DNA of 64,000 bases from Halorubrum sp. CBA1229 (GTDB taxonomy: Archaea > Halobacteriota > Halobacteria > Halobacteriales > Haloferacaceae), in assembly GCF_003721435.2 (NCBI RefSeq), contig NZ_CP054585.1, positions 2,170,001 to 2,234,000 on the forward strand. Reading direction: 5' to 3'. Positions within the stretch are counted from its first letter, which is position 1. Each line of letters begins with the position of its first letter. Positions 1 to 64,000 of the stretch are shown piece after piece. The notes under the pieces are model-generated. The model searched no databases. It was not told the DNA's origin and worked only from the letters and a program-made list of their open reading frames with translations. A program made the position numbers and the translations under genes.

Positions 1-269
1 AGCCCGGTCGCGAACACGCGGTCGCCCGGTGCGACCGCGGTCACGCCGTCGCCGACCGCCTCGACGACGCCGGCGAGGTCGGAGCCGCCGACGTGCGGGA
101 GCCCGGACGGGGGGCTCACGCTCCCCTCCCGGACGTACTCGTCTATCGGGTTCACGCTCGCCGCCTCGATCCGCACGAGGGCCTCGCCCGGACCGGGGTC
201 GGGGCGATCGACGGTCTCCAGGGCAAGTACGCTCTCGTCTCCGTGTTCGTGGAAGCGGACGGCGCGCAT
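1..269 (-). CDS. Zinc-type alcohol dehydrogenase/quinone oxidoreductase, N-terminal part
   Basis: The reading frame starts at an ATG at 269 and runs off the left edge of the window, so only about 89 residues are present. They match the GroES-like N-terminal domain of the medium-chain dehydrogenase/quinone oxidoreductase family: an opening MRAVRFHEHGDESVL, then a VNPIDEYVREG segment and a GSDLAGVVEAVG stretch followed by the VAPGDRVFATG turn. In this family such proteins reduce quinones or aldehydes with NAD(P)H. The catalytic and Rossmann portions are outside the window, so substrate and cofactor cannot be judged. It diverges from the VOC gene at 407. Confidence 0.8.
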   Translation of the reverse strand, partial: MRAVRFHEHGDESVLALETVDRPDPGPGEALVRIEAASVNPIDEYVREGSVSPPSGLPHVGGSDLAGVVEAVGDGVTAVAPGDRVFATG

Positions 270-406
270 ACGGCCCGTACGACGAACCGACGTATAGTGT
301 TATGCCAGCGGTCGGCTCCCGCGGCGGTCGCCTCCGGTGAGCGCTTCGTCCCGGCGATCTCTTCGTCCCGGCGAGCGCTTTTGTACTCGCCGCTCCCACG
401 GAGCGC

Positions 407-790
407 ATGCACGTCACCGGGCTCGATCACGTCGTGTTGACCGTCGAGGACGTCGACCGCGCCGTCGATTTTTACGCGACGACCCTCGGCGGCACGGCCG
501 AGACGTTCGACGGCGGTCGGCGAGCCGTCTCGTTCGGCGACCAGAAGATCAACTTCCACCCGGCGGAGGCCGTCTACTCGCCCCACGCCGACCGGCCGAC
601 GCCCGGCAGCGGGGACCTCTGTCTCGTCGTCGACGACTCCCTCGACGCGCTCCGCCGGGACCTCCGCGACCGCGGCGTCGAGGTCGTCCACGGCCCCGTC
701 GAGAAGGTCGGTGCGCGCGGCCCGATGGAGTCGGTGTACGTCCGCGACCCCGACGGCAATCTGGTCGAGCTGGCCCGGTACGACGCGTAG
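407..790 (+). CDS. VOC (glyoxalase/bleomycin resistance) family protein
   Basis: This 127-residue protein is a single vicinal-oxygen-chelate domain. The opening GLDHVVLTVEDVDRAVDFY and the closing SVYVRDPDGNLVELARY are the two halves of the paired beta-alpha-beta-beta-beta repeat. The metal ligands expected in the family (His near the N-terminus, Glu in NLVELA) are visible, so a divalent-metal enzyme acting on a small thiol adduct or aromatic substrate is plausible. Length matches stand-alone VOC proteins. It is monocistronic, between a divergent oxidoreductase and the convergent thiolase/DUF35 pair, so context does not identify the substrate. Confidence 0.85.
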   Translation: MHVTGLDHVVLTVEDVDRAVDFYATTLGGTAETFDGGRRAVSFGDQKINFHPAEAVYSPHADRPTPGSGDLCLVVDDSLDALRRDLRDRGVEVVHGPVEKVGARGPMESVYVRDPDGNLVELARYDA

Positions 791-824
791 CCGACCGTTC
801 GGATCGGCCGGGTCCCGCGGCGAC

Positions 825-1151
825 TCACTCGGCGGCGACGATGCGGACCCCCCACAGCGGCCCGTCCTCTGTGACCCGGAGCGCTCTCTCCCCGACTAGC
901 CGCACGTCGTCCCCGATCGAGAGCTCCCCGTCGAGCTGAGCGATGACGTTCGCGCCGCCGGGGAACGAGGCGAGCCCGAGCGCGTTCGGCTCCCGGACCC
1001 CGTCCGGCGTGACGTGGACGGTCGTCACCGACAGCAGCTCGCCGGTCCCGGCCGGAACGGCGTCGAACGCCGCCCCGCCGCACTCCGGGCAGCGGCGCTT
1101 CTCGTAGTAGGTCCGGCGCCCGCAGTCGCGACACTCGAGCAGTTCGGTCAC
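825..1151 (-). CDS. DUF35/OB-fold acyl-CoA-associated protein (thiolase partner)
   Basis: A 108-residue protein with an N-terminal rubredoxin-like zinc ribbon (CRDCG and CPECGG, four cysteines within the first about 27 residues) followed by an OB-fold, the architecture of DUF35 proteins. In archaea, DUF35 proteins form a complex with thiolase and HMG-CoA synthase and hold the CoA substrate; here the thiolase gene lies immediately upstream and overlaps by four bases (GTGA). I chose the GTG start at 1151 because it begins exactly with VTELLECRDCG and gives this coupled overlap; longer in-frame extensions run through the thiolase gene. Likely a non-catalytic partner of the thiolase. Confidence 0.88.
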   Translation of the reverse strand: MTELLECRDCGRRTYYEKRRCPECGGAAFDAVPAGTGELLSVTTVHVTPDGVREPNALGLASFPGGANVIAQLDGELSIGDDVRLVGERALRVTEDGPLWGVRIVAAE

Positions 1152-2353
1152 GCGTCGCCCTCCAGCAGCGTGCAGACGGCGTTGTTCCCGAACCCGGCGA
1201 CGTTGACGGCGAGGCCGCGGGACGCGCCCTCGACCGCCCGTTCGTCGGGGAGGTCGCCGCGGAGCTGCCACACGAGCTCGATCACCTGCGAGATCCCCGT
1301 CGCGCCGAGCGGGTGCCCGCGGGCCTTCAGCCCGCCGCCGGGATTGACGGGGAGCTCCCCGTCGAGGTCCGTCTTCCCGTCGCGGGTGCGCTCCCACGCG
1401 CGCCCCGCCGGCGCGAGCCCCAGCTCCTCCATCTCCAGCCACTCGAGGATCGTGAACGCGTCGTGGATGCACGCGAGGTCGACCGCGTCCGCCCCGAAGC
1501 CGGCCGCGTCGTACGCGCGCTCGCCGGCCGTCCGCACGCTCGCGATCTCCAGCGGGTCAGCCCGATCCGCGACCGCGTGCGTCCCGGTGGCGCTCTCGCA
1601 GGCGGCGATCGTCACCGCGTCGTCGGTCGCCCCCGACCCGGATTCGACCACGACCGCGGCCGCCCCGTCGCTGGTCGGACAGCAGTCGTAGAGGCGCAGC
1701 GGCTCGGCGACCGCCGGCGACGCGAGCACGTCATCGCCGTCGATCCGCTTGTTGAACTGAGCGTATTCGTTCGCGTACGCGTTGGCGTGGTTCTTCACGG
1801 CGACCCGCGACAGGTCGCGCCGGTCCGCGTCGGTCTCGCGGAGGTAGGCGGCCGCCGCCAGCCCGCCGAACGACGGCAGGGTGACCCCCTGTTCGTACTC
1901 CCGGTCGTGCGTGATCCGACTGATGATCTCGGTGGCCGTGGCCGTGTCCGCGGCGGACATCTTCTCGCCGCCGACGGCCAGCGCCCGCTCGCTCCGCCCG
2001 CTCGCGACCGCCGCGACAGCGCTCTGAAACGCGCTGGCACCGCTCGCGCTGGTGTTCTCGACCCGGCGGGCCGTGACGCCGGTCATGCCGAGGCCGCCGA
2101 CGAGCGCGTTCGCCAACCCGGACCGGGCGTTGAACGCCTCGGCTGCCATGTTCCCGACGTGGACCGAGTCCACGCCGGCGGAGTCGCGGTCGGCGTCGCC
2201 GAGCGCGCGTTCCGCCGCGACGAGGAGCAGGTCGAGGAGCGATCGGTCGTCGGCGCTCGCGAACGCCGTCATGCCGACGCCCGTTATCGCCGGGAGGTCC
2301 CCGCGAACCGGTGATGCGTCTACTGCCCGCGCTTCTCGCTTCTGGGCGGTCAT
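1148..2353 (-). CDS. Thiolase-family acetyl-CoA acetyltransferase-like protein
   Basis: A 401-residue thiolase-superfamily protein of the archaeal/SCP2-like type that pairs with DUF35. The conserved GHPLGATG loop that carries the active-site His is at about residues 346-353, and CCPTSDGAAAVVVE is the usual mid-protein motif. At the nucleophile loop, where the family normally has Cys in CASG, this protein reads NTSASG with Ser at about residue 102, so classical thiolysis may be altered. The ATG at 2353 is supported by a TATA-like box at 2383-2388, about 32 nt upstream. It is the first gene of a two-gene operon with the DUF35 protein. Physiological substrate unknown. Confidence 0.85.
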   Translation of the reverse strand: MTAQKREARAVDASPVRGDLPAITGVGMTAFASADDRSLLDLLLVAAERALGDADRDSAGVDSVHVGNMAAEAFNARSGLANALVGGLGMTGVTARRVENTSASGASAFQSAVAAVASGRSERALAVGGEKMSAADTATATEIISRITHDREYEQGVTLPSFGGLAAAAYLRETDADRRDLSRVAVKNHANAYANEYAQFNKRIDGDDVLASPAVAEPLRLYDCCPTSDGAAAVVVESGSGATDDAVTIAACESATGTHAVADRADPLEIASVRTAGERAYDAAGFGADAVDLACIHDAFTILEWLEMEELGLAPAGRAWERTRDGKTDLDGELPVNPGGGLKARGHPLGATGISQVIELVWQLRGDLPDERAVEGASRGLAVNVAGFGNNAVCTLLEGDA

Positions 2354-2380
2354 CGTACGACCGAACCCAGACGCTAGACC

Positions 2381-2390
2381 GGTATATAAG
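2381..2390 (-). promoter_or_regulatory. TATA-like box of the thiolase/DUF35 operon
   Basis: On the minus strand the sequence reads CTTATATACC, about 30 nt before the ATG at 2353, the spacing expected for a leaderless haloarchaeal transcript. Confidence 0.5.
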
Positions 2391-2453
2391 TACGGTTCGC
2401 GCCACTCGTTGCACGCGAACGGGGCCTCGCCGCTGGTCAGATCGAGAGCCTAT

Positions 2454-2462
2454 AAAAAAAAA
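2454..2462 (-). terminator. Poly-T terminator downstream of tctA
   Basis: A run of nine A on the plus strand gives nine T on the transcribed sense of the tct operon, about 95 nt past the tctA stop. Archaeal transcription commonly ends at such T-runs. No strong stem precedes it. Confidence 0.45.
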
Positions 2463-2554
2463 CGGGCCGCGAGCAGTACGTCGGTCGTCGGGCGTTCAAC
2501 GACGCCCCGCCGAGTGTCGAAGCGATCCGCCGTGCCGGAGTGTCGGGCGACGCG

Positions 2555-4054
2555 CTATCTGAGGTTATTCACCGCCCTTTTCATATACGGTCCGAGGAAC
2601 GGCCCGAACAGCGCCAGGAGGATCAGGATGGAGATCCCGAGCGAGAGCGGCCGGCTCGGCGACACGAAGATGCCGTACCCGCCGCCCGAAAGCTGAAGCG
2701 CGCGGAAGAAGTTCTCCTCGGCTATCGGCCCCAGAACGATCCCGAGGACGAACGCTATCACCGAGTACTTGTACTTCACCATGTAGTAGCCGAGGATGCC
2801 GAGCGCCAGCACGCCGAAGGCGTCGAACCAGCTCCGCCGGAGGCTGAACGCGCCGATGAACGAGAGGACGATGACCATCGGGATGATGACGTCGGTGTCG
2901 AGCTTCGTGATCGCGCTCGCGTACGGGATGACCGTGTACCCGACGGCGAGGATGATGAAGTTGCCGAGGAACACCGAGACGAACAGCGCGTACGTGATGT
3001 GAAGCTGCGCGCCGAACAGCCCCGGGCCGGGCTGGAGCCCGTGCATCAGGATGCCGCCGAGGAACACCGCCGTCGAGCCGCTCCCCGGAATCCCGAACGA
3101 GAGCGTCGGGACCAGCGACCCGCTGACGGTCGGGTTGTTCGCTCCCTCGGGGGCGATGATCCCCCGCGGGTCGCCCTCGCCGAATATCCCGTCGGCGGCC
3201 GAGGAGCGCGCCTCCTCGGCGTACGCGACGAACGTCGACGTCGTCGCGCCGGATCCGGGAACGGCGCCGATCAGCATGCCGATCACGCCCGCTTTGAACA
3301 GCGACTTCGGGTACCTGAAAACCGTCTTGATCCCGTCGGTGATGCTGCCCGTGATGCCGACCGCGTCCTCCGCGATCTGGTCTTGGACCGCGAGCTTCAT
3401 CATCTCCGCGAAGGCGAACATCCCGATCAGGGCGGCCACGAAGTTGAGCCCGTCGTACAGCGCGAGCTGGCCGAACGCGTAGCGCGGCGTCGGCGCCATG
3501 ATCGCGATGCCCATCGTCGAAATCATGAAGCCGAACGCGCCCGCAACGATCCCCTTCACGATCGACCCGTCCGCGACGATCGTGATGAGCGAGATCCCGA
3601 GGATCGCGAGGAGGAAGTACTCCACCGATCCGAACAGGAGAACGACCTCGATGAGGACTGGGGAGATGAGGACTAACAGGATCGCGGCGACAAACCCGTT
3701 AAACGCGGAGGCCGTCGTCGTGATCGCGAGCGCGTTCTTCGCGAGCCCCTTCTTCGCCATGGGATAGCCGTCGAGCGTCGTCGCGGCCGCCGACTCGGTC
3801 CCGGGAGCGTTCAACAGGACCGCGGAGATGCTCCCGCCGAACATCGCGCCGCTGTAAATCGAGATCAGGAGGATGAGCGCGGGCGTCGGGTCGAGCGGGA
3901 CGGTGAGCGGGAGGACGATCGCCATGCCGACCGGCGAGCCGATCCCCGGCAGCGCCCCGAGGACGATCCCCGCGAGCAGCCCGGCGGCCATCCAGCCGAT
4001 GACCGGCCAGCTGACCGCGATCTGTATCCCCTCGACGAGGCTTGCGACCGCCAT
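2555..4054 (-). CDS. tctA: Tripartite tricarboxylate transporter large permease TctA
   Basis: This 499-residue, very hydrophobic protein is the large membrane subunit (about 10-12 predicted membrane segments) of a tripartite tricarboxylate transporter. Family-specific stretches are visible: a GALPGIGSPVGMAI loop near residue 35-50, ISIYSGAMFGGSISAVLLNAPGT around 85-105 and its internal counterpart AVPGSGATTSTFVAYAEE. In this family TctA moves citrate, tartrate or other carboxylates using an ion gradient, after delivery by TctC. It follows tctB with no intergenic space (tctB ends at 4055) and is the last gene of the tctC-tctB-tctA set, ahead of a T-run terminator. Specificity cannot be read from the sequence. 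Confidence 0.93.
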   Translation of the reverse strand: MAVASLVEGIQIAVSWPVIGWMAAGLLAGIVLGALPGIGSPVGMAIVLPLTVPLDPTPALILLISIYSGAMFGGSISAVLLNAPGTESAAATTLDGYPMAKKGLAKNALAITTTASAFNGFVAAILLVLISPVLIEVVLLFGSVEYFLLAILGISLITIVADGSIVKGIVAGAFGFMISTMGIAIMAPTPRYAFGQLALYDGLNFVAALIGMFAFAEMMKLAVQDQIAEDAVGITGSITDGIKTVFRYPKSLFKAGVIGMLIGAVPGSGATTSTFVAYAEEARSSAADGIFGEGDPRGIIAPEGANNPTVSGSLVPTLSFGIPGSGSTAVFLGGILMHGLQPGPGLFGAQLHITYALFVSVFLGNFIILAVGYTVIPYASAITKLDTDVIIPMVIVLSFIGAFSLRRSWFDAFGVLALGILGYYMVKYKYSVIAFVLGIVLGPIAEENFFRALQLSGGGYGIFVSPSRPLSLGISILILLALFGPFLGPYMKRAVNNLR

Positions 4055-4711
4055 TCAGAGCCCCTCCGTGAACACGATCGCTCCCTGATCGAACGGCATG
4101 AGCAGGAAGACGATGAACCCGTACACGATGACCGTCGCGACCGCGGCGAGGAACGCCGCCTTGAGTAGGTTCACTCTGAACCACGCGGTGTACGCGAAGA
4201 CGAACAGCGGCGTCACGTAGAGGAAGCCGACCGCCCACCCGAGCGCGAAGTAGACGGTCGAGAAGACGATCATGATCACCGTGTTGTTGATGTCGATGCC
4301 CCACTTCTGATGGAGCGGTAGGTCTTTCGCCCGGACGTCGTCGGTATCGTCGTCGTCGGTATCGAGGTACTTCTCGTCGACGGCGGTGTCCTCGACGTCC
4401 GTGGAGTCCTCGTCCTCCTCGGCGTCCTCGATGGCGCCGACACCTTCAGTTTGGCCCTCCTCGAAGCTCTCCGTCATACTCACTTCTTGGGCGACGAACT
4501 TCTGGATCGGTCCCGGGAGGTAGTTCTGTATGAGGAGGAGGAACGATCCGATCCCGACGACTTGTGCCATCAACTGCGGAAAGATCGTCGCGTTCTCCGG
4601 GTAATCCTTGAGTATCGGGTCGACGTAGAACACTACGGACAGCCCGAGCAGCGTTACGAGTAGGACGTGTTCCGCCGTGATTCCTTCAAGTCGTTTTGAG
4701 TAATTGACCAT
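4055..4711 (-). CDS. tctB: Tripartite tricarboxylate transporter small permease TctB
   Basis: A small membrane protein (218 residues from the start chosen) with about four membrane segments, matching the TctB subunit. It is interrupted at about residues 85-140 by a strongly acidic, low-complexity insert (runs of Asp, Glu and Thr) that I expect on the cytoplasmic side and that is not part of ordinary TctB. The ATG at 4711 (MVNYSKRL) is preferred to the in-frame ATG at 4741 because a TATA-like TTTATTTATA lies immediately before 4741 and would give a transcript starting near 4711. It sits between tctC and tctA in the same direction. Confidence 0.88.
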   Translation of the reverse strand: MVNYSKRLEGITAEHVLLVTLLGLSVVFYVDPILKDYPENATIFPQLMAQVVGIGSFLLLIQNYLPGPIQKFVAQEVSMTESFEEGQTEGVGAIEDAEEDEDSTDVEDTAVDEKYLDTDDDDTDDVRAKDLPLHQKWGIDINNTVIMIVFSTVYFALGWAVGFLYVTPLFVFAYTAWFRVNLLKAAFLAAVATVIVYGFIVFLLMPFDQGAIVFTEGL

Positions 4712-4786
4712 GACAGTATTATCTGATCCGCCGGACTCCAACTATAAATAAATTGAGTTCGACGCGCCGGTCGCGCCGCGATCGAT

Positions 4787-5911
4787 TCAGGGCTGGTTCT
4801 CGTTGACGAGTTCGAGAATTTCGAGCTCCTGGTACTGCTCGAAGGCGTCCTCGAAGTTCTGCTCGGCGACTTCCGGCCCCTCGTACACGACCGGGTTCCC
4901 CGTCTCGTCGCTCCACTCCTGCACGGGATCGCTGTTGACGGTCTCTTCCAGCGCTTCGGCGTAGAAGTCGACGATCTCCTGGGGCGTCTCCGGCGGGGCG
5001 TACATGCCGCGCCAGACCCCGCCGACGAAGTCGATCTGCGGGTAGCCGAGGTCGGTGACCGAATCGATGTCCGGGTAGACCTGCGTGCCGGGCCCGTAGA
5101 ACGTCACGACGGGGTAGACGCGGCCGGTGTCGACGACCGACTGGGTCCCGGCGTCGGTCCCGATACCGCACGGGACCTCGCCGCTCGCGACCGCCTGCGT
5201 CACGGGGCCCGTCCCGGTGTACTGCACGCGGTTCTGCCAGTTCCAGCCGACCTCGTCCGGGTACGCGTACTTGTACAGCAGAACGATGATGTCCTGCGAG
5301 CTCCCGGACGACTGGACGCCGATGTTCTCCCACTCGCCGCTCTCGTACTTCGCGAGGACGTCGTCGAACGTCTCGACCTCGTCTTGGTACTCCTCGTTGA
5401 CGACGAGACACCACGTCGACTGGCCGACCACGCCGAGCCCGGTGAGGTCTCGGATGTCGAAGTCCGGCTCGTTGAGCAGCTGCGGCGCGACTTCGAGCGG
5501 CCCGGCGTTGCCCGCGATGGTCTGCCCGTCGGGCTCCGAGCGGTACAGCTCTCCGAGCCCGTTCAGACCGCCGGCGCCCGGAATGTTGTCGATCTGCAGC
5601 GACTCGCCGACAGCCTCTCGGAGTCCCGGCTGAATCCCGCGTGCGTACGTGTCGGTTCCGCCGCCCTCGTCGTACGGGACGATGTAGCGGACCGTCCCCT
5701 CGGGAGACCATCCGTCGCCGCCGTCACTGCCGTCGCTGCCATCACTGCCGTCGCTACCGTCGCTGCCGTCACTGCCGTCGCCGCCGTCGCCGCCGTTACC
5801 GGAACAGCCGGCGAGTCCGACGGCGCCGGTCGCGCCGATCGCCTGCAGGAAGCGTCGCCGCTTCGTGTTCGATGTCGATTCGGTCGAATCGGTTGGTGTT
5901 TCTTCAGTCAT
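4787..5911 (-). CDS. tctC: Tripartite tricarboxylate transporter substrate-binding lipoprotein TctC
   Basis: A 374-residue extracytoplasmic solute receptor. The N-terminus has a twin-arginine motif (RRRFLQ, residues 18-23) followed by a hydrophobic stretch and a lipobox LAGC with Cys36, so it is a Tat-exported lipoprotein, the usual haloarchaeal arrangement. Residues 40-67 are a Gly-Ser-Asp repeat tether, encoded by an imperfect 9-base repeat, which would lift the receptor off the membrane. After it, VRYIVPYDEGGGTDTYAR and DNIPGAGGLNGL are typical Bug/TctC segments that bind a carboxylate between two lobes. First gene of the tctCBA set; upstream is a long spacer shared with the usp gene. Confidence 0.92.
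   Translation of the reverse strand: MTEETPTDSTESTSNTKRRRFLQAIGATGAVGLAGCSGNGGDGGDGSDGSDGSDGSDGSDGSDGGDGWSPEGTVRYIVPYDEGGGTDTYARGIQPGLREAVGESLQIDNIPGAGGLNGLGELYRSEPDGQTIAGNAGPLEVAPQLLNEPDFDIRDLTGLGVVGQSTWCLVVNEEYQDEVETFDDVLAKYESGEWENIGVQSSGSSQDIIVLLYKYAYPDEVGWNWQNRVQYTGTGPVTQAVASGEVPCGIGTDAGTQSVVDTGRVYPVVTFYGPGTQVYPDIDSVTDLGYPQIDFVGGVWRGMYAPPETPQEIVDFYAEALEETVNSDPVQEWSDETGNPVVYEGPEVAEQNFEDAFEQYQELEILELVNENQP
5707..5808. repeat. In-frame microsatellite coding the Gly-Ser-Asp tether of TctC
   Basis: Imperfect tandem nine-base repeats (plus strand CCGTCACTG/CCGTCGCTG variants) encode a GSD-rich spacer just after the lipobox of the substrate-binding protein. Such repeats can change copy number by slippage, altering tether length without breaking the frame. 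Confidence 0.75.
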
Positions 5912-6138
5912 CTTGTCACGTTGGTCGGCTCAGCTTGTTTTCTCTCGCCCGGATCCGCATCTGGGACGGGCCTTCGCCGTGTCCGTGTATGGCATTTGGT
6001 GGCAATATCATAAATGTTTCTATCAGAAGGACAGTTGTCTGCCGGATGATTCGGTCCCTACCGTCGGCGTTCATCCCGTCGCTCTGCCGATGTCCGCTCG
6101 GCCGCTCTGCAAATGTCCGCCCGGCCGCTTGGAGGAAC

Positions 6139-6147
6139 CTTTTATAT
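6139..6147 (+). promoter_or_regulatory. TATA-like box of the usp gene
   Basis: CTTTTATAT lies about 25-30 nt before the ATG at 6170, consistent with a leaderless transcript and supporting that start. Confidence 0.5.
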
Positions 6148-6169
6148 TCCATGCCTGAATAGGTCGACC

Positions 6170-6601
6170 ATGGTGATCATCGCAGCCGTAGACCGGTCGG
6201 AGAGAGCGCCGAGCATCGTCGACGAAGCGAACGAGCTCGGTCAGGCCTTCGACGAGCCCGTCCACGTCGTCCACGTCTTGTCCCGCTCGGAGTTCGTCGG
6301 GCTCGAACGGACCAGTGTGACCGACACAGGGAAGTCGATCCCGACCGACGACGTGCTGGACATCGCCGAGGAGTTCGCGCGGGAGGCGATCGACGAGGCG
6401 GGGGTCGACGACGCGACCCCTGTCGGCCTCCTCGGCGACCCGGCCGACGAGATCAGCAACTACGCCGACTCCAACGACGCTCGGTACCTCGTCATCGCCG
6501 GCCGGAAGCGGTCGCCGGTCGGGAAGGCGCTGTTCGGCAGCACCGTTCAGTCCCTGATGCTCAACTCCGAGACCCCGGTCGTCTCGATCCGGACCGACTG
6601 A
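6170..6601 (+). CDS. Universal stress protein (UspA family)
   Basis: A 143-residue single Usp domain. It opens with MVIIAAVDRSERA, the first beta strand with its Asp, and closes with the nucleotide-binding pattern G-2X-G-9X-G-S/T region (GRKRSPVGKALFGSTVQ) and TPVVSIRTD. The ATP-binding glycines are present in part (the second position is Lys-Arg), so ATP binding is likely but not certain. The start at 6170 is fixed by the family N-terminus and the TATA box at about 6143; a longer frame upstream is not used. In haloarchaea Usp genes often accompany transporters, and here the gene diverges from tctC. Confidence 0.88.
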   Translation: MVIIAAVDRSERAPSIVDEANELGQAFDEPVHVVHVLSRSEFVGLERTSVTDTGKSIPTDDVLDIAEEFAREAIDEAGVDDATPVGLLGDPADEISNYADSNDARYLVIAGRKRSPVGKALFGSTVQSLMLNSETPVVSIRTD

Positions 6602-7657
6602 TTAGAGCCGCTCTTCGATCGCCGCCACGACCTCGCCCGTCGACGCCGACCCCCCGAGGTCCGGCGTCGCCGGCGCGTCGTCGTCGGCGAGCACCGCTCG
6701 GACCGCGCTCCAGAGGGCGTCGGAAACGGGCTCCTCGCCGAGGTCCTCGAACAGCATCGCGGCCGAGAGCACGGTGGCCATCGGGTTCGCGACCCCCTGC
6801 CCGACGATGTCGGGCGCGCTCCCGTGGACGGGCTCGAACATCGAGGGATACTCGCCGTCGACGTTGATGTTTCCGGACGGCGCGAGCCCCATGCTGCCGC
6901 TGACGATGGCGCCGATATCGGTGAGGATGTCGCCGAAGAGGTTCGACGCGACCAACACGTCGAACTCCTCCGGCCGGCGCACGAGGTCCATGCTCCCGGC
7001 GTCGATGAGCAACGACTCGACCTCGACGTCGGGGTAGTCGGTCGCGACGTCCTCGACGACGTCGTCCCAGAACGTCATGCTGAACGCCTGCGCGTTGGAC
7101 TTCGTGATGCTCGTCAGCTGTCCCTCGCGCTCCGTCGCCGCCTCGAACGCCGCCCGCACGATGGTCTCCGTCCCCTCGCGCGTGTGGACCGCGCTCTGGA
7201 TCGCCACCTCGTGGTCGAACCCCTCGTGGACGCGACCGCCGGCGTCCGAGTACTCGCCCTCCGTGTTCTCCCGGTAGACGACGAAGTCGATGTCGCCGCT
7301 CTCGTACCCGCGGAGCGGGCTCTCGACGCCCTCGAAGAGGATCGACGGGCGCTTGCACACCTGCTGGTTGAACCCCTTCCGGATCGGCAACAGGAGCCCG
7401 TGGAGCGTGATGTGGTCCGGGACCTCCGGGTGGCCGACCGCGCCGAGGAGGATCGAGTCCGCGTCGACGATCCGGTTGAGCGCGTCGTCCGGCATCATCT
7501 CGCCCGTCTCCATGTACCGCTCCGTCCCCCAGTCGTACTCCGTGAACTCCACCTCGACGTCGTGGCGAGACGCCGCCTCGTGCAGCAGCGGGAGCGTTTC
7601 GTCGACGACCTCCGGTCCGATACCGTCACCTGGTATCGTCGCTATCTCGTATGACAT
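6602..7657 (-). CDS. Isocitrate/isopropylmalate dehydrogenase family, D-malate/tartrate dehydrogenase-like
   Basis: A 351-residue beta-decarboxylating dehydrogenase. The IATIPGDGIGPEV opening and the FEPVHGSAPDIVGQGVANP nucleotide-binding region are diagnostic of the family. The segments ERYMETGEMMP, GHPEVPDHITLHGLLLPIR and the acidic SLLIDAGSMDLVRRP resemble tartrate/D-malate dehydrogenases more than leucine-pathway LeuB. These enzymes oxidise D-malate, tartrate or similar 2-hydroxyacids to a keto acid with loss of CO2, using NAD. The tct transporter on the same strand about 0.7 kb away supports a hydroxy-diacid role. It converges tail to tail on usp with no gap. A LeuB role is less likely but not excluded. 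Confidence 0.82.
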   Translation of the reverse strand: MSYEIATIPGDGIGPEVVDETLPLLHEAASRHDVEVEFTEYDWGTERYMETGEMMPDDALNRIVDADSILLGAVGHPEVPDHITLHGLLLPIRKGFNQQVCKRPSILFEGVESPLRGYESGDIDFVVYRENTEGEYSDAGGRVHEGFDHEVAIQSAVHTREGTETIVRAAFEAATEREGQLTSITKSNAQAFSMTFWDDVVEDVATDYPDVEVESLLIDAGSMDLVRRPEEFDVLVASNLFGDILTDIGAIVSGSMGLAPSGNINVDGEYPSMFEPVHGSAPDIVGQGVANPMATVLSAAMLFEDLGEEPVSDALWSAVRAVLADDDAPATPDLGGSASTGEVVAAIEERL

Positions 7658-7860
7658 GGTTCCGGAATTCGCTCACACAAGCTAAACTCTTTGGGCCGTG
7701 ACACCCCTTGCCCGCCCGATTCGAGGCTGGAGCGCTCCCCGCGAACGACGGAGCTCGTCGCCCCCGATCATCCCGCTCACAGTCCCCAGCCCACTCCACT
7801 CACAGTTCTCGCGATTACCCCACTCACAACGCTTTTCACTCCCCGATGGGAGAGTGAGCC

Positions 7861-8643
7861 ATGGTAAGCGAGACAGCGTACGAGAGTATCTCGCTCGACG
7901 TCACCGACGGTGTGGCGACGATCGAGTTCCACCGGCCCGAGGTGTACAACGCGCTCAACGACACAGTCATGCTCGACATCCTCCGGGCGTTTGACGAGAT
8001 CCAGCTCGACCGCTCCGTCGACGTCGTCGTGATCACGGGGGAGGGCGACGACGCCTTCTCGGCGGGCGCCGACATCTCGCAGTACGCCGGCCCCGCCGAG
8101 GAGCACGACCCGCGACAGAAGGACCGCCAGGAGCTGTTCTACGAGATGTACCGCAAACCGTTCGAGTGCCACGCGCCCGTCATCGCGAAGGTCAACGGCT
8201 ACTGCGTCGGCGGCGGCCTCATCTTCGCGATGTTCTGCGACATGCGGATCGCGGTCGACGATGCGAAGTTCGGCGTCCCGGTGACCGACATCGGCCAGAT
8301 CCCGACCGGGAACTCCACGTGGCGGGCGATCGAGCTCGTCGGCGAGGCGAAGGCGAAGGAGCTCGTCTACACCGCCGGGATGATCGAGGCCGACGAGGCG
8401 GAGCGGATCGGCCTCGTCAACCACGCCGTCCCGCGCGAGGAGCTCGACGAGACCGTCGACGAGATCGTCGAGGCGATCCAGTCCACCGGCCGGTCCGCGG
8501 TGAAGAACTCCAAGCGCGCGTTCAACCACGCGGTCGACGCGCAGAGCGCCGAGGAGAACCGCGCGTTCGAGGCCGAGGTCTGGTGGGAGCAGTTCGCGAC
8601 CGACGAGCGGGAACGGCTCGTCGACGAGTTCAACGACAAATGA
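7861..8643 (+). CDS. Crotonase-fold enoyl-CoA hydratase/isomerase family protein
   Basis: A 260-residue crotonase-superfamily protein. The oxyanion-hole segments are present (AFSAGADISQY near 66-75 and GYCVGGGLIFAM near 113-124), so it should bind an acyl-CoA thioester. The two glutamates that catalyse hydration in rat enoyl-CoA hydratase (Glu144, Glu164) align with Ile121 and Val141 here, so a simple hydratase reaction is doubtful; isomerase, hydrolase or decarboxylase chemistry is possible. An Asp (PVTDIG, residue 143) lies nearby. It overlaps the next gene by four bases (ATGA) and so is coupled to a class III CoA transferase. Confidence 0.85.
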   Translation: MVSETAYESISLDVTDGVATIEFHRPEVYNALNDTVMLDILRAFDEIQLDRSVDVVVITGEGDDAFSAGADISQYAGPAEEHDPRQKDRQELFYEMYRKPFECHAPVIAKVNGYCVGGGLIFAMFCDMRIAVDDAKFGVPVTDIGQIPTGNSTWRAIELVGEAKAKELVYTAGMIEADEAERIGLVNHAVPREELDETVDEIVEAIQSTGRSAVKNSKRAFNHAVDAQSAEENRAFEAEVWWEQFATDERERLVDEFNDK

Positions 8644-9881
8644 CCGGGGGACCGCTCGCCGGCCTCACCGTCGTGGAGATGACCGGCCACCGCGCGGGCC
8701 CGTTCTGCGGCGCGCTCCTCGCCGACATGGGCGCCGAGGTCGTGAAGATCGAGCGGCCCGGCGTCGGCGACCCCGCCCGCAGTCAGGGCGTCGGTCCCGA
8801 CGGCAAGTCCGGCTACTTCATGGCGAACAACCGGAACAAGCGCTCCGTCACGCTCGATCTCAAGTCCGACGCCGGCACCGAGGCGGCGCTGTCGCTGCTG
8901 GAGAAGGCCGACGTGTTCATCGAGAACTTCGGCTACGGCGTCACGGACAAGCTCGGCGTCGGCCACGACGCCGTCAAAGACCGGAACCCGGAGATCGTCT
9001 ACGCCAGCATCAAGGGGTACGGCGAGACCGGCCCGCGGAAGGAGCAGGCCGGCCTGGACCTCATCCTGCAGGCCGAGGGCGGGATCATGAGCGTCACCGG
9101 GCCGGAGGGCGGCGAGCCGGTCAAGGTCGGACAGGCCATCGGCGACCTCACGACCGGCATGTTCGCCGCGATCGGGATCCTCGCCCGGCTCTACGAGCGG
9201 GGGAACGCGGGCGGCGGAGACGCCGACGGTGCGGAGGGCGAGGGAACCGACGGTGATACAGAGAACTCGTTCAACGGCAAGTTCGACGTCGGGCTCTTCG
9301 ACTCCATCGTGACGCTTATGAACGAGTACCTCACGTCGTACTCGATGGACGGGTCGGTGCCGGGGCCGCAGGGCACTTCCCATCAGACGCTCGTTCCGTA
9401 CCAGCGGTTCGAGACCGCCGACGGCGCCCTCGTCACCGGCGTCCCGAGCGACGACCGGTGGGACGACTTCGTCGAGCTGGTCGGCCGCGAGGAGCTGGCC
9501 GAGTACCCGACGAACGACGACCGGTTCGAGCACGCGGACACGGTCGTCGGGATCATCGAAGAGGAGTTCGCGGAGGAGTCGACGGAGTACTGGCTCGACC
9601 GCCTCATCGACTACGGCTTCCCCTGCGGGCCGATCAACGACGTCGAGGACGTCGTCAACTACGACCAGACGCGGGCGCGCAACCTCGTCGTCGAGCACGA
9701 CGACCCCGACTGGGGCGAGTGCCTCCTCCCGGGCCACCCGATCAACTTCCCCGAGCACGACGACGTCATCCGGTCGCCGGCGCCCCGGCTGGGCGAGCAC
9801 ACGGAGTCCGTGTTCGCCGACGTCGCCGGCGATCAGACGACGCTCGACGAGTGGCGCGAGGGCGGCGCGTTCGGCGACTAG
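8640..9881 (+). CDS. Class III (CaiB/BaiF family) CoA transferase
   Basis: About 413 residues with the knotted CoA-transferase III fold: GLTVVEMTGHRAGPFCGALLADMGAEVVKIERPGVGDPAR near the N-terminus, and the conserved catalytic-Asp region in GLDLILQAEGGIMSVTG, followed by the FDVGLFDSIVTLMNEYL stretch. The family moves CoA between carboxylic acids (carnitine, succinate, formyl, benzylsuccinate). A low-complexity Gly/Asp/Glu insert sits at about 190-215. The ATG at 8640 overlaps the crotonase stop. Together with the crotonase and the hydroxy-diacid genes to the left it suggests CoA activation of an imported organic acid. A hairpin terminator follows at once. Confidence 0.9.
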   Translation: MTGGPLAGLTVVEMTGHRAGPFCGALLADMGAEVVKIERPGVGDPARSQGVGPDGKSGYFMANNRNKRSVTLDLKSDAGTEAALSLLEKADVFIENFGYGVTDKLGVGHDAVKDRNPEIVYASIKGYGETGPRKEQAGLDLILQAEGGIMSVTGPEGGEPVKVGQAIGDLTTGMFAAIGILARLYERGNAGGGDADGAEGEGTDGDTENSFNGKFDVGLFDSIVTLMNEYLTSYSMDGSVPGPQGTSHQTLVPYQRFETADGALVTGVPSDDRWDDFVELVGREELAEYPTNDDRFEHADTVVGIIEEEFAEESTEYWLDRLIDYGFPCGPINDVEDVVNYDQTRARNLVVEHDDPDWGECLLPGHPINFPEHDDVIRSPAPRLGEHTESVFADVAGDQTTLDEWREGGAFGD

Positions 9882-9882
9882 T

Positions 9883-9909
9883 ACGAGAAATTGGTTTCTC
9901 GTCGTTTTT
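9883..9909 (+). terminator. Hairpin plus T-run terminator after the CoA transferase gene
   Basis: Perfect 8-bp inverted repeat ACGAGAAA / TTTCTCGT with a TTGG loop (9883-9902), followed by CGTTTTT. It starts two bases after the stop codon, so it should end the crotonase-CoA transferase transcript. Confidence 0.75.
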
Positions 9910-9910
9910 G

Positions 9911-10134
9911 TTTATAAATGGCTAACTGCGGATCGGCGACGAACGCCTGCGCAGCCCCGACTGATCGCTTATAAATCGCCGCCAGCAGGTCAGTATTGAT
10001 TGCCTCCGAAGCCCCGGCCGCTCTTTTATAGGTAGTTGCTGACGGAGCAACGGTGAACACCTCCAAAGCCCCAGCCGCTCGGCTATACGTAGTTGCTGAC
10101 GGAGCAACGGTGAACACCTCCAAAGCCCCAGCCG
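9911..10134. repeat. Four-copy 57-bp tandem repeat with a TATA-like box in each unit
   Basis: TATA-like cores begin at 9912, 9969, 10026 and 10083, exactly 57 bp apart. The last two units are nearly identical over about 45 bp (10033-10077 and 10090-10134); the first two are diverged. Each unit ends with a GCCCC-rich segment (AGCCCC). Read in one minus-strand frame it gives a four-fold repeated peptide, but that frame has no gene-like start context and I treat it as non-coding. Confidence 0.85.
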
Positions 10135-10221
10135 TGAGGGGCGCGCACGCTCGCTGCGCTCCTCGGTCGCTCGCGTTGCTCGCTCCCTGCGGTGCTTACG
10201 TCGCCTCCGCGCCCCTCACGG
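10132..10221. repeat. 14-bp perfect inverted repeat bracketing a GC-rich segment
   Basis: CCGTGAGGGGCGCG at 10132-10145 is matched by its exact reverse complement at 10208-10221. The interior is rich in CGCTCG/CGAGCG-like words. The element abuts the last 57-bp repeat and resembles the GC-rich parts of dispersed non-coding elements in haloarchaeal genomes; copy number elsewhere is unknown. Confidence 0.7.
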
Positions 10222-10434
10222 CTGCCCCTTTGAGCCCCGCCCCGCACGGCACCGCAGCCTCACGCCTCCCCAACCTCGCGGCTCCCTCCGGTCGCCGCGT
10301 CCCTCGCGCGTGCTGCTCGGCCGCGAGGCGGCCTCGCAGGCACGCGCCACCGCACCGCCGCGTTCACTTATAAACACCGTCGCCGTCGCTCGTCGTTATT
10401 TAAATAGTGACCGACGCCCGAGAGCCGACCCGTC
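10222..10434. other. GC-rich non-coding spacer ending in an AT-rich box
   Basis: No convincing gene. The segment is GC-rich until about 10360 and then carries TTATAAACACCGTCGC and TATTTAAATAG (10368-10407), which resemble a second copy at 30791-30828. It lies beyond the 3' end of the large oxidase gene. Confidence 0.6.
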
Positions 10435-13398
10435 CTACGCCAGCGCGTCGGCGATCTTCTCGATCGGGTGCGGCGGCTTCTCGTCGTACTCGTCGCCGAT
10501 CTGCGTCCGGCAGGAGGCGCCGGGCGCGACGACGGCGTCGCCGTCGCTGTCGTCGATCCGGTCGAACAGCATCGAGCCGATCGCTTGGCTCATCGAGTAG
10601 TGCTCCGCCTCGTAGCCGAACGTGCCGGCCATCCCGCAGCAGGAGGTGTCGAGCGGGTCGACCCGGAACCCCGTCCGCCGGAGGACGCCGACCGCGTGGT
10701 GGTCCTTCTTCACCGACTTCTGGTGGCAGTGGCCGTGGTACGTGAGCCGCTCCGCGCCGCCGTCGACGTCGAGCGCCTCGTCGAGCCGGTGGGTGTCGAG
10801 GTACTCCAGCACGCCGTAGGCGCGCTCGGCCACCCGGGCCGCGTCGTCGGAGGAGAGCAGGTCGAGGTAGTCGGACTGAAGCATCACGGCGTCGGAGGGC
10901 TCGACCACGACGACGTCGCGCCCGTCGTCGACGTGCGACGCCAGCGTCGCGACGTTGGCTTCGGCCGTCTCGCGGGCCTTCCCGAGGAGCCCCTTCGAGT
11001 GCGCGGGGCGGCCGCTGTCGGTGATCTCCTCGGCGACCGCGACGTGGACCCCCGCCGCTTCGAGCACCCGGACCGCCGCCTTGCCGGCCTTGGGGTTGTT
11101 GTAGTTCGTGACCGTGTCCGGCACCAGCACGACGCGCCGGTCGGCGGCCGCTTCGCTCACGACCGACCCGCCGCGGTCCGCCCACCAGTCCACGAACGTC
11201 TCGCGGTGGAACGTCGGGAGCGAGCGCTCGCGGGCGATCCCGAGCGTCTTCTCCATGACGAGGCGCGCGCCCGGGACCTTGGTCCCGAGGTTCGACAGCG
11301 GCGCCGTCGCGCTCCCGAGCTTCGAGAGCGCGTCGACGTTCGCGAACAGCTTCGACCGGAGGTCGGCGCCGTGCTCCTCGTGGTGGGCGTGCTCGACCTC
11401 CACTTTCATCTTCGCCATGTCGACCTCGCTGGGGCAGTCGATCGAACACCCCTTACAGCCGACACAGAGGTCGAGCACCTCGCGCATGAACTCCGTGTCG
11501 AACTGCTCGCCCTCGGGGAGGTCCCCGCTCATCGCCTGCCTGAGCATGTTCGCGCGGCCGCGAGTGCTGGTTATCTCCTCCTGTGACGCGCGGTAGGTCG
11601 GGCACATCACGCCGCCCGCCCCGTCCTGACTGGTGCGACACCCGCCGCAGCCGTGGCAGAGCTCGGCCATTCCCTGGAAGCCGTTCTCGTTGTCCCACTC
11701 TAGGGCCGGCTCGAAGCCGGCGTCGAACTCGTACTCCTCCCCGAACCGGAGGTGCTCGCTCATGTCGTGGTCGCCGCAGACGCTCCCCGGGTTGAGCAGC
11801 CAGTCGGGGTCGAAGGCGGTCTTCAGGTCCTGAAACACGTGCCAGAGCCGGTCGCCGTACAGCTTCCGGTTCCACTGGGTCCGGGCGCGCCCGTCGCCGT
11901 GCTCGCCGGAGACCGACCCGCCGTACTTCACCGCCAGATCCGTGGCGGCGTCGGAGATGGACACCATCGTCTCGGTCCCCTCGGCGGTCTTCGTGTTGAT
12001 GAGCGGCCGGACGTGCATACAGCCCGGGCCGGCGTGCGCGTAGAAGCTCCCGAAGGTGTCGTGGTCCTCGAAGATCTGCTTGAACTCCCTGGTGTACTCC
12101 GGCAGGTGCTCCGGCGGGATCGCGAGGTCCTCGATGAACGCGATGTGCTTCTCGTCGCCGGTCCGCGACAGCAGGATCGGCGTCGACGCCTTCCGCATCT
12201 TCCAGAACTTCTTCTGGGTCTCCTCGTCGTACGCCGCCATCCCGTCGAACGCCAGGTCGCCGACCCGGTCCTCGAGGAGGTCGTCGACCTGCCGCTTGGC
12301 CGACTCTTCGTCGTCGGCGTAGAACTCGATCAGCAGGAACGAGTCGGTCTCGTCGGGTAACAGTCCGATGACGTCCTTGAACTCCTCGAGGTCGCGCGCC
12401 AGGTCGACGAGGACGCCGTCGAGCACCTCGACCGCCGCCGCGTCGTGTTCGAGGATCGGGCCGACGTCCTCCATCGCGTCGAGCAGGTCGTGGTACGTGA
12501 GCAGCGCGACCCCCTTCGTCGCCGGGATCGGTTCGAGGCTCACCTCGGCCTCGGTGACGATGGCGAGGGTCCCCTCGCTCCCGACGAGCAGGCGCGCGAG
12601 GTTGACGGTCCCCGACTCCGCCTCCTCGATCAGCACGTCGAGGTTGTACCCCGACACGTTCCGCTTGAGGTCGGGGTACCGCTCCTCGACCTCGTCGGCC
12701 TCCTCGTCGATGATCCGGACGACCGCCGCGTAGATGCGTTCCAGGAGCGTCCCGTCGGGGTCGGCCGCCCCGCGCAGCTCCGCGACCGAGACCTCGCCGA
12801 ACGTCTCGACGCTCCCGTCGGCCAGCACCGCCTCGACCTCCTCCACGTAGGCGTCCGTCTTCCCGTACTTCAGGGAGTGCGCCCCGGTCGTGTTGTTCCC
12901 GATGGCGCCGCCGAGCGCGCTCCGGTCCGCGGTCGACGGGTCGGGCGCGAACTTCAGGCCGTGTGGTTCGAGTGTCCTGTTCAGTTCGCCGAGCGTGATC
13001 CCCGTCCGGGCCCGGGCCCGCCCGTTCTCGGGGTCGACGTTGACCACGTCGGTCATGTACCGCGTGAAGTCCAAGACGATCGCCTCGTTCACCGACTGGC
13101 CGGCGAGGCTCGTCCCGCCGCCGCGGGGCAGCGCCGGGATCTCCTCCGCGGCGCAGTACTCCATCACGGCGGCGACGTCGTCGGTCGACGTCGGGTAGAC
13201 GACCCCGATCGGCGTCACCTCGTACGCGCTGGCGTCGGTCGCGTACATCTGCTTGGAGTACTCGTCGAAGCGCACGTCGCCGTCGACGAGCGGGTCGAGG
13301 TCGGCGACGAGCGCCGAGTCGTGTTCTGTCTCGCTCTGGTAGTCGTAGTTCGCCCGCGGGTCCGCGGACGGATCGGGTGCTGTGTTTTTAGATCCCAT
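10435..13398 (-). CDS. FAD/Fe-S D-2-hydroxyacid (D-lactate/glycolate) oxidase, GlcD-GlcF-type fusion
   Basis: This 987-residue protein joins two functions. The N-terminal half is a PCMH-type FAD domain (LPRGGGTSLAGQSV, LLVGSEGTLAIVTEAE) plus an FAD-oxidase C-terminal domain (SGEHGDGRARTQWNRKLYG, ending in the FDPDWLLNPG motif). The C-terminal half is GlcF/LutA-like: two 4Fe-4S clusters (CHGCGGC near 583, CVGCKGCSIDC near 645) and two cysteine-rich CCG regions (CHQKS and DTSCCGMAGTFGYE, the latter near 918). Such proteins oxidise D-lactate, glycolate or 2-hydroxyglutarate and pass electrons to the quinone pool at the membrane. Monocistronic; neighbours are central carbon genes. Confidence 0.9.
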   Translation of the reverse strand: MGSKNTAPDPSADPRANYDYQSETEHDSALVADLDPLVDGDVRFDEYSKQMYATDASAYEVTPIGVVYPTSTDDVAAVMEYCAAEEIPALPRGGGTSLAGQSVNEAIVLDFTRYMTDVVNVDPENGRARARTGITLGELNRTLEPHGLKFAPDPSTADRSALGGAIGNNTTGAHSLKYGKTDAYVEEVEAVLADGSVETFGEVSVAELRGAADPDGTLLERIYAAVVRIIDEEADEVEERYPDLKRNVSGYNLDVLIEEAESGTVNLARLLVGSEGTLAIVTEAEVSLEPIPATKGVALLTYHDLLDAMEDVGPILEHDAAAVEVLDGVLVDLARDLEEFKDVIGLLPDETDSFLLIEFYADDEESAKRQVDDLLEDRVGDLAFDGMAAYDEETQKKFWKMRKASTPILLSRTGDEKHIAFIEDLAIPPEHLPEYTREFKQIFEDHDTFGSFYAHAGPGCMHVRPLINTKTAEGTETMVSISDAATDLAVKYGGSVSGEHGDGRARTQWNRKLYGDRLWHVFQDLKTAFDPDWLLNPGSVCGDHDMSEHLRFGEEYEFDAGFEPALEWDNENGFQGMAELCHGCGGCRTSQDGAGGVMCPTYRASQEEITSTRGRANMLRQAMSGDLPEGEQFDTEFMREVLDLCVGCKGCSIDCPSEVDMAKMKVEVEHAHHEEHGADLRSKLFANVDALSKLGSATAPLSNLGTKVPGARLVMEKTLGIARERSLPTFHRETFVDWWADRGGSVVSEAAADRRVVLVPDTVTNYNNPKAGKAAVRVLEAAGVHVAVAEEITDSGRPAHSKGLLGKARETAEANVATLASHVDDGRDVVVVEPSDAVMLQSDYLDLLSSDDAARVAERAYGVLEYLDTHRLDEALDVDGGAERLTYHGHCHQKSVKKDHHAVGVLRRTGFRVDPLDTSCCGMAGTFGYEAEHYSMSQAIGSMLFDRIDDSDGDAVVAPGASCRTQIGDEYDEKPPHPIEKIADALA

Positions 13399-13555
13399 CT
13401 GTAATCGGCTAGTTGGACGCTTTCAGCGTGGCGTGGGCATGAATGTTACGCGTCAACACGGTACGACAGGGCGGGAGGAACTCGCCGACGGGTACGACGG
13501 AGCGGGGTGACCTCGCCGACGGCCCGGGCCGCGCGAGCCCGTCCCGGTCGGCGGA

Positions 13556-15814
13556 CTACTCGCGCTGCTGGGCGTCGACGACGGCGACGCTCGCGAGGTT
13601 GACGATGTCTTTCACTTCGTCGCCCCGCTGGAGCACGTGGACCGGCTCGTCCATGCCGACGAGCATCGGACCGATGGCGTCGGCGTCGCCCAGCCGCTGG
13701 AGCAGCTTGTACCCGATGTTCCCCGACTCCAGGTTCGGGAACACGAGGACGTTGGCGGCCTCGTCGAGGTCGGAGAACTCGTAGGTGTCGGTGAGCATCT
13801 CCTCGACGAGCGCCGTGTCGGCCTGCATCTCCCCGTCCACCGGGAAGTCGACCTCGGGGTCGTCGCGGAGCGTGGCGGCCGCCTCCCGCGGCGCCTGCGT
13901 CGTCTCGTCGTCGACGCTCCCGAAGTTGGAGTACGACAGCAGCGCCGCCCGCGGGTCGACGTTGAACTGCCGCGCCAGGTCGGCGGTGTGCCGCGTCGTC
14001 TCCGCGAGGACGTCGGCGTCGGTCTCCCGGTTGACCGTGACGTCGGCGAAGAACACGACTCGGTTCCCGATCGTGAGCATGTAGACGCCGGAGACGTACT
14101 CGGCGTCGTCCGCGGTCCCGATGACCTGCAGCGGCGGTCGGAGCGCCGAGGGGTAGTGGTGCGTCAGCCCCGTCAGCAGCGCGTCGGCGTCGCCTTGGTC
14201 CACCATCACGCTGCCGAGGTAGTTGGTGTTGTTGCGGATCAGGTCGCTCGCCTCGTTGCGGGTGATCCCGTTCCGCTTACGGAGCTCGTGCAAGCGGTCC
14301 GCGTACTCCTCGTACTCCCCCGTCGTCGGGTCGACGACGGTCGCCTCGAAGTCGAGGCCGAGGTCGGCGACGGTCCCCGCGATCGCGTCGGCGTCGCCGA
14401 GCAGCACGGGGTCGGCGATCCCCTGCTCGGAGAGCTGGTACGCCGCGCGGATCATCTTCTCGTCTTCCCCCTCGGCGAGCGCGATGCGCTTGGGGTCCTG
14501 TTTCGCCTTGTTGACGACGATCCGCATCATCTCGCGGGACTTCCCGACGCGCGCCTCCAGCTCGTTCCGGTACTCCTCGAGGTCGACCTCGTCGCGCGCC
14601 GCGCCGGACTCCATGGCCGCCTTCGCGACCGCCGGGGCGACCTCGAACAGCACGCGCGGGTCGACCGGCTTCGGGAGGATGTACTCCGGCCCGAACTGGA
14701 GCGGCTCGTCGCCGTACGCCTTCAGCACCGCGTCGGGGACGTCCTGCCGCGCTAGGTCCGCGAGCGCCTCGGCGCAGGCGACCTTCATCTCCTCGTTGAT
14801 CTCCGAGGCTCGGACGTCGAGCGCGCCGCGGAAGATGAACGGGAAGCCGAGCACGTTGTTCACCTGGTTCGGGTAGTCGGACCGCCCCGTCGCCATGATC
14901 ACCGTGTCGTCGCGGGCGTTCTTCCCCTCCTCATAGCCGATCTCCGGGGTCGGGTTCGCCATCGCGAAGATGATCGGGTTATCGGCCATCGACCGCACCA
15001 TCTCCGGCGAGACGATCCCGCCGGCCGAGAGGCCGACGAGCACGTCAGCGCCCTCCATCGCGTCGGCGAGGTCGCCGTCCGCGACATCCCGGGCGAACTC
15101 CCGCTTGTACTCGTTGATATCGCCCGCCTCGGCTCGCTCCTCGGTGATGATCCCCGTCGAGTCACAGAGCGTGATGTTCTCCCGCTCGACGCCCAGCGAG
15201 ACGTAGAAGTGCGCGGTCGCGAGCGCCGACGCGCCGGCCCCGGAGAACACGACCGTCATGTCGCCCAGGTCCTTGTCGACGATGTCGGCGGCGTTGATCA
15301 GCCCGGAGCCGTTGATGATGGCGGTGCCGTGTTGGTCGTCGTGGAACACGGGGATGTCCATCTCGTCTTGGAGGCGGTTCTCGATCTCGAAGCACTCCGG
15401 GGCTTTGATGTCTTCGAGGTTGATCCCGCCGAACGTCGGCTCCATCGCGGCGACAGCCTCGCAGAAGGGGTCGACGTCATCGATGTCGAGTTCGACGTCG
15501 AACACGTCGACGTCCGCGAACCGCTTGAACAGCACGCCCTTCCCCTCCATGACCGGTTTCGACGCCGTGGCGCCGATGTTGCCGAGACCGAGTACCGCGG
15601 ACCCGTTCGAGACGACGCCGACGAGGTTCCCCTTCGCCGTGTAATCGTACGCCTTCCCGGGGTCCTCGGCGATCTCGCGGCACGGTCCGGCCACACCGGG
15701 CGAGTACGCCAGCGAGAGGTCCCGCTGCGTGTTCGTCGGTTTCGTCGTCGCGATCTCGATCTTCCCGGGCGGGTCTGCCCGGTGATACTCCAGGGAATCG
15801 TCTTCTAGCGTCAT
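13556..15814 (-). CDS. maeB: NADP-type malic enzyme with C-terminal phosphotransacetylase-like domain
   Basis: A 752-residue MaeB-type malic enzyme that decarboxylates malate to pyruvate. The malic N-terminal domain (residues about 15-150) includes [18 protein letters not shown], the NAD(P)-binding domain (about 160-400) has [19 protein letters not shown], and the C-terminal about 320 residues form the phosphate acetyl/butyryltransferase-like domain ([15 protein letters not shown]), which in this family is regulatory and usually not catalytic. Length is as expected. A TATA-like box (15838-15845) stands about 27 nt before the ATG, suggesting a leaderless mRNA. Links TCA-cycle acids from the neighbouring pathways to pyruvate. 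Confidence 0.95.
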
Positions 15815-15835
15815 ACCGATTGATTACGCGAATCG

Positions 15836-15847
15836 CATAAATACTTA
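15836..15847 (-). promoter_or_regulatory. TATA-like box of maeB
   Basis: Minus-strand AAGTATTTATGC, centred about 27 nt before the maeB ATG at 15814. Confidence 0.5.
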
Positions 15848-15849
15848 TG

Positions 15850-16141
15850 GGCACCGCCGCCGCGTCCTCCGGTCGTCACCGCGTCGGTCGGACCGTCCGG
15901 CCGCCGCCGCGAGTCGAGATACGAGTATGCGGGATCGGCCGGAGAGTCGGCATCACGGTGGACCCGTCTCGCTCCCCTCGACGCCGCCCGGAGTCGCTCA
16001 ATCGGTCGAAGCGGGGTCGGGCCCGTTCGATTCGCGTCGCGCCGCGCACCGGCCGCGCCTCTCGTCTCCGCGGGCACGGCGGCCGACCCATCCGAGCATC
16101 TCGAACGGGCTCTACGGACGCGTCCGCCGGTCCGAGCGGGG
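15850..16141. other. GC-rich intergenic spacer without a recognisable gene
   Basis: Lies between maeB and the ThDP enzyme, both on the minus strand. Open frames here are shadows of high GC with no family match. I see no stem-loop, T-run or repeat worth naming. Confidence 0.5.
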
Positions 16142-17752
16142 TTACTCGAGGTCGGGCCGGGAGAGCTCGGTCTCCTTGGCGGTGATGAACTCCAGGAGGG
16201 CCGGCGTCCCCTCCTCGGTCTTCTCGATGGCGCGTTCGAGCGCGGGCGCGACCTCCTCGGGGTCCTCGACGCGCTCGCCGTAGCCGCCGAGCGCCTCGCC
16301 GACGTCGGCGAAGTCGCCGCCGAACGGCGTGTCGTACGACGCCATCTCGTAGTTGTTCAGGTGGATGGTGAGGATCGGGGCGTCCTCGCGGACCGCCGTC
16401 TCGAAGTCGAGCCCGGTCATCCCGATGGCGCCGTCGCCCATGATGTTGATACAGAGCTTCTCGGGGAAGCGGACCTTCGCGCCGAGCGCGAGCCCGAGCC
16501 CGTAGCCGAGCTGGGTCGTCTTCCCCCAGCCGATGTACGAGAGGGGTTCGTCCGTCTCGTAGAACGGCGCGAGGAAGTCCCGCGGGTTCCCGGCGTCGGC
16601 CGTGATGATCGTCTCGTCGGGGTCGACGACGTTCGTGATCTCGTGGATCACCCGGTAGGGGTTGATCGGCGTCTCGTCGGACGTGAGCTTCGGCTCCCAC
16701 TCGTCGAGCCAGTCGGACTTGACCGCCGCGATCTCATCGGCGACGTCGTCGAAGCGGCCGCGGTCGTCGTCGACGCGCTCCGCCACGGCATCGGTCACCG
16801 CGTCGAGGACGAGCTGCGCGTCGCCGACGAGCGCGAGCTCCGAGTCGACGTCCTTGTCGATGTCGGTGGGGTCGAGCGTCGAGTGGATGACGGTCTTGCC
16901 ATCCGGGACCGTGATCCCGTAGGCGGTCTCGGTGAAGCTGCAGCCGACGCCGAAGAGGACGTCGCACTCGTCGAGGAAGTGCGCGAGCTGGCCGGGCTCG
17001 CTCTTGCTGCCGGCGCCGAGCGAGAGCGGGTGGCTCTCGGGGAAGGCGCTCTTGGCGTTCAGGCTCGTGGCGACGGGCGCTTCGAGCGTTTCGGCGAGCT
17101 CCTTCAGCTCGTCCCACCCCTTGGCGTAGTGCACGCCCTGCCCGGCGAAGATGACCGGGTTCTCCGCGTCGGCGAGGGCGTCAGCGACCGCCGGGACCGC
17201 GTCGGGGTCCACGCCGGCGCGGTTGGCGCTCGACGGGGTGTACTCGAAGTCCTCGGGCGCGTCCTCCCAGAAGACGTCCTTCGGCACCTCGACCACGGCC
17301 GGACGGGGGCGGCCGTTGCGCGCCGCGGTGAACGCCCGGCGGAACGTCTCCCCGACCGCGTCCGGGTCCGTGAGCTGCTCGCAGGTCTTGCTCACGCTCT
17401 GGTAGGTGACCAGCGAGTTGAACTTCGGATCGACGTCCGTCTTGGCGCGGTCGTAGCCCGCCGGGATCGCCACCAGCGGCGCCGACTCGCCGTACGCCTG
17501 GGCGACGGCGCCGATGGAGTTCTCCGTCCCCGGGCCGTGCTGACAGGCGAACGCGACGACCTCGTCGCCCGACGTGAGCCGGCCGATGGCGTCGGCCATG
17601 TGGACCGCGGTCCGTTCCTGACGGGTAATGATCGTTCGGAGGCCGGCCTCCTCCGCCGCGTTCGTGTCGAACAGCGGATTGCTGGGGAACCCGAACACGT
17701 ACTCTACACCCTCCGCTTTCAGCGCTTGCGCAATAGCTTCTGTAACGTTCAT
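16142..17752 (-). CDS. Thiamine diphosphate-dependent enzyme (acetolactate synthase/decarboxylase superfamily)
   Basis: A 536-residue three-domain ThDP enzyme. The catalytic Glu that activates the cofactor is in ITRQERTAVHMADA (about residue 46), and the ThDP-Mg motif runs from GDGAIG (439-444) to NN (467-468). The central domain (about 190-325) has the usual nucleotide-type fold. It most resembles IlvB-like or benzoylformate/oxalyl-type decarboxylases that lack a regulatory subunit gene; no ilvN is adjacent. It diverges from a D-2-hydroxyacid dehydrogenase, so it may act on a 2-keto acid made by that enzyme. Exact reaction not resolvable by reading. Confidence 0.82.
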   Translation of the reverse strand: MNVTEAIAQALKAEGVEYVFGFPSNPLFDTNAAEEAGLRTIITRQERTAVHMADAIGRLTSGDEVVAFACQHGPGTENSIGAVAQAYGESAPLVAIPAGYDRAKTDVDPKFNSLVTYQSVSKTCEQLTDPDAVGETFRRAFTAARNGRPRPAVVEVPKDVFWEDAPEDFEYTPSSANRAGVDPDAVPAVADALADAENPVIFAGQGVHYAKGWDELKELAETLEAPVATSLNAKSAFPESHPLSLGAGSKSEPGQLAHFLDECDVLFGVGCSFTETAYGITVPDGKTVIHSTLDPTDIDKDVDSELALVGDAQLVLDAVTDAVAERVDDDRGRFDDVADEIAAVKSDWLDEWEPKLTSDETPINPYRVIHEITNVVDPDETIITADAGNPRDFLAPFYETDEPLSYIGWGKTTQLGYGLGLALGAKVRFPEKLCINIMGDGAIGMTGLDFETAVREDAPILTIHLNNYEMASYDTPFGGDFADVGEALGGYGERVEDPEEVAPALERAIEKTEEGTPALLEFITAKETELSRPDLE

Positions 17753-17785
17753 CTTATTGATCGGTTACGTCACGCTCCGGTCCGG

Positions 17786-17798
17786 GGTTAAATAAAGG
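17786..17798 (-). promoter_or_regulatory. TATA-like box of the ThDP enzyme gene
   Basis: Minus-strand CCTTTATTTAACC, about 38-45 nt before the ATG at 17752, in the short divergent spacer shared with the D-hydroxyacid dehydrogenase gene. Confidence 0.4.
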
Positions 17799-17915
17799 TA
17801 CCTGTAGGGGCCGCTTTCGTCGCCGCCAGCGTCGTCGGCGTTCGCGTCGTCCCCGACGAACCCTATCTTGCCGGCTCCCGAAGGACTGATACTTCGGTGC
17901 GACGAGGGTCAGCGT

Positions 17916-18854
17916 ATGTCCGAGCGAGCCCAACTCCAGACGCTGTCCGTCCACGAGTCCGTCGAGAACGTGATCCCGCCCGAGGCCTTCGTCGCGGCGT
18001 TCGACGACCTCGACCTCGACGTCGAACTGGTCGGCGACGGCGAGAGCTACGACGAGACCGACGCCGTCGCCACGTACGTGCCGCGACCGGAGTTCCTCGA
18101 CGCCGGCTGGGTCCACTGCATCCGCGCCGGCTACGACGAGTTCGACACGGCGGCCTACGAGGCGGCGGACGTGCCGCTCACGAACAGCACCGGCATCCAC
18201 GACACCACCGTCAGCGAGGTCGCGATCGGGTTCATGCTGTCGCTCGCCCGGCTCCACCACGTGTACCGCGACCACCAGAACGAGCGGGAGTGGTACACCC
18301 CGGAGTACGAGCGCCCGTTCACCGTGGAGAACGAGCGGCTCTGCGTCGTCGGTCTCGGGACGATCGGGCGCGGTATCGCCGAGCGCGCCGACGCGCTCGG
18401 GATGGACGTGGTGGGGATCCGGCGGTCCGACGAGCCGGTCCCGGGCGTGTCGGAGATTTTCGACCCATCGGACCTCCACGACGCCGTGGACGACGCGCGC
18501 TTCGTCGCGCTCGCGCTCCCGCATACCCCCGAGACCGAGGGACTCATCGGGGCGGCGGAGTTCGAAGTGATGCGCGACGACGCGTACCTGATCAACGTCG
18601 CTCGGGGGCCCTTGGTCGACGAGAACGCGCTCGTCGACGCGCTCGAGACCGACGCGATCGCCGGCGCGGGCCTCGACGTGTTCGAGACCGAGCCCCTCCC
18701 CGAGAGCTCTCCGCTCTGGGACTTCGAGGACGTCATTATCTCGCCGCATAAGGGGTCCGCGACCAACCGATATCACCTCGACATCGCCGACCTCGTGACG
18801 GAGAACGTCGAGCGGTACCTGGCCGACGACTCGCTGCGGAACCGCGTCGCCTAA
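17916..18854 (+). CDS. D-2-hydroxyacid dehydrogenase (NAD(P)-dependent)
   Basis: A 312-residue D-isomer-specific 2-hydroxyacid dehydrogenase. The Rossmann motif is VVGLGTIGRGIAERADALGMDVVGIRR, and the catalytic Arg-Glu-His set is visible in NVARGPLVDE, DVFETEPLPESSPLW and SPHKGSATN. It interconverts a 2-keto acid and its D-hydroxyacid. The ATG at 17916 begins MSERAQLQTLSVHESV; the in-frame upstream codons overlap the promoter and are not used. Divergent from the ThDP enzyme, and not far from the D-hydroxyacid oxidase at 10.4-13.4 kb, so the region may handle one keto acid/hydroxyacid couple. Confidence 0.9.
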   Translation: MSERAQLQTLSVHESVENVIPPEAFVAAFDDLDLDVELVGDGESYDETDAVATYVPRPEFLDAGWVHCIRAGYDEFDTAAYEAADVPLTNSTGIHDTTVSEVAIGFMLSLARLHHVYRDHQNEREWYTPEYERPFTVENERLCVVGLGTIGRGIAERADALGMDVVGIRRSDEPVPGVSEIFDPSDLHDAVDDARFVALALPHTPETEGLIGAAEFEVMRDDAYLINVARGPLVDENALVDALETDAIAGAGLDVFETEPLPESSPLWDFEDVIISPHKGSATNRYHLDIADLVTENVERYLADDSLRNRVA

Positions 18855-19249
18855 CCGCCCGAGCCGGGACGGTCCGTCTCGAATCCGGCGCATCGTCGAA
18901 TCGTTTCCTTATTCCGAACAGAAGATTACCGACCTTTCGGAATCTCGTACACTATTTATTTTGTGATTAAAGTCTCGAATTATAGAATACTATATTTATA
19001 ACGGCGTTCGAGCGGGTGAATAATAACTATACCGCAGATCGCGGCCGCTCTCCGCATCGGATCCGAACCCGATGACGGGTCGAACGGCACCCGATTCGTC
19101 GACCGATCGGTTTCGTATATTCGAACATCTAGTCGTTTCGTTCGGCTGGCAAACGGTCGGTGCGACGGAACCTCGATCGGTTCTCACGTAGACATTACAC
19201 AACTAGTACTGTAATGGAACTGTAAACGGAGTAGTAATTCGCGCCCGCT
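18855..19249. other. AT-rich intergenic region between convergent genes
   Basis: Almost 400 bases with an AT-rich core (about 18900-19035) far below the surrounding GC. It contains a TATA-like box (ATATTTATAAC near 18988-18998) and a short inverted pair ATTAC/GTAAT near 19193-19215. Both neighbouring genes end here, so promoter-like sequence is unexpected. I find no convincing protein; an unannotated small RNA or an element remnant is possible. Confidence 0.45.
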
Positions 19250-20020
19250 TCACGGTCGCCCGTGGGTGAGGTTGACCTCGATGACGTTCGCCGTCTGGTT
19301 GAGGCTCTCGGTGTACTCGCGGCGTCGATCCTCGGGTTTCAGGCGGCTGATCGGCGTCATGATGCTGATCGCGGCGTTCCGACGGTCTCCGGTTTCGAGC
19401 GGCGTTCCGACGCAGCCGAGTCCGCCCAGTCGCTCCTCCTCGTTGTACGCGAACCCCTCCTCGCGGATCCGATCGAGCTCCTCGAACAGCGCGTCTCGGG
19501 TCGTGATCGTCTCGTCGGTCCGAGCCGGCAGCCCGTGCCGGTCGACGATTTCGTCGACCCGCTCGTCGGAGAGACTCGCGAGCAGGGCCTTGCCCAGCGC
19601 CGTTGTGTGGAGGTAGACGCGCCGCCCGAGGTGGACGTCGAAGTCGACCGCCTGCTCCCCGCGGGCCGTGTGCACGTAGATTCCGAGCCCCCGCTCCTCG
19701 AACAGCAGGTTCGCCAGCTCGCCCGTCTCCTCGGCCAGCTTGCGCACCTCCGGTTTCGCGACGTCGTAGACGCCGTCGTACTGCCGGGCGATCCCGCCGA
19801 ACTCCAGACACCGGAGGCCGAGCCGGTAGCCGCCGTCGCGCTTGACGACGAGGCCGTGCTCCTCGAGCGTGATGAGGTGTTTGTACACTGTGCTCTTGGC
19901 CAGATCCAGGCTCTCGACCAGCTCCGCGATCGAAACGCCCTCGCCGCGGTCGGCGACCTCCGTCAGGATCCGCATCGAGGTCCCCGTCGCCCGCACCGAC
20001 GCCGTTTTTGGCCTCTCCAT
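19250..20020 (-). CDS. IclR-family transcriptional regulator
   Basis: About 256 residues: an N-terminal winged helix-turn-helix (RILTEVADRGEGVSIAELVESL, then AKSTVYKHLITLEEHGLV) and a C-terminal ligand-binding GAF-like domain typical of IclR (LHTTALGKALLA, CVGTPLE and SIMTPISRL). IclR proteins in haloarchaea control sugar and organic acid genes in response to a small acid. The ATG at 20020 (MERPKTASVRATGTSMRIL) fits the family; an in-frame codon at 20068 would add residues with no family match. The aldolase and dehydratase genes next door are the likely targets. Confidence 0.9.
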   Translation of the reverse strand: MERPKTASVRATGTSMRILTEVADRGEGVSIAELVESLDLAKSTVYKHLITLEEHGLVVKRDGGYRLGLRCLEFGGIARQYDGVYDVAKPEVRKLAEETGELANLLFEERGLGIYVHTARGEQAVDFDVHLGRRVYLHTTALGKALLASLSDERVDEIVDRHGLPARTDETITTRDALFEELDRIREEGFAYNEEERLGGLGCVGTPLETGDRRNAAISIMTPISRLKPEDRRREYTESLNQTANVIEVNLTHGRP

Positions 20021-20141
20021 GGACGTACCTCGCCGAAGACGGGTAATAAGGATTGTGGGCGCTGACACGACGGAACGAGCGGGGGCCGTCCGGGCCGCCC
20101 GGAGCGGCCGGACCGCTCGGCTCGCCGGAGCGACCGGCGAG

Positions 20142-20783
20142 CTACCGGTCTCTGGCCGCCGCCACCGCGTCGATCGTCCGCCGCGCGTTCTCGGCGACGG
20201 TCGCGTACTCCCCGCTCGCGACGGCGTCGTCGTCGACGATCGCGCTGCCGACGCCGACGGCGACGGCGCCGGCGTCGACGTACTCGCCGGCGTTCGCGGG
20301 GCCGACCCCGCCGGTCGGCACCAGCGGGATCTGCGGGAGTGGGCCGCCGAGCGCCGCGACGTGCTCCGGCCCGCCCGTCTTCGCCGGGAACACCTTCACG
20401 AAGTCGGCGCCGGCCTCGTGCGCTTCGACGGCCTCCGTCGGCGTGAACGCGCCGGCCGCGACCGGCGTCCCGTAGCGGTTCGCGGTCTCGATGACGCCGG
20501 CGTCGACCGTCGGCGTGACCAGGAACTCGGCGCCCGCGAGCTGGACGGCCCGGGCGGTCTCGGCGTCGAGCACCGTCCCGGCGCCGACGAGGACGTCGTC
20601 GAACCGGTCGGCGAGCGCGCCGATCGTCTCCGCGACGTCCGGCGTGTCCGCGGTCACTTCGAGCGCCGTGACGCCGCCGTCGACGACCGCGTCCGCCACG
20701 TCGACGGCGTCGTCGGGAGCCACCCCGCGGAGGATCGCGATCACGCCGCCCTCGCGGATCCGTTCGGTTCGTCGTGCGTGCAT
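20142..20783 (-). CDS. 2-keto-3-deoxy-6-phosphogluconate/galactonate aldolase family (KdgA-like)
   Basis: A 213-residue class I aldolase of the Eda/KdgA family. The Schiff-base lysine is Lys130 in ADFVKVFPA, and the catalytic Glu is Glu42 in VTALEVTADTP. The phosphate-binding loop is in PTGGVGPANAGEYVDAGAVAVGVGSAI. It should cleave KDPG or KDPGal to pyruvate and glyceraldehyde 3-phosphate. It is divergent from the dehydratase at 20911, which would supply the 2-keto-3-deoxy acid, and follows the IclR gene on the same strand, so a sugar-acid degradation set is likely. I chose the ATG at 20783, since upstream codons have no family match. Confidence 0.87.
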   Translation of the reverse strand: MHARRTERIREGGVIAILRGVAPDDAVDVADAVVDGGVTALEVTADTPDVAETIGALADRFDDVLVGAGTVLDAETARAVQLAGAEFLVTPTVDAGVIETANRYGTPVAAGAFTPTEAVEAHEAGADFVKVFPAKTGGPEHVAALGGPLPQIPLVPTGGVGPANAGEYVDAGAVAVGVGSAIVDDDAVASGEYATVAENARRTIDAVAAARDR

Positions 20784-20910
20784 ACCCGAACCCGGCACGG
20801 CGGCCCTAATAAATGGGACGGCTCGCGGCGGCGGACGCCGTCCCGGCGACCCCGCCCGCGGAGCACCCGAAACGACTAACAGCGCCGCCGAGGTACGCTC
20901 ACGGGATCGA

Positions 20911-22065
20911 ATGACCACAATCGTCGACTACGAGCTGTTCGAGGTGCCCCCGCGGTGGCTGTTCCTCCGCGTGGAGACGGACGACGGCACGGTCGGGTGG
21001 GGAGAGCCGGTCGTCGAGGGGCGGTCGAAGACGGTCCGGACCGCCGTCGAGGAGCTGTTCGAGAGCTACCTGCTCGGGGAGGACGCCGGCCGGATCGAGG
21101 ACCACTGGCAGGCGATGTACCGCGGCGGCTTCTACCGCGGCGGCCCGGTGTTGATGAGCGCCATCGCCGGCGTCGACCAGGCGCTGTGGGACATCAAGGG
21201 GAAGGAGCTCGGCGTCCCCGTCCACGACCTGCTCGGCGGCGCGGCGCGCGACCGAATCCGGGTGTACCAGTGGATCGGCGGCGACCGCCCCTCCGACGTG
21301 GCCGAACAGGCGCGCGAACAGGTCGAGGCCGGGTTCACGGCGCTGAAGATGAACGCGACCGAGGAGCTCGAGCGGGTCGCCGACCCCGCTGCGATCGACG
21401 CCGCCGCCACGCGGCTGCGGGAGGTCCGGGAGGCCGTCGGCGACGAGGTCGGCATCGGCGTCGACTTCCACGGCCGGGTCTCGAAGCCGATGGCGAAGCG
21501 CCTCGTCGAGGCGCTGGAGCCGTACGACCCGATGTTCGTCGAGGAGCCCGTCCTGTCGGGGCACAACGACGCCCTGCCGGGGATAGCCGCGCACACGACG
21601 ACGCCGATCGCCACCGGCGAGCGCATGTACTCGCGATGGGACTTCAAGGAGGTGTTCGAGAACGGCGCCGTCGACGTGATCCAGCCCGACCTCTCGCACG
21701 CGGGCGGGATCACCGAGGTGAAGAAGATCGCCGCGATGGCCGAGGCGTACGACGTGGCGATGGCCCCCCACTGCCCGCTCGGCCCGATCGCGCTCGCCTC
21801 CTGCCTGCAGGTGGACGCCTGCTCGCCGAACGCCTTCATCCAAGAGCAGAGCCTCGACATCCACTACAACGAGACGAGCGACGTGCTCGACTACCTCGCG
21901 GACCCGTCCCTCTTCGACTACGAGGACGGGTACGTGCAGATCCCCGACGGCCCCGGCCTCGGGATCGAGATCGACGAGGACCACGTCCGCGAGCAGGCCG
22001 AGACGGACGTGGACTGGCACAACCCCGTCTGGCGCCACGACGACGGGAGCGTCGCCGAGTGGTGA
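20911..22065 (+). CDS. dgoD: D-galactonate dehydratase-type enolase superfamily enzyme
   Basis: A 384-residue mandelate racemase/muconate lactonizing enzyme-type protein. Typical segments are GRIEDHWQAMYRGGFYRGGP, ALWDIKGKELGVPVHDLLGG, the metal-binding DFHGR (about 192-196) and EEPV, ATGERMYSRWDFKEV, and the catalytic His in MAPHCPLGPIALASC. This pattern matches D-galactonate dehydratase and related acid-sugar dehydratases that make 2-keto-3-deoxy acids. Start ATG at 20911. Divergent from the KDPG-type aldolase and followed by an SDR, together fitting a sugar-acid pathway. Gluconate or other aldonates could also be the substrate. Confidence 0.87.
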   Translation: MTTIVDYELFEVPPRWLFLRVETDDGTVGWGEPVVEGRSKTVRTAVEELFESYLLGEDAGRIEDHWQAMYRGGFYRGGPVLMSAIAGVDQALWDIKGKELGVPVHDLLGGAARDRIRVYQWIGGDRPSDVAEQAREQVEAGFTALKMNATEELERVADPAAIDAAATRLREVREAVGDEVGIGVDFHGRVSKPMAKRLVEALEPYDPMFVEEPVLSGHNDALPGIAAHTTTPIATGERMYSRWDFKEVFENGAVDVIQPDLSHAGGITEVKKIAAMAEAYDVAMAPHCPLGPIALASCLQVDACSPNAFIQEQSLDIHYNETSDVLDYLADPSLFDYEDGYVQIPDGPGLGIEIDEDHVREQAETDVDWHNPVWRHDDGSVAEW

Positions 22066-22156
22066 GCCGCCGGTAGCCGCCCTCGCGGGAACGGCCCCCG
22101 CGAGCGCGACACCGTAGACGGTGATTATTTGACCCGAGACCGCGCCAGTAGCGGGT

Positions 22157-22984
22157 ATGCCACCGAGCGATCCGACCGAGAACGCCGTCGCGGACAGACA
22201 CGCGGACGCCGTCGCCGTCGTCACCGGCTCCACCCGAGGGATCGGCGAGGGCGTCGCCCGTCGCTTCGCCGCCGAGGGCGCTTCGGTCGTCGTGACCGGC
22301 CGCTCCGCCGACCGCGGCGAGGCCGTCGTCGACGAGATCGAGGCAGCGGGCGGCGACGCGACGTTCGTCCGCGCGGACATGCGCGAGCCCGCGGAGATCG
22401 AGGCGCTCGTCGACCACGCCGTCGCGGAGCACGGGCGGATCGACGTGCTGGTGAACAACGCGGGCGTGCAGACGGAGACGACCGCGAGCGAGGCGACGCT
22501 GGACGACTGGGAGTTCGTCGTCGAGACCGACTTCCGGTCGTTCTGGCTCTGCGCGAAACACGCGGCCGAGCACATGCCGGCGGGCGGGACGATCCTCAAC
22601 ACCTCCTCGAACCACGCGTTCCTCACGATGCCGGGGCTGTTCCCCTACAACGCGGTCAAGGCCGGGATCAACGGGATGACCCGCGCGCTCGCGCTGGAAC
22701 TCGGCCCCGACGGGATCACGGTGAACACGATCAACCCCGGTTGGATCGAGATCGAACGCACCCGGGAGGAGCTGGGCGACGACTACGAGTACACGGAGGC
22801 GATCCACCCGGTCGGTCGCCTCGGGACGCCGTCCGACGTGGCCGGGGTCGCCGCGTTCCTCGCGAGCGACGACGCGAGCTTCGTCACCGGCGAGAGCCTC
22901 CTCGTCGACGGCGGCCGTTCGCAGGTGATGCAAGATAACGTCTACCGCGACTACCGCCGGAACGCGTCGGCCGCCCGCGACTGA
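22157..22984 (+). CDS. Short-chain dehydrogenase/reductase (SDR), sugar or 3-oxoacyl type
   Basis: A 275-residue classical SDR: cofactor motif TGSTRGIG at 23-30, NNAG in VLVNNAGVQ, and the catalytic Ser-Tyr-Lys set with Tyr164 and Lys168 in YNAVKAG. The C-terminal GESLLVDGGR is typical. An acidic N-terminal tail precedes the fold. By position after the acid-sugar dehydratase it may be the sugar (glucose/galactose) or gluconate dehydrogenase of the same pathway, but family alone cannot distinguish this from 3-oxoacyl-ACP reductase. It is followed by a long non-coding gap. Confidence 0.88.
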   Translation: MPPSDPTENAVADRHADAVAVVTGSTRGIGEGVARRFAAEGASVVVTGRSADRGEAVVDEIEAAGGDATFVRADMREPAEIEALVDHAVAEHGRIDVLVNNAGVQTETTASEATLDDWEFVVETDFRSFWLCAKHAAEHMPAGGTILNTSSNHAFLTMPGLFPYNAVKAGINGMTRALALELGPDGITVNTINPGWIEIERTREELGDDYEYTEAIHPVGRLGTPSDVAGVAAFLASDDASFVTGESLLVDGGRSQVMQDNVYRDYRRNASAARD

Positions 22985-23477
22985 AGGCGCGCGGCTTCCG
23001 CCTCGGGTCTGCGCGGCTCGACGGAAGCCCGCCGACCGTGATCCGTGTCCCAATTCAATACACATACGATATCTGTCTATTCGATCTACTTACCCGTATT
23101 TAGAAACGACTACTCGGATCGGTTACCGAGTCCCGCCCCGCGATCGCGGTCGAGTCCCTCCCGTTGCGAACGAATCGAGTTATCCGTCGTTTAGTACACC
23201 CACGACGCTTTTATCGGGTTTTCGTGGCAGCACCTCCGACGACCGATCTGTCTCGGTCCTCGGATCCGGAAGCCGCGCCTCTGGCGGAGTGTTGGCCCCT
23301 TATCCGTGGAAAACGCGAATACGGCGGTTGCGACGAGATACAGCGGTGCGGGGCGCCGCGATTCGTTTCCGGCCCCGGGAGGAGCGAACTTTTCTGCTTG
23401 TAATATCGATAGTTCATAATAACGCTTTTTTTATCATATCTGCCGCCGCGCGTCCGATCTCGGTCGCGACCGCGCCG
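22985..23477. other. Long intergenic region with AT-rich stretch and a plus-strand T-run
   Basis: Nearly 500 bases without a supported gene. AT-rich at about 23045-23110. A run of seven T lies at 23426-23432, which would terminate plus-strand transcription far beyond the SDR gene, hinting at a short transcript here. Two frames of 68 and 79 codons exist, one opening with TTG, neither with family features. Confidence 0.45.
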
Positions 23478-24752
23478 CTACGCGTCCTCCGTAGCCGGCG
23501 ATCCGGTCGCGTCGCCCACGGTCGCGGTGAAGCCGACGTCGCGAAGCCGCTCGACGAGCGGGTGACCGATCCCCGACGCGGGCGTCAGGACGCCCCCGTC
23601 GACCGGGGAGTCGGTCTCGCCGCGGACGAGGCAGACCGCGGCCTCGCCGAGCATGCGCGCGGTGGCGCCGTAGCCGGGGTCGCGGTCGGCGCCGAACGCG
23701 GCCTCGACGGTGAACCGCCCCTCAGGCGCGGTGCCGCGTCCGAGGATCCGGACCGTGAAGTGGCCGTTCTCGACCTGCTCGTCGCTCGGGCCCTCCCCCG
23801 GATCCGGGAAGACGTACCGACGGAGCCCCTCCCGCACCGGGCCGATCGACATCCCGGCCGCGAACAGCCCGAGCCCGGCGGTGACGAGCGTCGCGCCGGC
23901 CGCGCCACGGAGCCCGCGTCCCGTGGGGACGACCTCCGTACACCGGAACTCGCGCCCCCACGGGTACCCGAGGAGCGCGTTGCTCCGCCGGACGATCCGC
24001 TCGTTGGCCGCCGCCATCGGCGACGGCGCCGTCCACTCTCCCCGGAGCGCGTCTCGCCGCGGGCGCCGCTGGACGCCCGGGTCGACGCCGCTCCGTTCGC
24101 CGGGCGGCGCCAGCGAGTACGGGTTCCGCAGCGCCTCCCGCGCGAGCGGGTCGCTCGCCGCCGCCTCGAACAGCTCGGCGACGCTGGCGAGGGTCCCGCC
24201 GCTGACGCCGCCGCTCCCCTCGTCGAGGGAGATCCGGACCGCGTCGCACGGCGCGCCGTGCTCCTCGAGCGCGAACGACTGGACGAGGAGCGTGCCCAGA
24301 TCGGCGGGCACGGAGTCGAAGCCGCAGCTGTGAACGATCCGCGTGTCGGCGTCGGCCGCGGCGTCGTGGTAGCGGTCGACCGTCTCGCGCACCCAGTTGA
24401 TCTCCCCGGTCAGGTCGCAGTAGTCGGTCTCGGCGTCGACACAGGCCTCGACCAGCGGGGTGCCGTACGCCGTGTACGGCCCGACGGTGGTGCAGACGAC
24501 CCGGGCGTCGCGCGCTATCGTCCGGAGGCTCTCCGGGTCCGTCGCGTCACCGACCACGACGGGGAGGGCGTCGTCGCGGCGGCGAGCGAGCTCGCTCGCG
24601 AGGGCGTCGAGCTTGGCTTCGTCCCGCCCGCCGAGCGCGATGGAGAGGTCGGCGGGCGCGTACTGTCCGGTGAGGTACTCGGCGACGAAGCGTCCCGCGA
24701 CGCCCGTGGCTCCCCACACGACGAGGTCGTACGTTCGGTCGGTGTCCGGCAC
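23478..24752 (-). CDS. Saccharopine dehydrogenase-like/trans-acting enoyl reductase family protein
   Basis: A 424-residue protein with an N-terminal Rossmann domain (YDLVVWGATGVAGRFVAEYLTGQY) and the family segments VVCTTVGPYTAYGTPLVEAC, YCDLTGEINW and HSCGFDSVPADLGT. These are typical of the saccharopine dehydrogenase-like group that includes mycobacterial trans-acting enoyl reductase; haloarchaeal members probably reduce polyprenyl or acyl chains with a pyridine nucleotide at the membrane, an inference. A GTG start at 24752 just before PDTDRTYDL is preferred to the ATG at 24845, which adds a segment unlike the family. Monocistronic. Confidence 0.82.
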   Translation of the reverse strand: MPDTDRTYDLVVWGATGVAGRFVAEYLTGQYAPADLSIALGGRDEAKLDALASELARRRDDALPVVVGDATDPESLRTIARDARVVCTTVGPYTAYGTPLVEACVDAETDYCDLTGEINWVRETVDRYHDAAADADTRIVHSCGFDSVPADLGTLLVQSFALEEHGAPCDAVRISLDEGSGGVSGGTLASVAELFEAAASDPLAREALRNPYSLAPPGERSGVDPGVQRRPRRDALRGEWTAPSPMAAANERIVRRSNALLGYPWGREFRCTEVVPTGRGLRGAAGATLVTAGLGLFAAGMSIGPVREGLRRYVFPDPGEGPSDEQVENGHFTVRILGRGTAPEGRFTVEAAFGADRDPGYGATARMLGEAAVCLVRGETDSPVDGGVLTPASGIGHPLVERLRDVGFTATVGDATGSPATEDA

Positions 24753-24922
24753 GTCTCCGGTCTCACCCGCCGAGCAGTAAAAATGGCCTCCCGCGCTCGA
24801 AGCGAGCGCTCCCGTCTCTGGCGTAGTATTGCTATATTTGAACAATAGCGTCTGATCGTGGCGTCGGTCGGGCTCCTCGATGGAAATTTCGGGGGCCCGC
24901 GTGCGGGGATCGGTTGGGAGAG

Positions 24923-25014
24923 AGGGACCGGTCGGGCGAAGGGAATCGGACGAGGTGGAGAGGGACCGGTCGGGCGAAGGGAATCGGACGAGGTGGAGAG
25001 GGACCGGTCGGGCG
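24923..25014. repeat. 38-bp tandem repeat, about 2.4 copies
   Basis: Units begin at 24923, 24961 and 24999 (each starts AGGGACCGGTCGGGCG); the first two are identical and the third is partial. It sits between two genes, next to the 3' end of the sulfur-locus regulator, and has no coding potential I can support. Confidence 0.8.
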
Positions 25015-25034
25015 GGGAGGGGCGGGCGACGGCG

Positions 25035-25439
25035 CTAGCCTTCGACGGCCGGCGACGAGGTCTCGGCCCGCTCGTACTTGTCCTCGAACTCCTGAATGAG
25101 CTGACCCATCTTCGCGTACCAGTCGTTGAGCATGCGCTGCATGTCGTCGGCGACCTTCTCCGGGTCGGTCGGCCTGTAGACGTGGTAGTACCCCCCCTGA
25201 TCGTAGTTCACCTGCTCCTTCTGGAGGAACCCCGCCTGCAGGAGTCGTTGGACGGCGCGGTACGCGGTCGACCGCTCTCGGTCGACCTCGTCGGCGATCT
25301 CGTCTATCGTCAGCGGTGCCTCGGCCCGGACGAGCTCCTGAAAGATCTGTTTGTCGAGCTGTTTGAGCCCGTGGAAGCACTCGAGGAGCCCCTCGCACAC
25401 CATGTCCTGCTGGAGTTGTTCGGACATCGAATCTGGCAT
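25035..25439 (-). CDS. HTH regulator of the sulfur locus (TrmB-like winged helix)
   Basis: A 134-residue regulator: a winged helix (APLTIDEIADEVDRERST, then AYRAVQRLLQAGFL) and a C-terminal helical dimerisation region (about 90-125). It carries two cysteines near the N-terminus, Cys15 and Cys21 (CEGLLEC), spaced CX5C, which could sense oxidants or persulfides; this is inference. Start ATG 25439 (MPDSMSEQLQ) is supported by an AT-rich box about 30 nt upstream and a palindromic site ATTGTACAAT at 25488-25497. It lies downstream of tauE on the same strand with its own promoter region, and its own operator suggests autoregulation. Confidence 0.8.
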   Translation of the reverse strand: MPDSMSEQLQQDMVCEGLLECFHGLKQLDKQIFQELVRAEAPLTIDEIADEVDRERSTAYRAVQRLLQAGFLQKEQVNYDQGGYYHVYRPTDPEKVADDMQRMLNDWYAKMGQLIQEFEDKYERAETSSPAVEG

Positions 25440-25485
25440 CGTATTAGCTGAACAGACGCACTGATCAATTAAAAGACTTGTGTAT

Positions 25486-25497
25486 GTATTGTACAAT
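25486..25497. promoter_or_regulatory. Candidate operator (site A) upstream of the regulator gene
   Basis: GTATTGTACAAT with a perfect 10-bp palindrome ATTGTACAAT, about 48-58 nt before the regulator ATG. Shares the ACAATA core with five other sites in the sulfur locus. Confidence 0.5.
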
Positions 25498-25594
25498 TTC
25501 GCTCCGAGCCGGTCGGGTAGCGACGCGGCGACGGGACCCACCGGCGCGCCGGTCGGCACCGCGGACGTGGCGACTCGACGCCGACGGCGAGGAG

Positions 25595-26671
25595 TCAGTC
25601 CGCCGTCGTCGTCTGCCGACTCTGCGCCGTCCGCAGCGAGACGACGGACGTGTAGAGGATCGCGGCGGCGACGACGACCGCGGCGCCGATCACGAGGAAC
25701 AGGCCCACCGTCTCCAGGGTCGGGCTCCCGATGTACGAACCCACCTCACCGATGCCGACCGCGATGGCGCCGACGAGCAGCATGCCGCCGAAGTACACCT
25801 TGATGCCGTCGGAGTCGACGACGGCGGTCGCGGCGGAGCCGACGCGGGCGCCGAGGGCGCTCCCGAACAGCAGCGGGACGACGATTCCGAGGTCGACGCC
25901 GCCGCCCTGTCCGTAGAGGTAGCTCCCGAGGCCGCCCGAGAAGACGATCTCGAAGAGGTCCGTACCGACGGCGACGGGCACCGGGACGCCGATCGCGTAG
26001 ATCATAGCGGGCATCCGGATGAACCCGCCGCCGACCCCGAGGAAGCCCGAGAGGAGCCCGGTCGCGAAGGCGACCGCGGTGATGACCCACGCGGAGACGC
26101 GGACGTCGCCGCGCAGCGTCACCATCGGCGGGATCCGGACCGTCCGCTGGATCTTCTTCGCCGTTTCGGGGATCTCGTACTCGTCGAGGCTCTTGTCGGC
26201 GGCCTCGTGGTCGATGCCGCCGTCCTCGCCGTTCAGGGCGTCACGAGTGACCATCGCTCCGACGCCGCCGAGCAGGACGACGTACGCGACGCTGATGATC
26301 GCGCCGGCGAGGCCGATCGATTGGAGGTAGTAGACGCTCGCGCGCCCGACCTCGATACCGATCGTCGTCCCGGTGATCATGATCGCGCCGAGCTTGTAGT
26401 CGACCTGCCCGAGGTCGTGGTGTTTCAGCGTCGCGATGACGGCCGTCCCGAAGACGAACGCCATCCCGCTCCCGACCGCGACCGACGGCTCGTAGTCGAG
26501 CATCAGCAGCGCCGGCGTGACGAGGAACGACCCGCCCATGCCGAAGAACCCGAACAGCACGCCGACGACGAGGCCGAACCCGACGAAAAGCGCCAGCATC
26601 TCCGGGGTCGCGTCGAGGATCCCGAACCCGCTGCCGATCAGGTCGAGCGCGCTACTGACCACTCCCATCAC
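25595..26671 (-). CDS. TauE/SafE-family sulfite/organosulfonate exporter
   Basis: A 358-residue membrane protein of the TauE/SafE family with about 8-9 membrane segments. It has two similar halves, visible in the repeated signature GFGLVVGVLFGFFGMGGSFL near the N-terminus and FATGLLSGFLGVGGGFIRMP in the second half. In bacteria these proteins export sulfite or sulfonates formed during thiol and persulfide detoxification. It overlaps the 54-aa gene upstream by about 20 bases and is followed by the regulator. Within this locus its probable role is removing sulfite formed by the persulfide dioxygenase-like protein at 28.4 kb. Confidence 0.9.
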   Translation of the reverse strand: MMGVVSSALDLIGSGFGILDATPEMLALFVGFGLVVGVLFGFFGMGGSFLVTPALLMLDYEPSVAVGSGMAFVFGTAVIATLKHHDLGQVDYKLGAIMITGTTIGIEVGRASVYYLQSIGLAGAIISVAYVVLLGGVGAMVTRDALNGEDGGIDHEAADKSLDEYEIPETAKKIQRTVRIPPMVTLRGDVRVSAWVITAVAFATGLLSGFLGVGGGFIRMPAMIYAIGVPVPVAVGTDLFEIVFSGGLGSYLYGQGGGVDLGIVVPLLFGSALGARVGSAATAVVDSDGIKVYFGGMLLVGAIAVGIGEVGSYIGSPTLETVGLFLVIGAAVVVAAAILYTSVVSLRTAQSRQTTTAD

Positions 26672-26816
26672 CCCCGATCAACAGGCGCATCAGGTGCGGA
26701 GCCACGAGCCGTTCGAGCCCGGCGTATCCCACGTACAGGACGATCGCCTCGACCAAGATCGTTCCGATGAGTAGGGCCGTCTCCGGGTCCCACGTCGGAA
26801 TCTCCAGTCCGGACAT
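26652..26816 (-). CDS. Small membrane protein paired with TauE (DUF7512-like)
   Basis: A 54-residue protein with one membrane helix (ALLIGTILVEAIVLYVGYAGLE) and a charged tail. Small proteins like this precede TauE-type exporters in haloarchaeal genomes. The ATG at 26816 follows a good ribosome-binding sequence (GGAGG) by 8 nt and its A is shared with the stop of a 15-codon upstream frame. Its 3' end overlaps tauE by 20 bases, so the two are translationally coupled. Function unknown; probably a partner or assembly aid for the exporter. Confidence 0.7.
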   Translation of the reverse strand: MSGLEIPTWDPETALLIGTILVEAIVLYVGYAGLERLVAPHLMRLLIGGDGSGQ

Positions 26817-26863
26817 CAGTTCTCCCTCCGATATCGCAGCACGGTAATTCGCAGTTGGTACAT
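26816..26863 (-). CDS. Possible 15-codon leader peptide ahead of the small TauE partner
   Basis: The frame encodes MYQLRITVLRYRREN. It begins at an ATG about 32-37 nt from a TATA-like TTATAC (26895-26900), as in a leaderless mRNA, and ends with TGATG so that its stop overlaps the start of the next gene. Its last codons contain the GGAGG ribosome-binding sequence of that gene. This arrangement would allow translational coupling. Expression unproven. Confidence 0.4.
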   Translation of the reverse strand: MYQLRITVLRYRREN

Positions 26864-26915
26864 TTCTGCTCACTCTCCTCTACCGGACACGGTCGTATAA
26901 CAGTTTTGAATATAC

Positions 26916-26929
26916 CACACAATACTATA
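26916..26929. promoter_or_regulatory. Candidate operator (site B) upstream of the TauE operon
   Basis: CACACAATACTATA lies just upstream of the TATA-like box (26895-26900) of the small-protein/tauE operon. Shares the ACACAATACTA form with the site upstream of the TusA-SQR operon. Confidence 0.5.
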
Positions 26930-27184
26930 TTTCGGTGGCCTCTCCGGAACTATCGATAACTTATGGAGGGGTTACGGCCGCATCCTCCTCCCGATAGACC
27001 GTTCGTTCACTCGTCGGGTGACGCCCGACTCTCGCGCGGGTATTGACGGACGGATATCAAAGCGCGGGGGTATCGAAATGCGAGTGTCAGACGGCCGCGC
27101 GCGATCGCGACCCTCAAACGGGATGTTCATCGGACGTGACGGAAAATAGGTCGACGAACCCGACGCGATCGCGAACCCCTCGCG
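26930..27184. other. Intergenic spacer without a supported gene
   Basis: Between the tauE promoter and the 29-bp tandem array. I see only short frames with no family features and no clear terminator. Confidence 0.4.
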
Positions 27185-27312
27185 GCGACGCGGTGCGTCA
27201 GCGACAGCCGGCAGCGACGCGGTGCGTCAGCGACCGCTCACGGTGACGTGGTGCGTCAGCGACAGCCGGCAGCGACGCGGTGAGTCAGCGACAGCCGGCA
27301 GCGACGAGGTCG
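27185..27312. repeat. 29-bp tandem repeat, four copies plus a partial
   Basis: Units at 27185-27213, 27214-27242, 27243-27271 and 27272-27300, followed by a diverged start. Each contains GGTGCGTCAGCGAC or a near variant. They are directly adjacent with no spacers, so this is not a CRISPR array. It lies between the 3' end of the YeeE operon and the tauE promoter. Confidence 0.85.
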
Positions 27313-27357
27313 TTCGGTGGACGGAAAAAGAGTGTTCGGAAGCGGTGCGACCGCGGT

Positions 27358-27816
27358 TCAGTCGGCGGTCGCCGGCGCGGAGTCGGACGCCGCCGTCCGG
27401 CTCCGCCAGTACCCCTGGAGGTACGCGCCGACGAACATGCCGCCGAGCGCCCAGAGGATGGTGACGTTGCCGACGCCGAGGCTGGCGTAGGCCGCGCCGG
27501 GGCAGATGCCCGAGAGGCCCCAGCCGACGCCGAAGACGGCGCCGCCGATGACGACGTTGCGGTCGAAGGGTTTCAGCCGCCGTTCGTACCGGTCGCCGGT
27601 CAGCGGCGCGGCGTCGCGGACCCGCGGCATCACCGCGAAGGCGACGCCGGAGACGACGGCCGCGCCGAACATCACGAACAGCAGTCCGAAGTCCTCGAAC
27701 GTGAGGAAGTTCAGCACGACCTCCGGCCGCGCCATCTGGCTGAACCCGAGTCCGAACCCGAAGATCAGACCGCCGACGAGGATCAGCGGCATGAAGAGTG
27801 GGTGCCGATCCGCCAT
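27358..27816 (-). CDS. YeeE/YedE family half-transporter (C-terminal-type half)
   Basis: A 152-residue membrane protein with about four to five membrane segments. GWGLSGICPGAAYASLG carries the conserved cysteine loop of YeeE/YedE proteins. Full-length bacterial YeeE (TsuA) is about 350 residues and transports thiosulfate, with three essential cysteines handled together with TusA-like YeeD. Here the family is split over two adjacent genes, and this is the downstream half. The ATG begins directly after the stop of the upstream half (TAGATG), so both halves are made together and presumably assemble. Confidence 0.87.
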   Translation of the reverse strand: MADRHPLFMPLILVGGLIFGFGLGFSQMARPEVVLNFLTFEDFGLLFVMFGAAVVSGVAFAVMPRVRDAAPLTGDRYERRLKPFDRNVVIGGAVFGVGWGLSGICPGAAYASLGVGNVTILWALGGMFVGAYLQGYWRSRTAASDSAPATAD

Positions 27817-28371
27817 CTACGGACTCACCCCCAGCGCCGCGACGAGCTGCGCGGTCCCGATCGCGACCGCCAGGAACGTCGCCACGCCGACGAGCGACGT
27901 CTTCGACGCCGACCCGACGCCGCAGACGCCGTGCCCGGACGTGCACCCCTTTCCGATCCGGGTGCCGATCCCGACGAGAATCCCGCCGACGAACAGCCGC
28001 CACGGCTGGACGTCGGTCAGCCACAGGGTCACGCCGGCGAGCTCGTAGGTCCGCCCGGTGGTTCCGGGCTGATAGAGCGACGTCGTGACGACGCCGGACT
28101 GGACCGTCGCCGCGAAGACCGCGGCACCGAGGATGATGCCGAGCGTGAAGACGACGCGCCAGTCGCGAGAGCTCACGTACCGCTGGAACCGCGACTGGTC
28201 CGACACGTACGACAGCGTCGACTCGAGGAACGTGCTCGCGCCGGCCGCGATCCCCGTCCCGACGTATATCACGACCGCACCGAGGCCGACGAGCAGTCCG
28301 CCGACCGCGTAGCGACTGATCCCGTTCGGGAACAGCTCGGCGGCCGTCTGCGCGACGAGTGGGTCAGGCAT
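27817..28371 (-). CDS. YeeE/YedE family half-transporter (N-terminal-type half)
   Basis: A 184-residue membrane protein. GIGTRIGKGCTSGHGVCG near residues 135-153 is the conserved cysteine loop of the YeeE/YedE (thiosulfate or sulfur-compound transport) family. An added N-terminal segment of about 50 residues has one extra membrane helix. It begins 11 bases after the rhodanese-MBL gene and abuts the second half-transporter, forming a three-gene operon. By family, it should import thiosulfate or a related reduced sulfur species, or take part in sulfur trafficking with the TusA proteins of this locus. Confidence 0.87.
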   Translation of the reverse strand: MPDPLVAQTAAELFPNGISRYAVGGLLVGLGAVVIYVGTGIAAGASTFLESTLSYVSDQSRFQRYVSSRDWRVVFTLGIILGAAVFAATVQSGVVTTSLYQPGTTGRTYELAGVTLWLTDVQPWRLFVGGILVGIGTRIGKGCTSGHGVCGVGSASKTSLVGVATFLAVAIGTAQLVAALGVSP

Positions 28372-28382
28372 CGATGGCGGTC

Positions 28383-29576
28383 TCAGTCACCCGCGAGCGA
28401 CTCCTGGCTCGCGGCGCAGTTGTTCGGCCCGAGTTCGAGGGTGAACGCCTCGTCGTCGTCGATGGCGTTCTGCCCGAGGTTCGTCGCGATGATGTCCTCG
28501 TAGTTGGCCGGCCGCGGCGGCATGTCGGAGAGGATGAGCTCGACGAACGCGTCCTCGTCCATCGTGAGCGCGTCCATCTCCTCGACGAGGTCGCCGACGG
28601 GCGCGGTGTAGGTGCCGTCGGCGGCGGGCTCGGCGGCGTCGCTGAAGTGAGCGCCCCCGATCAGCGTGTCGTCGGGGAGCGTCAGGACGCGCTCCTGGAG
28701 CGACTCGTAGAGCATCCGGGCCGCGTCCGGCGCGCCGTCGTCGCCCTCCTCGAGGTCGGGGCGCGCGACGCTCTCGATGAACAGCCCGTCGCCGGTCGCG
28801 AGCAGGCTCTCGTCGACGAGGTAGGAAGTCATCCCGGTCGTGTGGCCGGGCGTGGCGACGGTCTCGATCGTCGCGTCGCCGACCTCGAAGACGTCGCCGT
28901 CCTCGGCCGTGGTCAGCTCGTCGGCGTAGGTGACGCCGCGGTCGACCGCGGCCGCGGGGATGACGCCCTCGACGCCCGCGTCGTCGAGGTTACGCACGCC
29001 CGAGATGTGGTCGGCGTGGATGTGCGTGTCCAGCGCGTACCGCAGGTCGACGCCGAGCTCCTCGGCGTCGTCGAGGTAGCGGTCGGTGAACGCGCGCAGC
29101 GGGTCGATAATCGCGGCCTCGCCGCCGTCGTAGAGCAGGTACCCGAGACAACCCGACGAGGGACGCTGGTACTGCAGCAGCGTGCCCGCGCCGTCGTACT
29201 CGGTCACCTCGACGGCCTCGTAGATGCTGGCCCAGCCGTTCATCCCCTCTTCGAGGTGATTGACGTCGTAGCCGCGCTCCGCGAGCGTCCCCGCGACGTA
29301 CTCGCTGGCGCCGCCCTTCGCGCACAGGACGGTCACCTCGCGGTCCTCGGGGATCCGTTCGAGGACGTCCTCGTCGATCTCGTCGTCGAGGAACTCGAAG
29401 TACGGGACGTTGATCGAGGTGACGTTCTCGCCGTCGATGCGCCACTCCCCGTAGTCCGAGCTCATCCGCGTATCGAGGAGCGTGATGTCCTCGCCCGCGT
29501 CGATGCGATCCTTCAGCGTCTCCGGTACGATTGTCTCGACTTCGACATCCGGCGTCGGGAAATCTTCGGCGTCCAT
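28383..29576 (-). CDS. Rhodanese-metallo-beta-lactamase fusion, persulfide dioxygenase-like
   Basis: About 397 residues. An N-terminal rhodanese domain (about 10-120) has the active-site loop CAKGGAS with Cys85; a metallo-beta-lactamase domain follows with the metal motif THIHADH (184-190), GHTTGMTS and TGDGLFI. This is the signature of ETHE1/CstB-like persulfide dioxygenases, which oxidise glutathione or CoA persulfide to sulfite; a rhodanese partner then yields thiosulfate. The order rhodanese-MBL is inverted relative to CstB. The ATG at 29576 is used; an in-frame ATG at 29606 (MPNRYDGVYN) is also possible and lies closer to site C. First gene of the operon with two YeeE halves. Confidence 0.87.
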   Translation of the reverse strand: MDAEDFPTPDVEVETIVPETLKDRIDAGEDITLLDTRMSSDYGEWRIDGENVTSINVPYFEFLDDEIDEDVLERIPEDREVTVLCAKGGASEYVAGTLAERGYDVNHLEEGMNGWASIYEAVEVTEYDGAGTLLQYQRPSSGCLGYLLYDGGEAAIIDPLRAFTDRYLDDAEELGVDLRYALDTHIHADHISGVRNLDDAGVEGVIPAAAVDRGVTYADELTTAEDGDVFEVGDATIETVATPGHTTGMTSYLVDESLLATGDGLFIESVARPDLEEGDDGAPDAARMLYESLQERVLTLPDDTLIGGAHFSDAAEPAADGTYTAPVGDLVEEMDALTMDEDAFVELILSDMPPRPANYEDIIATNLGQNAIDDDEAFTLELGPNNCAASQESLAGD

Positions 29577-29635
29577 GTTGTACACCCCATCGTACCGGTT
29601 GGGCATACAAAAGAGTTCGCATAGTAATTCAATAA

Positions 29636-29648
29636 GTACACAATATAG
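29636..29648. promoter_or_regulatory. Candidate operator (site C) upstream of the rhodanese-MBL operon
   Basis: GTACACAATATAG, about 30-42 nt before the ATG at 29606 and 60-72 nt before 29576. Same ACACAATA core as sites B, D and E. Confidence 0.5.
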
Positions 29649-29779
29649 GTTCGAGCAAGCGGAGCTTATTATACGCTTCATACGAGAAGAATGCCTCTCA
29701 TGGGCGTATACCGAACGTCCCGGCGAAAGCGGTTATTCACGTCACACCCAAGAAACAACATTCTTTTAACCATGGCCGA

Positions 29780-29793
29780 GATATTGTGTGATA
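29780..29793. promoter_or_regulatory. Candidate operator (site D) upstream of the TusA-DsrE operon
   Basis: GATATTGTGTGATA, 33-46 nt before the tusA-like ATG at 29826; reverse complement carries ACACAATA. It lies about 130 nt from site C across a divergent spacer. Confidence 0.5.
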
Positions 29794-29825
29794 GCTCCAA
29801 TACAGACCAACGGAGCAGATAACCA

Positions 29826-30071
29826 ATGAGTGCTGAATACGATATCGCGGAGACGCTCGACGTGAAAGGTGCATCGTGTCCCATGCCGGTCGTGAAGACG
29901 AAGGGTGCAATCGACGACCTGGCGGCAGGCGAGATCCTCGAAGTGCTGGCGACCGACCCGGGAAGCATGAGCGACATCGACGGGTGGGCGTCGGGGACCG
30001 CCGGGGTCGAGCTCGTCGATCAGGTGGAAGGCGACGACGTGTTCACCCACTACGTCCGCAAAATGGAGTGA
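29826..30071 (+). CDS. TusA-family sulfur carrier protein
   Basis: An 81-residue TusA/SirA-fold protein. The active-site motif CPMPV (cysteine near residue 19) is intact and lies after the DVKGAS strand-loop. TusA proteins carry a persulfide on this cysteine and hand sulfur to partner proteins. It is two bases upstream of a DsrE-like gene on the same strand, a pairing found in sulfur oxidisers and in the bacterial persulfide stress cst operon (TusA-like plus DsrE-like). Part of the reactive-sulfur locus. Confidence 0.93.
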   Translation: MSAEYDIAETLDVKGASCPMPVVKTKGAIDDLAAGEILEVLATDPGSMSDIDGWASGTAGVELVDQVEGDDVFTHYVRKME

Positions 30072-30073
30072 CG

Positions 30074-30661
30074 ATGAGTACAGACACACCGCCCTCGGAC
30101 GGGTCCGACGCGTCGTCGGGTGACGCGCCCTCCCGCGCGGAGCTGGCCGCGCGCGTGGACGAGCTGGAGGCGGCGCTCAGCGAGGCCACCGACGAGGACG
30201 GCCCGAAGAAGATGAGCATCATCGCGACGAAGGGGTCCCTCGACATGGCGTACCCGCCGCTCATTCTCGCCAGCACCGCCGCCGCCTTCGGCTACGAGGT
30301 GACGGTCTTCCACACGTTCTGGGGACTTGACATCCTGCATAAGGAGCGGTCGAAGAACCTCAAGATGAGCTCCGTCGGCAACCCCAACATGCCGGTCCCG
30401 AACGTCGTCGGCGCGCTCCCCGGGATGGACCGCGTGACGACGCGGATGATGGAAAAGCGGATCGAGGACAACGACACCGCCTCGGTCCAAGAGCTCTTGG
30501 AGACGAGCCTCGACATGGGCGTCGAGTTCCAGGCCTGTCAGATGACCATCGACCTGATGGACTACGACGAAGACGACTTCTACGACGGCGTCACCACGGG
30601 CGTCGGCGCCGCGACGGCCCTGCAGGACATGGCCGAGGCCGACATCCAGCTTCTGGTCTGA
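30074..30661 (+). CDS. DsrE/DsrF-like (DsrE2-type) sulfur relay protein
   Basis: A 195-residue protein: an acidic N-terminal tail and coiled segment (about 1-45) then a DsrE-like domain (KKMSIIATKGSLDMAYPPLILASTAAAFGYEVTVFHTFWGL). A conserved cysteine is in FQACQMT (about residue 157) and could carry sulfane sulfur. The hydrophobic patch SLDMAYPPLILASTAAA is typical of the DsrE2 group, proposed to contact the membrane. It follows tusA by two bases. Proposed role: transfer of sulfur from TusA to the rhodanese-MBL or transport proteins nearby. No terminator hairpin seen. Confidence 0.88.
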   Translation: MSTDTPPSDGSDASSGDAPSRAELAARVDELEAALSEATDEDGPKKMSIIATKGSLDMAYPPLILASTAAAFGYEVTVFHTFWGLDILHKERSKNLKMSSVGNPNMPVPNVVGALPGMDRVTTRMMEKRIEDNDTASVQELLETSLDMGVEFQACQMTIDLMDYDEDDFYDGVTTGVGAATALQDMAEADIQLLV

Positions 30662-30790
30662 TCCGGCGACGGACGCATTCCCGGTCGACCGCGAGCCTCG
30701 AACGGCTCGGTGGGTTCGTGTTTCGATTCTCGGCGATATTCCGTCGCAGTCGCCGTGACGGAGAACGTTTCAAAAAACCTCAACCACTCG

Positions 30791-30828
30791 TTTATAAATA
30801 ACCGTCGCTCAAATCTATTTAAATAGCG
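30791..30828. repeat. Short AT-rich dispersed element, second copy
   Basis: TTTATAAATAACCGTCGCTC followed by ATTTAAATAG, resembling 10368-10407 (TTATAAACACCGTCGC then TATTTAAATAG). Both copies lie beyond gene 3' ends. It overlaps no gene. Confidence 0.6.
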
Positions 30829-30891
30829 TATCGCCGTCGATCGCGGCTGTTCCCGTTCGGCCGCGACGGTCGGCGCGAGTCGCGCGCGACG

Positions 30892-31518
30892 TCAGCGTCC
30901 GTCGTCGTCGGCGCGCTCCCGACCGATCGCCTTGGAGATGGCGAGCACGTAGCCCAGCCCGTACTGGACCTCGGGGTCGCGGATGCTCCGCGCCAGCCCG
31001 AGCGCGCCGACCGGTTCGGGATCGCTCCGGTGGGCGGCGCCGACCCCTTCGAGCATCGTCTTCACGCCGTCGCGCGCGTCGTCGTCCGCGGCCGTCTGTG
31101 CGACCTCCCCGAGCGCGGCGCCGGTGCCGGCTAAGGACGTGACCATCTCGTCGTCGAGCGCGGCGGTCGCCAGCGAGCCGACCTCCGCGATCTCGGCCAG
31201 CTCGTCCAGCGTCCCGCTCCGCTGGAGGGTGAGCACGGTGTCGAGCGCCTCCCGCAGCTCGTCGCCGTTCTCGCCGACCGTCTCGGCCAGCGCGACCGTC
31301 TCGTCGGTCGCGATCCCGTCCGCCGATTCTGCGAGCGTCGACCCCGTGGCCGAGAGCTCGCGGACCATCCCGTCGTCGAGCGCGTTCTCGCCCAGCGAGA
31401 GCACGTCGAGCAGCTCGTTGACCGCGTCGAGCCGCTCGACGAACTCGGCGACGGCCTCCGGGTTCCGCTCGATCGCCGCCTCGAGGTCGCTCTGCTCGGA
31501 GACGCCTTCCCCGGACAT
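30892..31518 (-). CDS. DUF1641 family protein
   Basis: A 208-residue, mostly helical protein. Repeated helical segments of the type DALDTVLTLQRSGTLDELAEI and the closing GLARSIRDPEVQYGLGYVLAISKAIG are characteristic of DUF1641. In bacteria and archaea DUF1641 genes sit next to type II NADH dehydrogenases, formate dehydrogenases and SQR-like flavoproteins. Here the start is two bases after the SQR-like gene, in the same operon. It has no cysteine; a helper or membrane-anchor role for the flavoprotein is an inference. Confidence 0.8.
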   Translation of the reverse strand: MSGEGVSEQSDLEAAIERNPEAVAEFVERLDAVNELLDVLSLGENALDDGMVRELSATGSTLAESADGIATDETVALAETVGENGDELREALDTVLTLQRSGTLDELAEIAEVGSLATAALDDEMVTSLAGTGAALGEVAQTAADDDARDGVKTMLEGVGAAHRSDPEPVGALGLARSIRDPEVQYGLGYVLAISKAIGRERADDDGR

Positions 31519-31520
31519 GG

Positions 31521-32663
31521 TCAGAGCAGCCCCCGTGCGGTGAGCCAGTACGACTCGTTGTACGCCAGCTTCGACCAGTGCAGCTTCTGCGACGGCGGCG
31601 CGGGCGACGGTGGGTTCTCGTAGTCGAACTCGACGTACGACGCGGCGTCCATCCCCGTCTCGATGAAGCAGAGGGTCTTCCCGTCGTACCTCGCCGTCGC
31701 CGGCCGCCCGCGGATCTCGCTGGCGAGCCGCTGCCCGACGACCCCGGCCTGGTAGTGGGCCACGCTGCCCGCGTTGGGAACGCCGGTGGCCGCGGTGTCA
31801 CCGAGCGCGTAGACGTCGTCCGCGGCCTCGGCCTCGAGGGTGTGCTTGTTCACGTCGACCCAGCCGTTGTCGCCGAGCCCCGCCTCCTCGATCAGGTCGA
31901 TGCCGCCGTGCGGCGGGATCGTCACGAGGAGGTCGTAGTCGAGCTCCGTCCCCTCCATCGACGTGATCGTCTCCGCGTCGGCGTCGACCGACTCGGCGTT
32001 GAAGAACGTCTCGACGTTGATGTCGCGCTCGTCCATGATCGGCTTCGCCCACTCGGCGATGTGGGGGTTGCCGTGGACGCGCTGGATCGGGTAGGTGTAC
32101 GTGATGTCGACGTCCTCGCGGAGCCCGCGCTGGCGGAACCAGTCGTCGGCCATGAAGACGAACTCGAGGGGCGCGGCGGGACACATATGGGGCGTGCCGA
32201 TGACGCTCAACACGAGCTCGCCCTCGGTGAACTCCAGCAGCTCCTCCTGAAGGTCGGTCGCGCCCGACTCGCTGTAGTAGTCGTGGCCGCCCTCCGCGAG
32301 GCCGGGGATCCGCTCGGGCTCCAGCGTCGACCCCGTCGCCAGCACGAGGCGGTCGTAGTCGACGGCGGGGCCGTCGCTGAACTGAAGCCGCTTGGCCTCG
32401 GTGTCGATGTCGGTCACGCGGTCGATCCGGAGGTCGACCGCGTCGTCGACGAGCTCGTCGAGGCGACGTCGACCGTCCGCCGGTTCGCGCTGGCCGAACG
32501 GCACGTACAGCCACACCGGCTTATAAACGTGGTCCGGGCCGTCGTTGACGAGGGTGACCTCCACGTCGCCGGCGTCGAGCTCCGGTTCGAGCCGGTCGGC
32601 CAGGTCGTTCGCGAGGACCGATCCGCCGGTCCCGCCGCCGACGATGACGACGCGTTCCGTCAT
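31521..32663 (-). CDS. sqr: Sulfide:quinone oxidoreductase-like FAD flavoprotein
   Basis: A 380-residue flavoprotein of the SQR/NDH-2 type. FAD-binding motifs are VVIVGGGTGGSVLANDLADRL and DYDRLVLATGS, and the second FAD motif is around VYALGDTAATGVPNAGS. Two cysteines are placed as in SQR: Cys161 (MCPAAPLEF) and Cys332 (TLCFIETG); these would accept sulfur as a bridging trisulfide, with quinone at the C-terminal helices. SQR oxidises sulfide to sulfane sulfur, delivered to a thiol carrier such as the TusA-like gene that overlaps its 5' end (ATGA). DUF1641 follows. An NDH-2-like role is less likely because of the cysteines. Confidence 0.85.
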   Translation of the reverse strand: MTERVVIVGGGTGGSVLANDLADRLEPELDAGDVEVTLVNDGPDHVYKPVWLYVPFGQREPADGRRRLDELVDDAVDLRIDRVTDIDTEAKRLQFSDGPAVDYDRLVLATGSTLEPERIPGLAEGGHDYYSESGATDLQEELLEFTEGELVLSVIGTPHMCPAAPLEFVFMADDWFRQRGLREDVDITYTYPIQRVHGNPHIAEWAKPIMDERDINVETFFNAESVDADAETITSMEGTELDYDLLVTIPPHGGIDLIEEAGLGDNGWVDVNKHTLEAEAADDVYALGDTAATGVPNAGSVAHYQAGVVGQRLASEIRGRPATARYDGKTLCFIETGMDAASYVEFDYENPPSPAPPSQKLHWSKLAYNESYWLTARGLL

Positions 32664-32896
32664 GCTTTCTCCACGAAGAACGCGGTGTGGTCGTCGTGCT
32701 CTTCGACCTCGAGCAGCTCGTTCCCCGCCTCCTCGGCCCACTCGGGGACGTCGGTGCGCGACTGCTCGTTGTCGCTCAGCAGCCGGATCACCGCGCCGGA
32801 GTCGGCGCTCCGGATCGCTCCGATGAGGTCCATCAGCGGACCGGGGCAGGCGGCGCCTCTGGCGTCGACGGTCGTGTCGGGTTCGATGTCTGTCAT
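32660..32896 (-). CDS. TusA-family sulfur carrier protein, SQR partner
   Basis: A 78-residue TusA-fold protein with CPGPL at the active site (cysteine near residue 18, in ARGAACPGPLMDL). It is the first gene of the operon with SQR and DUF1641 and its stop overlaps the SQR start, so it is the best candidate acceptor of sulfane sulfur produced by SQR. It differs from the other TusA at 29.8 kb in the motif residue (CPGP versus CPMP). Preceded by operator-like site E. Confidence 0.92.
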   Translation of the reverse strand: MTDIEPDTTVDARGAACPGPLMDLIGAIRSADSGAVIRLLSDNEQSRTDVPEWAEEAGNELLEVEEHDDHTAFFVEKA

Positions 32897-32933
32897 GGGC
32901 GTCTCACAGGTACCGGTTACACCCGCTCGGCTT

Positions 32934-32947
32934 TAGTATTGTGTATA
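32934..32947. promoter_or_regulatory. Candidate operator (site E) upstream of the TusA-SQR operon
   Basis: TAGTATTGTGTATA; the reverse complement TATACACAATACTA is the best match to the shared motif. It is 38-51 nt before the ATG at 32896. Confidence 0.55.
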
Positions 32948-33027
32948 CATTCCAAGAGTGTGAAAATCAACGAAACCGCGCGCGGTCGAGCGGAGGCCAC
33001 CCGACTACGGTCGCGCCGGGCGGACCG

Positions 33028-34278
33028 TCACTGCGGGACCGCGGAGGCCCACGCCGACGGGAGCCGCGCGTAGACGAGGGCGTTGCCCGCGAGCGCGTCG
33101 ATCGGCACGTACTCGTCGGCCGCGTGGACGGTGTCGGTCCCGAGCGCGAACTCGACGGTCGGGATCCCGGCGTTCCGGAGCGTCTTCGCGTCGCCGCCGC
33201 CGGTCGCGCTCCGCTTGAAGACGCGGTCGCCCGTGACTTCGGTCGCCGTCGACGCCACGGCCTCGACGAGCGGGCTGTCGGGCGCCTCCGCGGTGCCGAC
33301 GCTCCACGAGACGTCGGTGAGCGAGATGCCCTCGCAGTCGGCGACGCAGGCCCGGATCCGCGAGAGCACGTCCCGCGTCCGAACCCCGGCGGTCAGCCGG
33401 ATGTCGACCTCGGCGCGGGCCGACACCGGGACGCTGTTCACCGCGTCGCCGCCCTCGAGGACGCCGAGGTTGATCGACGGATATCGGAACAGCTCCCGGG
33501 CGGTCTCCTCGCCCATCGCCGGGGCGTAGTACTCGACCGACTCCTCGACGATCGGCTCCACGTCGGCGCCGATGTCGAGCCGCTCGGACCCGAAGCGGTC
33601 GCGCAGCGTCTCGACGGCGTCGTAGAGGCGGTCGATCGCGTTGACGCCGAGCGCCGGCCGCGAGCCGTGGGCCCCCTCGCCGGTCGCCTCGAGCGTCAGC
33701 CAGATGCTGCCGCGGTCGGCGATCGTGACGGAGTGGCGGCCCGCCTCGCAGGTGGGCTCGCCGATCACGCAGGCGTCCGCGTCGAGCCGACCCGCCTCCA
33801 GGAGCGCGGGCAGCCCCGCGTCGCCGCCGACCTCCTCGTCGCTCACGAACGCGAACAGCAGGTCGACCGGCGGCTCGGTGTCGGTCGCCGCGAACGCCCG
33901 GATCGCGAACAGCAACGAGGCCACGGCGCCCTTCATGTCGGTCGCGCCGCGCCCGTAGACGCGGTCGCCGACGCGCTCGCCGAGCGGATCGTGCGTCCAC
34001 GCCTCGGCGTCGAACGGCACGGTGTCGAGGTGCCCGTTGTACAGCAGGGTCCGGTCCGATTCCCCGGGAATCCGAACCAGGAGGTTCGGCTTCGCCGGAT
34101 CGACCGCGACGCGCTCGACCGCGACCGGGAGCGGGTCGAGGAACCGCTCGACCGCGTCGACGATCTCGCGCGTGTCGCCCGGCGGGTTCGACGTGTCGAT
34201 CGCGAGGAGGTCGAGGGCGAGGTCGGTCAGCTCCTCGCGGTGGTCCCGGACGTACTCGGCGGGGACCGCGTCGCTCAT
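33028..34278 (-). CDS. M20 family metallopeptidase (ArgE/DapE/ACY1-type)
   Basis: A 416-residue M20 hydrolase. Metal-site motifs are present: YNGHLDTVPFD (His and catalytic Asp), YGRGATDMKGAVA (bridging Asp), FVSDEEVGGDAG (catalytic Glu and ligand Glu) and GEPTCEAG; a dimerisation insert lies between. These are two-zinc amidohydrolases that deacylate N-acetyl or N-succinyl amino acids or cleave small peptides. The ATG at 34278 starts MSDAVPAEYVR. It lies between the sulfur locus and thioredoxin and does not look part of either. Substrate not predictable. Confidence 0.9.
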   Translation of the reverse strand: MSDAVPAEYVRDHREELTDLALDLLAIDTSNPPGDTREIVDAVERFLDPLPVAVERVAVDPAKPNLLVRIPGESDRTLLYNGHLDTVPFDAEAWTHDPLGERVGDRVYGRGATDMKGAVASLLFAIRAFAATDTEPPVDLLFAFVSDEEVGGDAGLPALLEAGRLDADACVIGEPTCEAGRHSVTIADRGSIWLTLEATGEGAHGSRPALGVNAIDRLYDAVETLRDRFGSERLDIGADVEPIVEESVEYYAPAMGEETARELFRYPSINLGVLEGGDAVNSVPVSARAEVDIRLTAGVRTRDVLSRIRACVADCEGISLTDVSWSVGTAEAPDSPLVEAVASTATEVTGDRVFKRSATGGGDAKTLRNAGIPTVEFALGTDTVHAADEYVPIDALAGNALVYARLPSAWASAVPQ

Positions 34279-34329
34279 CTGCCACCGCGCCCGCGAGTTG
34301 GTTCGGATCCGTTCATGGGGCGGTGCGGG

Positions 34330-34761
34330 TCAGGCGTATTCCTCGATCGCGGAGCGGAGCCGCGCTTCGTCCTGCATTCCGACGAGGCGCTCGGCCGGCT
34401 CCCCGTCGGCGAACAGGACTAGCGTCGGGACGCCCCGGACGCCGTACTCGGCGGCGAGCCCCTGGTTCGCGTCGACGTCGACCTTCGCCACGGTCGCGTC
34501 GGTGTCGGCAGCGATCGACTCGACGACCGGTTCGAGCATCTGACACGGGCCGCACCAGTCGGCGTAGAAGTCGACCAACACGACGTCGTGCTCGGAGACG
34601 GTCTCGCTCAGTTCCGCCGTTCCGTCGACCGGAACGGGTTCGGACGGGCTCCGCGGCTCCGCCCCGTCGGCCGGTCCCGCCTCGTCGGACGCTTCCGCCT
34701 CGTCTCGGTTCCGCAGCTCCTCCATCTTCTGTCGTCGGATCTCCTCGATATCCTCGGCCAT
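34330..34761 (-). CDS. trxA: Thioredoxin with acidic N-terminal extension
   Basis: A 143-residue protein whose thioredoxin domain begins at about residue 50; the first 50 residues are an acidic, charged tail common in haloarchaeal thioredoxins. The redox motif WCGPC (Cys70, Cys73) and the cis-Pro in GVRGVPTLVLF are intact. It reduces disulfides, and could reduce persulfides. It lies at the edge of the sulfur locus and has the operator-like sequence F upstream, which suggests membership of the same regulon. Confidence 0.93.
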   Translation of the reverse strand: MAEDIEEIRRQKMEELRNRDEAEASDEAGPADGAEPRSPSEPVPVDGTAELSETVSEHDVVLVDFYADWCGPCQMLEPVVESIAADTDATVAKVDVDANQGLAAEYGVRGVPTLVLFADGEPAERLVGMQDEARLRSAIEEYA

Positions 34762-34806
34762 CGGCGCGACGTACGGTCCGCGTCGACTTATGTGTTTGTG
34801 TGTTCT

Positions 34807-34818
34807 CTACAATACTGA
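34807..34818. promoter_or_regulatory. Candidate operator (site F) upstream of thioredoxin
   Basis: CTACAATACTGA, about 46-57 nt before the ATG at 34761. It keeps ACAATACT but has TC in place of the CA preceding the core in site E. Confidence 0.4.
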
Positions 34819-34906
34819 CTCCGCCGGCCGCGCGTCACTTCCCCCGCGACGTCGACGTGCCCGGCTACCGGGCCCGGCTACCGGACCCGGTCGCGGGACG
34901 GGTCGG

Positions 34907-35989
34907 TCAGGACCCCTCCGCGGTCGGCAGCGTCATCCGAATGACCGTCCCGCTCGGCTCGTTCTCCAGCACCTCGAACGTCCCGCCGGACGTCTCGACG
35001 GTCCAGTAGATGATCCAGAGCCCGAGCCCCTGCGTGTGGACGAGCGGCGTCTCCTCCGGGCTCTCGATAGCGTCGACGTTGAACTTCGGGATTCCCGAGC
35101 CGGTGTCGGTGACCTCGACGACCGCCGTTCCCGCTCGGTCCGCGCGGAGCGTGACGGTCACCGCGGCGTCGGTCGGCGTGTGCTTGGCCGCGTTGCGGAG
35201 CGCCTCCTCGACCGCCGCCGGGAGCGCCGGGTGCGACTCCACCCATGGGTCGGCATCGAACTCCGCCGCGATCGACACGCCCGGATACGCCGCCTCGACG
35301 GCCTCGATCCGCTCCGCTAACAGCGACCGGAGGCGGAACGTCTCCCGATGCTCGGTGTCCCAGATCGAGACGATCTCCCGCGTGCGGTCGGTCGTCTCGA
35401 GGAGGCTCTCCAAGTGCGTCCGCGCGGTCCGCACGTCCGCGGCCGTCTCCGGGCCGTGATCGCGCCGGTCGATGTTGTCCAGGGTGCCCAGCGCGACGGT
35501 GAGCTCGTTGCGGAGGTTGTGCCGCAGCACCCGCTGATTGATCGTCAACAGCTTGGTCAGGTCCCGGGCCTCCCGGAGCCGCTCGTCGGCCTCGACCGCG
35601 TACAGCCCCCCGCGGATGCCGACCGCCGAGCCGAGGGTCGTCGCGAACGCGAGGAGGAAGCCGAACTCCGTCGGGTCGCCCTCCAGCACCCATATCAGCC
35701 AGACGGCCAGCGCGAGGAGCGCGAACGACCCGGCGACGGTGACCGCCGTCCGCACCGCCCGCCACTGTCCGGCCCGGGAGATCGGTCGCTCCGGGAGCCG
35801 GTATCCGGTCGCGAGGACGGAGAGGGCGATGCTGCAGATAACGAACGTCTCCAGCCACGTCCCCAGGCCCTCCGCTTCGGTCGCGAGGTGGGCGAGGCCG
35901 AGTCCGAAACAGAGGGCCCCCAGCGCGTACACCCCGTGTTGCGGACGGATCCGGCGACGAGAGTACGACACGAGTTGTCCTACGGACAC
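34907..35989 (-). CDS. Membrane histidine kinase
   Basis: About 360 residues: four to five membrane segments in the first about 120 residues with no large external domain, then a HisKA-type dimerisation helix with the phosphoacceptor His in LRHNLRNELTVALG, and an ATPase domain (EALRNAAKHTP, then DTGSGIPKFN and GLGLWIIYWTVE). It is thus a short sensor kinase likely responding to a membrane or lipid-proximal signal. No response regulator is adjacent. The GTG at 35989 is listed; the next in-frame GTG at 35971 is about 26 nt after a TATA box (35991-36000) and may be the real start. Confidence 0.88.
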   Translation of the reverse strand: MSVGQLVSYSRRRIRPQHGVYALGALCFGLGLAHLATEAEGLGTWLETFVICSIALSVLATGYRLPERPISRAGQWRAVRTAVTVAGSFALLALAVWLIWVLEGDPTEFGFLLAFATTLGSAVGIRGGLYAVEADERLREARDLTKLLTINQRVLRHNLRNELTVALGTLDNIDRRDHGPETAADVRTARTHLESLLETTDRTREIVSIWDTEHRETFRLRSLLAERIEAVEAAYPGVSIAAEFDADPWVESHPALPAAVEEALRNAAKHTPTDAAVTVTLRADRAGTAVVEVTDTGSGIPKFNVDAIESPEETPLVHTQGLGLWIIYWTVETSGGTFEVLENEPSGTVIRMTLPTAEGS

Positions 35990-35990
35990 G

Positions 35991-36000
35991 AATATAAAAT
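35991..36000 (-). promoter_or_regulatory. TATA-like box of the histidine kinase gene
   Basis: Minus-strand ATTTTATATT immediately ahead of the GTG at 35989. Archaeal spacing would put the transcript start near 35970, at the second in-frame GTG (35971). Confidence 0.5.
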
Positions 36001-36304
36001 ATTTCGCCCCTCGGACCGCTGCCAGCGGTCAACGGCGGAACACGAGAGTTCAAACCACAGACACTTATCGCCGAGACCCGTCCGGCGCCTCGGCGAGCGC
36101 GGAGCGAGTCCCCGAACCGGCCCGCGTCCCGCGGGTCCGGCCCGCCGTGTTCGAGGGCCGACCCGACCGGGCCTCTGCCTCGGGCACCGCCGACTCCGCC
36201 GCGCCGGATCCGCGCCAGCGACCCCGCCGCGGCCGCGCCGTCCGATTCATTCTGTCGCTCCGGTGAATAATTTTATAAAGACTCCGGGCCTGTGACGATA
36301 TATC
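36001..36304. other. GC-rich divergent spacer, no gene recognised
   Basis: Between the histidine kinase and the next small gene. A TATA-like TTTTATAAAG at 36271-36280 precedes the small gene. Otherwise no feature stands out. Confidence 0.5.
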
Positions 36305-36316
36305 GTGTGTCGGGAG

Positions 36317-36610
36317 ATGAAACGGGAGCCCGCGTGGGTGTCGGCGATCAGGTTGGCGATGCTGGAGGGGCGCGTCACCGTCGAGGCCGTGATCAGGGAG
36401 GCGAACCTGATCGAGGGCCGCGAGCGCACCGTCGCCGACGTGTTGGAGACGATGCGCGAGCGCGACCTGCTCGCCGCCGTTGACGGCGGCGGAGAGGGCG
36501 CCGTCGACGCGTACGTCCCGGGACCGGTGCTGATCGAATCGGACCGGTTCGACCTGGATTTCGACCGGGCCTCCGAGGGGGGCGCCCACCGCTGGAACTC
36601 CGCGGTCTGA
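36317..36610 (+). CDS. Small haloarchaeal protein, winged-helix-like, function unknown
   Basis: A 97-residue protein (101 if the GTG at 36305 is used). Helical segments WVSAIRLAMLEGRVTVEAVIREAN then ERTVADVLETMRERDLL look like a small winged-helix fold with a wing around LLAAVDGGGEGAVDAYV, but I cannot assign a family. The upstream TATA-like box at 36271-36280 is about 30 nt before the GTG and 40 nt before the ATG, so either start is possible. Followed by a convergent spacer and an AbrB-type gene on the same strand. Confidence 0.55.
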   Translation: MKREPAWVSAIRLAMLEGRVTVEAVIREANLIEGRERTVADVLETMRERDLLAAVDGGGEGAVDAYVPGPVLIESDRFDLDFDRASEGGAHRWNSAV

Positions 36611-36654
36611 CGCCCGAGCGGGCCACGAAATCAACCGGTCGATTTCCGCCGCCA

Positions 36655-36692
36655 CTACGCGAGACCGTAGCGTAAACTATGTCCCCGCTACG
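36655..36692. promoter_or_regulatory. Inverted CGTAGCG/CGCTACG pair upstream of the AbrB-type gene
   Basis: CGTAGCG at 36666-36672 and CGCTACG at 36686-36692 form a 7-bp dyad with a 13-bp spacer, with an additional CTACG at 36655-36659. The spacer contains a likely promoter element (TAAACTATG). It is placed 9-35 nt before the gene start, suiting autoregulation. Confidence 0.5.
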
Positions 36693-36700
36693 TTCCAACG

Positions 36701-36865
36701 ATGGGATCGATGGGTAACCTCACGGACACCAAGGTGTCGGAAAAGAATCTGACGACGGTCCCCAAGCCCGTGCGCAACTTCCTCGACGTCGGCGCCGGCG
36801 ACCGCGTGGAGTGGCACGTCGAGGACGGGAACATCGTCGTCAAGAAGTCGACGCCCGGGAAGTGA
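36701..36865 (+). CDS. AbrB/MazE-type DNA-binding protein, 54 aa
   Basis: A 54-residue swapped-hairpin AbrB-like domain. The frame reads KVSEKNLTTVPKPVRNFLDV then GAGDRVEWHVEDGNIVVKK, the standard two beta-loop-beta halves around a short helix, with a short Lys-rich end. In haloarchaea such proteins are either antitoxin-like or global small regulators; no toxin gene (PIN or MazF) follows, as the next gene is on the other strand. Start ATG 36701; an in-frame ATG at 36710 is the alternative. Confidence 0.8.
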   Translation: MGSMGNLTDTKVSEKNLTTVPKPVRNFLDVGAGDRVEWHVEDGNIVVKKSTPGK

Positions 36866-36947
36866 GCGGCCGGCCGGGCGCCCCGGCGGTCGCGCGAGTC
36901 GCCGCCCGCCGCCCGCGGCTCAGCCGTCGTCGCTCGACGCAGGCGGC

Positions 36948-37694
36948 TCAGCCGTCGTCGCTGTCGCCGCGCTCGGGGAGGTCGGTCGGCCGGTCGACGT
37001 CGCGACGGACGCCCGGGTCGTCGACGGCGACGAGCGCGCTCGCGTCGTCCGTCAGCAGGATCTCGCGTCCGCCGACGTCGCCGTCGACGGCGGCGAGGCG
37101 GTCGAAGAAGCGCGCGTCGAACAGGACGGGGTTCCCGCGCGCTCCCTCATAGGCGGCCGCGAGGGCGGCGCCGGCCTCCGCGGCGTACGCCGCCACGAGC
37201 GTCTCGACGGTCTCCGGATCGACGAACGGCATGTCGCCCAGCGCGACGACCGCGGCGTCGACTTTCGCTTCGGCCTCGTCGCGGCCCGCTCCGGTCTTCT
37301 CGTACCCCTCACCCGCCTCCTCGCCGCCCTTCACCTCCCGAATCGCGTCGATACCAGTCCGAACCGACGTCGACTGTCCCGCCTCGTACGCGTCGTTGGT
37401 GACGGTTTTTACCGGGAGGTCGGCGACGGCGGCCCGGACCCGGTCGGCCTCGTGACCGACGACGACGACCACCGGGTCCGCTCCGGCGTCGACCAGCGTC
37501 CGGGCGGCGCGGCGCACGACCGGCTCTCCCTCCACGGTCGCGAGGAGCTTGTTGGCGTCCCCGAAGCGGCTGCTGGTCCCCGCCGCGAGCAGCACGCCGG
37601 CGACTCGGGGCGGGGCGGCGTCGCCCGCCTCGTCGCCGACGTCGTTGCCCGCGTCGAACGGGGGCCTCACGACCGGGAGCCCCTCGCCCGTCAT
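36948..37694 (-). CDS. MobA-like molybdenum cofactor nucleotidyltransferase
   Basis: A 248-residue NTP-transferase. The nucleotide-binding opening VAGVLLAAGTSSRFGDANKLLATVEGEPVVRR (about 30-60) and the DMPFVDPETVE metal-binding region are typical of MobA/MocA-type molybdopterin cytidylyl- or guanylyltransferases. MocA makes the cytidine form of the cofactor used by CO dehydrogenase and xanthine oxidase-type enzymes, which fits the cox cluster starting 1.4 kb away. Its start overlaps the moeA stop by four bases, so they are expressed together. The N-terminal about 25 residues are a disordered acidic tail. Confidence 0.88.
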   Translation of the reverse strand: MTGEGLPVVRPPFDAGNDVGDEAGDAAPPRVAGVLLAAGTSSRFGDANKLLATVEGEPVVRRAARTLVDAGADPVVVVVGHEADRVRAAVADLPVKTVTNDAYEAGQSTSVRTGIDAIREVKGGEEAGEGYEKTGAGRDEAEAKVDAAVVALGDMPFVDPETVETLVAAYAAEAGAALAAAYEGARGNPVLFDARFFDRLAAVDGDVGGREILLTDDASALVAVDDPGVRRDVDRPTDLPERGDSDDG

Positions 37695-38929
37695 CGCTCG
37701 ACGACGGGGTAGGGGACGACGGCGACCGTCTCGCCGGCCGACAGCCCGGACTCGGTGAGCACGAAGCCGTCGGCGCGGGTCGCCCGGGTGCTCGACGAGA
37801 GCACGCTCGGGTCGAACGTCTCCTCGTACACCGCGAGCGGCGAGTCCGCGTGTCCCAGCGGCGTCGCCTCGTCGCCGTCGAGCGTCACCGGAATCGCGTA
37901 GGTGAATCCCGGGACGGAGATACCGACGTCGCTCGTCACCGCGGCGTCGACGGTCGGGAGCGCGGTGCTCCCGGTGAAGAAGGGGCGCGCGACCAGCGAG
38001 GTCACGGTGTGCGCGCCGACCGGCTTACCGGGGATCGCGAAGACGACGGCGTCGCGGGCGTCGAGGGTCGCGACCGCGATCGGCTTGCCCGGCCGCAGCG
38101 CGACCCGGTGGAAGTGCACGGTCCCGAGCTCGCGGAGCGCGCGGACCACGTAGTCCTTGTCGCCGACGCTCGTACCCCCGGTCGTCATCACCACGTCGTG
38201 GTCGTCGGCAAGCCCGGCGATCCGGTCTCTGACCCGGTCGTACTCGTCCGGAACCGTGCCCTCGTACGTCGCCTCGCCGCCCCACCCGCGGACGAGCCCC
38301 GCGAGCATCGGCGAGTCGAGGTCGTCGCGGCGCCCCTCGTGGATCTCCGTCCCGGTCGCCAGCAGCCCGACCGAGAGCCGCTCGATCACGGGCACCTCCT
38401 CGATCCCGAGGTCGCCGAGCAGGACCGCGTCCTTCGCGCCGAGCCGCTCGCCCGCCGCGAACAGCCGCTCGCCCGCCGCGACGTTGCTGCCGCGCTCGTA
38501 GACGTACGTGCCCGGATCGGTCGGCGACCCGCTCAGCCGGCCGTCCTCGACGGTCGCCTCCTCCTGCTTGAGGACGGCGTTCGCCCCGGCCGGGAGCGGC
38601 GCGCCCGTGAAGATCCGGACGGCCTCGCCGTCGCCGATCTCCCCCGGGTCGCTCTCCGGGAAGACCTCCCGGTCGGCCAGCTCGTACGGGTACCCCGCGG
38701 TCGCGTCGAACGCGTAACCGTCCATCGTCGCGTGGCTCCGCGCGGGCACGTCGGTCGGCGCGTCGATCGGCTCGGCGAGGGTTCGCCCGGCGATCCGGTC
38801 GAGCGACACCGGCTCGGCCTCCCACCGGTCCAGCCACTCGCCGCGGAGGCCGCGGACGCGCTCCGCGGCCGCCTTCAGGGGCGTGATCTCGCCGTGGCCG
38901 TGGTCGTCGCTCTCGCCATCTCCGTTCAT
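37691..38929 (-). CDS. moeA: Molybdopterin molybdenumtransferase (MoeA-like)
   Basis: A 412-residue MoeA protein. Domain features are RTLAEPIDAPTDVPARSHATMDGYAF (N-terminal lobe), IFTGAPLPAGANAVLKQEEA, and the MPT-binding MoCF region GLLATGTEI to TTGGTSVGDKDYVV. It inserts molybdate into adenylylated molybdopterin. Upstream of the MobA-like gene and divergent from coxG, so it is placed to supply the molybdenum cofactor of the CO dehydrogenase. The initial residues (MNGDGESDDHGHGE) are a short polar extension. Length is normal. Confidence 0.93.
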   Translation of the reverse strand: MNGDGESDDHGHGEITPLKAAAERVRGLRGEWLDRWEAEPVSLDRIAGRTLAEPIDAPTDVPARSHATMDGYAFDATAGYPYELADREVFPESDPGEIGDGEAVRIFTGAPLPAGANAVLKQEEATVEDGRLSGSPTDPGTYVYERGSNVAAGERLFAAGERLGAKDAVLLGDLGIEEVPVIERLSVGLLATGTEIHEGRRDDLDSPMLAGLVRGWGGEATYEGTVPDEYDRVRDRIAGLADDHDVVMTTGGTSVGDKDYVVRALRELGTVHFHRVALRPGKPIAVATLDARDAVVFAIPGKPVGAHTVTSLVARPFFTGSTALPTVDAAVTSDVGISVPGFTYAIPVTLDGDEATPLGHADSPLAVYEETFDPSVLSSSTRATRADGFVLTESGLSAGETVAVVPYPVVER

Positions 38930-39121
38930 CCGTTTCCTCCGCGTCTCCCGCGGCCGATCCGTCCGTTCCCGGGGTAATTGTCATGGTCAATAACGTTTAT
39001 TATGATGCTACAACATGGCATGGTCGTGGTAATAGTATGCTCATAGTAGGGAGGTATAAAAGATGACGGTGGCGCACGGCCGAACGACGACGGAACGGAC
39101 GACGGTCGGGGGGTGTCGCTG
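38930..39121. promoter_or_regulatory. Divergent moeA-coxG regulatory region
   Basis: AT-rich for this genome. It holds a near-palindrome AATAACGTTTATT (38990-39002) and repeated CATGGTC words near 38981 and 39018, plus a TATA-like TATAAAAG at 39055-39062 serving coxG, about 60 nt before its ATG at 39122. Confidence 0.5.
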
Positions 39122-39715
39122 ATGGAGTTCGACGGGGAGTTCGAGCTCGACGGCGTCCCGCCGGAGAAGGCGTGGGTCGTCCTCTCGGACCCGATCGCGG
39201 TGCGGGACTCGCTGAAGGGGTGTCAGTACATCACCCCGATGGACGACTCCTTCGAGTGGGACTCCTACGAGCCGGAGGAGGACGTCCCGACGCTGCCGGA
39301 GGCGGAGGCCGACGACGTCGCCGCCCGGGCGTTCCGGGCCGGACAGGACTACGCGGCGCTGATGCAGGTCGGCGTCGGCAGCGTGAAGCCGAAGTTCGAG
39401 ACGACGGTGACCATCGAGGACCGCGACGAGGAGGAGTTCGAGATGACGGCCACCGGCTCCGGCTCCGCGAGCGGGAGCAGCTTCAGCATGGAGTCGGGGA
39501 TGCGGATCCACGGGCAGGAGGACGGCGACGGCTCCCGCATCGAGTGGTGGACCGAGGCCGACATCTCCGGGCGGATCGCCCAGCTCGGCGGCCGCGTCAT
39601 CAACCCGGTCGCCAACAAGATCGTGAACAACTTCTTCACCTCGATCGAGTCGCAGATGACCGACGTCGAGGAGACCGACTCGGGGGTCACGGACAAGATC
39701 CGAGGGATGTTCTGA
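39122..39715 (+). CDS. coxG: CoxG-type SRPBCC protein (CO dehydrogenase subunit G)
   Basis: A 197-residue SRPBCC/START-fold protein of the CoxG family: MEFDGEFELDGVPPEKAWVVLSDP opening, an internal GQDYAALMQVGVGSVKPKFE segment and the end helix ARLGGRVINPVANKIVNNFF pattern. In Oligotropha, CoxG anchors CO dehydrogenase to the membrane. It is first in the operon here and ends by overlapping the coxM start (TGATG). An alternative start is the GTG at 39113. The C-terminus (beyond about 180) is a short charged tail. Confidence 0.88.
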   Translation: MEFDGEFELDGVPPEKAWVVLSDPIAVRDSLKGCQYITPMDDSFEWDSYEPEEDVPTLPEAEADDVAARAFRAGQDYAALMQVGVGSVKPKFETTVTIEDRDEEEFEMTATGSGSASGSSFSMESGMRIHGQEDGDGSRIEWWTEADISGRIAQLGGRVINPVANKIVNNFFTSIESQMTDVEETDSGVTDKIRGMF

Positions 39716-40605
39716 TGAAGTCCGCACCGTTCGAGCACCACGAACCCGACACGGTCGACGAGGCCGTCAGCCTGCTGGAGAGCCTCGACGACCCGACGAT
39801 CCTCGCCGGGGGCCAGAGCCTCGTGCCGATGCTCCGGTTCCGGCTCGCGAACCCCGACGTGGTCGTCGACATCAACGGCATCGACTCGCTTGACTACCTC
39901 CGCGAGGAGGACGGCTCCCTCCGGCTCGGCGCGCTCGCGCGCCACGCCGACGTGGAGGACTCGGACCTGATTGACGGGGAGTACGGCAGCTTCGCCGACG
40001 CCGCACCGCTCGTCGCCGACCCGCAGATCCGGAACCGCGGCACGGTCGTCGGCTCCGTCGCGCAGGCCGACCCGAAGGGCGACTGGGGGAGCATCCTCCT
40101 CGCCCACGAGGGCGAGGTGATCGCCACCGGTCCGGACGGCGACCGGGCGATCCCGGCGGACGAGTTCTTCCTGCTGCCGTACGACACGACGCTCGGCGAG
40201 CAGGAGCTGATCACGGAGATCCGCGTCCCTGCGCCGGGACCGAACGAGGGGAGTGCGTACCACAAGCTGAAGCGCAAGACCGGCGACTACGCGATGGCGG
40301 GCGTCGGCGCCCGGCTCGTGTTCGACGACGGCGTCATCGAGTCGGCGGGGATCGGGATGACCGCCGTCGACATCACCAACGCCCGCGCGACGGACGCCGA
40401 GGAACACCTCGAGGGCGAGCGGCCGAGCCCGGACCTGTTCGCGAAGGCCGGCGAGCTGGCCGCCGAGCAGTCGAATCCGGAGTCCGACGAGCACGGCGGC
40501 GCCGACTACAAGGAGCGGATGGTCGACGTTCTCGCCCAGCGCGCGCTGAGCGACGCCGCCGAGCGCGCTGGCACGGTGACGGTCGAACGGAGGGTCACAC
40601 AGTGA
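39715..40605 (+). CDS. coxM: Aerobic CO dehydrogenase medium (FAD) subunit
   Basis: A 296-residue FAD-binding subunit of the xanthine dehydrogenase/CODH family. The FAD-pyrophosphate motif AGGQSLVPM and the second flavin motif [11 protein letters not shown] are in the N-terminal domain; the C-terminal domain contains the [14 protein letters not shown] stretch. It takes electrons from the CoxS clusters and gives them to quinone or another acceptor. It starts in the coxG stop and ends with a GTGA overlap with coxS, so expression is coordinated. Confidence 0.92.
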
Positions 40606-41363
40606 CTGACGAACGCGAGATCACGCTGACGGTCAACGGCACCGAGCACACGATCGAGGTCGAGCCGCGGCGCCTGCTCGTCCACGCGATCCGGGAGGAC
40701 CTGGACATGACGGGCACGCACATCGGCTGCGACACGGGTAACTGCGGCGCCTGCACCGTCCTGAAGGACGGCGAGCCGATCAAGTCCTGCCTGATGTTCG
40801 CCGCGCAGGCCGACGGGGCGGAGATCCTCACCGTCGAGGGGATGGAGGACCTCCCCGAGGCCGACGACATCCACCCGCTCCAGGAGGGGTTCCGCGAGGA
40901 GCACGGCCTGCAGTGCGGCTACTGCACGCCGGGGATGCTGATGGCGGGCAAGGCGCTGCTGGACGAGCACCCCGACCCGGACGAGGAGACGATCCGCGAC
41001 GCGATCAGCGGGAACCTCTGTCGCTGTACCGGCTACCAGAACATCGTCCGCTCGATCGAGTACGCGGCCGACGAGCTGGAGAACCGGGCCGCCGCCGACG
41101 GCGGCGCGGTGGCGACCGACGGGACGGCGGACGCGGAGCCCGCGGCGTCGCCCGAGGGCGGCCACGCGACACCGGAGTTCGGCGGCGACGCCGACACGTT
41201 CTGCGGCCGCGAGGACTGCTGCGGCGGGCCGGACGGCGCGGACCCGTTCGACCGCGACGCCCTCCTCGACGACGCGGGCGACGGTGACGGCACTGGCGAC
41301 GCGGACGGCAGGGACGACGCCGACGCGGGCGCCGATGCGACCGACCGAGGTGACACCAAATGA
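40602..41363 (+). CDS. coxS: Aerobic CO dehydrogenase small 2Fe-2S subunit with acidic tail
   Basis: A 253-residue protein. The first about 160 residues are a normal CoxS: the plant-type 2Fe-2S motif [11 protein letters not shown] (Cys43, 48, 51) and the second cluster CGYCTPGML ... CRCTGYQN. Beyond this, about 90 extra residues form an acidic Ala/Asp/Gly-rich tail with an isolated cysteine patch CGREDCCGG near residues 204-212; ordinary CoxS lacks this tail. Starts with GTG overlapping coxM and ends overlapping coxL by four bases. Confidence 0.93.
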
Positions 41364-43855
41364 GTAGCGAACCAGACACCCCCGACGCGGAAACGGAGTA
41401 TCAGCACGACGAGGACGGCGGTCCCGACCCGGAGAAACACTGCGGCCACGGCCGCGGCGGGATGGGCGAGGAGGTGACGCGCAAGGAGGACAAGCGCTTC
41501 ATCACCGGCCGCGGCAACTACGTCGACGACATCAAGAAGCCGGGCATGCTCCACTGCGAGATCGTCCGGAGCCCGCACGCCCACGCCCGGATCGAGGAGA
41601 TCGACGGCTCCCGCGCCGAGGCGATGGACGACGTCGTCGCGGTGCTGACGGCCGAGGACTTACTGGAGCACGACCTCGCGACGATGCCGACACTGATGGA
41701 CGACACGCAGGACGTGCTCGTCAACGACAAGGTGAAGTTCCAGTCGCAGGAGGTCGCGGCCGTCATCGCGAAGGACCGCTACGCGGCGAAGGACGGGGCC
41801 GAGAAGGTCGAGGTCGACTACGACGTGCTCGACCCCGTCGTCGACGCCGAGGAGGCGCTCGAAGCGGACGCGCCGCTGGTCCGCGACGAGCTCGAGGACC
41901 AGGAGGACAACCACATCTTCGACTGGGACACCGGTGACAAGGAGGCCACCGACGAAGTGTTCGACCAGGCCGACGTCACCGTCGAGGAGGACATGCTGTA
42001 CCAGCGGCTCCACCCCGCCCCGATCGAGACGTGCGGCGCGGTCGCCGACTGGGACCCCGGGATGGACAAGATGACCGTCCACATGACGTCGCAGGCGCCC
42101 CACGCCCACCGCACCCTGTTCTCGCAGGTGTCGGGGATCCCGGAGCATAAGGTCCGGATCGTGAGCCCCGACGTCGGCGGCGGGTTCGGCAACAAGGTGC
42201 CGATCTACCCGGGGTACGTCGTCGCCGCGGCGGCGTCGTACGTCCTCGAACAGCCGGTGAAGTGGATCGAGGAGCGCTCCGAGAACATCCAGACGACCGG
42301 GTTCGCCCGCGACTACGACATGACCGGCGAGCTCGCGGCCACCGAGGACGGCGTCATCGAGGGCGTCAAGGTCGACGTGCTCGCCAACCACGGCGCGTAC
42401 AACGCGGCGGCCCAGCCGTCGAAGTTCCCGGCCGGCTTCTTCAACATCTTCACGGGCTCGTACGACATCGAGGCCGCGTACGGCTCGCTGACGGCCGCGT
42501 TCACCAACACCGCTCCCGGCGGCGTCGCCTACCGGTGCTCGTTCCGCGTCACGGAGGCGGTGTATCTCATCGAGCGCATGGTGAAGGTGCTCGCCGACGA
42601 GTTAGAGATGGACCCGGCGGAGATCCGCCGGCGGAACTTCATCCCCTCGGACGCGTTCCCGTACGAGTCCGCGACAGGCTGGAACTACGACTCCGGGAAC
42701 TACGAGAAGGCGCTCGACAAGGCCCTAGAGATGGCCGACTACGAGCACTACCGCGAGGAGCAGCAGCGGCGGATCGAGGAGGACGCGGACAAGCTCATCG
42801 GCATCGGCATCTCCTCGTTCACGGAGGTGGTCGGCGCCGGCCCCGGCAAGCAGTGCGACATCGCGGGCATCGAGATGTTCGACTCCGCGGACCTGCGCGT
42901 GAACCCGACCGGCAACGCCGTGTTGCGGGTCGGCGTCCAGACGCAGGGCCAGGGCCACGAGACCACCTTCGCGCAGATCGTCGCCGAGGAGCTCGGGATG
43001 GACGTGGACTCGATTACGGTCGAGCACGGCGACACCGACACCGAGCCGTACGGGCTCGGGACGTACGGCTCGCGGTCGACGCCCGTCGCGGGCGCGGCCG
43101 CCGCCGTCGCCGCGCGCAAGGTGCGCGACAAGGCGAAGTCGATCGCCGCCAACGAGCTGGAGGCCGCCGAGGAGGACATCGAGTGGGACCGCGAGTCCGG
43201 CGAGTTCCACGTCGCCGGCGCCCCCGACCGCTCGATCACCATCACGGAGATCGCGGCGGGCGCCTACATGAACCACCCCGGCGACGAGGAGCCCGGGCTG
43301 GAGGCCGTGAACTACTACGACCCGCCGGAGATGACGTACCCGTTCGGCTCGTACATCGTCGTCGTCGAGGTCGACCGCGAGACCGGCGAGGTCGACTTCG
43401 AGAAGTTCGTCGCGGTCGACGACTGCGGGAACCGCATCAACCCGATGATCATCGAGGGGCAGATCCACGGCGGGCTCGCCCAGGGGATCGGCACCGCGAT
43501 GTTGGAGAAGGTCACCTACGACGACAACGGCAACGTCACCGGCGGCGACTTCATGAACTACCTGCTGCCGACGGCCAACGAGATCCCGAACTTCGAGACG
43601 GGCCACACCGTCACGCCGTCGCCGCACCACCCGATCGGCGCGAAGGGCGTCGGCGAGTCGCCCACCGTCGGGTCGCCGCCGGCGATCGTCAACGCCGTCG
43701 TCGACGCGATGAGCCACGCCGGCGTCTCCCACGTCGAGATGCCGATGACGCCGGACGTCGTCTGGGAGACGCTCGACGAGGCCGGGCTGGCCCACCAGCC
43801 CGCCCACAACGTCGAGTTCGACCTCGGCGACGACGCCGAACCGGCCGACGACTGA
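41360..43855 (+). CDS. coxL: Aerobic CO dehydrogenase large molybdenum subunit, form I-like
   Basis: An 831-residue molybdenum subunit of the xanthine oxidase family. The active-site loop reads AYRCSFR with Cys393, the form I CO dehydrogenase signature in which the cysteine binds the Cu of the Cu-S-Mo centre (Cys388 in Oligotropha), rather than the AYRGAGR loop of form II proteins. Other family features include [20 protein letters not shown] near the start, [15 protein letters not shown] and [18 protein letters not shown] at the molybdopterin site. The enzyme oxidises CO to CO2 and feeds electrons to respiration. C-terminal end is acidic. Confidence 0.95.
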
Positions 43856-43876
43856 GTCCGCACGCAGCCGCCCCCG

Positions 43877-43920
43877 TTCCGACTCCCCGACCGGGCGCTT
43901 CCGACTCCCCGACTGGGCGC
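43877..43920. repeat. 22-bp tandem duplication in the coxL-XdhC spacer
   Basis: Two adjacent 22-bp copies (43877-43898 and 43899-43920) differ at one position. They lie in the 101-bp gap between coxL and the XdhC-YHS gene. Confidence 0.8.
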
Positions 43921-43956
43921 ACCGTCCGAGTCGGCGGGGCCGTTCCCACGCAACCG

Positions 43957-45207
43957 ATGACACACGACGAGACCGAACACGACGGGACCGACGAGCCCGC
44001 ACACGACGGAGCCGGCAGCCACGAGACCGACGAACCGAGCGGGACCGCGACGAAGATCGACGACGGCGACGTCTCCGCGTTGGAGGCGGAGCTGACCCAG
44101 CGCCGGGAGCCGTACGCGCGAGCGACGATCGTCCGGCGCGAGCCCCCGGTGTCGGCGAACGTCGGCGACCGCGCGGTCGTGACCGCCGACGGCGATATCC
44201 ACGGCTGGGTCGGCGGCGCGGCCTGCGCGCAGTCGATCGTGGCGACGCAGGGCGTCGCGGCGATCGAGGAGGGGACCCCCCGACTGGTCGGGATCGCCCC
44301 CGACCCGGACGACATCGACCGCCCGGGGCTCGACGCCTTCCCGATGACGTGTCACAGCGAGGGCGTGCTGGAGCTGTTCATCGAGCCGGTGACGCCGACG
44401 ACCGAGCTCGTCGTCGTCGGCGACTCGCCGGTGACCCGGTCGCTCGCGCGGCTGGCCGACGAGCTCGCGGTCGACGTGACGCTCGTCGTCGCCGACGGCG
44501 ACGCGGACCGCGACGTGCCCGCGTCGACGCGGGTGCTCGACACGGTCGACCACGAGGCGATCGCCGACGCCGTCGGCCCCGCGCCGCTCGTCCTCGTCGC
44601 CTCGATGGGCGAGTACGACGCGCGCGGCGTCGCCGCCGGCGTCCTCGCGGACGCGCCCTACGTCGGCCTCGTCGCCAGCGACGAGCGGGCGGCCGAGGTG
44701 ACCGAGCGCACCGCGGGGCTGCTCGACCGCGACGTGGGGGAGGTCGTCGCGGCGGTGACGAACCCCGCGGGCGTCGACGTGGCCGCCTACACCCCGGCGG
44801 CGATCGCGGCGAGCCTGCTCGCCGAGGTCGTCGACGAGCGGTCGAAGGCGAGTCCGGCGACCGGTGGCGGCGCGGCCGCCGCGGGCGCCGTCGCCGAGAG
44901 GGACGAGAGCGACGCTGGTGACGGGGATGACGAGGGCCGCGAGGCGGCCGCGGGCCACGAGGCAGCCGCGGGCGACACCGCCGGAACCGACGACGGCGGA
45001 GACGAAGCCGACACCGAGAGCGGCGGCGACGCCGACGAAGCCGACGAGTCAGCGATCGACCCGGTCTGCGGTATGACCGTCGACCCGGCGACCGCGGACG
45101 CCTCGGTCGAGCACGACGGCGAGACGTACCACTTCTGCTGTCACGGCTGCGCCGACTCGTTCGCGAACGACCCGGCGTCGTACCTCGAGGAGGGGGCCGA
45201 GGCGTGA
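43957..45207 (+). CDS. XdhC/CoxF-like maturation protein fused to a C-terminal YHS metal-binding domain
   Basis: A 416-residue protein in two parts. The first about 300 residues are XdhC-like: an XdhC N-terminal domain (VVTADGDIHGWVGGAACAQSIV) and a Rossmann domain (ELVVVGDSPVTRSLARLADEL) as in CODH maturation proteins. A disordered acidic linker follows, and residues 367-412 are a YHS domain (DPVCGMTVDPATA, YHFCCHGCADSF) with metal-binding cysteines. YHS domains occur in copper P-type ATPases and other metal-handling proteins. Position directly after coxL suggests a role in building the Cu-S-Mo centre. The acidic N-terminal tail is about 35 residues. The start at 43957 gives MTHDETEHD. Confidence 0.82.
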   Translation: MTHDETEHDGTDEPAHDGAGSHETDEPSGTATKIDDGDVSALEAELTQRREPYARATIVRREPPVSANVGDRAVVTADGDIHGWVGGAACAQSIVATQGVAAIEEGTPRLVGIAPDPDDIDRPGLDAFPMTCHSEGVLELFIEPVTPTTELVVVGDSPVTRSLARLADELAVDVTLVVADGDADRDVPASTRVLDTVDHEAIADAVGPAPLVLVASMGEYDARGVAAGVLADAPYVGLVASDERAAEVTERTAGLLDRDVGEVVAAVTNPAGVDVAAYTPAAIAASLLAEVVDERSKASPATGGGAAAAGAVAERDESDAGDGDDEGREAAAGHEAAAGDTAGTDDGGDEADTESGGDADEADESAIDPVCGMTVDPATADASVEHDGETYHFCCHGCADSFANDPASYLEEGAEA

Positions 45208-46202
45208 GCGGGGAGCTCGACGGGGGCCCCTTCGACTCGCTCACCGAGGCGGAGCTCCGCGAGCGGTTCGAGGAGACCGACTACGTCGCCGACGACCGCA
45301 CGGTGACGACCGTCGACCTCGCCCTCCGGCTGGGGCGCCCGCTGCTCGTCGAGGGGCCGCCGGGCAGCGGGAAGACGGAGCTCGGCAAGACGCTCGCCGA
45401 GGGGTTCGACACGGAGCTGATCCGGCTCCAGTGCTACGAGGGGCTCACCGCGGAGAACGCCCTCTACGAGTGGAACTACACGAAGCAGCTGCTCGCCGTG
45501 CAGGCCGACGAGGGGACGGTCGCCGGCGGCGCCGCGACGAACGGCGACGCCGGGGCGGCGGGCGGGCGCGACCGAGAGGCCGGCGCCGCGGGCGCCGGCT
45601 CGGTGTTCGGCGAGGAGTACCTCCTCGAACGCCCCCTGCTGCGCGCGCTCCGCAACTCGGAGGGGCGGCCGCCGGTGCTGCTGATCGACGAGATCGACCG
45701 CGCCGACGAGGAGTTCGAGGCGTTCCTCTTAGAGCTGCTCTCGGACTTTCAGGTGTCGATCCCGGAGTACGGCACCGTGAGCGCGTCGACGCCCCCGATC
45801 GTGATCCTCACGTCGAACCGGACGCGGGGGCTGAGCGACGCGCTGAAGCGCCGGTGTCTCTACCTCCACGTCGAGCCGCCGTCGTTCGAGACGGAGTACG
45901 AGATCGTCCGCCGGAAGGTGCCGGAGCTGGACGCCGCGGTCGCCGCGGAGGTGTGCTCGGTGGTCGAGCGGCTGCGCGAGGAGTCGTTCCTCAAGCGCCC
46001 GGGCGTCGCCGAGACGCTCGACTGGGCGCGCGCGGTCGCCGCGCTTCGTCACGACGACGCGGACGAGCCGCTCGCGCCCGACGTGATCGAGCGGACGATC
46101 GGCTGCCTGCTGAAGGAGGCCGAGGACGTGAGCCGTGTCGACGCGGAACTGCTCGAGCGGCTCCACGACGCCGCGAGCGCGGCGGCGGAACGGGTCGAGT
46201 GA
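45204..46202 (+). CDS. coxD: CoxD-type MoxR AAA+ ATPase
   Basis: A 332-residue MoxR-family AAA+ ATPase. Walker A is GPPGSGKT (51-58), Walker B is LLIDEIDRADEEF, and sensor 1 is ILTSNRT. A low-complexity Gly/Ala insert (about 101-130) separates Walker A from the rest. CoxD in Oligotropha is needed to sulfurate the Mo-Cu centre of CO dehydrogenase and works with CoxE. It overlaps the XdhC-YHS gene by four bases (GTGA) and starts with GTG. Confidence 0.92.
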   Translation: MSGELDGGPFDSLTEAELRERFEETDYVADDRTVTTVDLALRLGRPLLVEGPPGSGKTELGKTLAEGFDTELIRLQCYEGLTAENALYEWNYTKQLLAVQADEGTVAGGAATNGDAGAAGGRDREAGAAGAGSVFGEEYLLERPLLRALRNSEGRPPVLLIDEIDRADEEFEAFLLELLSDFQVSIPEYGTVSASTPPIVILTSNRTRGLSDALKRRCLYLHVEPPSFETEYEIVRRKVPELDAAVAAEVCSVVERLREESFLKRPGVAETLDWARAVAALRHDDADEPLAPDVIERTIGCLLKEAEDVSRVDAELLERLHDAASAAAERVE

Positions 46203-46204
46203 CA

Positions 46205-47635
46205 ATGGCGAGCTCCGACGGCACCGAGACGGAAACGCCCGACTTCCCGGCGGCGAGGCGACACCTCCTGACGGAGCTGATCCGGTTCGTCGCGGTGCTC
46301 CGGCGCGACGGCGTCGCCGTGCCGGCCTCCGGCACCCTCGACGCCGCCCGCGCGCTCGCGGCGGTCGGGATCGCCGACGAGCGGCGGGTCGAGGCGGCGC
46401 TCCGCGCGAGCCTGCTCGCCGAGACCGCCGACGGCGACGCCTTCGACGAGGCGTTCCCGACGTTCTGGCACCGGATCCGCAGCGGGCTCGATCGGATCGC
46501 CACCGCCCACGACGGGCCGTCGCCGGCGGGCGACGAGGGCGCCGACGGCGACGACCGCGAGGCGGACGACGCGGCGCCGGCCGACGACTCGGAGCGCGAC
46601 GACGCGGCGGAACCGGGGCTGCTCGACGACGCCGAGCCGCCGGAGATGGACGCCGACGGCGACGGCGATCCGACGGTGAAGATCCCGACCGACCGGCGCC
46701 ACGTCGCCGGCGATCGGCCGACCGACGAGTCGCGCGAGGAGTCGGACGGCCGGCGGTACAGCGCGGTGGGCGAGAGCGCGCTCGTCGAGGCCGACGTCCC
46801 GGCCCCGTCGAGCGAGGAGCGCGCGGCCGCCGGGCGGTTCGTCGACGCGCTCTCGTCGCTGCCCGGCCGGCGCCGCCGGCGGTCACCGACCGGCCCGGCC
46901 GTCGACGCGCGGGGCGCGCTGCGGGCGAGCCTCCAGACCGGGGGCGCGCCGATCGACCTCCCGCGGGACGCCCCGACGCCGAGCGAGCTGCGGTGCTGTC
47001 TGCTCGTCGACGTCAGCGGGTCGGTGCTCGACACCGTCGACCGGGGTGCGCTGCTCGCGCTCGGGGAGCGGGTCGCGACGAGCGCCCGCGACGCCCGCGT
47101 CTTCCTCTTCGACACCGACTTCGCCGAGGCGACGGCGGCGTTCGCGGACCCGGCCCGCTCGCCGGCCGACGCGCTCCGCGCCGCGGAGATCGAGTGGGGC
47201 GGAGGGACGAAGATCGGCCACGCGCTCGGCGAGCTGCGCCGGACAGCCCCGCACGCCGTCGACCGCCGGACGGTCGTCGTCGTCGTGAGCGACGGGCTCG
47301 ACGTCGGCGATCCGGCCCTGTTCACCGACGGGATCACGTGGCTCTCCGACCGGGCCGACGGCGTCGTCTGGCTCAACCCGCTCGCCGTCTCACCGTCGTT
47401 CGAGCCGGCCTCGCGCGGGATGAGCGACGCGGCCCCGTACGTCGACGGGCTGTTCGGGTTCGCCGCGGCGAGCGACCTCGCGGAGGCCGCCCGTCAGATC
47501 GAACGCCGGGGGCTCGGGGGGCCCATCGGTTACGAGCACGACCCGCGCCGGACCGGCGGCGCGCCCGGGGGCGGACGCGGTCGCACCGACGACGAGACGG
47601 GGACCGGCGACGCCGGCGAGGGGGGTGTCGTATGA
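46205..47635 (+). CDS. coxE: CoxE-type von Willebrand A domain protein
   Basis: A 476-residue protein. The C-terminal half is a VWA domain with a metal-ion-dependent adhesion site: DVSGS (269-273) then the downstream GGTKIGHA and VVVVVSDGLDVGDP. The first about 230 residues contain a helical N-terminal region and a long acidic disordered linker. CoxE is partner to the CoxD ATPase in CO dehydrogenase maturation. The end overlaps the next gene (ATGA). Confidence 0.9.
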   Translation: MASSDGTETETPDFPAARRHLLTELIRFVAVLRRDGVAVPASGTLDAARALAAVGIADERRVEAALRASLLAETADGDAFDEAFPTFWHRIRSGLDRIATAHDGPSPAGDEGADGDDREADDAAPADDSERDDAAEPGLLDDAEPPEMDADGDGDPTVKIPTDRRHVAGDRPTDESREESDGRRYSAVGESALVEADVPAPSSEERAAAGRFVDALSSLPGRRRRRSPTGPAVDARGALRASLQTGGAPIDLPRDAPTPSELRCCLLVDVSGSVLDTVDRGALLALGERVATSARDARVFLFDTDFAEATAAFADPARSPADALRAAEIEWGGGTKIGHALGELRRTAPHAVDRRTVVVVVSDGLDVGDPALFTDGITWLSDRADGVVWLNPLAVSPSFEPASRGMSDAAPYVDGLFGFAAASDLAEAARQIERRGLGGPIGYEHDPRRTGGAPGGGRGRTDDETGTGDAGEGGVV

Positions 47636-48507
47636 GCCGCGAGCGCGATCGCACCGACACCGACGCGGAGTGGCCCGGTCCAGTCCTGCGGGCGACGCTC
47701 GACGCGCTCCGCGACCGCGGCGCGCTCTCGGAGGTTTCCCTCGGCCGAGTCACGGTCGGCGACGCCGTCGCGCTCGTGGAGCTCGCGGCCGGAGGCGAAC
47801 GGGAGAGCCGGGACGGAGGACGACCCGCGGCCGGGCTCGCGCACCTGCCCGAGGACGCGTCGCCGACCCCCCCGGCCGACGTGGAGGGGCTGCTGGCGCC
47901 GCTGCGACCGGGTGAGGGGAGTTCCGCGTCAGCGGCCAGGGCCCTCGGCGCACGCTCGCTGGCGGTGGCGACGCTGAACGCGTGCGCGGCGCCGCTACTC
48001 GGCTGGCGGGACGGAGACCCGATGGCGCTGCTCGACCCGTCGGTCGAGACGGTCGCGACGGTCGGGCTGTTCCGCCCGGCGTTCCGGAAGTTCGACGGCG
48101 TCGAGGTCCGCGTCGTCGAGCGCGACCCCGTCGACCCGGCGACGGTGTCGACGCCCGCCGGCGTCTCGCTGCGGTCGTTCATCCCCGCGGAGGCCGCGGC
48201 CGCGATGGAGGGGGCGGACGTGGTCTTCGTCACCGGCTCGACGCTCGTCTACGGCGGGATCGAGCGATACCTCGACGCCGCGCCCGCGTCGGCGACGGTT
48301 GTCGTGGTCGGCGCGACCGCCTCGTCGCTCCCGGACCCGCTGTTCGACCGCGGCGTCGACGTCGTCGCCGGCGCGGCGGTTGACGACCCCGTTCGGACGC
48401 GGCACGCGGTGGCGGGCGGCGCCTGCGGGACGGACCTGCACGACCGCGGCGTTCGAAAGGTGTACGCGGCGCGCGACGCGCCGGCGACCATCGACCTGCA
48501 ACACTGA
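47632..48507 (+). CDS. DUF364 family protein inside the cox cluster
   Basis: A 291-residue protein of the DUF364 type: a Rossmann-like C-terminal half (VATVGLFRPAFRKF, ADVVFVTGSTLVYGGIERYLDAAP, then VVVGATASSLPDPLFDRG) matches the domain named putative heavy-metal chelation domain. The first about 100 residues are an acidic, less conserved part. It starts in coxE's stop codon (ATGA), so it is clearly in the operon. Not a usual member of bacterial cox clusters that I know. Metal delivery is a plausible but unproven role. Confidence 0.75.
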   Translation: MSRERDRTDTDAEWPGPVLRATLDALRDRGALSEVSLGRVTVGDAVALVELAAGGERESRDGGRPAAGLAHLPEDASPTPPADVEGLLAPLRPGEGSSASAARALGARSLAVATLNACAAPLLGWRDGDPMALLDPSVETVATVGLFRPAFRKFDGVEVRVVERDPVDPATVSTPAGVSLRSFIPAEAAAAMEGADVVFVTGSTLVYGGIERYLDAAPASATVVVVGATASSLPDPLFDRGVDVVAGAAVDDPVRTRHAVAGGACGTDLHDRGVRKVYAARDAPATIDLQH

Positions 48508-48508
48508 C

Positions 48509-49741
48509 ATGACAGCAAGCAACTGGAGCGTACCGGAGACCGAGGTGGTACAGCGCGTTCGCGACCGACTCGACGCCGACGGCACCGACGTCCTCGCGAC
48601 GATCGTCGACGTCGAGGGGAACGCCTACCGTCGCCCGGGAGCGAAGATGCTCCTCGACGACGACGGGGCGGGCGTCGGCTCGATCACGGCGGGCTGTATC
48701 GAGGACGACCTGCTCGCCGCCGCGGAGACGGTCCGCGAGACGGGGCGCCCCGACCGGGTCACCTACGACCTGATGGAGGACGAGGACGACGTCTGGGGGC
48801 TCGGCGTGGGCTGTAACGGCGTAATCGACGTCCTCCTGGAACCGTTAGACGAGACGTACCGCCCGGCGGTCGAGTCGTTCGACGCCGGCCGCGACGTCGC
48901 CGTGCTCACGGTACTCTCCGCGGGCGACGACGGCGGCAACCACGACGCGGGCGACGGCGCGAGCGGTGACGGCGGGGACACGGACCGCGGTCGCCTCGGC
49001 GAGCGCGCCTACTACCATCCCGACGAGGACCGGTTCACGCTCCCCGACGGGTCGCCCGCCGACGGGTGGCCGACCGAGGCGCTCGCGGGGCCGGCGTCGG
49101 ACCTCGCCGCGCGCGGCGCCGCGGACGTCGTCACGGTCGAGGACGGGGCGGGGGCAACGCTGGAGGCCTTCGTCGACGGGCTCGCCGCCCCGGACGACCT
49201 CGTCGTCTTCGGGACGGGCCACGACGTCGGTCCGGTCGTCGAACTGGGCGAGCGGAACGACTTCCGGGTCACCGTCGTCGGCTTCCGCGGCGGGGTCGAT
49301 CTCGACGCGCGGTTCCCCGACGCCCACCGGACCGTGACGACGTCGCCGGCGGGGGTCGACGACGCGCTCGATATCGACGACCGGACGCACGCGGTCGTGA
49401 TGACGCACAACTTCGTCGACGACCGCATCGCCGTCGAGGCGCTGCTGCGCTCGCCGGCGCCGTACGTCGGCCTGATGGGGCCGCGGGAGCGGTTCGAGGA
49501 GATGCTGGAGGCGTACGACGACGAGGGGACGACGTTCGACGAGTCGGAGCTCGCGTCGCTGTACACGCCCGTCGGACTGGACCTCGGCGGCGGCTCGCCG
49601 TACCAGATCGCCCACAGCATCGTGGGCGAAGCGCTCGCCGTCAGCAACGGCCGAACGCCGCGGCACTTACGAGAGCGCGAGGGGCACATCCACGACCGCG
49701 TCGACGTCGAGTCGCGCGAGCCCGAGGCGCCGAGTCGGTGA
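48509..49741 (+). CDS. XdhC/CoxI-like molybdoenzyme maturation protein
   Basis: A 410-residue XdhC-family protein: N-terminal XdhC_CoxI domain (ATIVDVEGNAYRRPGAKMLL, then SITAGCIEDDLLAAAETV and VWGLGVGCNGVIDVLLEP) and a C-terminal Rossmann domain (DDLVVFGTGHDVGPVVELGERN, THAVVMTHNFVDDRIAVEALL, PYVGLMGPRERFEEML). XdhC-like proteins insert sulfurated molybdenum cofactor into their partner enzyme. It ends the co-directional cox block; the two XdhC-like proteins differ, this one being canonical and the other fused to YHS. ATG start at 48509. Confidence 0.9.
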   Translation: MTASNWSVPETEVVQRVRDRLDADGTDVLATIVDVEGNAYRRPGAKMLLDDDGAGVGSITAGCIEDDLLAAAETVRETGRPDRVTYDLMEDEDDVWGLGVGCNGVIDVLLEPLDETYRPAVESFDAGRDVAVLTVLSAGDDGGNHDAGDGASGDGGDTDRGRLGERAYYHPDEDRFTLPDGSPADGWPTEALAGPASDLAARGAADVVTVEDGAGATLEAFVDGLAAPDDLVVFGTGHDVGPVVELGERNDFRVTVVGFRGGVDLDARFPDAHRTVTTSPAGVDDALDIDDRTHAVVMTHNFVDDRIAVEALLRSPAPYVGLMGPRERFEEMLEAYDDEGTTFDESELASLYTPVGLDLGGGSPYQIAHSIVGEALAVSNGRTPRHLREREGHIHDRVDVESREPEAPSR

Positions 49742-49791
49742 GGGCGTCCGTATCGACCGAGAGCGAGCCGGGGCGCGGCGACGCGCGTCGG

Positions 49792-50202
49792 TCAGAGCGA
49801 CAGGTGCGAGGTCGATCCCGGGTCGTCGTCGGTTCCCCCCTCGTGCCGGAACGAGTAGCCGTCGTCGGTCAGGAAGACGGCGCCGTCGTCGACGGCGACC
49901 TCGACGTCGCGGAGCGTCGTTCCGGCCGCCGGGCCGTTGTCGCACTCGCCGGAGCAGGCGTCGAACAGCGACCCGTGGCGCGGGCAGATCACCTCGCCGT
50001 CCCGCATCGGCACGCCGTCGCCCGTGTCGAACCGCTGGCTCTCGTGCGGGCAGGTGTTGACCCACGCCCGGACTCCGGGCGCCTCGTCGCACGGGACGAT
50101 CACGATCTCTCGGTCGTTCGTGAACGGGTCCGCGGCCGTGAAGCGGTACGACCCCCGCTCGGTGACGGTCTCGACATCGGCGAGCTTCGTCCCGTCTGGC
50201 AT
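49792..50202 (-). CDS. Rieske 2Fe-2S protein
   Basis: A 136-residue single Rieske domain. The two ligand boxes are CPHESQRF (Cys51, His53) and CPRHGSLF (Cys73, His76), separated as expected for a ferredoxin-type Rieske fold. No membrane segment is visible, so it is soluble. It might act as an electron carrier for an oxygenase or, given its position, for the adjacent CO dehydrogenase; it is on the opposite strand, facing the cox block. Monocistronic and divergent from the esterase gene. Confidence 0.92.
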   Translation of the reverse strand: MPDGTKLADVETVTERGSYRFTAADPFTNDREIVIVPCDEAPGVRAWVNTCPHESQRFDTGDGVPMRDGEVICPRHGSLFDACSGECDNGPAAGTTLRDVEVAVDDGAVFLTDDGYSFRHEGGTDDDPGSTSHLSL

Positions 50203-50298
50203 CGACCGGGTTCACGATTTCCCGGTTGAAAAGCGTCGCGGCGGAAACCGCGGCCGCGCTCCCCCAAGACTTAGCCTCCGGTCGTCACACGTTCGGCC

Positions 50299-51231
50299 AT
50301 GCGCGCCGACGAGATCGACCCGCAGGCGAAGGCGGCCGTCGAGCGGCAGGAGCGGCTCCCGCTGCCGCACAGCAGGTGGGGGCTGAAACTCGCCCGGCTC
50401 CTCACCGAGCCGGTGATGCGGGTCCGGAACCGGAACCCCCCGCCGGTCGGACGGACCGTGGACGGGACGATACCGGGCCCCGAGGGCGACCTCGACGCGC
50501 GGCTCTACCTCCCGGACGCCGAGGGCCCGTTCCCGACGGTCGTCTTCTTCCACGGCGGCGGATTCGTGCTCGGCAGCGTCGCCACCCACGACTGGCTCTG
50601 TCGGGGGCTCACCCGGGAGAGCGGCTGCGCCGTCCTCTCGGTCGGCTACCGGCTCGCCCCCGAGCACCCGTTCCCCGCGGCGGTCGCGGACGCGTACGCC
50701 GCCGTCGAGTGGGCCGCCGACAACCCGGACGCGCTCGCCGGCACGGGCGAGGTCGCGGTCGCGGGCGACTCGGCCGGCGGGGCGCTCGCCGCGGTCGCAG
50801 CGCTCATGGCCGCCGAGCGCGACGGCCCGGCGATCGCGCACCAGGCCCTGTTGTATCCGGGCGTCGGCGTCCGCCCCGGCCAGCCGTCGGTCCGGGAGCA
50901 CGCCGGGATCGTCCTCGACGAGGCCGACATCGAGTGGTTCTCCGACTGTTACTACGGCGACGAGATCCACCGGCGGAACCCGTACGCCGACCCGACGAAC
51001 GCGGGCGACCTCTCGGGCGTCGCGCCCGCGACGGTGGTGACCGCCGGGTTCGACCCGCTCCGCGACGGCGGGCGGGCGTACGCCGAGCAGCTGGTCCGGG
51101 ACGGCGTCCCGACGCGGTACGAGAACTACGAGGCCATGGTCCACGGCTTCATGACGCTCCGCGACGTCGACCGCGCCGCGGAGGCGATCGCGGCCGTCGG
51201 CGACGACCTCGCGGACGCGTTCGAGGGTTGA
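50299..51231 (+). CDS. Alpha/beta hydrolase, HSL-family esterase
   Basis: A 310-residue hydrolase of the hormone-sensitive lipase type. The oxyanion-hole motif HGGG (85-88), nucleophile elbow GDSAGG with Ser158, the catalytic Asp in GFDPLRDGG and His in VHGFMTL are all present. Cytoplasmic; no signal peptide is visible. HSL-type esterases hydrolyse short-chain esters. It is unlinked to its neighbours. Confidence 0.9.
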   Translation: MRADEIDPQAKAAVERQERLPLPHSRWGLKLARLLTEPVMRVRNRNPPPVGRTVDGTIPGPEGDLDARLYLPDAEGPFPTVVFFHGGGFVLGSVATHDWLCRGLTRESGCAVLSVGYRLAPEHPFPAAVADAYAAVEWAADNPDALAGTGEVAVAGDSAGGALAAVAALMAAERDGPAIAHQALLYPGVGVRPGQPSVREHAGIVLDEADIEWFSDCYYGDEIHRRNPYADPTNAGDLSGVAPATVVTAGFDPLRDGGRAYAEQLVRDGVPTRYENYEAMVHGFMTLRDVDRAAEAIAAVGDDLADAFEG

Positions 51232-51306
51232 CTCCCCGGGCGCACTCGACCGCACGGGTCCCTGGCGGTCTCCGCGCGTCCGGCGGGCCGAGAGTGTCTG
51301 GACCGC

Positions 51307-51678
51307 TCAGGACCGGTCGCGCTCCGCCGGCGAGCGGTCGGCGGACGCGTCGAAGCGCACGACGAGCCGCTCGGTCGTCGCGGCGTACACGGTCATCTCC
51401 TTCCCCTTCTCCGAGTACCACGTCTTGACCGGGGCGATAAGCTCCGCGTCGCAGAGCCGGTCGAGGTGGTACGTGACGTTCTGGAGCGAGGCGTCGACGT
51501 CGGCGGCGACGTCCGAGGCCGTGCCGGGCTCCTCCGTGAGCGCGGCGAGGATCTGTTGAGCGGTGTCACACGAGAGGACCCGAAGGACGTCGATCGGCTC
51601 GTCGCGGCCGATCACGACGTCCGTCTGCTCTCGGGGGGCGTGGTCGACTGTCGGCTGGTGTGGAAACGCGCTTGCCAT
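51307..51678 (-). CDS. ArsR-like winged-helix transcriptional regulator
   Basis: A 123-residue protein with a winged helix-turn-helix (RVLSCDTAQQILAALTEEPGTASDVAADVDASLQNVTYHLDRLCDAELIAPVKTWY) at about 32-86, preceded by a short polar tail. It resembles haloarchaeal ArsR-like regulators that bind DNA as dimers. A single Cys lies in the helix region; no metal-binding cluster is visible. It is divergent from the GbsR/MarR-like regulator at 51820. Confidence 0.78.
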   Translation of the reverse strand: MASAFPHQPTVDHAPREQTDVVIGRDEPIDVLRVLSCDTAQQILAALTEEPGTASDVAADVDASLQNVTYHLDRLCDAELIAPVKTWYSEKGKEMTVYAATTERLVVRFDASADRSPAERDRS

Positions 51679-51819
51679 GGAGTGTGGAGGGTGGACGAAC
51701 AGTTTCGGCTGTTCGGTTTGAGTCGAACAAACGAATCAAACAATTTAATGCTTACGAAAACGCTACCCCTCGTATGGCCGTTCGACACGTTCATCGGTCG
51801 GAGCGACGAGGGCACTCGT

Positions 51820-52323
51820 ATGAGTGAGGACGTCGAGATCGCCCGCGAGCGCGTCATCGAATCGCTCGAGCAGTCGGCCGAGGTGTACGGGCTGAGCCGC
51901 AGTTCCGGCCGGATCTACGGCGTCCTCTACTTCTCGGACGGCCCCCTGTCGATCCCCGAGCTCGTCGAGCGGACCGGCTACGCGAAGTCGACCGTCAGCA
52001 ACGTCACCCGCACGCTCACGCGGGTCGGCCTGATCCGCCGTCGGTCGTCCGACGGCGGCGGGCGGCGGGTCCGGTTCGCCGCCGAGCGGGAGGTCTGGTT
52101 CATTCTGCAGGACGTGTTCCAGCAGTACGTGCAACGCGAGCTCCAGGCCACCCATCGGGAGATCCAACGCGCGGAACGCGGCCTCGACGACGCGGACGGC
52201 GTCGAGGTCGAACGGATCCGCGAGCTCCGGGAGACGTACGAGGAGCTACAGGAGATCGTCGACCTCGCGTCCGAGCTCTCCGCCGCGGAGCTGCGCGACG
52301 CGCTGGAATCCTACGAGCGGTAG
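51820..52323 (+). CDS. GbsR/MarR-like transcriptional regulator
   Basis: A 167-residue regulator with a winged helix (PLSIPELVERTGYAKSTVSNVTRTLTRVGLIRRRSS) around 44-80 and a long helical C-terminal part (about 100-160) for dimerisation. It fits the GbsR-type family, which in haloarchaea is often involved in osmolyte or transport gene control. Two in-frame starts exist, 51748 and 51820; I chose 51820 (MSEDVEIARER) since the preceding residues look unlike the family. A TATA-like stretch (CAATTTAATG) lies near 51740. Confidence 0.82.
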   Translation: MSEDVEIARERVIESLEQSAEVYGLSRSSGRIYGVLYFSDGPLSIPELVERTGYAKSTVSNVTRTLTRVGLIRRRSSDGGGRRVRFAAEREVWFILQDVFQQYVQRELQATHREIQRAERGLDDADGVEVERIRELRETYEELQEIVDLASELSAAELRDALESYER

Positions 52324-52385
52324 CACTCGCCTGTTCCGGCGAGGACGCGGCCAAGGTGACTCACGGCCTGAACTGTTCTACCCAA

Positions 52386-52487
52386 CCGACCGACCCGACC
52401 TCCCCCGCCGACCGACCCGACCTCCCCCGCCGACCGACCCGACCTCCCCCGCCGACCGACCCGACCTCCCCCGCCGACCGAACCTCC
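52386..52487. repeat. 22-bp tandem repeat, four copies plus partial, between convergent genes
   Basis: Identical units at 52386-52407, 52408-52429, 52430-52451 and 52452-52473, then a partial. Purely C-rich on the plus strand. It lies between two genes that end facing each other and may act as a boundary. Confidence 0.85.
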
Positions 52488-53038
52488 TACCAGTACACCT
52501 CGTACGTGCACTCGTCGCCGCCCTCTCGCCGGCAGCTCGAGCCGGTCTCCTCGATGAACACGAACGAGTCGACGGGTGCGTGTTCCTTCGCTACGCCGCG
52601 GATCAGCCCGCGGTCGAACGGGCACGGGTACGGGGTGTGACACGTCACCTCACCGATCCGGTCGTCGACTCGATCGAACCGGTACTTGCCGATCTCTCCG
52701 CCGCGGTGGTTCCGGCGGTAGGCGTCGTCGATCGCTCGGAGCCCGTCCGGGACGGTCGCCGACTCGTCCGGCCAGTCGGCGACGTCGGGGAGCTGCTCGC
52801 CGAGGCGGTCGAGGACGTGCGGCTGGAGGTCAGCCGCGATGGTCTCGAAGGCGTCCAGCCACGCCTGCTGCGGGTACCACTCGTCGGGTTCCGGGTCGCG
52901 GATCCCCTCCTCCGCGAGCGCTGCGATCGCCCGTTCGCGGTACGCGTCGGAGAACCGTCCCATCCCCTCCTCGACGACCGACAGGACCGTTCGACCGTTG
53001 ACCTCCGCGTCCCGGTCGAACGCCTCGTACGGAGTCAT
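52487..53038 (-). CDS. Conserved protein of unknown function with cysteine-rich end (V4R-like?)
   Basis: A 183-residue protein. Helical N-terminal half with the segment WYPQQAWLDAFETIA, then AIDDAYRRNHRGGEIGKYRF, and a C-terminal part with CHTPYPCPFDRGLIRGVAKEHAP and the closing CRREGGDECTYEVYW. The last piece resembles the end of 4-vinyl reductase (V4R) type ligand-binding domains, but I could not confirm it. Five cysteines are present. ATG 53038 (MTPYEAFDRDAEV) is preferred to longer starts. A small-molecule or heme sensor is possible. Confidence 0.6.
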   Translation of the reverse strand: MTPYEAFDRDAEVNGRTVLSVVEEGMGRFSDAYRERAIAALAEEGIRDPEPDEWYPQQAWLDAFETIAADLQPHVLDRLGEQLPDVADWPDESATVPDGLRAIDDAYRRNHRGGEIGKYRFDRVDDRIGEVTCHTPYPCPFDRGLIRGVAKEHAPVDSFVFIEETGSSCRREGGDECTYEVYW

Positions 53039-53199
53039 TACACCGGTCTTACAGGTTCGGGGACATAAATCCGCCACATCGGGTGACCGGAGGGCGGACA
53101 CCGGACCCGCGAGAGAGCGCTCGGGCCGGCCGCCGCCGTCACACATGTTTCAGCATTTCTGACAAAAGCATAATACGTGTGGGCCCGTCTCGTGAACCC

Positions 53200-53652
53200 A
53201 TGGTGAAGAGCACGGTTCGGTTTCCCGAGTCGGTGGTCGGCGAGATCGAGTCACTGGTCGAGAGCGGCCAGTTCGAGAGCAAGTCCGAGTTCTACCGGTT
53301 CTCGACGGACTACGCGTTGAACCAGGTGCTCGACGACTACGAGCCGGAGACGATCGACTACGAGGAGATCAAGGCGGAGGTGATGCCGCAGGCGGAGCGC
53401 GAGCTCGGCGGCGACGCCGACGCGGACCACCCGCCGTTCTTCGAGTCGGTCTCGTTCGTCAGGAAGCTCGCCCTCCGCGGGAACTTCAGCGACGCCGAGG
53501 ACTTCATCGACCACCAGTACGTCCCGAGCGACCGGCACGCGGTCGTCCTCGAGGAGCTTCTCCGACTGTACCGCGAGGAGGCGACCCCCGCCCCGCGACG
53601 GGCTCCGCCGGACCGCGAGCCGCGGGCCGCGCCGGACGAACCGCAGCGCTGA
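53200..53652 (+). CDS. Ribbon-helix-helix (CopG-like) DNA-binding protein
   Basis: A 150-residue protein. The first about 45 residues are a classical RHH: STVRFPESVVGEIESLVESG then SKSEFYRFSTDYAL. A second, helical conserved part follows (about 80-130: VSFVRKLALRGNFSDAEDFIDHQYV), after which a Pro/Arg/Glu-rich tail ends the protein. In haloarchaea, RHH proteins of this size are transcription regulators. TATA-like sequence (CATAATACG) about 26-31 nt upstream supports the ATG at 53200. Targets unknown; no toxin partner visible. Confidence 0.82.
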   Translation: MVKSTVRFPESVVGEIESLVESGQFESKSEFYRFSTDYALNQVLDDYEPETIDYEEIKAEVMPQAERELGGDADADHPPFFESVSFVRKLALRGNFSDAEDFIDHQYVPSDRHAVVLEELLRLYREEATPAPRRAPPDREPRAAPDEPQR

Positions 53653-53686
53653 CCGGCCCTCGATTACTCCTGGTTGTCTCCCCGAT

Positions 53687-53932
53687 TCAGTCGTCCGACG
53701 TGCCCCGATTCAGCCGCCACCGGATCACCGCGGCGACGACGAAGACCGTCGCGAACGTGACGGCCCCGGTTATCAGGGCCCCGCGGGCGCCGGTCACCCC
53801 CGTCGTGAACGCGCTCGCCGACGCCCCGCCGCCGGCGACGGCCGCGCCGCCGGCCAGCCCGCCGAACCCGATACAACAGAGGCTCAACAGGCTCACGAGC
53901 GACAGCGACCCCAGTACGCCGTCGTCGCTCAC
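53687..53932 (-). CDS. Small membrane protein, function unknown
   Basis: An 81-residue protein with two to three hydrophobic segments (SLVSLLSLCCIGFGGLAGGAAVAGG and ALITGAVTFATVFVVAAVIRW), the second ending with a positively charged cluster that suggests the inside. Ala/Gly-rich with a CC pair in the first helix. No family assigned. Between the RHH and Usp genes. Confidence 0.55.
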   Translation of the reverse strand: MSDDGVLGSLSLVSLLSLCCIGFGGLAGGAAVAGGGASASAFTTGVTGARGALITGAVTFATVFVVAAVIRWRLNRGTSDD

Positions 53933-54075
53933 GCCCCGGCCCTCCGGTCTCGAACCGCCTCAGACGCCGACCGGGGCGGCGCTCCGGGCGTCGTCGACGT
54001 GACCGCGGTCATACCCGGTCTCGTCGATCCGGCTGTGAATAAGTGGCGCGGTCTGGCGCGGGTCGCGTCGGACCG

Positions 54076-54510
54076 TCACGCCGACGCGGGGACGGAGACG
54101 ACCGTCGTCGACGCGTCACGGAGGACGCGCTCCGTGGTGCTCCCGAGCAGATCGCCGGCGGTGTCGCGTGCGCCCCGGCTTCCCATGACGATCGCGTCGG
54201 CGTCGATCTCGTCCGCGTACGCGACGATCTCGCGGGACGGGACGCCCTCCTCGACCGCGGTCTCGCAGTCGATCCCCGCCGCGGTCACCTCCGTCTCGAT
54301 CCGCTCGACGGCCGCCTCGAGGCGGAGCCGCCGCTCCTCGTCGCCGTCGTCGAACTTCTCAGGCTTTCCCGATCGCTCGTAGGTCGGGATATCCTCCAGC
54401 ACGCCGAGGACGTGGACCGTCCCGTCGGGCGCCGTGACCTCGACGGCGTCGTTCACGGCCGCGAACGCGGCGTCGCTGCCGCCGGTCGGGATCAGGGTCG
54501 TGCCGTACAT
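54076..54510 (-). CDS. Universal stress protein (UspA family)
   Basis: A 144-residue Usp with the opening TTLIPTGGSDAAFAAVNDA and the nucleotide-binding pattern MGSRGARDTAGDLLGSTTERVL, where the G-2X-G-9X-G-S/T glycines are kept, so ATP binding is likely. Distinct from the Usp at 6.2 kb, in which that pattern is less perfect. Monocistronic and divergent from the unknown gene at 54733. Confidence 0.92.
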   Translation of the reverse strand: MYGTTLIPTGGSDAAFAAVNDAVEVTAPDGTVHVLGVLEDIPTYERSGKPEKFDDGDEERRLRLEAAVERIETEVTAAGIDCETAVEEGVPSREIVAYADEIDADAIVMGSRGARDTAGDLLGSTTERVLRDASTTVVSVPASA

Positions 54511-54732
54511 ACGCGCGGAACTACGTTCCCCTATTTAAAGAAAATTATCGTTAGCGCCGGGATCGGCGGCCGTGTCCGAGGAGAGCGACGCGGCCGTCCG
54601 GCCGCACCGTTCGTGTCGACCCCGTGACCGCGCCGTTCGTGTCGACCCAGATCCGGGGTATCCGACGGGAAGCGGGCCTCAGATGGGAAGTAAGATTCTT
54701 TACTATCTAGCCGTTGATCGTTACCAAGTGTC

Positions 54733-55197
54733 ATGGGCGTCGTGGACGACGTGTCGGATCGGCTCAGATCCGACGACGACTCCGACGGGTGTCACGTCTA
54801 CCGGACGGACCGGGTCGACCGGGAGAACGGTCGGCTGCTCGGCGAGGTCGACGGCGAGCGCTTCTGCGAGGTACTGCTGCGCCACTCGGACGCCTGCGAG
54901 GCGTTCAGAATGATCTCCGGGGCCGGATACCGCGACCCCACGGAGGCGACGGGCAGCTACTCCGCGGCGGAGCACGCCGGACGGGTCGAGACCGACGTCG
55001 AGTCGGTCGCGACGAGACTGTCCGGCGGCGGTCACACCTGCGCGGTCAGGCTCGACACCGCCGGCCCGCAGCTCGCGACGATCCGGAACGACGCGGAGCG
55101 GACGCAGATCGACGGCGCCGAGCGGGCGCAGGTCGAGTTCGACACCGCGCGGATCCGGTGGGTCGCGCCCGAGGCGGCCGATGCGTCCGGCGGCTGA
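54733..55197 (+). CDS. Haloarchaeal protein of unknown function
   Basis: A 154-residue acidic protein with mixed alpha/beta pattern. Segments CHVYRTDRVDRENGRLLGEVDGERFCEVLLRHSDACEAF and HTCAVRLDTAGPQLATIRNDAERTQ contain four cysteines. No family can be assigned by reading. The ATG at 54733 gives MGVVDDVSDRLRSDDD; an AT-rich promoter-like stretch is at about 54692-54712. It precedes the GCS2-type gene on the same strand by about 80 nt, so cotranscription is possible. Confidence 0.55.
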   Translation: MGVVDDVSDRLRSDDDSDGCHVYRTDRVDRENGRLLGEVDGERFCEVLLRHSDACEAFRMISGAGYRDPTEATGSYSAAEHAGRVETDVESVATRLSGGGHTCAVRLDTAGPQLATIRNDAERTQIDGAERAQVEFDTARIRWVAPEAADASGG

Positions 55198-55278
55198 TCC
55201 GCCCGGCTCCGCGACACCGCGACGCGTTCGTGTCGTTTCGGAGTTACTTTCATATCGGTCTCCGAAGTATGCGTGTGT

Positions 55279-56829
55279 ATGACTGTCACGGACGGCGATC
55301 CGGTCGAACGGCTCAAACGCGTCGCCGACATCGATGTCGAGGCGTTCAACGCGCGGGTCCGCGACGAGGCGGACGCGGTCCTCGACCACGTGGAGGCCGG
55401 GACGTTCGACAACGAGCAGACGACGACCGGGCTGGAGTACGAGTTCTACGCGGTCGACCGTGAGACTGGACACCTCCGCCGAATCCCGCGGGCGCTGCTG
55501 GGTTGCGTGGGGTTCGATCGGGAGCTCGGGCTCCACAACGCGGAGCTGAACTCGGCGGTCCACCCGTTCACCGGCCGCGGCATCGACGCGGTCCGCGCGG
55601 AGGTGACCGGGAAGGTGGAGGCCCTCCAGCGGCGCGCGGCCGAGGACGGGATCCGCGTCGTGAGCGACGGCATGTGGACGATCGGTCCGGCGGAGAGCGA
55701 GACCGACGACTACCTGACCGAGGCCACCCACGAGGAGGGGCTGACGCTCGGCATCAACGTCAGCAACGGGGTGCGGTACCACGGGTTCGCCAGCGTCGGC
55801 GACGACCGGATGATCGGCAGCGAGATCGACGTCCCCGGCGCGCGGATCGACGCCGACAGCGCCGGTCCGGTCAGCCTCACCACGTCGATCCAGCCCCACT
55901 ACCAGCCGCGCCGCGCCGCGGACCTCCCGCGGTACCACCGGATCGCGACGCGGCTCGCCGGGCCGCTGCTCGCGCTCGCCGTCAACTCGCCGTTCCTCCC
56001 GCCCGAACTCTACGACGCCCCCGGACCGGACCGCGACCTGCTCGTTGCGGACGGGTACGCCGAACACCGGGTCCCGGTGTACGAACAGATGATGAACCCG
56101 TCCGGACGGGACCGGAAGGTGAAGTTCCCGCGCGACTTCGACAGCCTGGAGGCGGCCGTCGACCGGATCGCGTCCGACCCGACGCTCGTCCCGGCGGAGA
56201 TCGAGTCCGAGGGGCGGTTCGACGGCGAGTTCGTCCACTTCCGGCACAAACACGGGAGCTACTGGCGCTGGGTCCGGCCGGTCTTCGACGGCGCGACAGA
56301 GGCGAGCGCCAGCGCCCGGATCGAGTTCCGCCCGATCCCCGGTCAGCCGACGATCCCCGACGCGGTGGCGATCCTCGCCGCCTTCGGCGGGGCGATGCGC
56401 GGGGTCGCGGAGCGCGACCACCCGGTCCTCGATCTCCCCTGGGAACGGGCCGAGGAGAACTTCTACGCGGCCGCCCGCGACGGGCTCGACGCCGATATGA
56501 CGTGGATCACCGCCGACGGGACGGAGACCACGCGGACGGCGGACCTGTACGGCGACCTGTTCGCGGCCGCGACGGACGGGCTGGAGTCGCACGGCTGCAC
56601 GACGGACCGGATCGCCGCGGCGCTCTACCCGCTCCGGAGCCGGGTCGAGACCGGGCGGACGCCGGCGAGCTGGAAGCGGTCGGCCGTCGACGTCGCCCTC
56701 GACGGCGGGGCGACGCCGGCCGAGGCGATCCGAACGGCGCAGCGCACCTACATCGACCTTCAGCGGCAGACGCTCTACGACGAGTCGCTCGCTGACTGGC
56801 CGGCCCCGGAGACCGTCGCCCCGAACTGA
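55279..56829 (+). CDS. Glutamate-cysteine ligase family (GCS2) protein
   Basis: A 516-residue GCS2-type carboxylate-amine ligase. TGLEYEFYAVDRETGHLRRIPRA near the N-terminus, ELNSAVHPFTGRGIDAVR and a PAESETDDYL to TLGINVSNGVRYHGFASV region fit the GCS2 fold; TWMTRSIRPH-like residues appear as TTSIQPHYQPRR. Haloarchaea make gamma-glutamylcysteine as their main thiol through such enzymes. At 516 residues it is longer than typical YbdK-type ligases (about 370), owing to a C-terminal helical region, so it might ligate other amines. ATG at 55279; an upstream GTG at 55273 is possible. Confidence 0.78.
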   Translation: MTVTDGDPVERLKRVADIDVEAFNARVRDEADAVLDHVEAGTFDNEQTTTGLEYEFYAVDRETGHLRRIPRALLGCVGFDRELGLHNAELNSAVHPFTGRGIDAVRAEVTGKVEALQRRAAEDGIRVVSDGMWTIGPAESETDDYLTEATHEEGLTLGINVSNGVRYHGFASVGDDRMIGSEIDVPGARIDADSAGPVSLTTSIQPHYQPRRAADLPRYHRIATRLAGPLLALAVNSPFLPPELYDAPGPDRDLLVADGYAEHRVPVYEQMMNPSGRDRKVKFPRDFDSLEAAVDRIASDPTLVPAEIESEGRFDGEFVHFRHKHGSYWRWVRPVFDGATEASASARIEFRPIPGQPTIPDAVAILAAFGGAMRGVAERDHPVLDLPWERAEENFYAAARDGLDADMTWITADGTETTRTADLYGDLFAAATDGLESHGCTTDRIAAALYPLRSRVETGRTPASWKRSAVDVALDGGATPAEAIRTAQRTYIDLQRQTLYDESLADWPAPETVAPN

Positions 56830-56847
56830 TCCCGTCCGCGGGGCGGC

Positions 56848-57726
56848 TCACCCGCGTCGCATCGCGATATCGGAGTAGCCGCAGGCGTCACAGGAGAGCG
56901 TCTCTCGGGCGCCGAATCGGTAGCTCGCCAGCGGCTCGCCGCAGCGCGGACAGGGGTCGCCGGCGGAGAGCGGCGGGGCGTGGCGAACGCCGGCGACGAC
57001 GAGCCGGACGGCGAGTTCGTCCGCGGCCGCCTCGTCGACCGCGCCGCCCCAGATCACGTTGGCGTCGGCGCCGATCCGCTCGCGGACCGCCGCGATCACG
57101 TCGGTCGCGGCGGCGATGCTCGTGGCCGGGTCGACGACGACGTCGACGAGCACCGCGCTCGCCTCGGCCGCGTCGACCCCATCGGGGAGCCGGTCGAAGG
57201 CCGACGCGACCGCGACCGACGGGTCGTCGCGGTCGGCCGCCCCCGTTCCCAGCGCGGCGACGCCGGCCGAGAGCACCGTCTCGGCGTCGGTGAGGTCGAG
57301 GTTGACGAACCCCGGCTCTTGGACCGTCGCGAGGAACGCGCGGATCGCCGCCTCGACGGCGTCGCCCTCGGCGAGCAACACGGCGTCGACCGACTCCCGG
57401 ACCGCCGCGAGCGCGTCGCCCTCGGCCGCCGCCGCGGGGACGACCGCGACCGCGAAGGCGTCGAGGGCGTCGATCGCGCGGAGGGCGTCCGTCGCCTCGG
57501 CGCCCTCGCCGACGGTCTCGGGGTCGAGCGCGACGACGACCGCCGCGGGCGCGGGGCCGGTCGACGACGCGCTGGACGCCTCCGCGAGGAGCTCCGCCCC
57601 CGACGCGTATCGGGCGTCGCGGAACTCGGCGCCGGCGAGCCGGTCGGCGTGGGCGCCGAGGCCGCAGACGACGACGGAGCCGCCGAGGGCGTCCGCCGCC
57701 TCGCGCAGGTCGTCCCGGTGAGACAT
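56848..57726 (-). CDS. FtsZ/tubulin-like C-domain protein with zinc ribbon, GTP-binding loop absent
   Basis: A 292-residue protein. Residues 140-250 align by eye to the T7 loop and C-terminal domain of FtsZ: FVNLDLTDAETVLSAGVAAL (FtsZ-type NxDxxD, Asn142, Asp144, Asp147) and DANVIWGGAVDE followed by RLVVAGV. The N-terminal about 135 residues lack the GGGTGTG tubulin signature that binds GTP phosphate, so GTP binding is doubtful. The end carries a CxxC...CxxC zinc ribbon (Cys259, 262, 279, 282). Start ATG 57726 (MSHRDDLREA). This looks like a noncanonical tubulin-superfamily member. Function unknown. Confidence 0.7.
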   Translation of the reverse strand: MSHRDDLREAADALGGSVVVCGLGAHADRLAGAEFRDARYASGAELLAEASSASSTGPAPAAVVVALDPETVGEGAEATDALRAIDALDAFAVAVVPAAAAEGDALAAVRESVDAVLLAEGDAVEAAIRAFLATVQEPGFVNLDLTDAETVLSAGVAALGTGAADRDDPSVAVASAFDRLPDGVDAAEASAVLVDVVVDPATSIAAATDVIAAVRERIGADANVIWGGAVDEAAADELAVRLVVAGVRHAPPLSAGDPCPRCGEPLASYRFGARETLSCDACGYSDIAMRRG

Positions 57727-57828
57727 CTGAGAGGGTCGTTTCGCCTCCGGCGACAAACCCTTTCGCACTCGCGGGGCGCCCGGCGCGCGGACCCCAACCG
57801 CTAAATCCGGTCGATCGCTACGGCCCGC

Positions 57829-58422
57829 ATGGAGCGCTTCCGGAACACGGGCCAGCCGGACTGGGACTGGTGGGGGCGAATATGGCCGACGCCGGAGGAC
57901 ACCCTTCGGCGACTCGGCGTCTCCCCGGGCGACCGCGTCGCCGAGATCGGCTGCGGCAACGGCTACTTCGCCCTGCCGGCCGGGCGGATCGCCGCCCCGG
58001 CGTCGGTGTACGCCGTCGACCTCGACGAGTCGCTGCTCGCGGAGCTGGAGGAGCTCGCCGCGGAGCAGGGGATCGACAACGTCGTTCCCGTCCGCGGGGA
58101 CGCCCGGGAGCTCGCCGGGCTCCTCCCCGAGCCGGTCGACGTCGCCCTGCTCGCGAACGCCTTCCACGGGATCGACGACCGGGCGGCGTTCGTCTCGGGC
58201 GTCGCCGGCGCGCTCGCCGCCGACGGCCGGTTCGTCGTCGTCAACTGGCGCGACCGGCCGCGCGAGGAGACGGCGATCGCCGGCGAGCCCCGCGGCCCGC
58301 CGACGGAACTGCGGGTGGGCCCAGAGGAGACGCGGCGCGCGGTCGAGGACGCGAGCGACCTGCGGCTCGCCCGCGAGGTCGACCTCCCGCCGTTCCACTA
58401 CGGGCTCGTCTTCGAGCGCTGA
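57829..58422 (+). CDS. Class I SAM-dependent methyltransferase
   Basis: A 197-residue methyltransferase. Motif I is VAEIGCGNGYFALPAG and the SAM-binding acidic residue is in VYAVDLDESLLAEL; motif post-II appears as VVPVRGDARELAG. The N-terminus (FRNTGQPDWDWWGRIWPTPEDTL) precedes the fold. It is divergent from the FtsZ-like gene. Substrate unknown; size fits small-molecule methyltransferases (arsenic, quinone or lipids). Confidence 0.85.
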   Translation: MERFRNTGQPDWDWWGRIWPTPEDTLRRLGVSPGDRVAEIGCGNGYFALPAGRIAAPASVYAVDLDESLLAELEELAAEQGIDNVVPVRGDARELAGLLPEPVDVALLANAFHGIDDRAAFVSGVAGALAADGRFVVVNWRDRPREETAIAGEPRGPPTELRVGPEETRRAVEDASDLRLAREVDLPPFHYGLVFER

Positions 58423-58481
58423 GCGGGCGACGCCGTCGCGACATGCGGTCGCTTTTTGCCCGGGCGGCCCCGAGTCGGGGT

Positions 58482-58805
58482 ATGACGATCGAACCGGCCG
58501 AGATCGAGGACCTCATCGAAGCGGGGATCCCCGACGCCGTCGCGCGCGTGACGAACCCGCGGATCCACGACGACGAGGACGAGGACGCCCACTTCGCGGC
58601 GTGGGTCGTCTCGCCCGCCTTCGAGGGGGAGTCGCTGGTCGACCAGCACCAGCGCGTGTACGACGCCGTCGGCGACCACATGACCCGGTCCGTCCACGCC
58701 CTGGAGATCAAGACGTACACGCCCGCCGACTACGCCGAACACGGCGACGGGAGCCTCGCGCCCGCCCTCAGAGACGCGGGGCTGTTCCCTGTCGACGAGG
58801 CCTGA
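58482..58805 (+). CDS. bolA: BolA family protein
   Basis: A 107-residue BolA-type protein with the class II KH-like fold: AEIEDLIEAGIPDAVARVTNPRIHDDEDEDAHFAAWVVSPAFEG, then SLVDQHQRVYDAVGDHMTRSVHALEIKTYTPA. The helix-strand with conserved VDQHQRVY and the HALEIKTYTP end (with HAL His) are typical. BolA proteins act with monothiol glutaredoxins in iron-sulfur trafficking. ATG 58482. Between the methyltransferase and fumarase on the same strand. Confidence 0.85.
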   Translation: MTIEPAEIEDLIEAGIPDAVARVTNPRIHDDEDEDAHFAAWVVSPAFEGESLVDQHQRVYDAVGDHMTRSVHALEIKTYTPADYAEHGDGSLAPALRDAGLFPVDEA

Positions 58806-58919
58806 GACGCCCCTCGCGCCGCGTCCCGCGACTCCGCTAGCGAGGAGCCCGGTTCCCGCGAGGCGGGAACCGCGACCGCTTCCAGTAGCTTTTACCCGGT
58901 CTCGCGGGAAGCGTCGCGT

Positions 58920-60329
58920 ATGAGCGAGGAACACCGCACGGAGGAGGACAGCCTCGGCGAGATGCAGGTGCCGGCGGACGCCTACTGGGGCGCGCAGACC
59001 CAGCGCGCGGTCGAGAACTTCCCGATCTCTGGCATTCCGATGAGCCGGCGGTTCATCCGCGCGCTCGGCGTCGTGAAGAAGGCGGCCGCGCAGGCGAACC
59101 GCGACCTGGGGCTCGTCGACGACGACACCGCGGAGGCGATCGTCGCCGCCGCCGACGAGGTGATCGCCGGCGAGCACGACGACCAGTTCCCCGTCGACGT
59201 GTTCCAGACCGGCTCGGGCACCTCCTCGAACATGAACGCAAACGAGGTCATCGCCAACCGCGCCGCCGAGATCGCGGGCGCGGAGATCGGCGACCGCGTC
59301 GTCCACCCGAACGACCACGTCAACTACGGCCAGTCGAGCAACGACGTGATCCCGACGGCGATGCACGTCGCCGCGCTGGAGGCGGTCGAGAAGGACCTCG
59401 TGCCCGCCCTCGAGACGCTCCACGCCGAGCTGGAGGCGAAGGAGACCGAGTTCGACGGCGTCGTCAAGACCGGCCGGACGCACCTGCAGGACGCGACGCC
59501 GATCCGGCTCGGCCAGGAGTTCGGCGGCTACCGGACGCAGGTCGCGAAGGGGATCGAGCGCGCCGAGGACGTCCAGTCGAACCTCCGCGAGCTCGCCCTC
59601 GGCGGCACGGCGGTCGGCACCGGGCTCAACACCCACCCCGACTTCCCGGAGCTCGCCGCGGAGTACATCTCCGACGAGACGAACACGACGTTCCGCGAGG
59701 CCGACAACCACTTCGAGGCGCAGGCGGCCCACGACGCGATGGCCGAGGCGCACGGCGCGCTCCGAACGATCGCCGGCAGCATGAACAAGATGGCCAACGA
59801 CCTGCGGCTGCTCGCCTCCGGCCCCCGCAACGGGCTCGGCGAGGTCGAGCAGCCCGAGAACCAGCCCGGCTCCTCGATCATGCCCGGGAAGATCAACCCG
59901 GTCGTCGCCGAGTCCGTCAACCAGGTCCACAAGCAGGTCGTCGGCAACGACGCCGCGATCTCGGCCGGGGCCGCCCGCGGCGAGATCGACCTGAATCTTT
60001 ATAAGCCCGTCATCGCGCACAACTTCCTCGAGTCCGCCGAGCTGCTCTCGAACGCCGCGGCGACGTTCGGCGAGCGCTTCGTCGCGAAGCTGGAGGCCAA
60101 CGAGGAGCACTGCGAGACTCGCGTCGAGCAGTCGATGGCGCTCGCGACCGCGCTGAACCCCGCGATCGGCTACGACAAGGCGAGCAAGGTCGCGAAGACG
60201 GCGTTAAAAGAGGGGAAGAGCGTCCGCGAGGCCGCCGTCGAGGCCGGCTACCTCACCGAAGAGGAGGCCGACGAGGTGCTCGACCCCGAGGCGATGACGC
60301 ACCGCGTCATCCTCGGCGACGAGGACTGA
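58920..60329 (+). CDS. fumC: Class II fumarate hydratase
   Basis: A 469-residue class II fumarase. Family motifs run AYWGAQTQRAVENFPISG, QTGSGTSSNMNANEVIANRA, QSSNDVIPTAMHV, KTGRTHLQDATPIRLGQEF, and the SS-loop GSSIMPGKINPVVAE (starting about residue 318). It hydrates fumarate to L-malate without iron. With sucC-sucD downstream it marks TCA-cycle genes. Complete length, normal sequence. Monocistronic. Confidence 0.96.
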   Translation: MSEEHRTEEDSLGEMQVPADAYWGAQTQRAVENFPISGIPMSRRFIRALGVVKKAAAQANRDLGLVDDDTAEAIVAAADEVIAGEHDDQFPVDVFQTGSGTSSNMNANEVIANRAAEIAGAEIGDRVVHPNDHVNYGQSSNDVIPTAMHVAALEAVEKDLVPALETLHAELEAKETEFDGVVKTGRTHLQDATPIRLGQEFGGYRTQVAKGIERAEDVQSNLRELALGGTAVGTGLNTHPDFPELAAEYISDETNTTFREADNHFEAQAAHDAMAEAHGALRTIAGSMNKMANDLRLLASGPRNGLGEVEQPENQPGSSIMPGKINPVVAESVNQVHKQVVGNDAAISAGAARGEIDLNLYKPVIAHNFLESAELLSNAAATFGERFVAKLEANEEHCETRVEQSMALATALNPAIGYDKASKVAKTALKEGKSVREAAVEAGYLTEEEADEVLDPEAMTHRVILGDED

Positions 60330-60559
60330 GCGACGGCGGATCCGGGGAGCCGCTGTCGGCCACTCGGCGTCGAACGGGTGCCGCCGGCGGCGATTCGGCG
60401 CCTGCACCCGCGGTCTCGCCGGCTATTTATAAGTAACCGGGGCGGTGGCGCGCTCCGGTGAGCGTCGCATCGCGGCGCGGACAGGGCGGTCCCGAAGTTC
60501 CCGCTACCGGTCGGGCGTCGCGCCGGCGACCGGGACGGTAAGGCGTTCGCCCCGCCTCG

Positions 60560-60772
60560 TCAGTTCGGGTCGCGTATGTCCGGTTCCGACGAGCGGACGG
60601 CCGCAACGAGCTTCGTCACGGTCCTGAGCGCGAACAGGCACGCTGCGGCGAGGAAGAACGCGGGGACGGCGACCCTGACGAGGGGCCGCACTCCGAGCAG
60701 GTCACCCGCGAGCGCGGCGAGAAGCGCGACTAGTACGAGCCCGAGCAGCCAGTTCTGTGATCTTGTGGTCAT
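60560..60772 (-). CDS. Small two-helix membrane protein, function unknown
   Basis: A 70-residue protein with two membrane segments ([20 protein letters not shown] and VAVPAFFLAAACLFALRTV). Charged ends suggest a hairpin in the membrane. No family match by eye. ATG 60772. A TATA-like box (CTATTTATAAG, near 60423) belongs to a plus-strand spacer, not to this gene. Confidence 0.55.
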   Translation of the reverse strand: MTTRSQNWLLGLVLVALLAALAGDLLGVRPLVRVAVPAFFLAAACLFALRTVTKLVAAVRSSEPDIRDPN

Positions 60773-61036
60773 ACAATAGGGTGATAGTAGAGACGCTCAA
60801 CGAACGTCCGGCGCTCGACGCCATCCCTCATACGCTCATCCACGGTTACGGGTTCGACCAGTAACTCATCAGATAATAATCCTGTGGTGACTGATCTGAC
60901 CGATTACGGAGTGACCGACCCGATCGCCGGACCCGCCACCGGTCGCCGCGACCGCCGCCTCCGCCCCGGGCACCGTCCCCGTCGCTCGCTCGGAATCGGC
61001 ACCATTTAAGCCGCTCTCGGTCCCCCTTCGAGACGG
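60773..61036. other. Spacer upstream of sucC
   Basis: Short AT-rich piece at about 60860-60885 and high GC elsewhere. A TATA-like TTTAAG lies at about 61006, close to 30 nt before the sucC ATG. No gene recognised. Confidence 0.45.
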
Positions 61037-62182
61037 ATGAAACTACACGAACATCAGGCGAAGACCATCTTCGCGGACGCCGGGATCCCGGTCCCGGACT
61101 CCCGGCTCGCGACGACCGTCGAGGAGGCGCTCGACGCGGTCGACGAGATCGGCTACCCGGCTGCGATCAAGGCGCAGGTCCACGTGGGCGGCCGCGGCAA
61201 GGCCGGCGGCATCAAGATCGCGACCGACCGCGACGAGGCCGAGCGGTACGCCGAGGAGATCCTGGGGATGGATCTGAAGGGGTACACCGTCGACTCGGTC
61301 CTCGTCGAGGCCGGCGTCGACTTCGTGGACGAGCTGTACGTCGGCGTCACGATGGACCGCGGCGAGGGACAGCCGGTCCTGATGGTGTCGACGGAGGGCG
61401 GCGTAAACATCGAGGAGGTCGCCGAGGAGAACCCCGACGCCATCGCGCGCGAGCACGTCGACCCCGCGTTCGGGCTCCACCCGTACCAGGCACGCAAGGT
61501 CGTCTACGAGGCCGGCGTCGACGCCGACGTCGCGCTCGACGTCGCCTCGATCCTCTCGACGCTGTACGACCTCTACGAGGAGAACGACGCCTCCGAGATC
61601 GAGGTCAACCCGGTCATGATCACGGGCGACCGCGACGTGGTCGCCGCCGACGCCGTGATGAACATCGACGAGGACGCGCTGTTCCGTCAGCCCGAGCTCG
61701 CCGAGCTCGCCGAGGAGTCCTACGAGGACGACCTCGAACGGAAGGCCGGCGAGTACGGCTTCGACTACGTCCGCCTCTCGGGTAACGTCGGCATCATCGG
61801 CAACGGCGCCGGGCTCGTGATGACGACGCTCGACTTGGTCGACCACTACGGCGGGACGCCCGCCAACTTCCTCGACATCGGTGGCGGCGCGAAGGCCGAG
61901 CGCGTCACCAAGGCGCTCGACATGGTCTTCTCCGACCCCAACGTCGACAGCGTCGTCTTCAACATCTTCGGCGGGATCACTCGGGGCGACGAGGTCGCCA
62001 AGGGGATCAACGAGGCGCTCGCGGAGTTCGACGAGATCCCGAAGCCGGTCGTCGTCCGGCTCGCCGGGACCAACGCCGAGGAGGGGATGGAGATCTTAAA
62101 CACCGACCTGATCGAGGTCGAGGAGACGCTGGAGGACGCGGTCCAGCGCGCGGTGAAGAACGCGGAGGAGGTGACCCAATGA
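61037..62182 (+). CDS. sucC: Succinyl-CoA synthetase beta subunit (ADP/GDP-forming)
   Basis: A 381-residue ATP-grasp protein. [23 protein letters not shown] opens the ATP-grasp domain, [16 protein letters not shown] binds nucleotide, EIEVNPVM is the metal/Mg motif, and [15 protein letters not shown] near the end binds the phosphohistidine partner. Catalyses succinate plus CoA plus NTP to succinyl-CoA in the TCA cycle. ATG at 61037. Its stop overlaps sucD by four bases. Confidence 0.97.
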
Positions 62183-63048
62183 GCATTTTCGTCGACGACG
62201 ACACCAGAGTGGTTGTGCAGGGGATCACCGGCGGGGAGGGGAAGTTCCACGCCGGCCAGATGATCGAGTACGGCACGAACGTCGTCGCCGGCGCGGTCCC
62301 CGGCAAGGGCGGCCAGGAGGTCGCCGGCGTTCCCGTCTACGACACCGTGGACGAGGCCGTCGAGGCCGAGAACGCCGACGCCTCCGTCGTCTTCGTCCCG
62401 CCGGCGTTCGCGGGCGACGCGATCTTCGAGGCGCTCGACACCGACCTCGACCTGGCGGTCGCGATCACCGAGGGGATCCCGACCCAGGACATGGCGAAGG
62501 TGAACAAGCGGCTGAGCGAGACCGACACGCGGCTGCTCGGCCCGAACTGCCCCGGGATCATCACGCCCGGCGAGGCGAAGCTCGGCATCCTGCCCGGCAA
62601 CATCTTCTCCGACGGCAACGTCGGGCTCGTCTCCCGCTCCGGCACCCTGACGTACCAGGTCGTCGATAACCTCACCGAGCGCGGGCTCGGCCAGTCGACC
62701 GCCATCGGGATCGGCGGCGACCCGATCATCGGCACCTCCTTCATCGACGCCCTCGAGGCGTTCGAGGCCGACGGCGACACGGACGCCGTCGTGATGTGCG
62801 GCGAGATCGGCGGCGAGGACGAGGAGCAGGCCGCGCGGTTCATCGGCGAGCACATGGACACGCCGGTCGCCGGCTTCATCGCCGGACGGACGGCCCCGCC
62901 GGGCAAGCGGATGGGCCACGCGGGCGCCATCGTCTCCGGCTCCGGCACGGGCACCGCCCAGTCGAAGATCGACGCGCTCAACGACGCGGGCGTCCCCGTC
63001 GGCGACACCCCCGAGGAGGTCGCCGACCACGTCGAAGACTTCCTCTAA
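62179..63048 (+). CDS. sucD: Succinyl-CoA synthetase alpha subunit
   Basis: A 289-residue CoA-binding subunit. CoA-domain signature [57 protein letters not shown] and the phosphohistidine loop [19 protein letters not shown] with His249 or thereabouts are all intact. Phosphorylated on that His, it forms succinyl-CoA with SucC. Overlap of ATGA with sucC. Confidence 0.97.
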
Positions 63049-63164
63049 GCGACGACGGGTCGAGCCGACGCCGCTCGCCGCTCGACCCCCGTTTTCCGAC
63101 GCCCGGTTCTCAGCGTTGACTATCGGAGCGCAAGATAAAATTACCGGCGGCGTGAGAGCCACCC

Positions 63165-64000
63165 ATGGACACCGCTCCCGGGGAGGCCGGTGACGGCGCC
63201 GTCGCCGCCGCGTTCAGCGGGTCGGACCCCGCCGGCGGCGGCCCGCGGCGGGTGCTCTTCGTCGACGACGAGCCCGGGGCGGCCGACCTCGCGGCGACGC
63301 ACGTCGAGCGGCTGGTCGACGGGATCGAGACGGTCACGTTCACCGCCCCCGACGACGCGCTCGCGGCCGTCGAGACGGAGCGCGTCGACTGCGTCGTCAG
63401 CGATTTCGACATGCCGGGCAGCGACGGGCTCGAACTGCTCACGGCGGTCCGCGAGGTCGACCCCGGCATGCCCTTCGTGCTGTTCACGGGGAAGGGGTCC
63501 GAGGAGATCGCCAGCGAGGCGATCTCCGCCGGCGTGACGGACTACCTCCAGAAGGGCGCCGGTCGGGACCGGTACGAGATGCTCGCGAACAGCGTCGAGA
63601 ACGCGTTGGACCGCCGACGGGCGGAACGGGACCTCCGGGAGGTGAACGCGAAGGTGACCGCGCTCCACGAGTTCGCGACGGACGTCGCCGCCTGCGACCG
63701 CGTCGACGACGTGTTCGAGCGGACCGTCGACGCCGCGGAGGGGATCCTGGAGTTCGACCGGTGCGTCACGGCTCACCGCCGGGGCGATCGGCTCGTCCCC
63801 GCGGCGCTCTCGGAGAGCGTCACGGACGACGAGGTCCGGGCGTTCGAGGTCGGCGAGGGGATCGCCGGCACCACGGCCGCCGAGGAGCGGACGATGGTCG
63901 TCGACAACGTCACCGTCGACCCGGCCGACCCGGACCAGCTGGAGGACCCGGCGAACTGCGACGCCCCGGGCGCCGGCCGCCGCGACGACGCCGGGCGGGT
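63165..64000 (+). CDS. Response regulator with GAF-like sensor region, truncated by window end
   Basis: About 278 residues are visible, cut at the right edge. A receiver domain covers residues 28-145: acidic pair VDDEPG, phosphoacceptor Asp80 in CVVSDFDMPGSDG, then FTGKGSEEIA and the Lys in DYLQKG. A short helical linker (ENALDRRRAERDLREV) leads into a region resembling a GAF domain (ALHEFATDVAAC onwards). In haloarchaea such proteins often carry a C-terminal bacterio-opsin activator-type HTH, outside the window. First about 27 residues are a Gly/Ala/Asp tail. Confidence 0.82.
   Translation, partial: MDTAPGEAGDGAVAAAFSGSDPAGGGPRRVLFVDDEPGAADLAATHVERLVDGIETVTFTAPDDALAAVETERVDCVVSDFDMPGSDGLELLTAVREVDPGMPFVLFTGKGSEEIASEAISAGVTDYLQKGAGRDRYEMLANSVENALDRRRAERDLREVNAKVTALHEFATDVAACDRVDDVFERTVDAAEGILEFDRCVTAHRRGDRLVPAALSESVTDDEVRAFEVGEGIAGTTAAEERTMVVDNVTVDPADPDQLEDPANCDAPGAGRRDDAGR

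What the first reader, a model, noticed from the sequence alone, without database searches (positions are those of the whole stretch)
47632..48507. DUF364 gene embedded in a cox operon
Seen: overlaps coxE (ATGA) and lies two bases before the terminal XdhC gene. Known: DUF364 is annotated as a possible metal chelation domain and is not among the standard cox genes. Inferred: extra maturation step, perhaps metal or sulfur delivery.
Basis: partly seen in the sequence, partly recalled or inferred. Interest (0 to 1): 0.6.

Follow-up and report, generated by a model that had tools for sequence, protein, structure and literature searches.

The report
Extra gene in haloarchaeal CO-oxidation operons
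Salt-loving archaea that carry the copper-containing CO-oxidising enzyme nearly always carry one extra, unstudied gene inside its operon, and its pattern of occurrence suggests it helps build that enzyme's molybdenum-copper centre.

Summary
The gene is real: window 47632-48507 (+), 291 aa, PF04016 at 90.3 bits (cut-off 23), with the two-domain DUF364 fold. It overlaps coxE by ATGA; one base separates its stop from the terminal XdhC gene. It is no oddity of one genome: of 392 genomes of the order, 33 have form I coxL; 31 of these have DUF364, 30 of them 1.5-4.5 kb downstream of coxL on the same strand. A 4-bp overlap with coxE was scored in 28 of 34 loci. None of 20 haloarchaeal form II-like loci (AYRGAGR) has DUF364 or the CoxF-like XdhC-YHS gene, though 16 have CoxD and CoxE; 0 of 8 bacterial form I loci have DUF364. 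In three compact loci it sits directly behind the CoxF-like gene while CoxD, CoxE and XdhC2 are absent. Copper sets form I apart, so I infer a step in Mo-Cu cluster assembly, with CoxF, rather than sulfur delivery. Against: one near-complete form I genome lacks it, and nine genomes have DUF364 without form I coxL, five of them branching inside the cox clade. No biochemistry exists. New accessory gene of a known system; mechanism inferred.

The parts
47632..48507 (+). DUF364 (PF04016) protein, 291 aa, the finding
   Evidence: structure
47632..47635 (+). ATGA overlap of the CoxE stop and the DUF364 start
   Evidence: same kind of overlap scored in 28 of 34 loci; also in the annotated N. bangense record
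46199..47635 (+). CoxE, VWA_CoxE protein
   Evidence: PF05762 E 5.1e-37
45204..46202 (+). CoxD, MoxR-type AAA ATPase
   Evidence: 49% to Afipia pHCG3 CoxD
43957..45207 (+). XdhC1 with C-terminal YHS domain, CoxF-like
   Evidence: PF02625, PF13478, PF04945; nearer to bacterial CoxF-type than CoxI-type proteins
41360..43855 (+). CoxL, form I CO dehydrogenase large subunit (AYRCSFR)
   Evidence: TIGR02416 1210.7 bits; motif
40602..41363 (+). CoxS, [2Fe-2S] subunit
   Evidence: PF01799, PF00111
39718..40605 (+). CoxM, FAD subunit
   Evidence: PF00941, PF03450
39113..39715 (+). CoxG
   Evidence: PF06240 E 8e-19
48509..49741 (+). XdhC2, terminal XdhC/CoxI-type gene, shared with form II-like loci
37691..38929 (-). 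MoeA, divergent, next to the cox operon
   Evidence: PF03453, PF00994; found at many of the other loci
36948..37694 (-). ORF overlapping MoeA, by synteny the counterpart of the MocA-like nucleotidyltransferase of N. bangense
   Evidence: the N. bangense counterpart scores best to TIGR03310 MocA (below cut-off); the window copy itself was not scanned

Best explanation
The gene is a conserved accessory gene of the haloarchaeal form I (Mo-Cu) CO dehydrogenase operon, overlapping CoxE at stop/start. Shown: family, fold, place, conservation, form I specificity within the loci read, purifying selection. [quoted passage not shown] It would join a pathway (CoxD sulfuration, CoxE/CoxF copper insertion) described in Oligotropha, which does without it.
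For: Of 33 form I coxL genomes among 392, 31 hold DUF364 and 30 hold it 1.5-4.5 kb downstream on the same strand. CoxE/DUF364 4-bp overlap in 28 of 34 loci. Specificity: 0 of 20 haloarchaeal form II-like loci have DUF364 or the CoxF-like gene, while CoxD and CoxE are in 16 and XdhC2-type in 14 (motif; profile search 0 of 21 with the H. magnesiiphilum locus added). Compact loci (G146, G223, G384) keep CoxG-M-S-L-CoxF-DUF364 without CoxD, CoxE, XdhC2. Copper role of CoxF/CoxE and sulfuration role of CoxD: PMC4240915 (abstract, passages, section 23). Family-wide pocket positions kept (N116, G145, E163, T201), and C265 and H270 present in 34 of 35 cox-linked rows, the remaining row being a gap there. 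dN/dS of DUF364 0.25-0.43 in eight pairs. Elsewhere in the phylum DUF364 lies by metal-handling genes: ABC transporters, MinD/Fer4 NTPases, a heavy-metal exporter family, a QRPTase. L081 is Halobaculum WSA2, whose CO oxidation is measured (PMC5743682, passages).
Against: G113 (99% complete) has form I coxL, the CoxF-like gene, CoxD and CoxE but no DUF364 anywhere, so it is not needed in every lineage; G165 also scores none, but its locus is cut off by the contig end at CoxD. Nine genomes have DUF364 over the cut-off without form I coxL; G112 has no MoCoBD_2 (molybdenum hydroxylase) match at all, yet its DUF364 keeps C265/H270 and nests in the cox clade. The standalone pair L049/L073 is under similar constraint (dN/dS 0.32), which suggests a use outside CODH. 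Bacterial form I loci lack it. Two pocket positions of the family (Asp180/Thr182 of Dhaf4260) are Tyr/Gly here, so the chemistry may differ. Copper binding is not shown; whether H71, C265 and H270 are close in space was not checked.
Confidence: 0.45

Rival explanations
1. Cofactor handling: the protein binds a pterin or nucleotide (such as the molybdopterin cytosine dinucleotide cofactor) in its cleft and supports Moco loading or stability, like an extra XdhC-type chaperone.
For: The crystallographers proposed a flavin- or pterin-like ligand from the pocket (PMC2954201, parts 1-3 of 4). MoeA and a MocA-like gene are next door.
Against: Form II-like loci have MoeA (7 of 20), CoxD, CoxE and XdhC but no DUF364; whether their enzymes use the same cofactor was not tested here.
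Confidence: 0.17
2. Sulfur delivery to molybdenum, the other half of the first reader's guess.
For: The operon contains the sulfuration factor CoxD (role from PMC4240915).
Against: CoxD is present without DUF364 in 16 of 20 form II-like loci, and DUF364 stays in three compact loci from which CoxD is absent; no sulfurtransferase or rhodanese family hit.
Confidence: 0.08
3. Metal homeostasis or sensing tied to CO oxidation (protecting the cell from, or storing, copper or molybdenum), not maturation of the enzyme.
For: DUF364 elsewhere lies beside transporters and an exporter family; standalone copies exist.
Against: Fixed place inside the maturation gene block with a stop/start overlap.
Confidence: 0.15
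4. Passenger: a gene trapped in the operon early in haloarchaeal history and kept by operon structure, with a function unrelated to CO.
For: Fastest-changing or nearly so of the six operon genes compared; missing from G113; standalone copies under constraint.
Against: Retained across many genera at 48-65% identity, kept in compact loci that lack other genes, absent from the parallel form II-like operons.
Confidence: 0.15

Closest known systems
DUF364 family PF04016 (3l5o Dhaf4260, 3npg PH1506)
   Same: Pfam score 90.3 bits; same two-domain fold over 226-237 residues (Z 23.8 and 25.2, rmsd 2.6); most pocket positions conserved
   Different: 17-18% identity to the solved members; Tyr-Gly-Gly in place of the family's Asn/Asp-x-Thr/Ser; sits in a cox operon rather than beside transporters
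Form I cox operon of Afipia (Oligotropha) carboxidovorans pHCG3
   Same: coxM-S-L, MoxR ATPase CoxD, VWA protein CoxE, XdhC-type CoxF and CoxI, CoxG (letters assigned from order, recalled)
   Different: No DUF364; CoxF follows CoxE there, while the CoxF-like gene follows coxL here and carries a YHS domain that Afipia's lacks
Haloarchaeal form II-like operons (H. magnesiiphilum plasmid and 20 others)
   Same: MoeA, CoxG, CoxS, CoxL, CoxM, CoxD, CoxE, XdhC in the fullest ones
   Different: AYRGAGR instead of AYRCSFR; no DUF364 and no CoxF-like XdhC-YHS

Membership tests
DUF364 (PF04016) | Score over the curated Pfam cut-off | tested here: met
   90.3 bits against 23
DUF364 (PF04016) | Enolase-N-like plus Rossmann-like two-domain fold | tested here: met
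   AlphaFold2 model pLDDT 86.2; 3npg_A Z 25.2 over 237, 3l5o_A Z 23.8 over 226 residues
DUF364 (PF04016) | Conserved interdomain pocket residues named by Miller et al. | tested here: inconclusive
   Equivalents of Gly129, Glu148, Asn83, Thr174 kept; Asp180 and Thr182 are Tyr207 and Gly209 (equivalents by my own count, assuming a 19-residue tag in the PDB sequence)
DUF364 (PF04016) | Metal chelation or catalysis | not testable with these tools
   Pfam name only; no assay seen in the listings
Form I CO dehydrogenase operon | CoxL over the TIGR02416 cut-off | tested here: met
   1210.7 against 991.15
Form I CO dehydrogenase operon | AYxCSFR active-site motif with the copper-binding Cys (motif and its meaning recalled) | tested here: met
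   AYRCSFR in 38 of 38 form I CoxL read, window included
Form I CO dehydrogenase operon | CO oxidation by the host | not testable with these tools
   Measured only for a relative, Halobaculum WSA2 (PMC5743682, passages)
Known cox maturation proteins (CoxD, E, F, G, I) | Match of the DUF364 protein to their families (AAA, VWA_CoxE, XdhC, CoxG) | tested here: not met
   PF04016 is the only Pfam match at E 0.01

The most novel reading that the evidence does not exclude
This DUF364 clade is a dedicated copper(I) assembly factor for the Mo-S-Cu centre of archaeal CO dehydrogenase, working with CoxF, with metal bound through the clade's own His71, Cys265 and His270; it would be the first function for any DUF364 protein and one of the missing factors of this cluster's assembly.
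Probability: 0.27. Interest if true: 0.75.

Novelty: new variant of a known kind. Interest (0 to 1): 0.55.

Why it matters
How copper and sulfur are put into the unique cluster of aerobic Mo-Cu CO dehydrogenase is still open: Pelzmann et al. end by calling for the missing maturation factors (PMC4240915, section 23). A gene that tracks the copper form of the enzyme, and not its copper-less cousin in related organisms, is a specific, testable candidate, and would also give a first foothold on a structurally solved but functionless family. The two operon types within haloarchaea are a ready natural experiment.

Tried and rejected
Sequence comparison of the single protein with PDB chains gave only 3l5o at E 0.67; the profile gave 3npg at 7e-12. 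A weak NCBIfam hit to the zinc-binding protein AztC (22 bits, cut-off 350, fainter in N. bangense) was set aside. The promoter/terminator scan around the gene found nothing and uses a bacterial model. Foldseek/VIA rows beyond the DUF364 structures (cysteine desulfurases at Z 10.2, dehydrogenases) were treated as common Rossmann or PLP-transferase-like arrangements, not as function. XdhC structures did not appear among the rows shown; that excludes nothing. Chance occurrence and a stray insertion in one genome were rejected. The tally of distinct form I loci read (DUF364 in 32 of 35, CoxF-like 35, CoxD 31, CoxE 30, XdhC2 28) is biased, since many loci were found with DUF364 as the query; the unbiased count is 31 (30 linked) of 33.

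Rows dropped or lost before counts: G244 and a second G188 match, both under the Pfam cut-off. G156, one of the 33, has a fragmented CoxL under the TIGR02416 cut-off. In the residue table 18 non-haloarchaeal rows were used, of which m_L103 is plainly a wrong-strand ORF; two loci (L104, L112) gave no centre ORF and were left out. Of 104 neighbour ORFs listed, 86 went into the Pfam batch. In one search three of the six misses (L066, L070, L083) show an ATGA or GTGA at the stop that my script did not accept as a start; I left the count at 28. Only 20 of the 22 form II-like loci L020-L041 were fetched with flanks. The YHS hit of the Deinococcus CoxF-type protein is just under the Pfam cut-off (29.1 against 30.3).

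Literature: full-text searches for DUF364 and for COG2014, DUF4213, PF04016, PF13938, and cox or haloarchaea searches, listed no paper that by title or start of abstract links DUF364 with cox; this covers open-licence PMC only, and searches listed 40 of 44 and 12 of 41 papers. I read PMC2954201 (parts 1-3 of 4), PMC4240915 (outline with abstract, passages, section 23) and PMC5743682 (passages); the rest are listings only.

Full report
What is there. The window comes from a haloarchaeon; its closest named relatives by the DUF364 protein are Halorubrum strains (about 80-82% identity). The plus strand carries CoxG 39113, CoxM 39718, CoxS 40602, CoxL 41360, XdhC1-YHS 43957, CoxD 45204, CoxE 46199, DUF364 47632-48507 and XdhC2 48509-49741, several neighbours overlapping by four bases, with MoeA divergent upstream. 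CoxL is form I by score and by its AYRCSFR motif. The DUF364 protein scores 90.3 bits to PF04016.

Fold. The AlphaFold2 model (pLDDT 86.2) matches the two solved DUF364 structures over almost its whole length (3npg_A Z 25.2, 3l5o_A Z 23.8), so the N-terminal half, which the Pfam match does not cover, belongs to the family fold too. Those structures have no known function; the authors of 3l5o inferred a ligand pocket between the domains and a link to metal uptake from gene neighbourhoods (PMC2954201).

Conservation at cox loci. In 392 genomes of the order, form I coxL was found in 33 and DUF364 over the cut-off in 40. They meet in 31 genomes and are linked, same strand, 1.5-4.5 kb apart, in 30. 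The exceptions are G002 (different contigs of an 86% complete assembly), G113 and G165 (no DUF364). A named-genome scan with the protein returned 28 loci: 21 contain form I coxL, two end at a contig edge beside CoxE and XdhC2, one (L084) has CoxD-CoxE-DUF364-XdhC2 with only a distant CoxL piece, one has XdhC2 alone (L068) and three have no cox gene in the stretch (L073, L087, L088). The stop of CoxE and the start of DUF364 overlap by four bases in 28 of 34 loci scored.

Specificity for the copper enzyme. Haloarchaea also carry operons for a form II-like enzyme with AYRGAGR in place of AYRCSFR. I read 20 such loci with flanks: CoxD 16, CoxE 16, XdhC2-type 14, CoxG 13, MoeA 7, DUF364 0, CoxF-like XdhC-YHS 0; a profile search finds no DUF364 in these 20 and the H. 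magnesiiphilum locus (0 of 21). So CoxD, CoxE and XdhC are shared between the two enzyme types, and the CoxF-like gene and DUF364 are the two that go with form I. The CoxF assignment rests on blastp: XdhC1 is closer to the CoxF-position proteins of Thermomicrobium, Paraburkholderia, Deinococcus and Afipia than to CoxI, and three of those four also show YHS, one just under the cut-off. None of eight bacterial form I loci has DUF364, so it is an archaeal addition as far as this sample goes.

Compact and decayed loci. In G146, G223 and G384 the locus reads CoxG-M-S-L-CoxF-DUF364 without CoxD, CoxE and XdhC2; those genomes have a CoxE elsewhere, close to another molybdenum hydroxylase. DUF364 therefore keeps company with CoxL and CoxF more than with CoxD and CoxE. 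G267 is the converse: MoeA, CoxD, CoxE, DUF364 and XdhC2 with no form I coxL. G347 keeps XdhC2-DUF364; G112, G145 and G350 keep DUF364 alone. In the tree of 45 proteins the cox-type clade is separated from the three proteins of genus code g19 with full support, and the copies of G112, G145, G350, G347 and G267 lie among cox-linked ones; the places of G002 and G283 are unresolved. This reads as loss of the enzyme with the accessory gene kept, and the one lone pair tested is still constrained (dN/dS 0.32). Those copies are a real problem for a strictly CODH-bound role.

Residues. Positions conserved family-wide are kept in the haloarchaeal proteins (G68, N116, G145, P149, E163, T201, G227), but the Asn/Asp-x-Thr/Ser motif of the pocket is Tyr-Gly-Gly. 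C265 and H270 are present in 34 of 35 cox-linked rows, the other being a gap; the g19 proteins without cox have Ser at 265 but keep H270. H71 is present in 41 of 46 haloarchaeal rows. These are candidate copper ligands by inference only.

Wider family. Neighbours of DUF364 in 18 loci of other members of the phylum (86 ORFs scanned) include ABC transporters with periplasmic binding proteins, ferredoxin-MinD type NTPases, a heavy-metal exporter family and a QRPTase that resembles ModD, the last name being my recall. Many other neighbours were not metal-related, such as methyltransferases. That agrees with the metal theme in PMC2954201 without proving it.

Mechanism. In Oligotropha, CoxD is needed for sulfuration and CoxE and CoxF for copper insertion (PMC4240915). 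Because the form II-like loci keep CoxD, CoxE and XdhC without DUF364, and because the gene stays with CoxF in compact loci, the copper step is the simplest place for it. The step from place to function is inference, and G113 shows that the operon can persist without the gene.

Verdict. I found no paper linking DUF364 to cox in the searches named.

Noticed in passing
window 36305-36610 (+): A 101-aa ORF with relatives at 10 other fetched loci, all of them cox loci, upstream of cox (REPAWV...GAHRW); no Pfam match for the two copies scanned. A candidate small regulator of the operon (function guessed).
   Followed up: partly
L089, L091, L092 (G146, G223, G384): Compact form I loci, CoxG-M-S-L-CoxF-DUF364, without CoxD, CoxE and XdhC2 at the locus.
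   Followed up: partly
L097 (G267) 5647-11411: MoeA-CoxD-CoxE-DUF364-XdhC2 block in a genome without form I coxL.
   Followed up: partly
L076 and L077: Natronorubrum bangense: the cox cluster appears with identical match coordinates on both the plasmid and the chromosome record.
   Followed up: no
L094 (G156): cox cluster in which CoxL, the CoxF-like gene, XdhC2 and CoxG match in several pieces, as if broken by frameshifts or sequencing errors.
   Followed up: no
window 49792-50202 (-): Small protein that looks like a Rieske-type ferredoxin (by eye), convergent with XdhC2; also near cox in L061 and L062.
   Followed up: no
L043, L044, L096 (genus code g19): A separate haloarchaeal DUF364 type beside a 252-253 aa protein with weak KaiC similarity in the copy scanned; in two of them a large molybdopterin-type oxidoreductase cluster lies nearby (by eye).
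   Followed up: partly
L116 (G431) and L119 (G415): DUF364 beside ferredoxin-MinD type NTPases; in L116 also near an ArsP_2 heavy-metal exporter family protein.
   Followed up: partly

Follow-up and report, generated by a model that had tools for sequence, protein, structure and literature searches.

Few regulators of FtsZ are known in archaeal cell division. SulA, MciZ and MinC, which inhibit FtsZ, are generally described as binding its T7/H10 face. When FtsZ polymerises, each active site is completed at the GTP of one subunit by the T7 loop of the adjoining one (PMC8936486). In S. aureus FtsZ (SaFtsZ), assembly reportedly depends on the T7 residues N208, D210 and D213, which are said to place the catalytic water at the GTP of the adjacent subunit, and D46, Q48, G72 and R143 are described as the key residues across the interface from T7 (PMC8936486). 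The tail of archaeal FtsZ is centred on a GID motif and binds SepF (PMC8178401). Divergent relatives of FtsZ have also been described, namely FtsZl1 and FtsZl2 (Makarova and Koonin 2010), one kind of which occurs in a haloarchaeon; both keep a GGGTG(S/T)G loop, and FtsZl1 is devoid of a recognisable T6-H7 segment and C-domain (PMC2875224).

The window, meaning the whole stretch of 64,000 nucleotides of Halorubrum sp. CBA1229 that was analysed, contains a minus-strand open reading frame with its ATG at 57726 and its stop codon at 56848-56850. The encoded protein of 292 amino acids is almost certainly an FtsZ-derived pseudo-GTPase maintained by selection. The gene, its parts and its two neighbours are arranged as follows.

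55273-56829, plus strand: 518-aa protein, tail-to-tail with the FtsZ-like gene, without a Pfam match and with weak matches to glutamate-cysteine ligase models
56848..57726, minus strand: whole gene of the 292-aa GTP-less FtsZ paralogue, defined by the open reading frame, the domain matches, and a start codon and N-terminus that relatives share
57316..57726, minus strand: residues 1-137, shortened N-terminal (GTPase-derived) domain, from the FtsZ1/FtsZ2 alignment, with the model aligned from residue 9
57286..57303, minus strand: residues 142-147, T7 loop NLDLTD (N-x-D-x-x-D), with N, D and D in 30/30 aligned members
56986..57264, minus strand: residues 155-247, FtsZ_C domain (Pfam PF12327, 39.4 bits)
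57046..57054, minus strand: residues 225-227, invariant I-W-G of the C-domain, from the family alignment
56872..56961, minus strand: residues 256-285, C4 zinc ribbon (CPRCG-x-CDACG) where archaeal FtsZ has its GID tail for SepF binding
57829-58422, plus strand: class I methyltransferase, head-to-head with the FtsZ-like gene

The original prediction had recognised a T7 loop and an FtsZ C-terminal domain from the letters of the sequence, and both are borne out. The FtsZ_C match (E 7.5e-10, Pfam cut-off 27) was recovered at the identical interval in a search of the whole genome, and it encloses the segment DANVIWGGAVDE at residues 221-232. The best match among solved structures is M. jannaschii FtsZ, with an E value of 4e-11 for the protein alone and 1.7e-31 with the family profile. 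The TIGR00065 (ftsZ) model reaches 52.3 bits, far under its equivalog cut-off of 295.2. The lack of a GTP-binding signature, also part of that prediction, is likewise evident: the protein contains no GGGTGTG loop and has no Pfam match to the Tubulin/FtsZ GTPase domain (PF00091), and a whole-genome search with PF00091 matched seven other genes, the window protein not being among them. Apart from this gene, the host genome encodes two FtsZ_C proteins, of the FtsZ1 and FtsZ2 type, and five CetZ-like PF00091 proteins. Aligned with FtsZ1 and FtsZ2, the N-terminal domain retains S1; T2/H2/T3 are deleted, and the T4 glycine loop, T6 and most of H6/H7 are lost. The combination of FtsZ_C and ribbon in this reading frame far exceeds what chance would give, and all relatives examined share this architecture.

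An AlphaFold2 model built with nine family members is of moderate confidence (mean pLDDT 67.5, pTM 0.58), which is lowest in the T7 segment (residues 138-155) and the ribbon. All top matches of this model in Foldseek and VIA-align are FtsZ structures, and the best VIA match (Z 17.8, rmsd 3.4, 223 aligned residues) spans residues 9-247. The fold comparison, proposed with the original prediction as the test that could overturn it, therefore agrees with FtsZ across both domains. As modelled, the protein is a trimmed whole FtsZ plus a ribbon and not an isolated C-domain. The earlier description as a "tubulin-superfamily remnant" is accurate as to FtsZ descent and wrong as to "remnant", since both domains are modelled, the family is under selection, and the N-terminal half is trimmed rather than absent.

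The terminal CxxC...CxxC motif, which had been noted from the sequence as a ribbon, consists of C259, C262, C279 and C282, which form two CxxC knuckles with ribbon spacing and are invariant in the family. Members end in CPRCG...CDxCGY, a predicted zinc ribbon. Residues 256-282 match the zf-FPG_IleRS profile at 22.7 bits (cut-off 21.3), and the ribbon also matches a Zn_ribbon_TFIIB-type profile; among solved structures, it weakly resembles ribosomal eS31. The closest ribbon in the host genome is that of a stand-alone 60-residue zinc-ribbon protein (40% identity, E 1.2e-5), located outside the window at G000:C1:2302193-2302282 (L176). The GID tail is not present in the aligned family, where the C4 ribbon stands instead, so the usual membrane anchoring through SepF is not expected for this protein.

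Relatives were gathered by nucleotide scanning and whole-genome profile searches, with 95 genera in the order sample. The family comprises 29 genomes in five genera, all haloarchaea, and its distribution is patchy: the gene occurs in 14/52 Halorubrum genomes and in 15 genomes of four other genera (g46, 6/11; g37, 7/26; g72, 1/4; and the sole g55 genome). It was not found in the remaining genera of the order sample, and no ribbon-bearing member was detected outside the order Halobacteriales among 247 genomes of the phylum. Identity to the window protein falls as low as 29%; nonetheless, the T7 N-x-D-x-x-D and the four cysteines are found in all members, the motifs of L064 being judged by eye. 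The start codon and N-terminus are conserved among relatives, and reading frames are intact across the five genera. A virus or plasmid origin was rejected, since searches of viral contigs and plasmids, at their sensitivity, turned up no relative. Co-occurrence with ftsZ1 and ftsZ2, which had been suggested as a check, is not informative, as nearly all genomes of the order carry an FtsZ pair. No description of a ribbon-bearing, GTP-less FtsZ family was found in our literature searches, which covered open-access sources only, so that absence is no proof. A large published survey (PMC9871819) relied on PF00091, the N-terminal Tubulin model, to gather homologues and would have missed proteins of this family, which have no match to that model.

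With archaeal FtsZ1 and FtsZ2, the family shares the FtsZ_C domain, the overall fold, the T7 N-x-D-x-x-D and the IWG motif, and several members resemble FtsZ1 in its MTDxEL N-terminus. In contrast to both, it lacks the GTP loop, T2/H2/T3 and the GID tail for SepF, and has gained a zinc ribbon. CetZ proteins likewise belong to the tubulin superfamily and occur in several copies per haloarchaeal genome, but CetZ genes match the PF00091 GTPase domain and form their own clade, whereas the family does neither. In the phylogenetic tree, the family falls with FtsZ, and the CetZ clade is split off at 100/99 support; together with the missing PF00091 match, this rules out a CetZ origin. Monophyly of the family is supported at only 89/63, and long branches prevent its placement relative to FtsZ1 versus FtsZ2. 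FtsZl1 and FtsZl2 are similarly divergent FtsZ relatives, but the family shows the reverse loss, the GGGTG(S/T)G loop being absent. Judged by sequence, the family has none of the GTPase features by which FtsZ, CetZ and FtsZl1/2 are defined.

Conservation within the family is one-sided. When 30 family rows, some of them near-duplicates from the same species, were aligned with 27 canonical FtsZs, the equivalents of SaFtsZ N208, D210 and D213 were identical in 30/30 rows. On the nucleotide side, D46, Q48 and R143 are retained in 0/30 rows and G72 in 1/30, and the T4 loop is degraded. Positions invariant in FtsZ are retained in at least 28/30 rows at 11/32 sites of the C-half vs 1/64 of the N-half (Fisher p 1.4e-5, the rows not being independent), and the invariant columns of the alignment fall mainly in T7, IWG and the ribbon. 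Changes also extend into the C-domain. In the H10 region, E276 is found in 0/30 rows and D271 in 7/30, though both are invariant in canonical FtsZ, the equivalent of the T7 residue F213 is L or P, and other C-domain positions are changed as well; the docking face is therefore not fully FtsZ-like. Among close Halorubrum pairs, dN/dS is 0.24-0.46 for the C-domain, 0.13-0.33 for the ribbon and 0.57-1.17 for residues 1-60, a pattern indicating purifying selection on the C-domain and ribbon and relaxation of the N-domain. The retention of residues that would act in trans, with loss of those serving the protein's own nucleotide, fits docking through T7.

Taken together, sequence and model show an FtsZ ancestry, a T7 loop and C-domain kept under purifying selection, a lost nucleotide site, loss of the surface that would receive an incoming T7 loop, and replacement of the SepF-binding tail by the ribbon. 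Such a protein should neither bind GTP nor polymerise by itself, and it is probably a controller of FtsZ filaments, not a building block. We postulate that it uses its T7 face to dock on FtsZ1 or FtsZ2 at their GTP-bearing face, as a false next subunit, a trans-acting mechanism to which we give an even chance. The chain could not extend past the docked protein, which offers no nucleotide face for a further subunit. Monomers of FtsZ are thought to join the T7-exposing filament end via their GTP-bearing face (PMC8936486); accordingly, docking would cap the nucleotide-exposed end of a filament or cover the surface through which monomers are added, so that GTP-FtsZ monomers would be held. As both T7 aspartates are present, GTP hydrolysis in the partner could furthermore be triggered and filament stability lowered. 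The zinc ribbon would serve to localise the protein or to make it dimerise. The earlier idea of a regulator that caps FtsZ through its T7 face is thus plausible. The proposed outcome, a block of FtsZ assembly, resembles that of SulA, MciZ and MinC; in contrast to these inhibitors, the window protein would mimic the T7/H10 face and bind the opposite, nucleotide face. If this inference is right, the family does the work of the T7 half of FtsZ, and the filament protein has itself given rise to a regulator. An FtsZ in which only the neighbour-acting part of the active site survives would amount to a natural dissection of FtsZ catalysis and capping.

An FtsZ without a GTP loop was also observed in a second, non-haloarchaeal archaeal genus (L214 at G453:C7:60200-63000, and L215-L220). 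There, the T7 segment INLDLADLRTV is kept in 6/6 genomes and IWG is intact. These proteins share with the family the missing GTP loop and the retained T7 and IWG, but they have no zinc ribbon. Genome G453 holds two FtsZ_C genes in total, one GTP-loop-less and one canonical. From the sequences, the state with T7 but no GTP site would either have arisen twice or mark a wider group. The opposite arrangement occurs in third FtsZ copies of a methanogen-type family (L211, L212 and L213 in G418, G436 and G445; family f25), which keep a GGGTGTG-like GTP loop and carry H in place of the T7 N, and N or A in place of the first D. By sequence, these copies appear as the mirror image of the window family, and their losses imply that the FtsZ fold does not require the T7 N and D210. 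The GTP-less proteins of the window family and of the second genus may belong to a recurrent class of trans-acting pseudo-FtsZ proteins, which retain the catalytic T7 loop and serve as capping, GTPase-activating false subunits on FtsZ1/FtsZ2, with at least two archaeal origins, a ribbon-targeted haloarchaeal version and a mirror image in methanogen-type archaea; we put this generalisation forward tentatively and with some doubt.

Other explanations have to be weighed against control of FtsZ through docking. The fold may have been repurposed as a scaffold, or as a nucleic-acid or protein adaptor, apart from FtsZ filaments, with the ribbon doing the work and T7 serving a new ligand or fold stability. 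The ribbon is invariant to the same degree as T7 and resembles both the stand-alone haloarchaeal ribbon protein and, weakly, eS31; several other FtsZ-invariant C-domain residues are lost, and the neighbourhood is without division genes. However, the invariant T7 positions are exactly the three residues that act on the neighbour's GTP, the methanogen-type copies exist without the N and the first D, and a GTP-less FtsZ of the second archaeal genus keeps T7 with no ribbon at all. On balance, we regard repurposing as unlikely.

Another explanation would keep the T7 face directed at FtsZ and have the ribbon bind DNA (or ribosomes), so that FtsZ close to the nucleoid is disarmed, a functional analogue of nucleoid occlusion. 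The matches to Zn_ribbon_TFIIB and zf-FPG_IleRS-type profiles are consistent with such a DNA- or nucleoid-linked division inhibitor, as is the argument from T7 conservation, but ribbons of this kind also bind proteins or merely stabilise folds, and we consider it quite improbable. The patchy distribution, the relaxed N-domain and a dN/dS near 1 in some pairs could also suggest a decaying FtsZ copy without function. This is contradicted already by the pattern of selection, with dN/dS well below 1 in the C-domain and ribbon, and by intact frames with an invariant T7 and ribbon across five genera; decay is thus highly implausible.

Against docking onto FtsZ, our preferred explanation, stand the moderate confidence of the model, the changed C-domain positions and the gene neighbourhood, in which no conserved gene points to division. 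Loci of different genera have no gene in common at useful scores other than the FtsZ-like gene, and there is no link to a division operon. The adjacent genes vary by genus and include a MATE transporter, levansucrase/GH32, an FAD oxidase and a methyltransferase. The head-to-head pair with the methyltransferase is present in the six Halorubrum genomes checked, and the FtsZ-like gene was not beside any of 24 more distant methyltransferase loci examined. On the other side, the weak model matches of the 55273-56829 product hint at a distant relative of glutamate-cysteine ligase. In a single case (genome G289, L091:13751-14926), a canonical ftsZ with PF00091 and FtsZ_C lies ~5 kb from the family gene.
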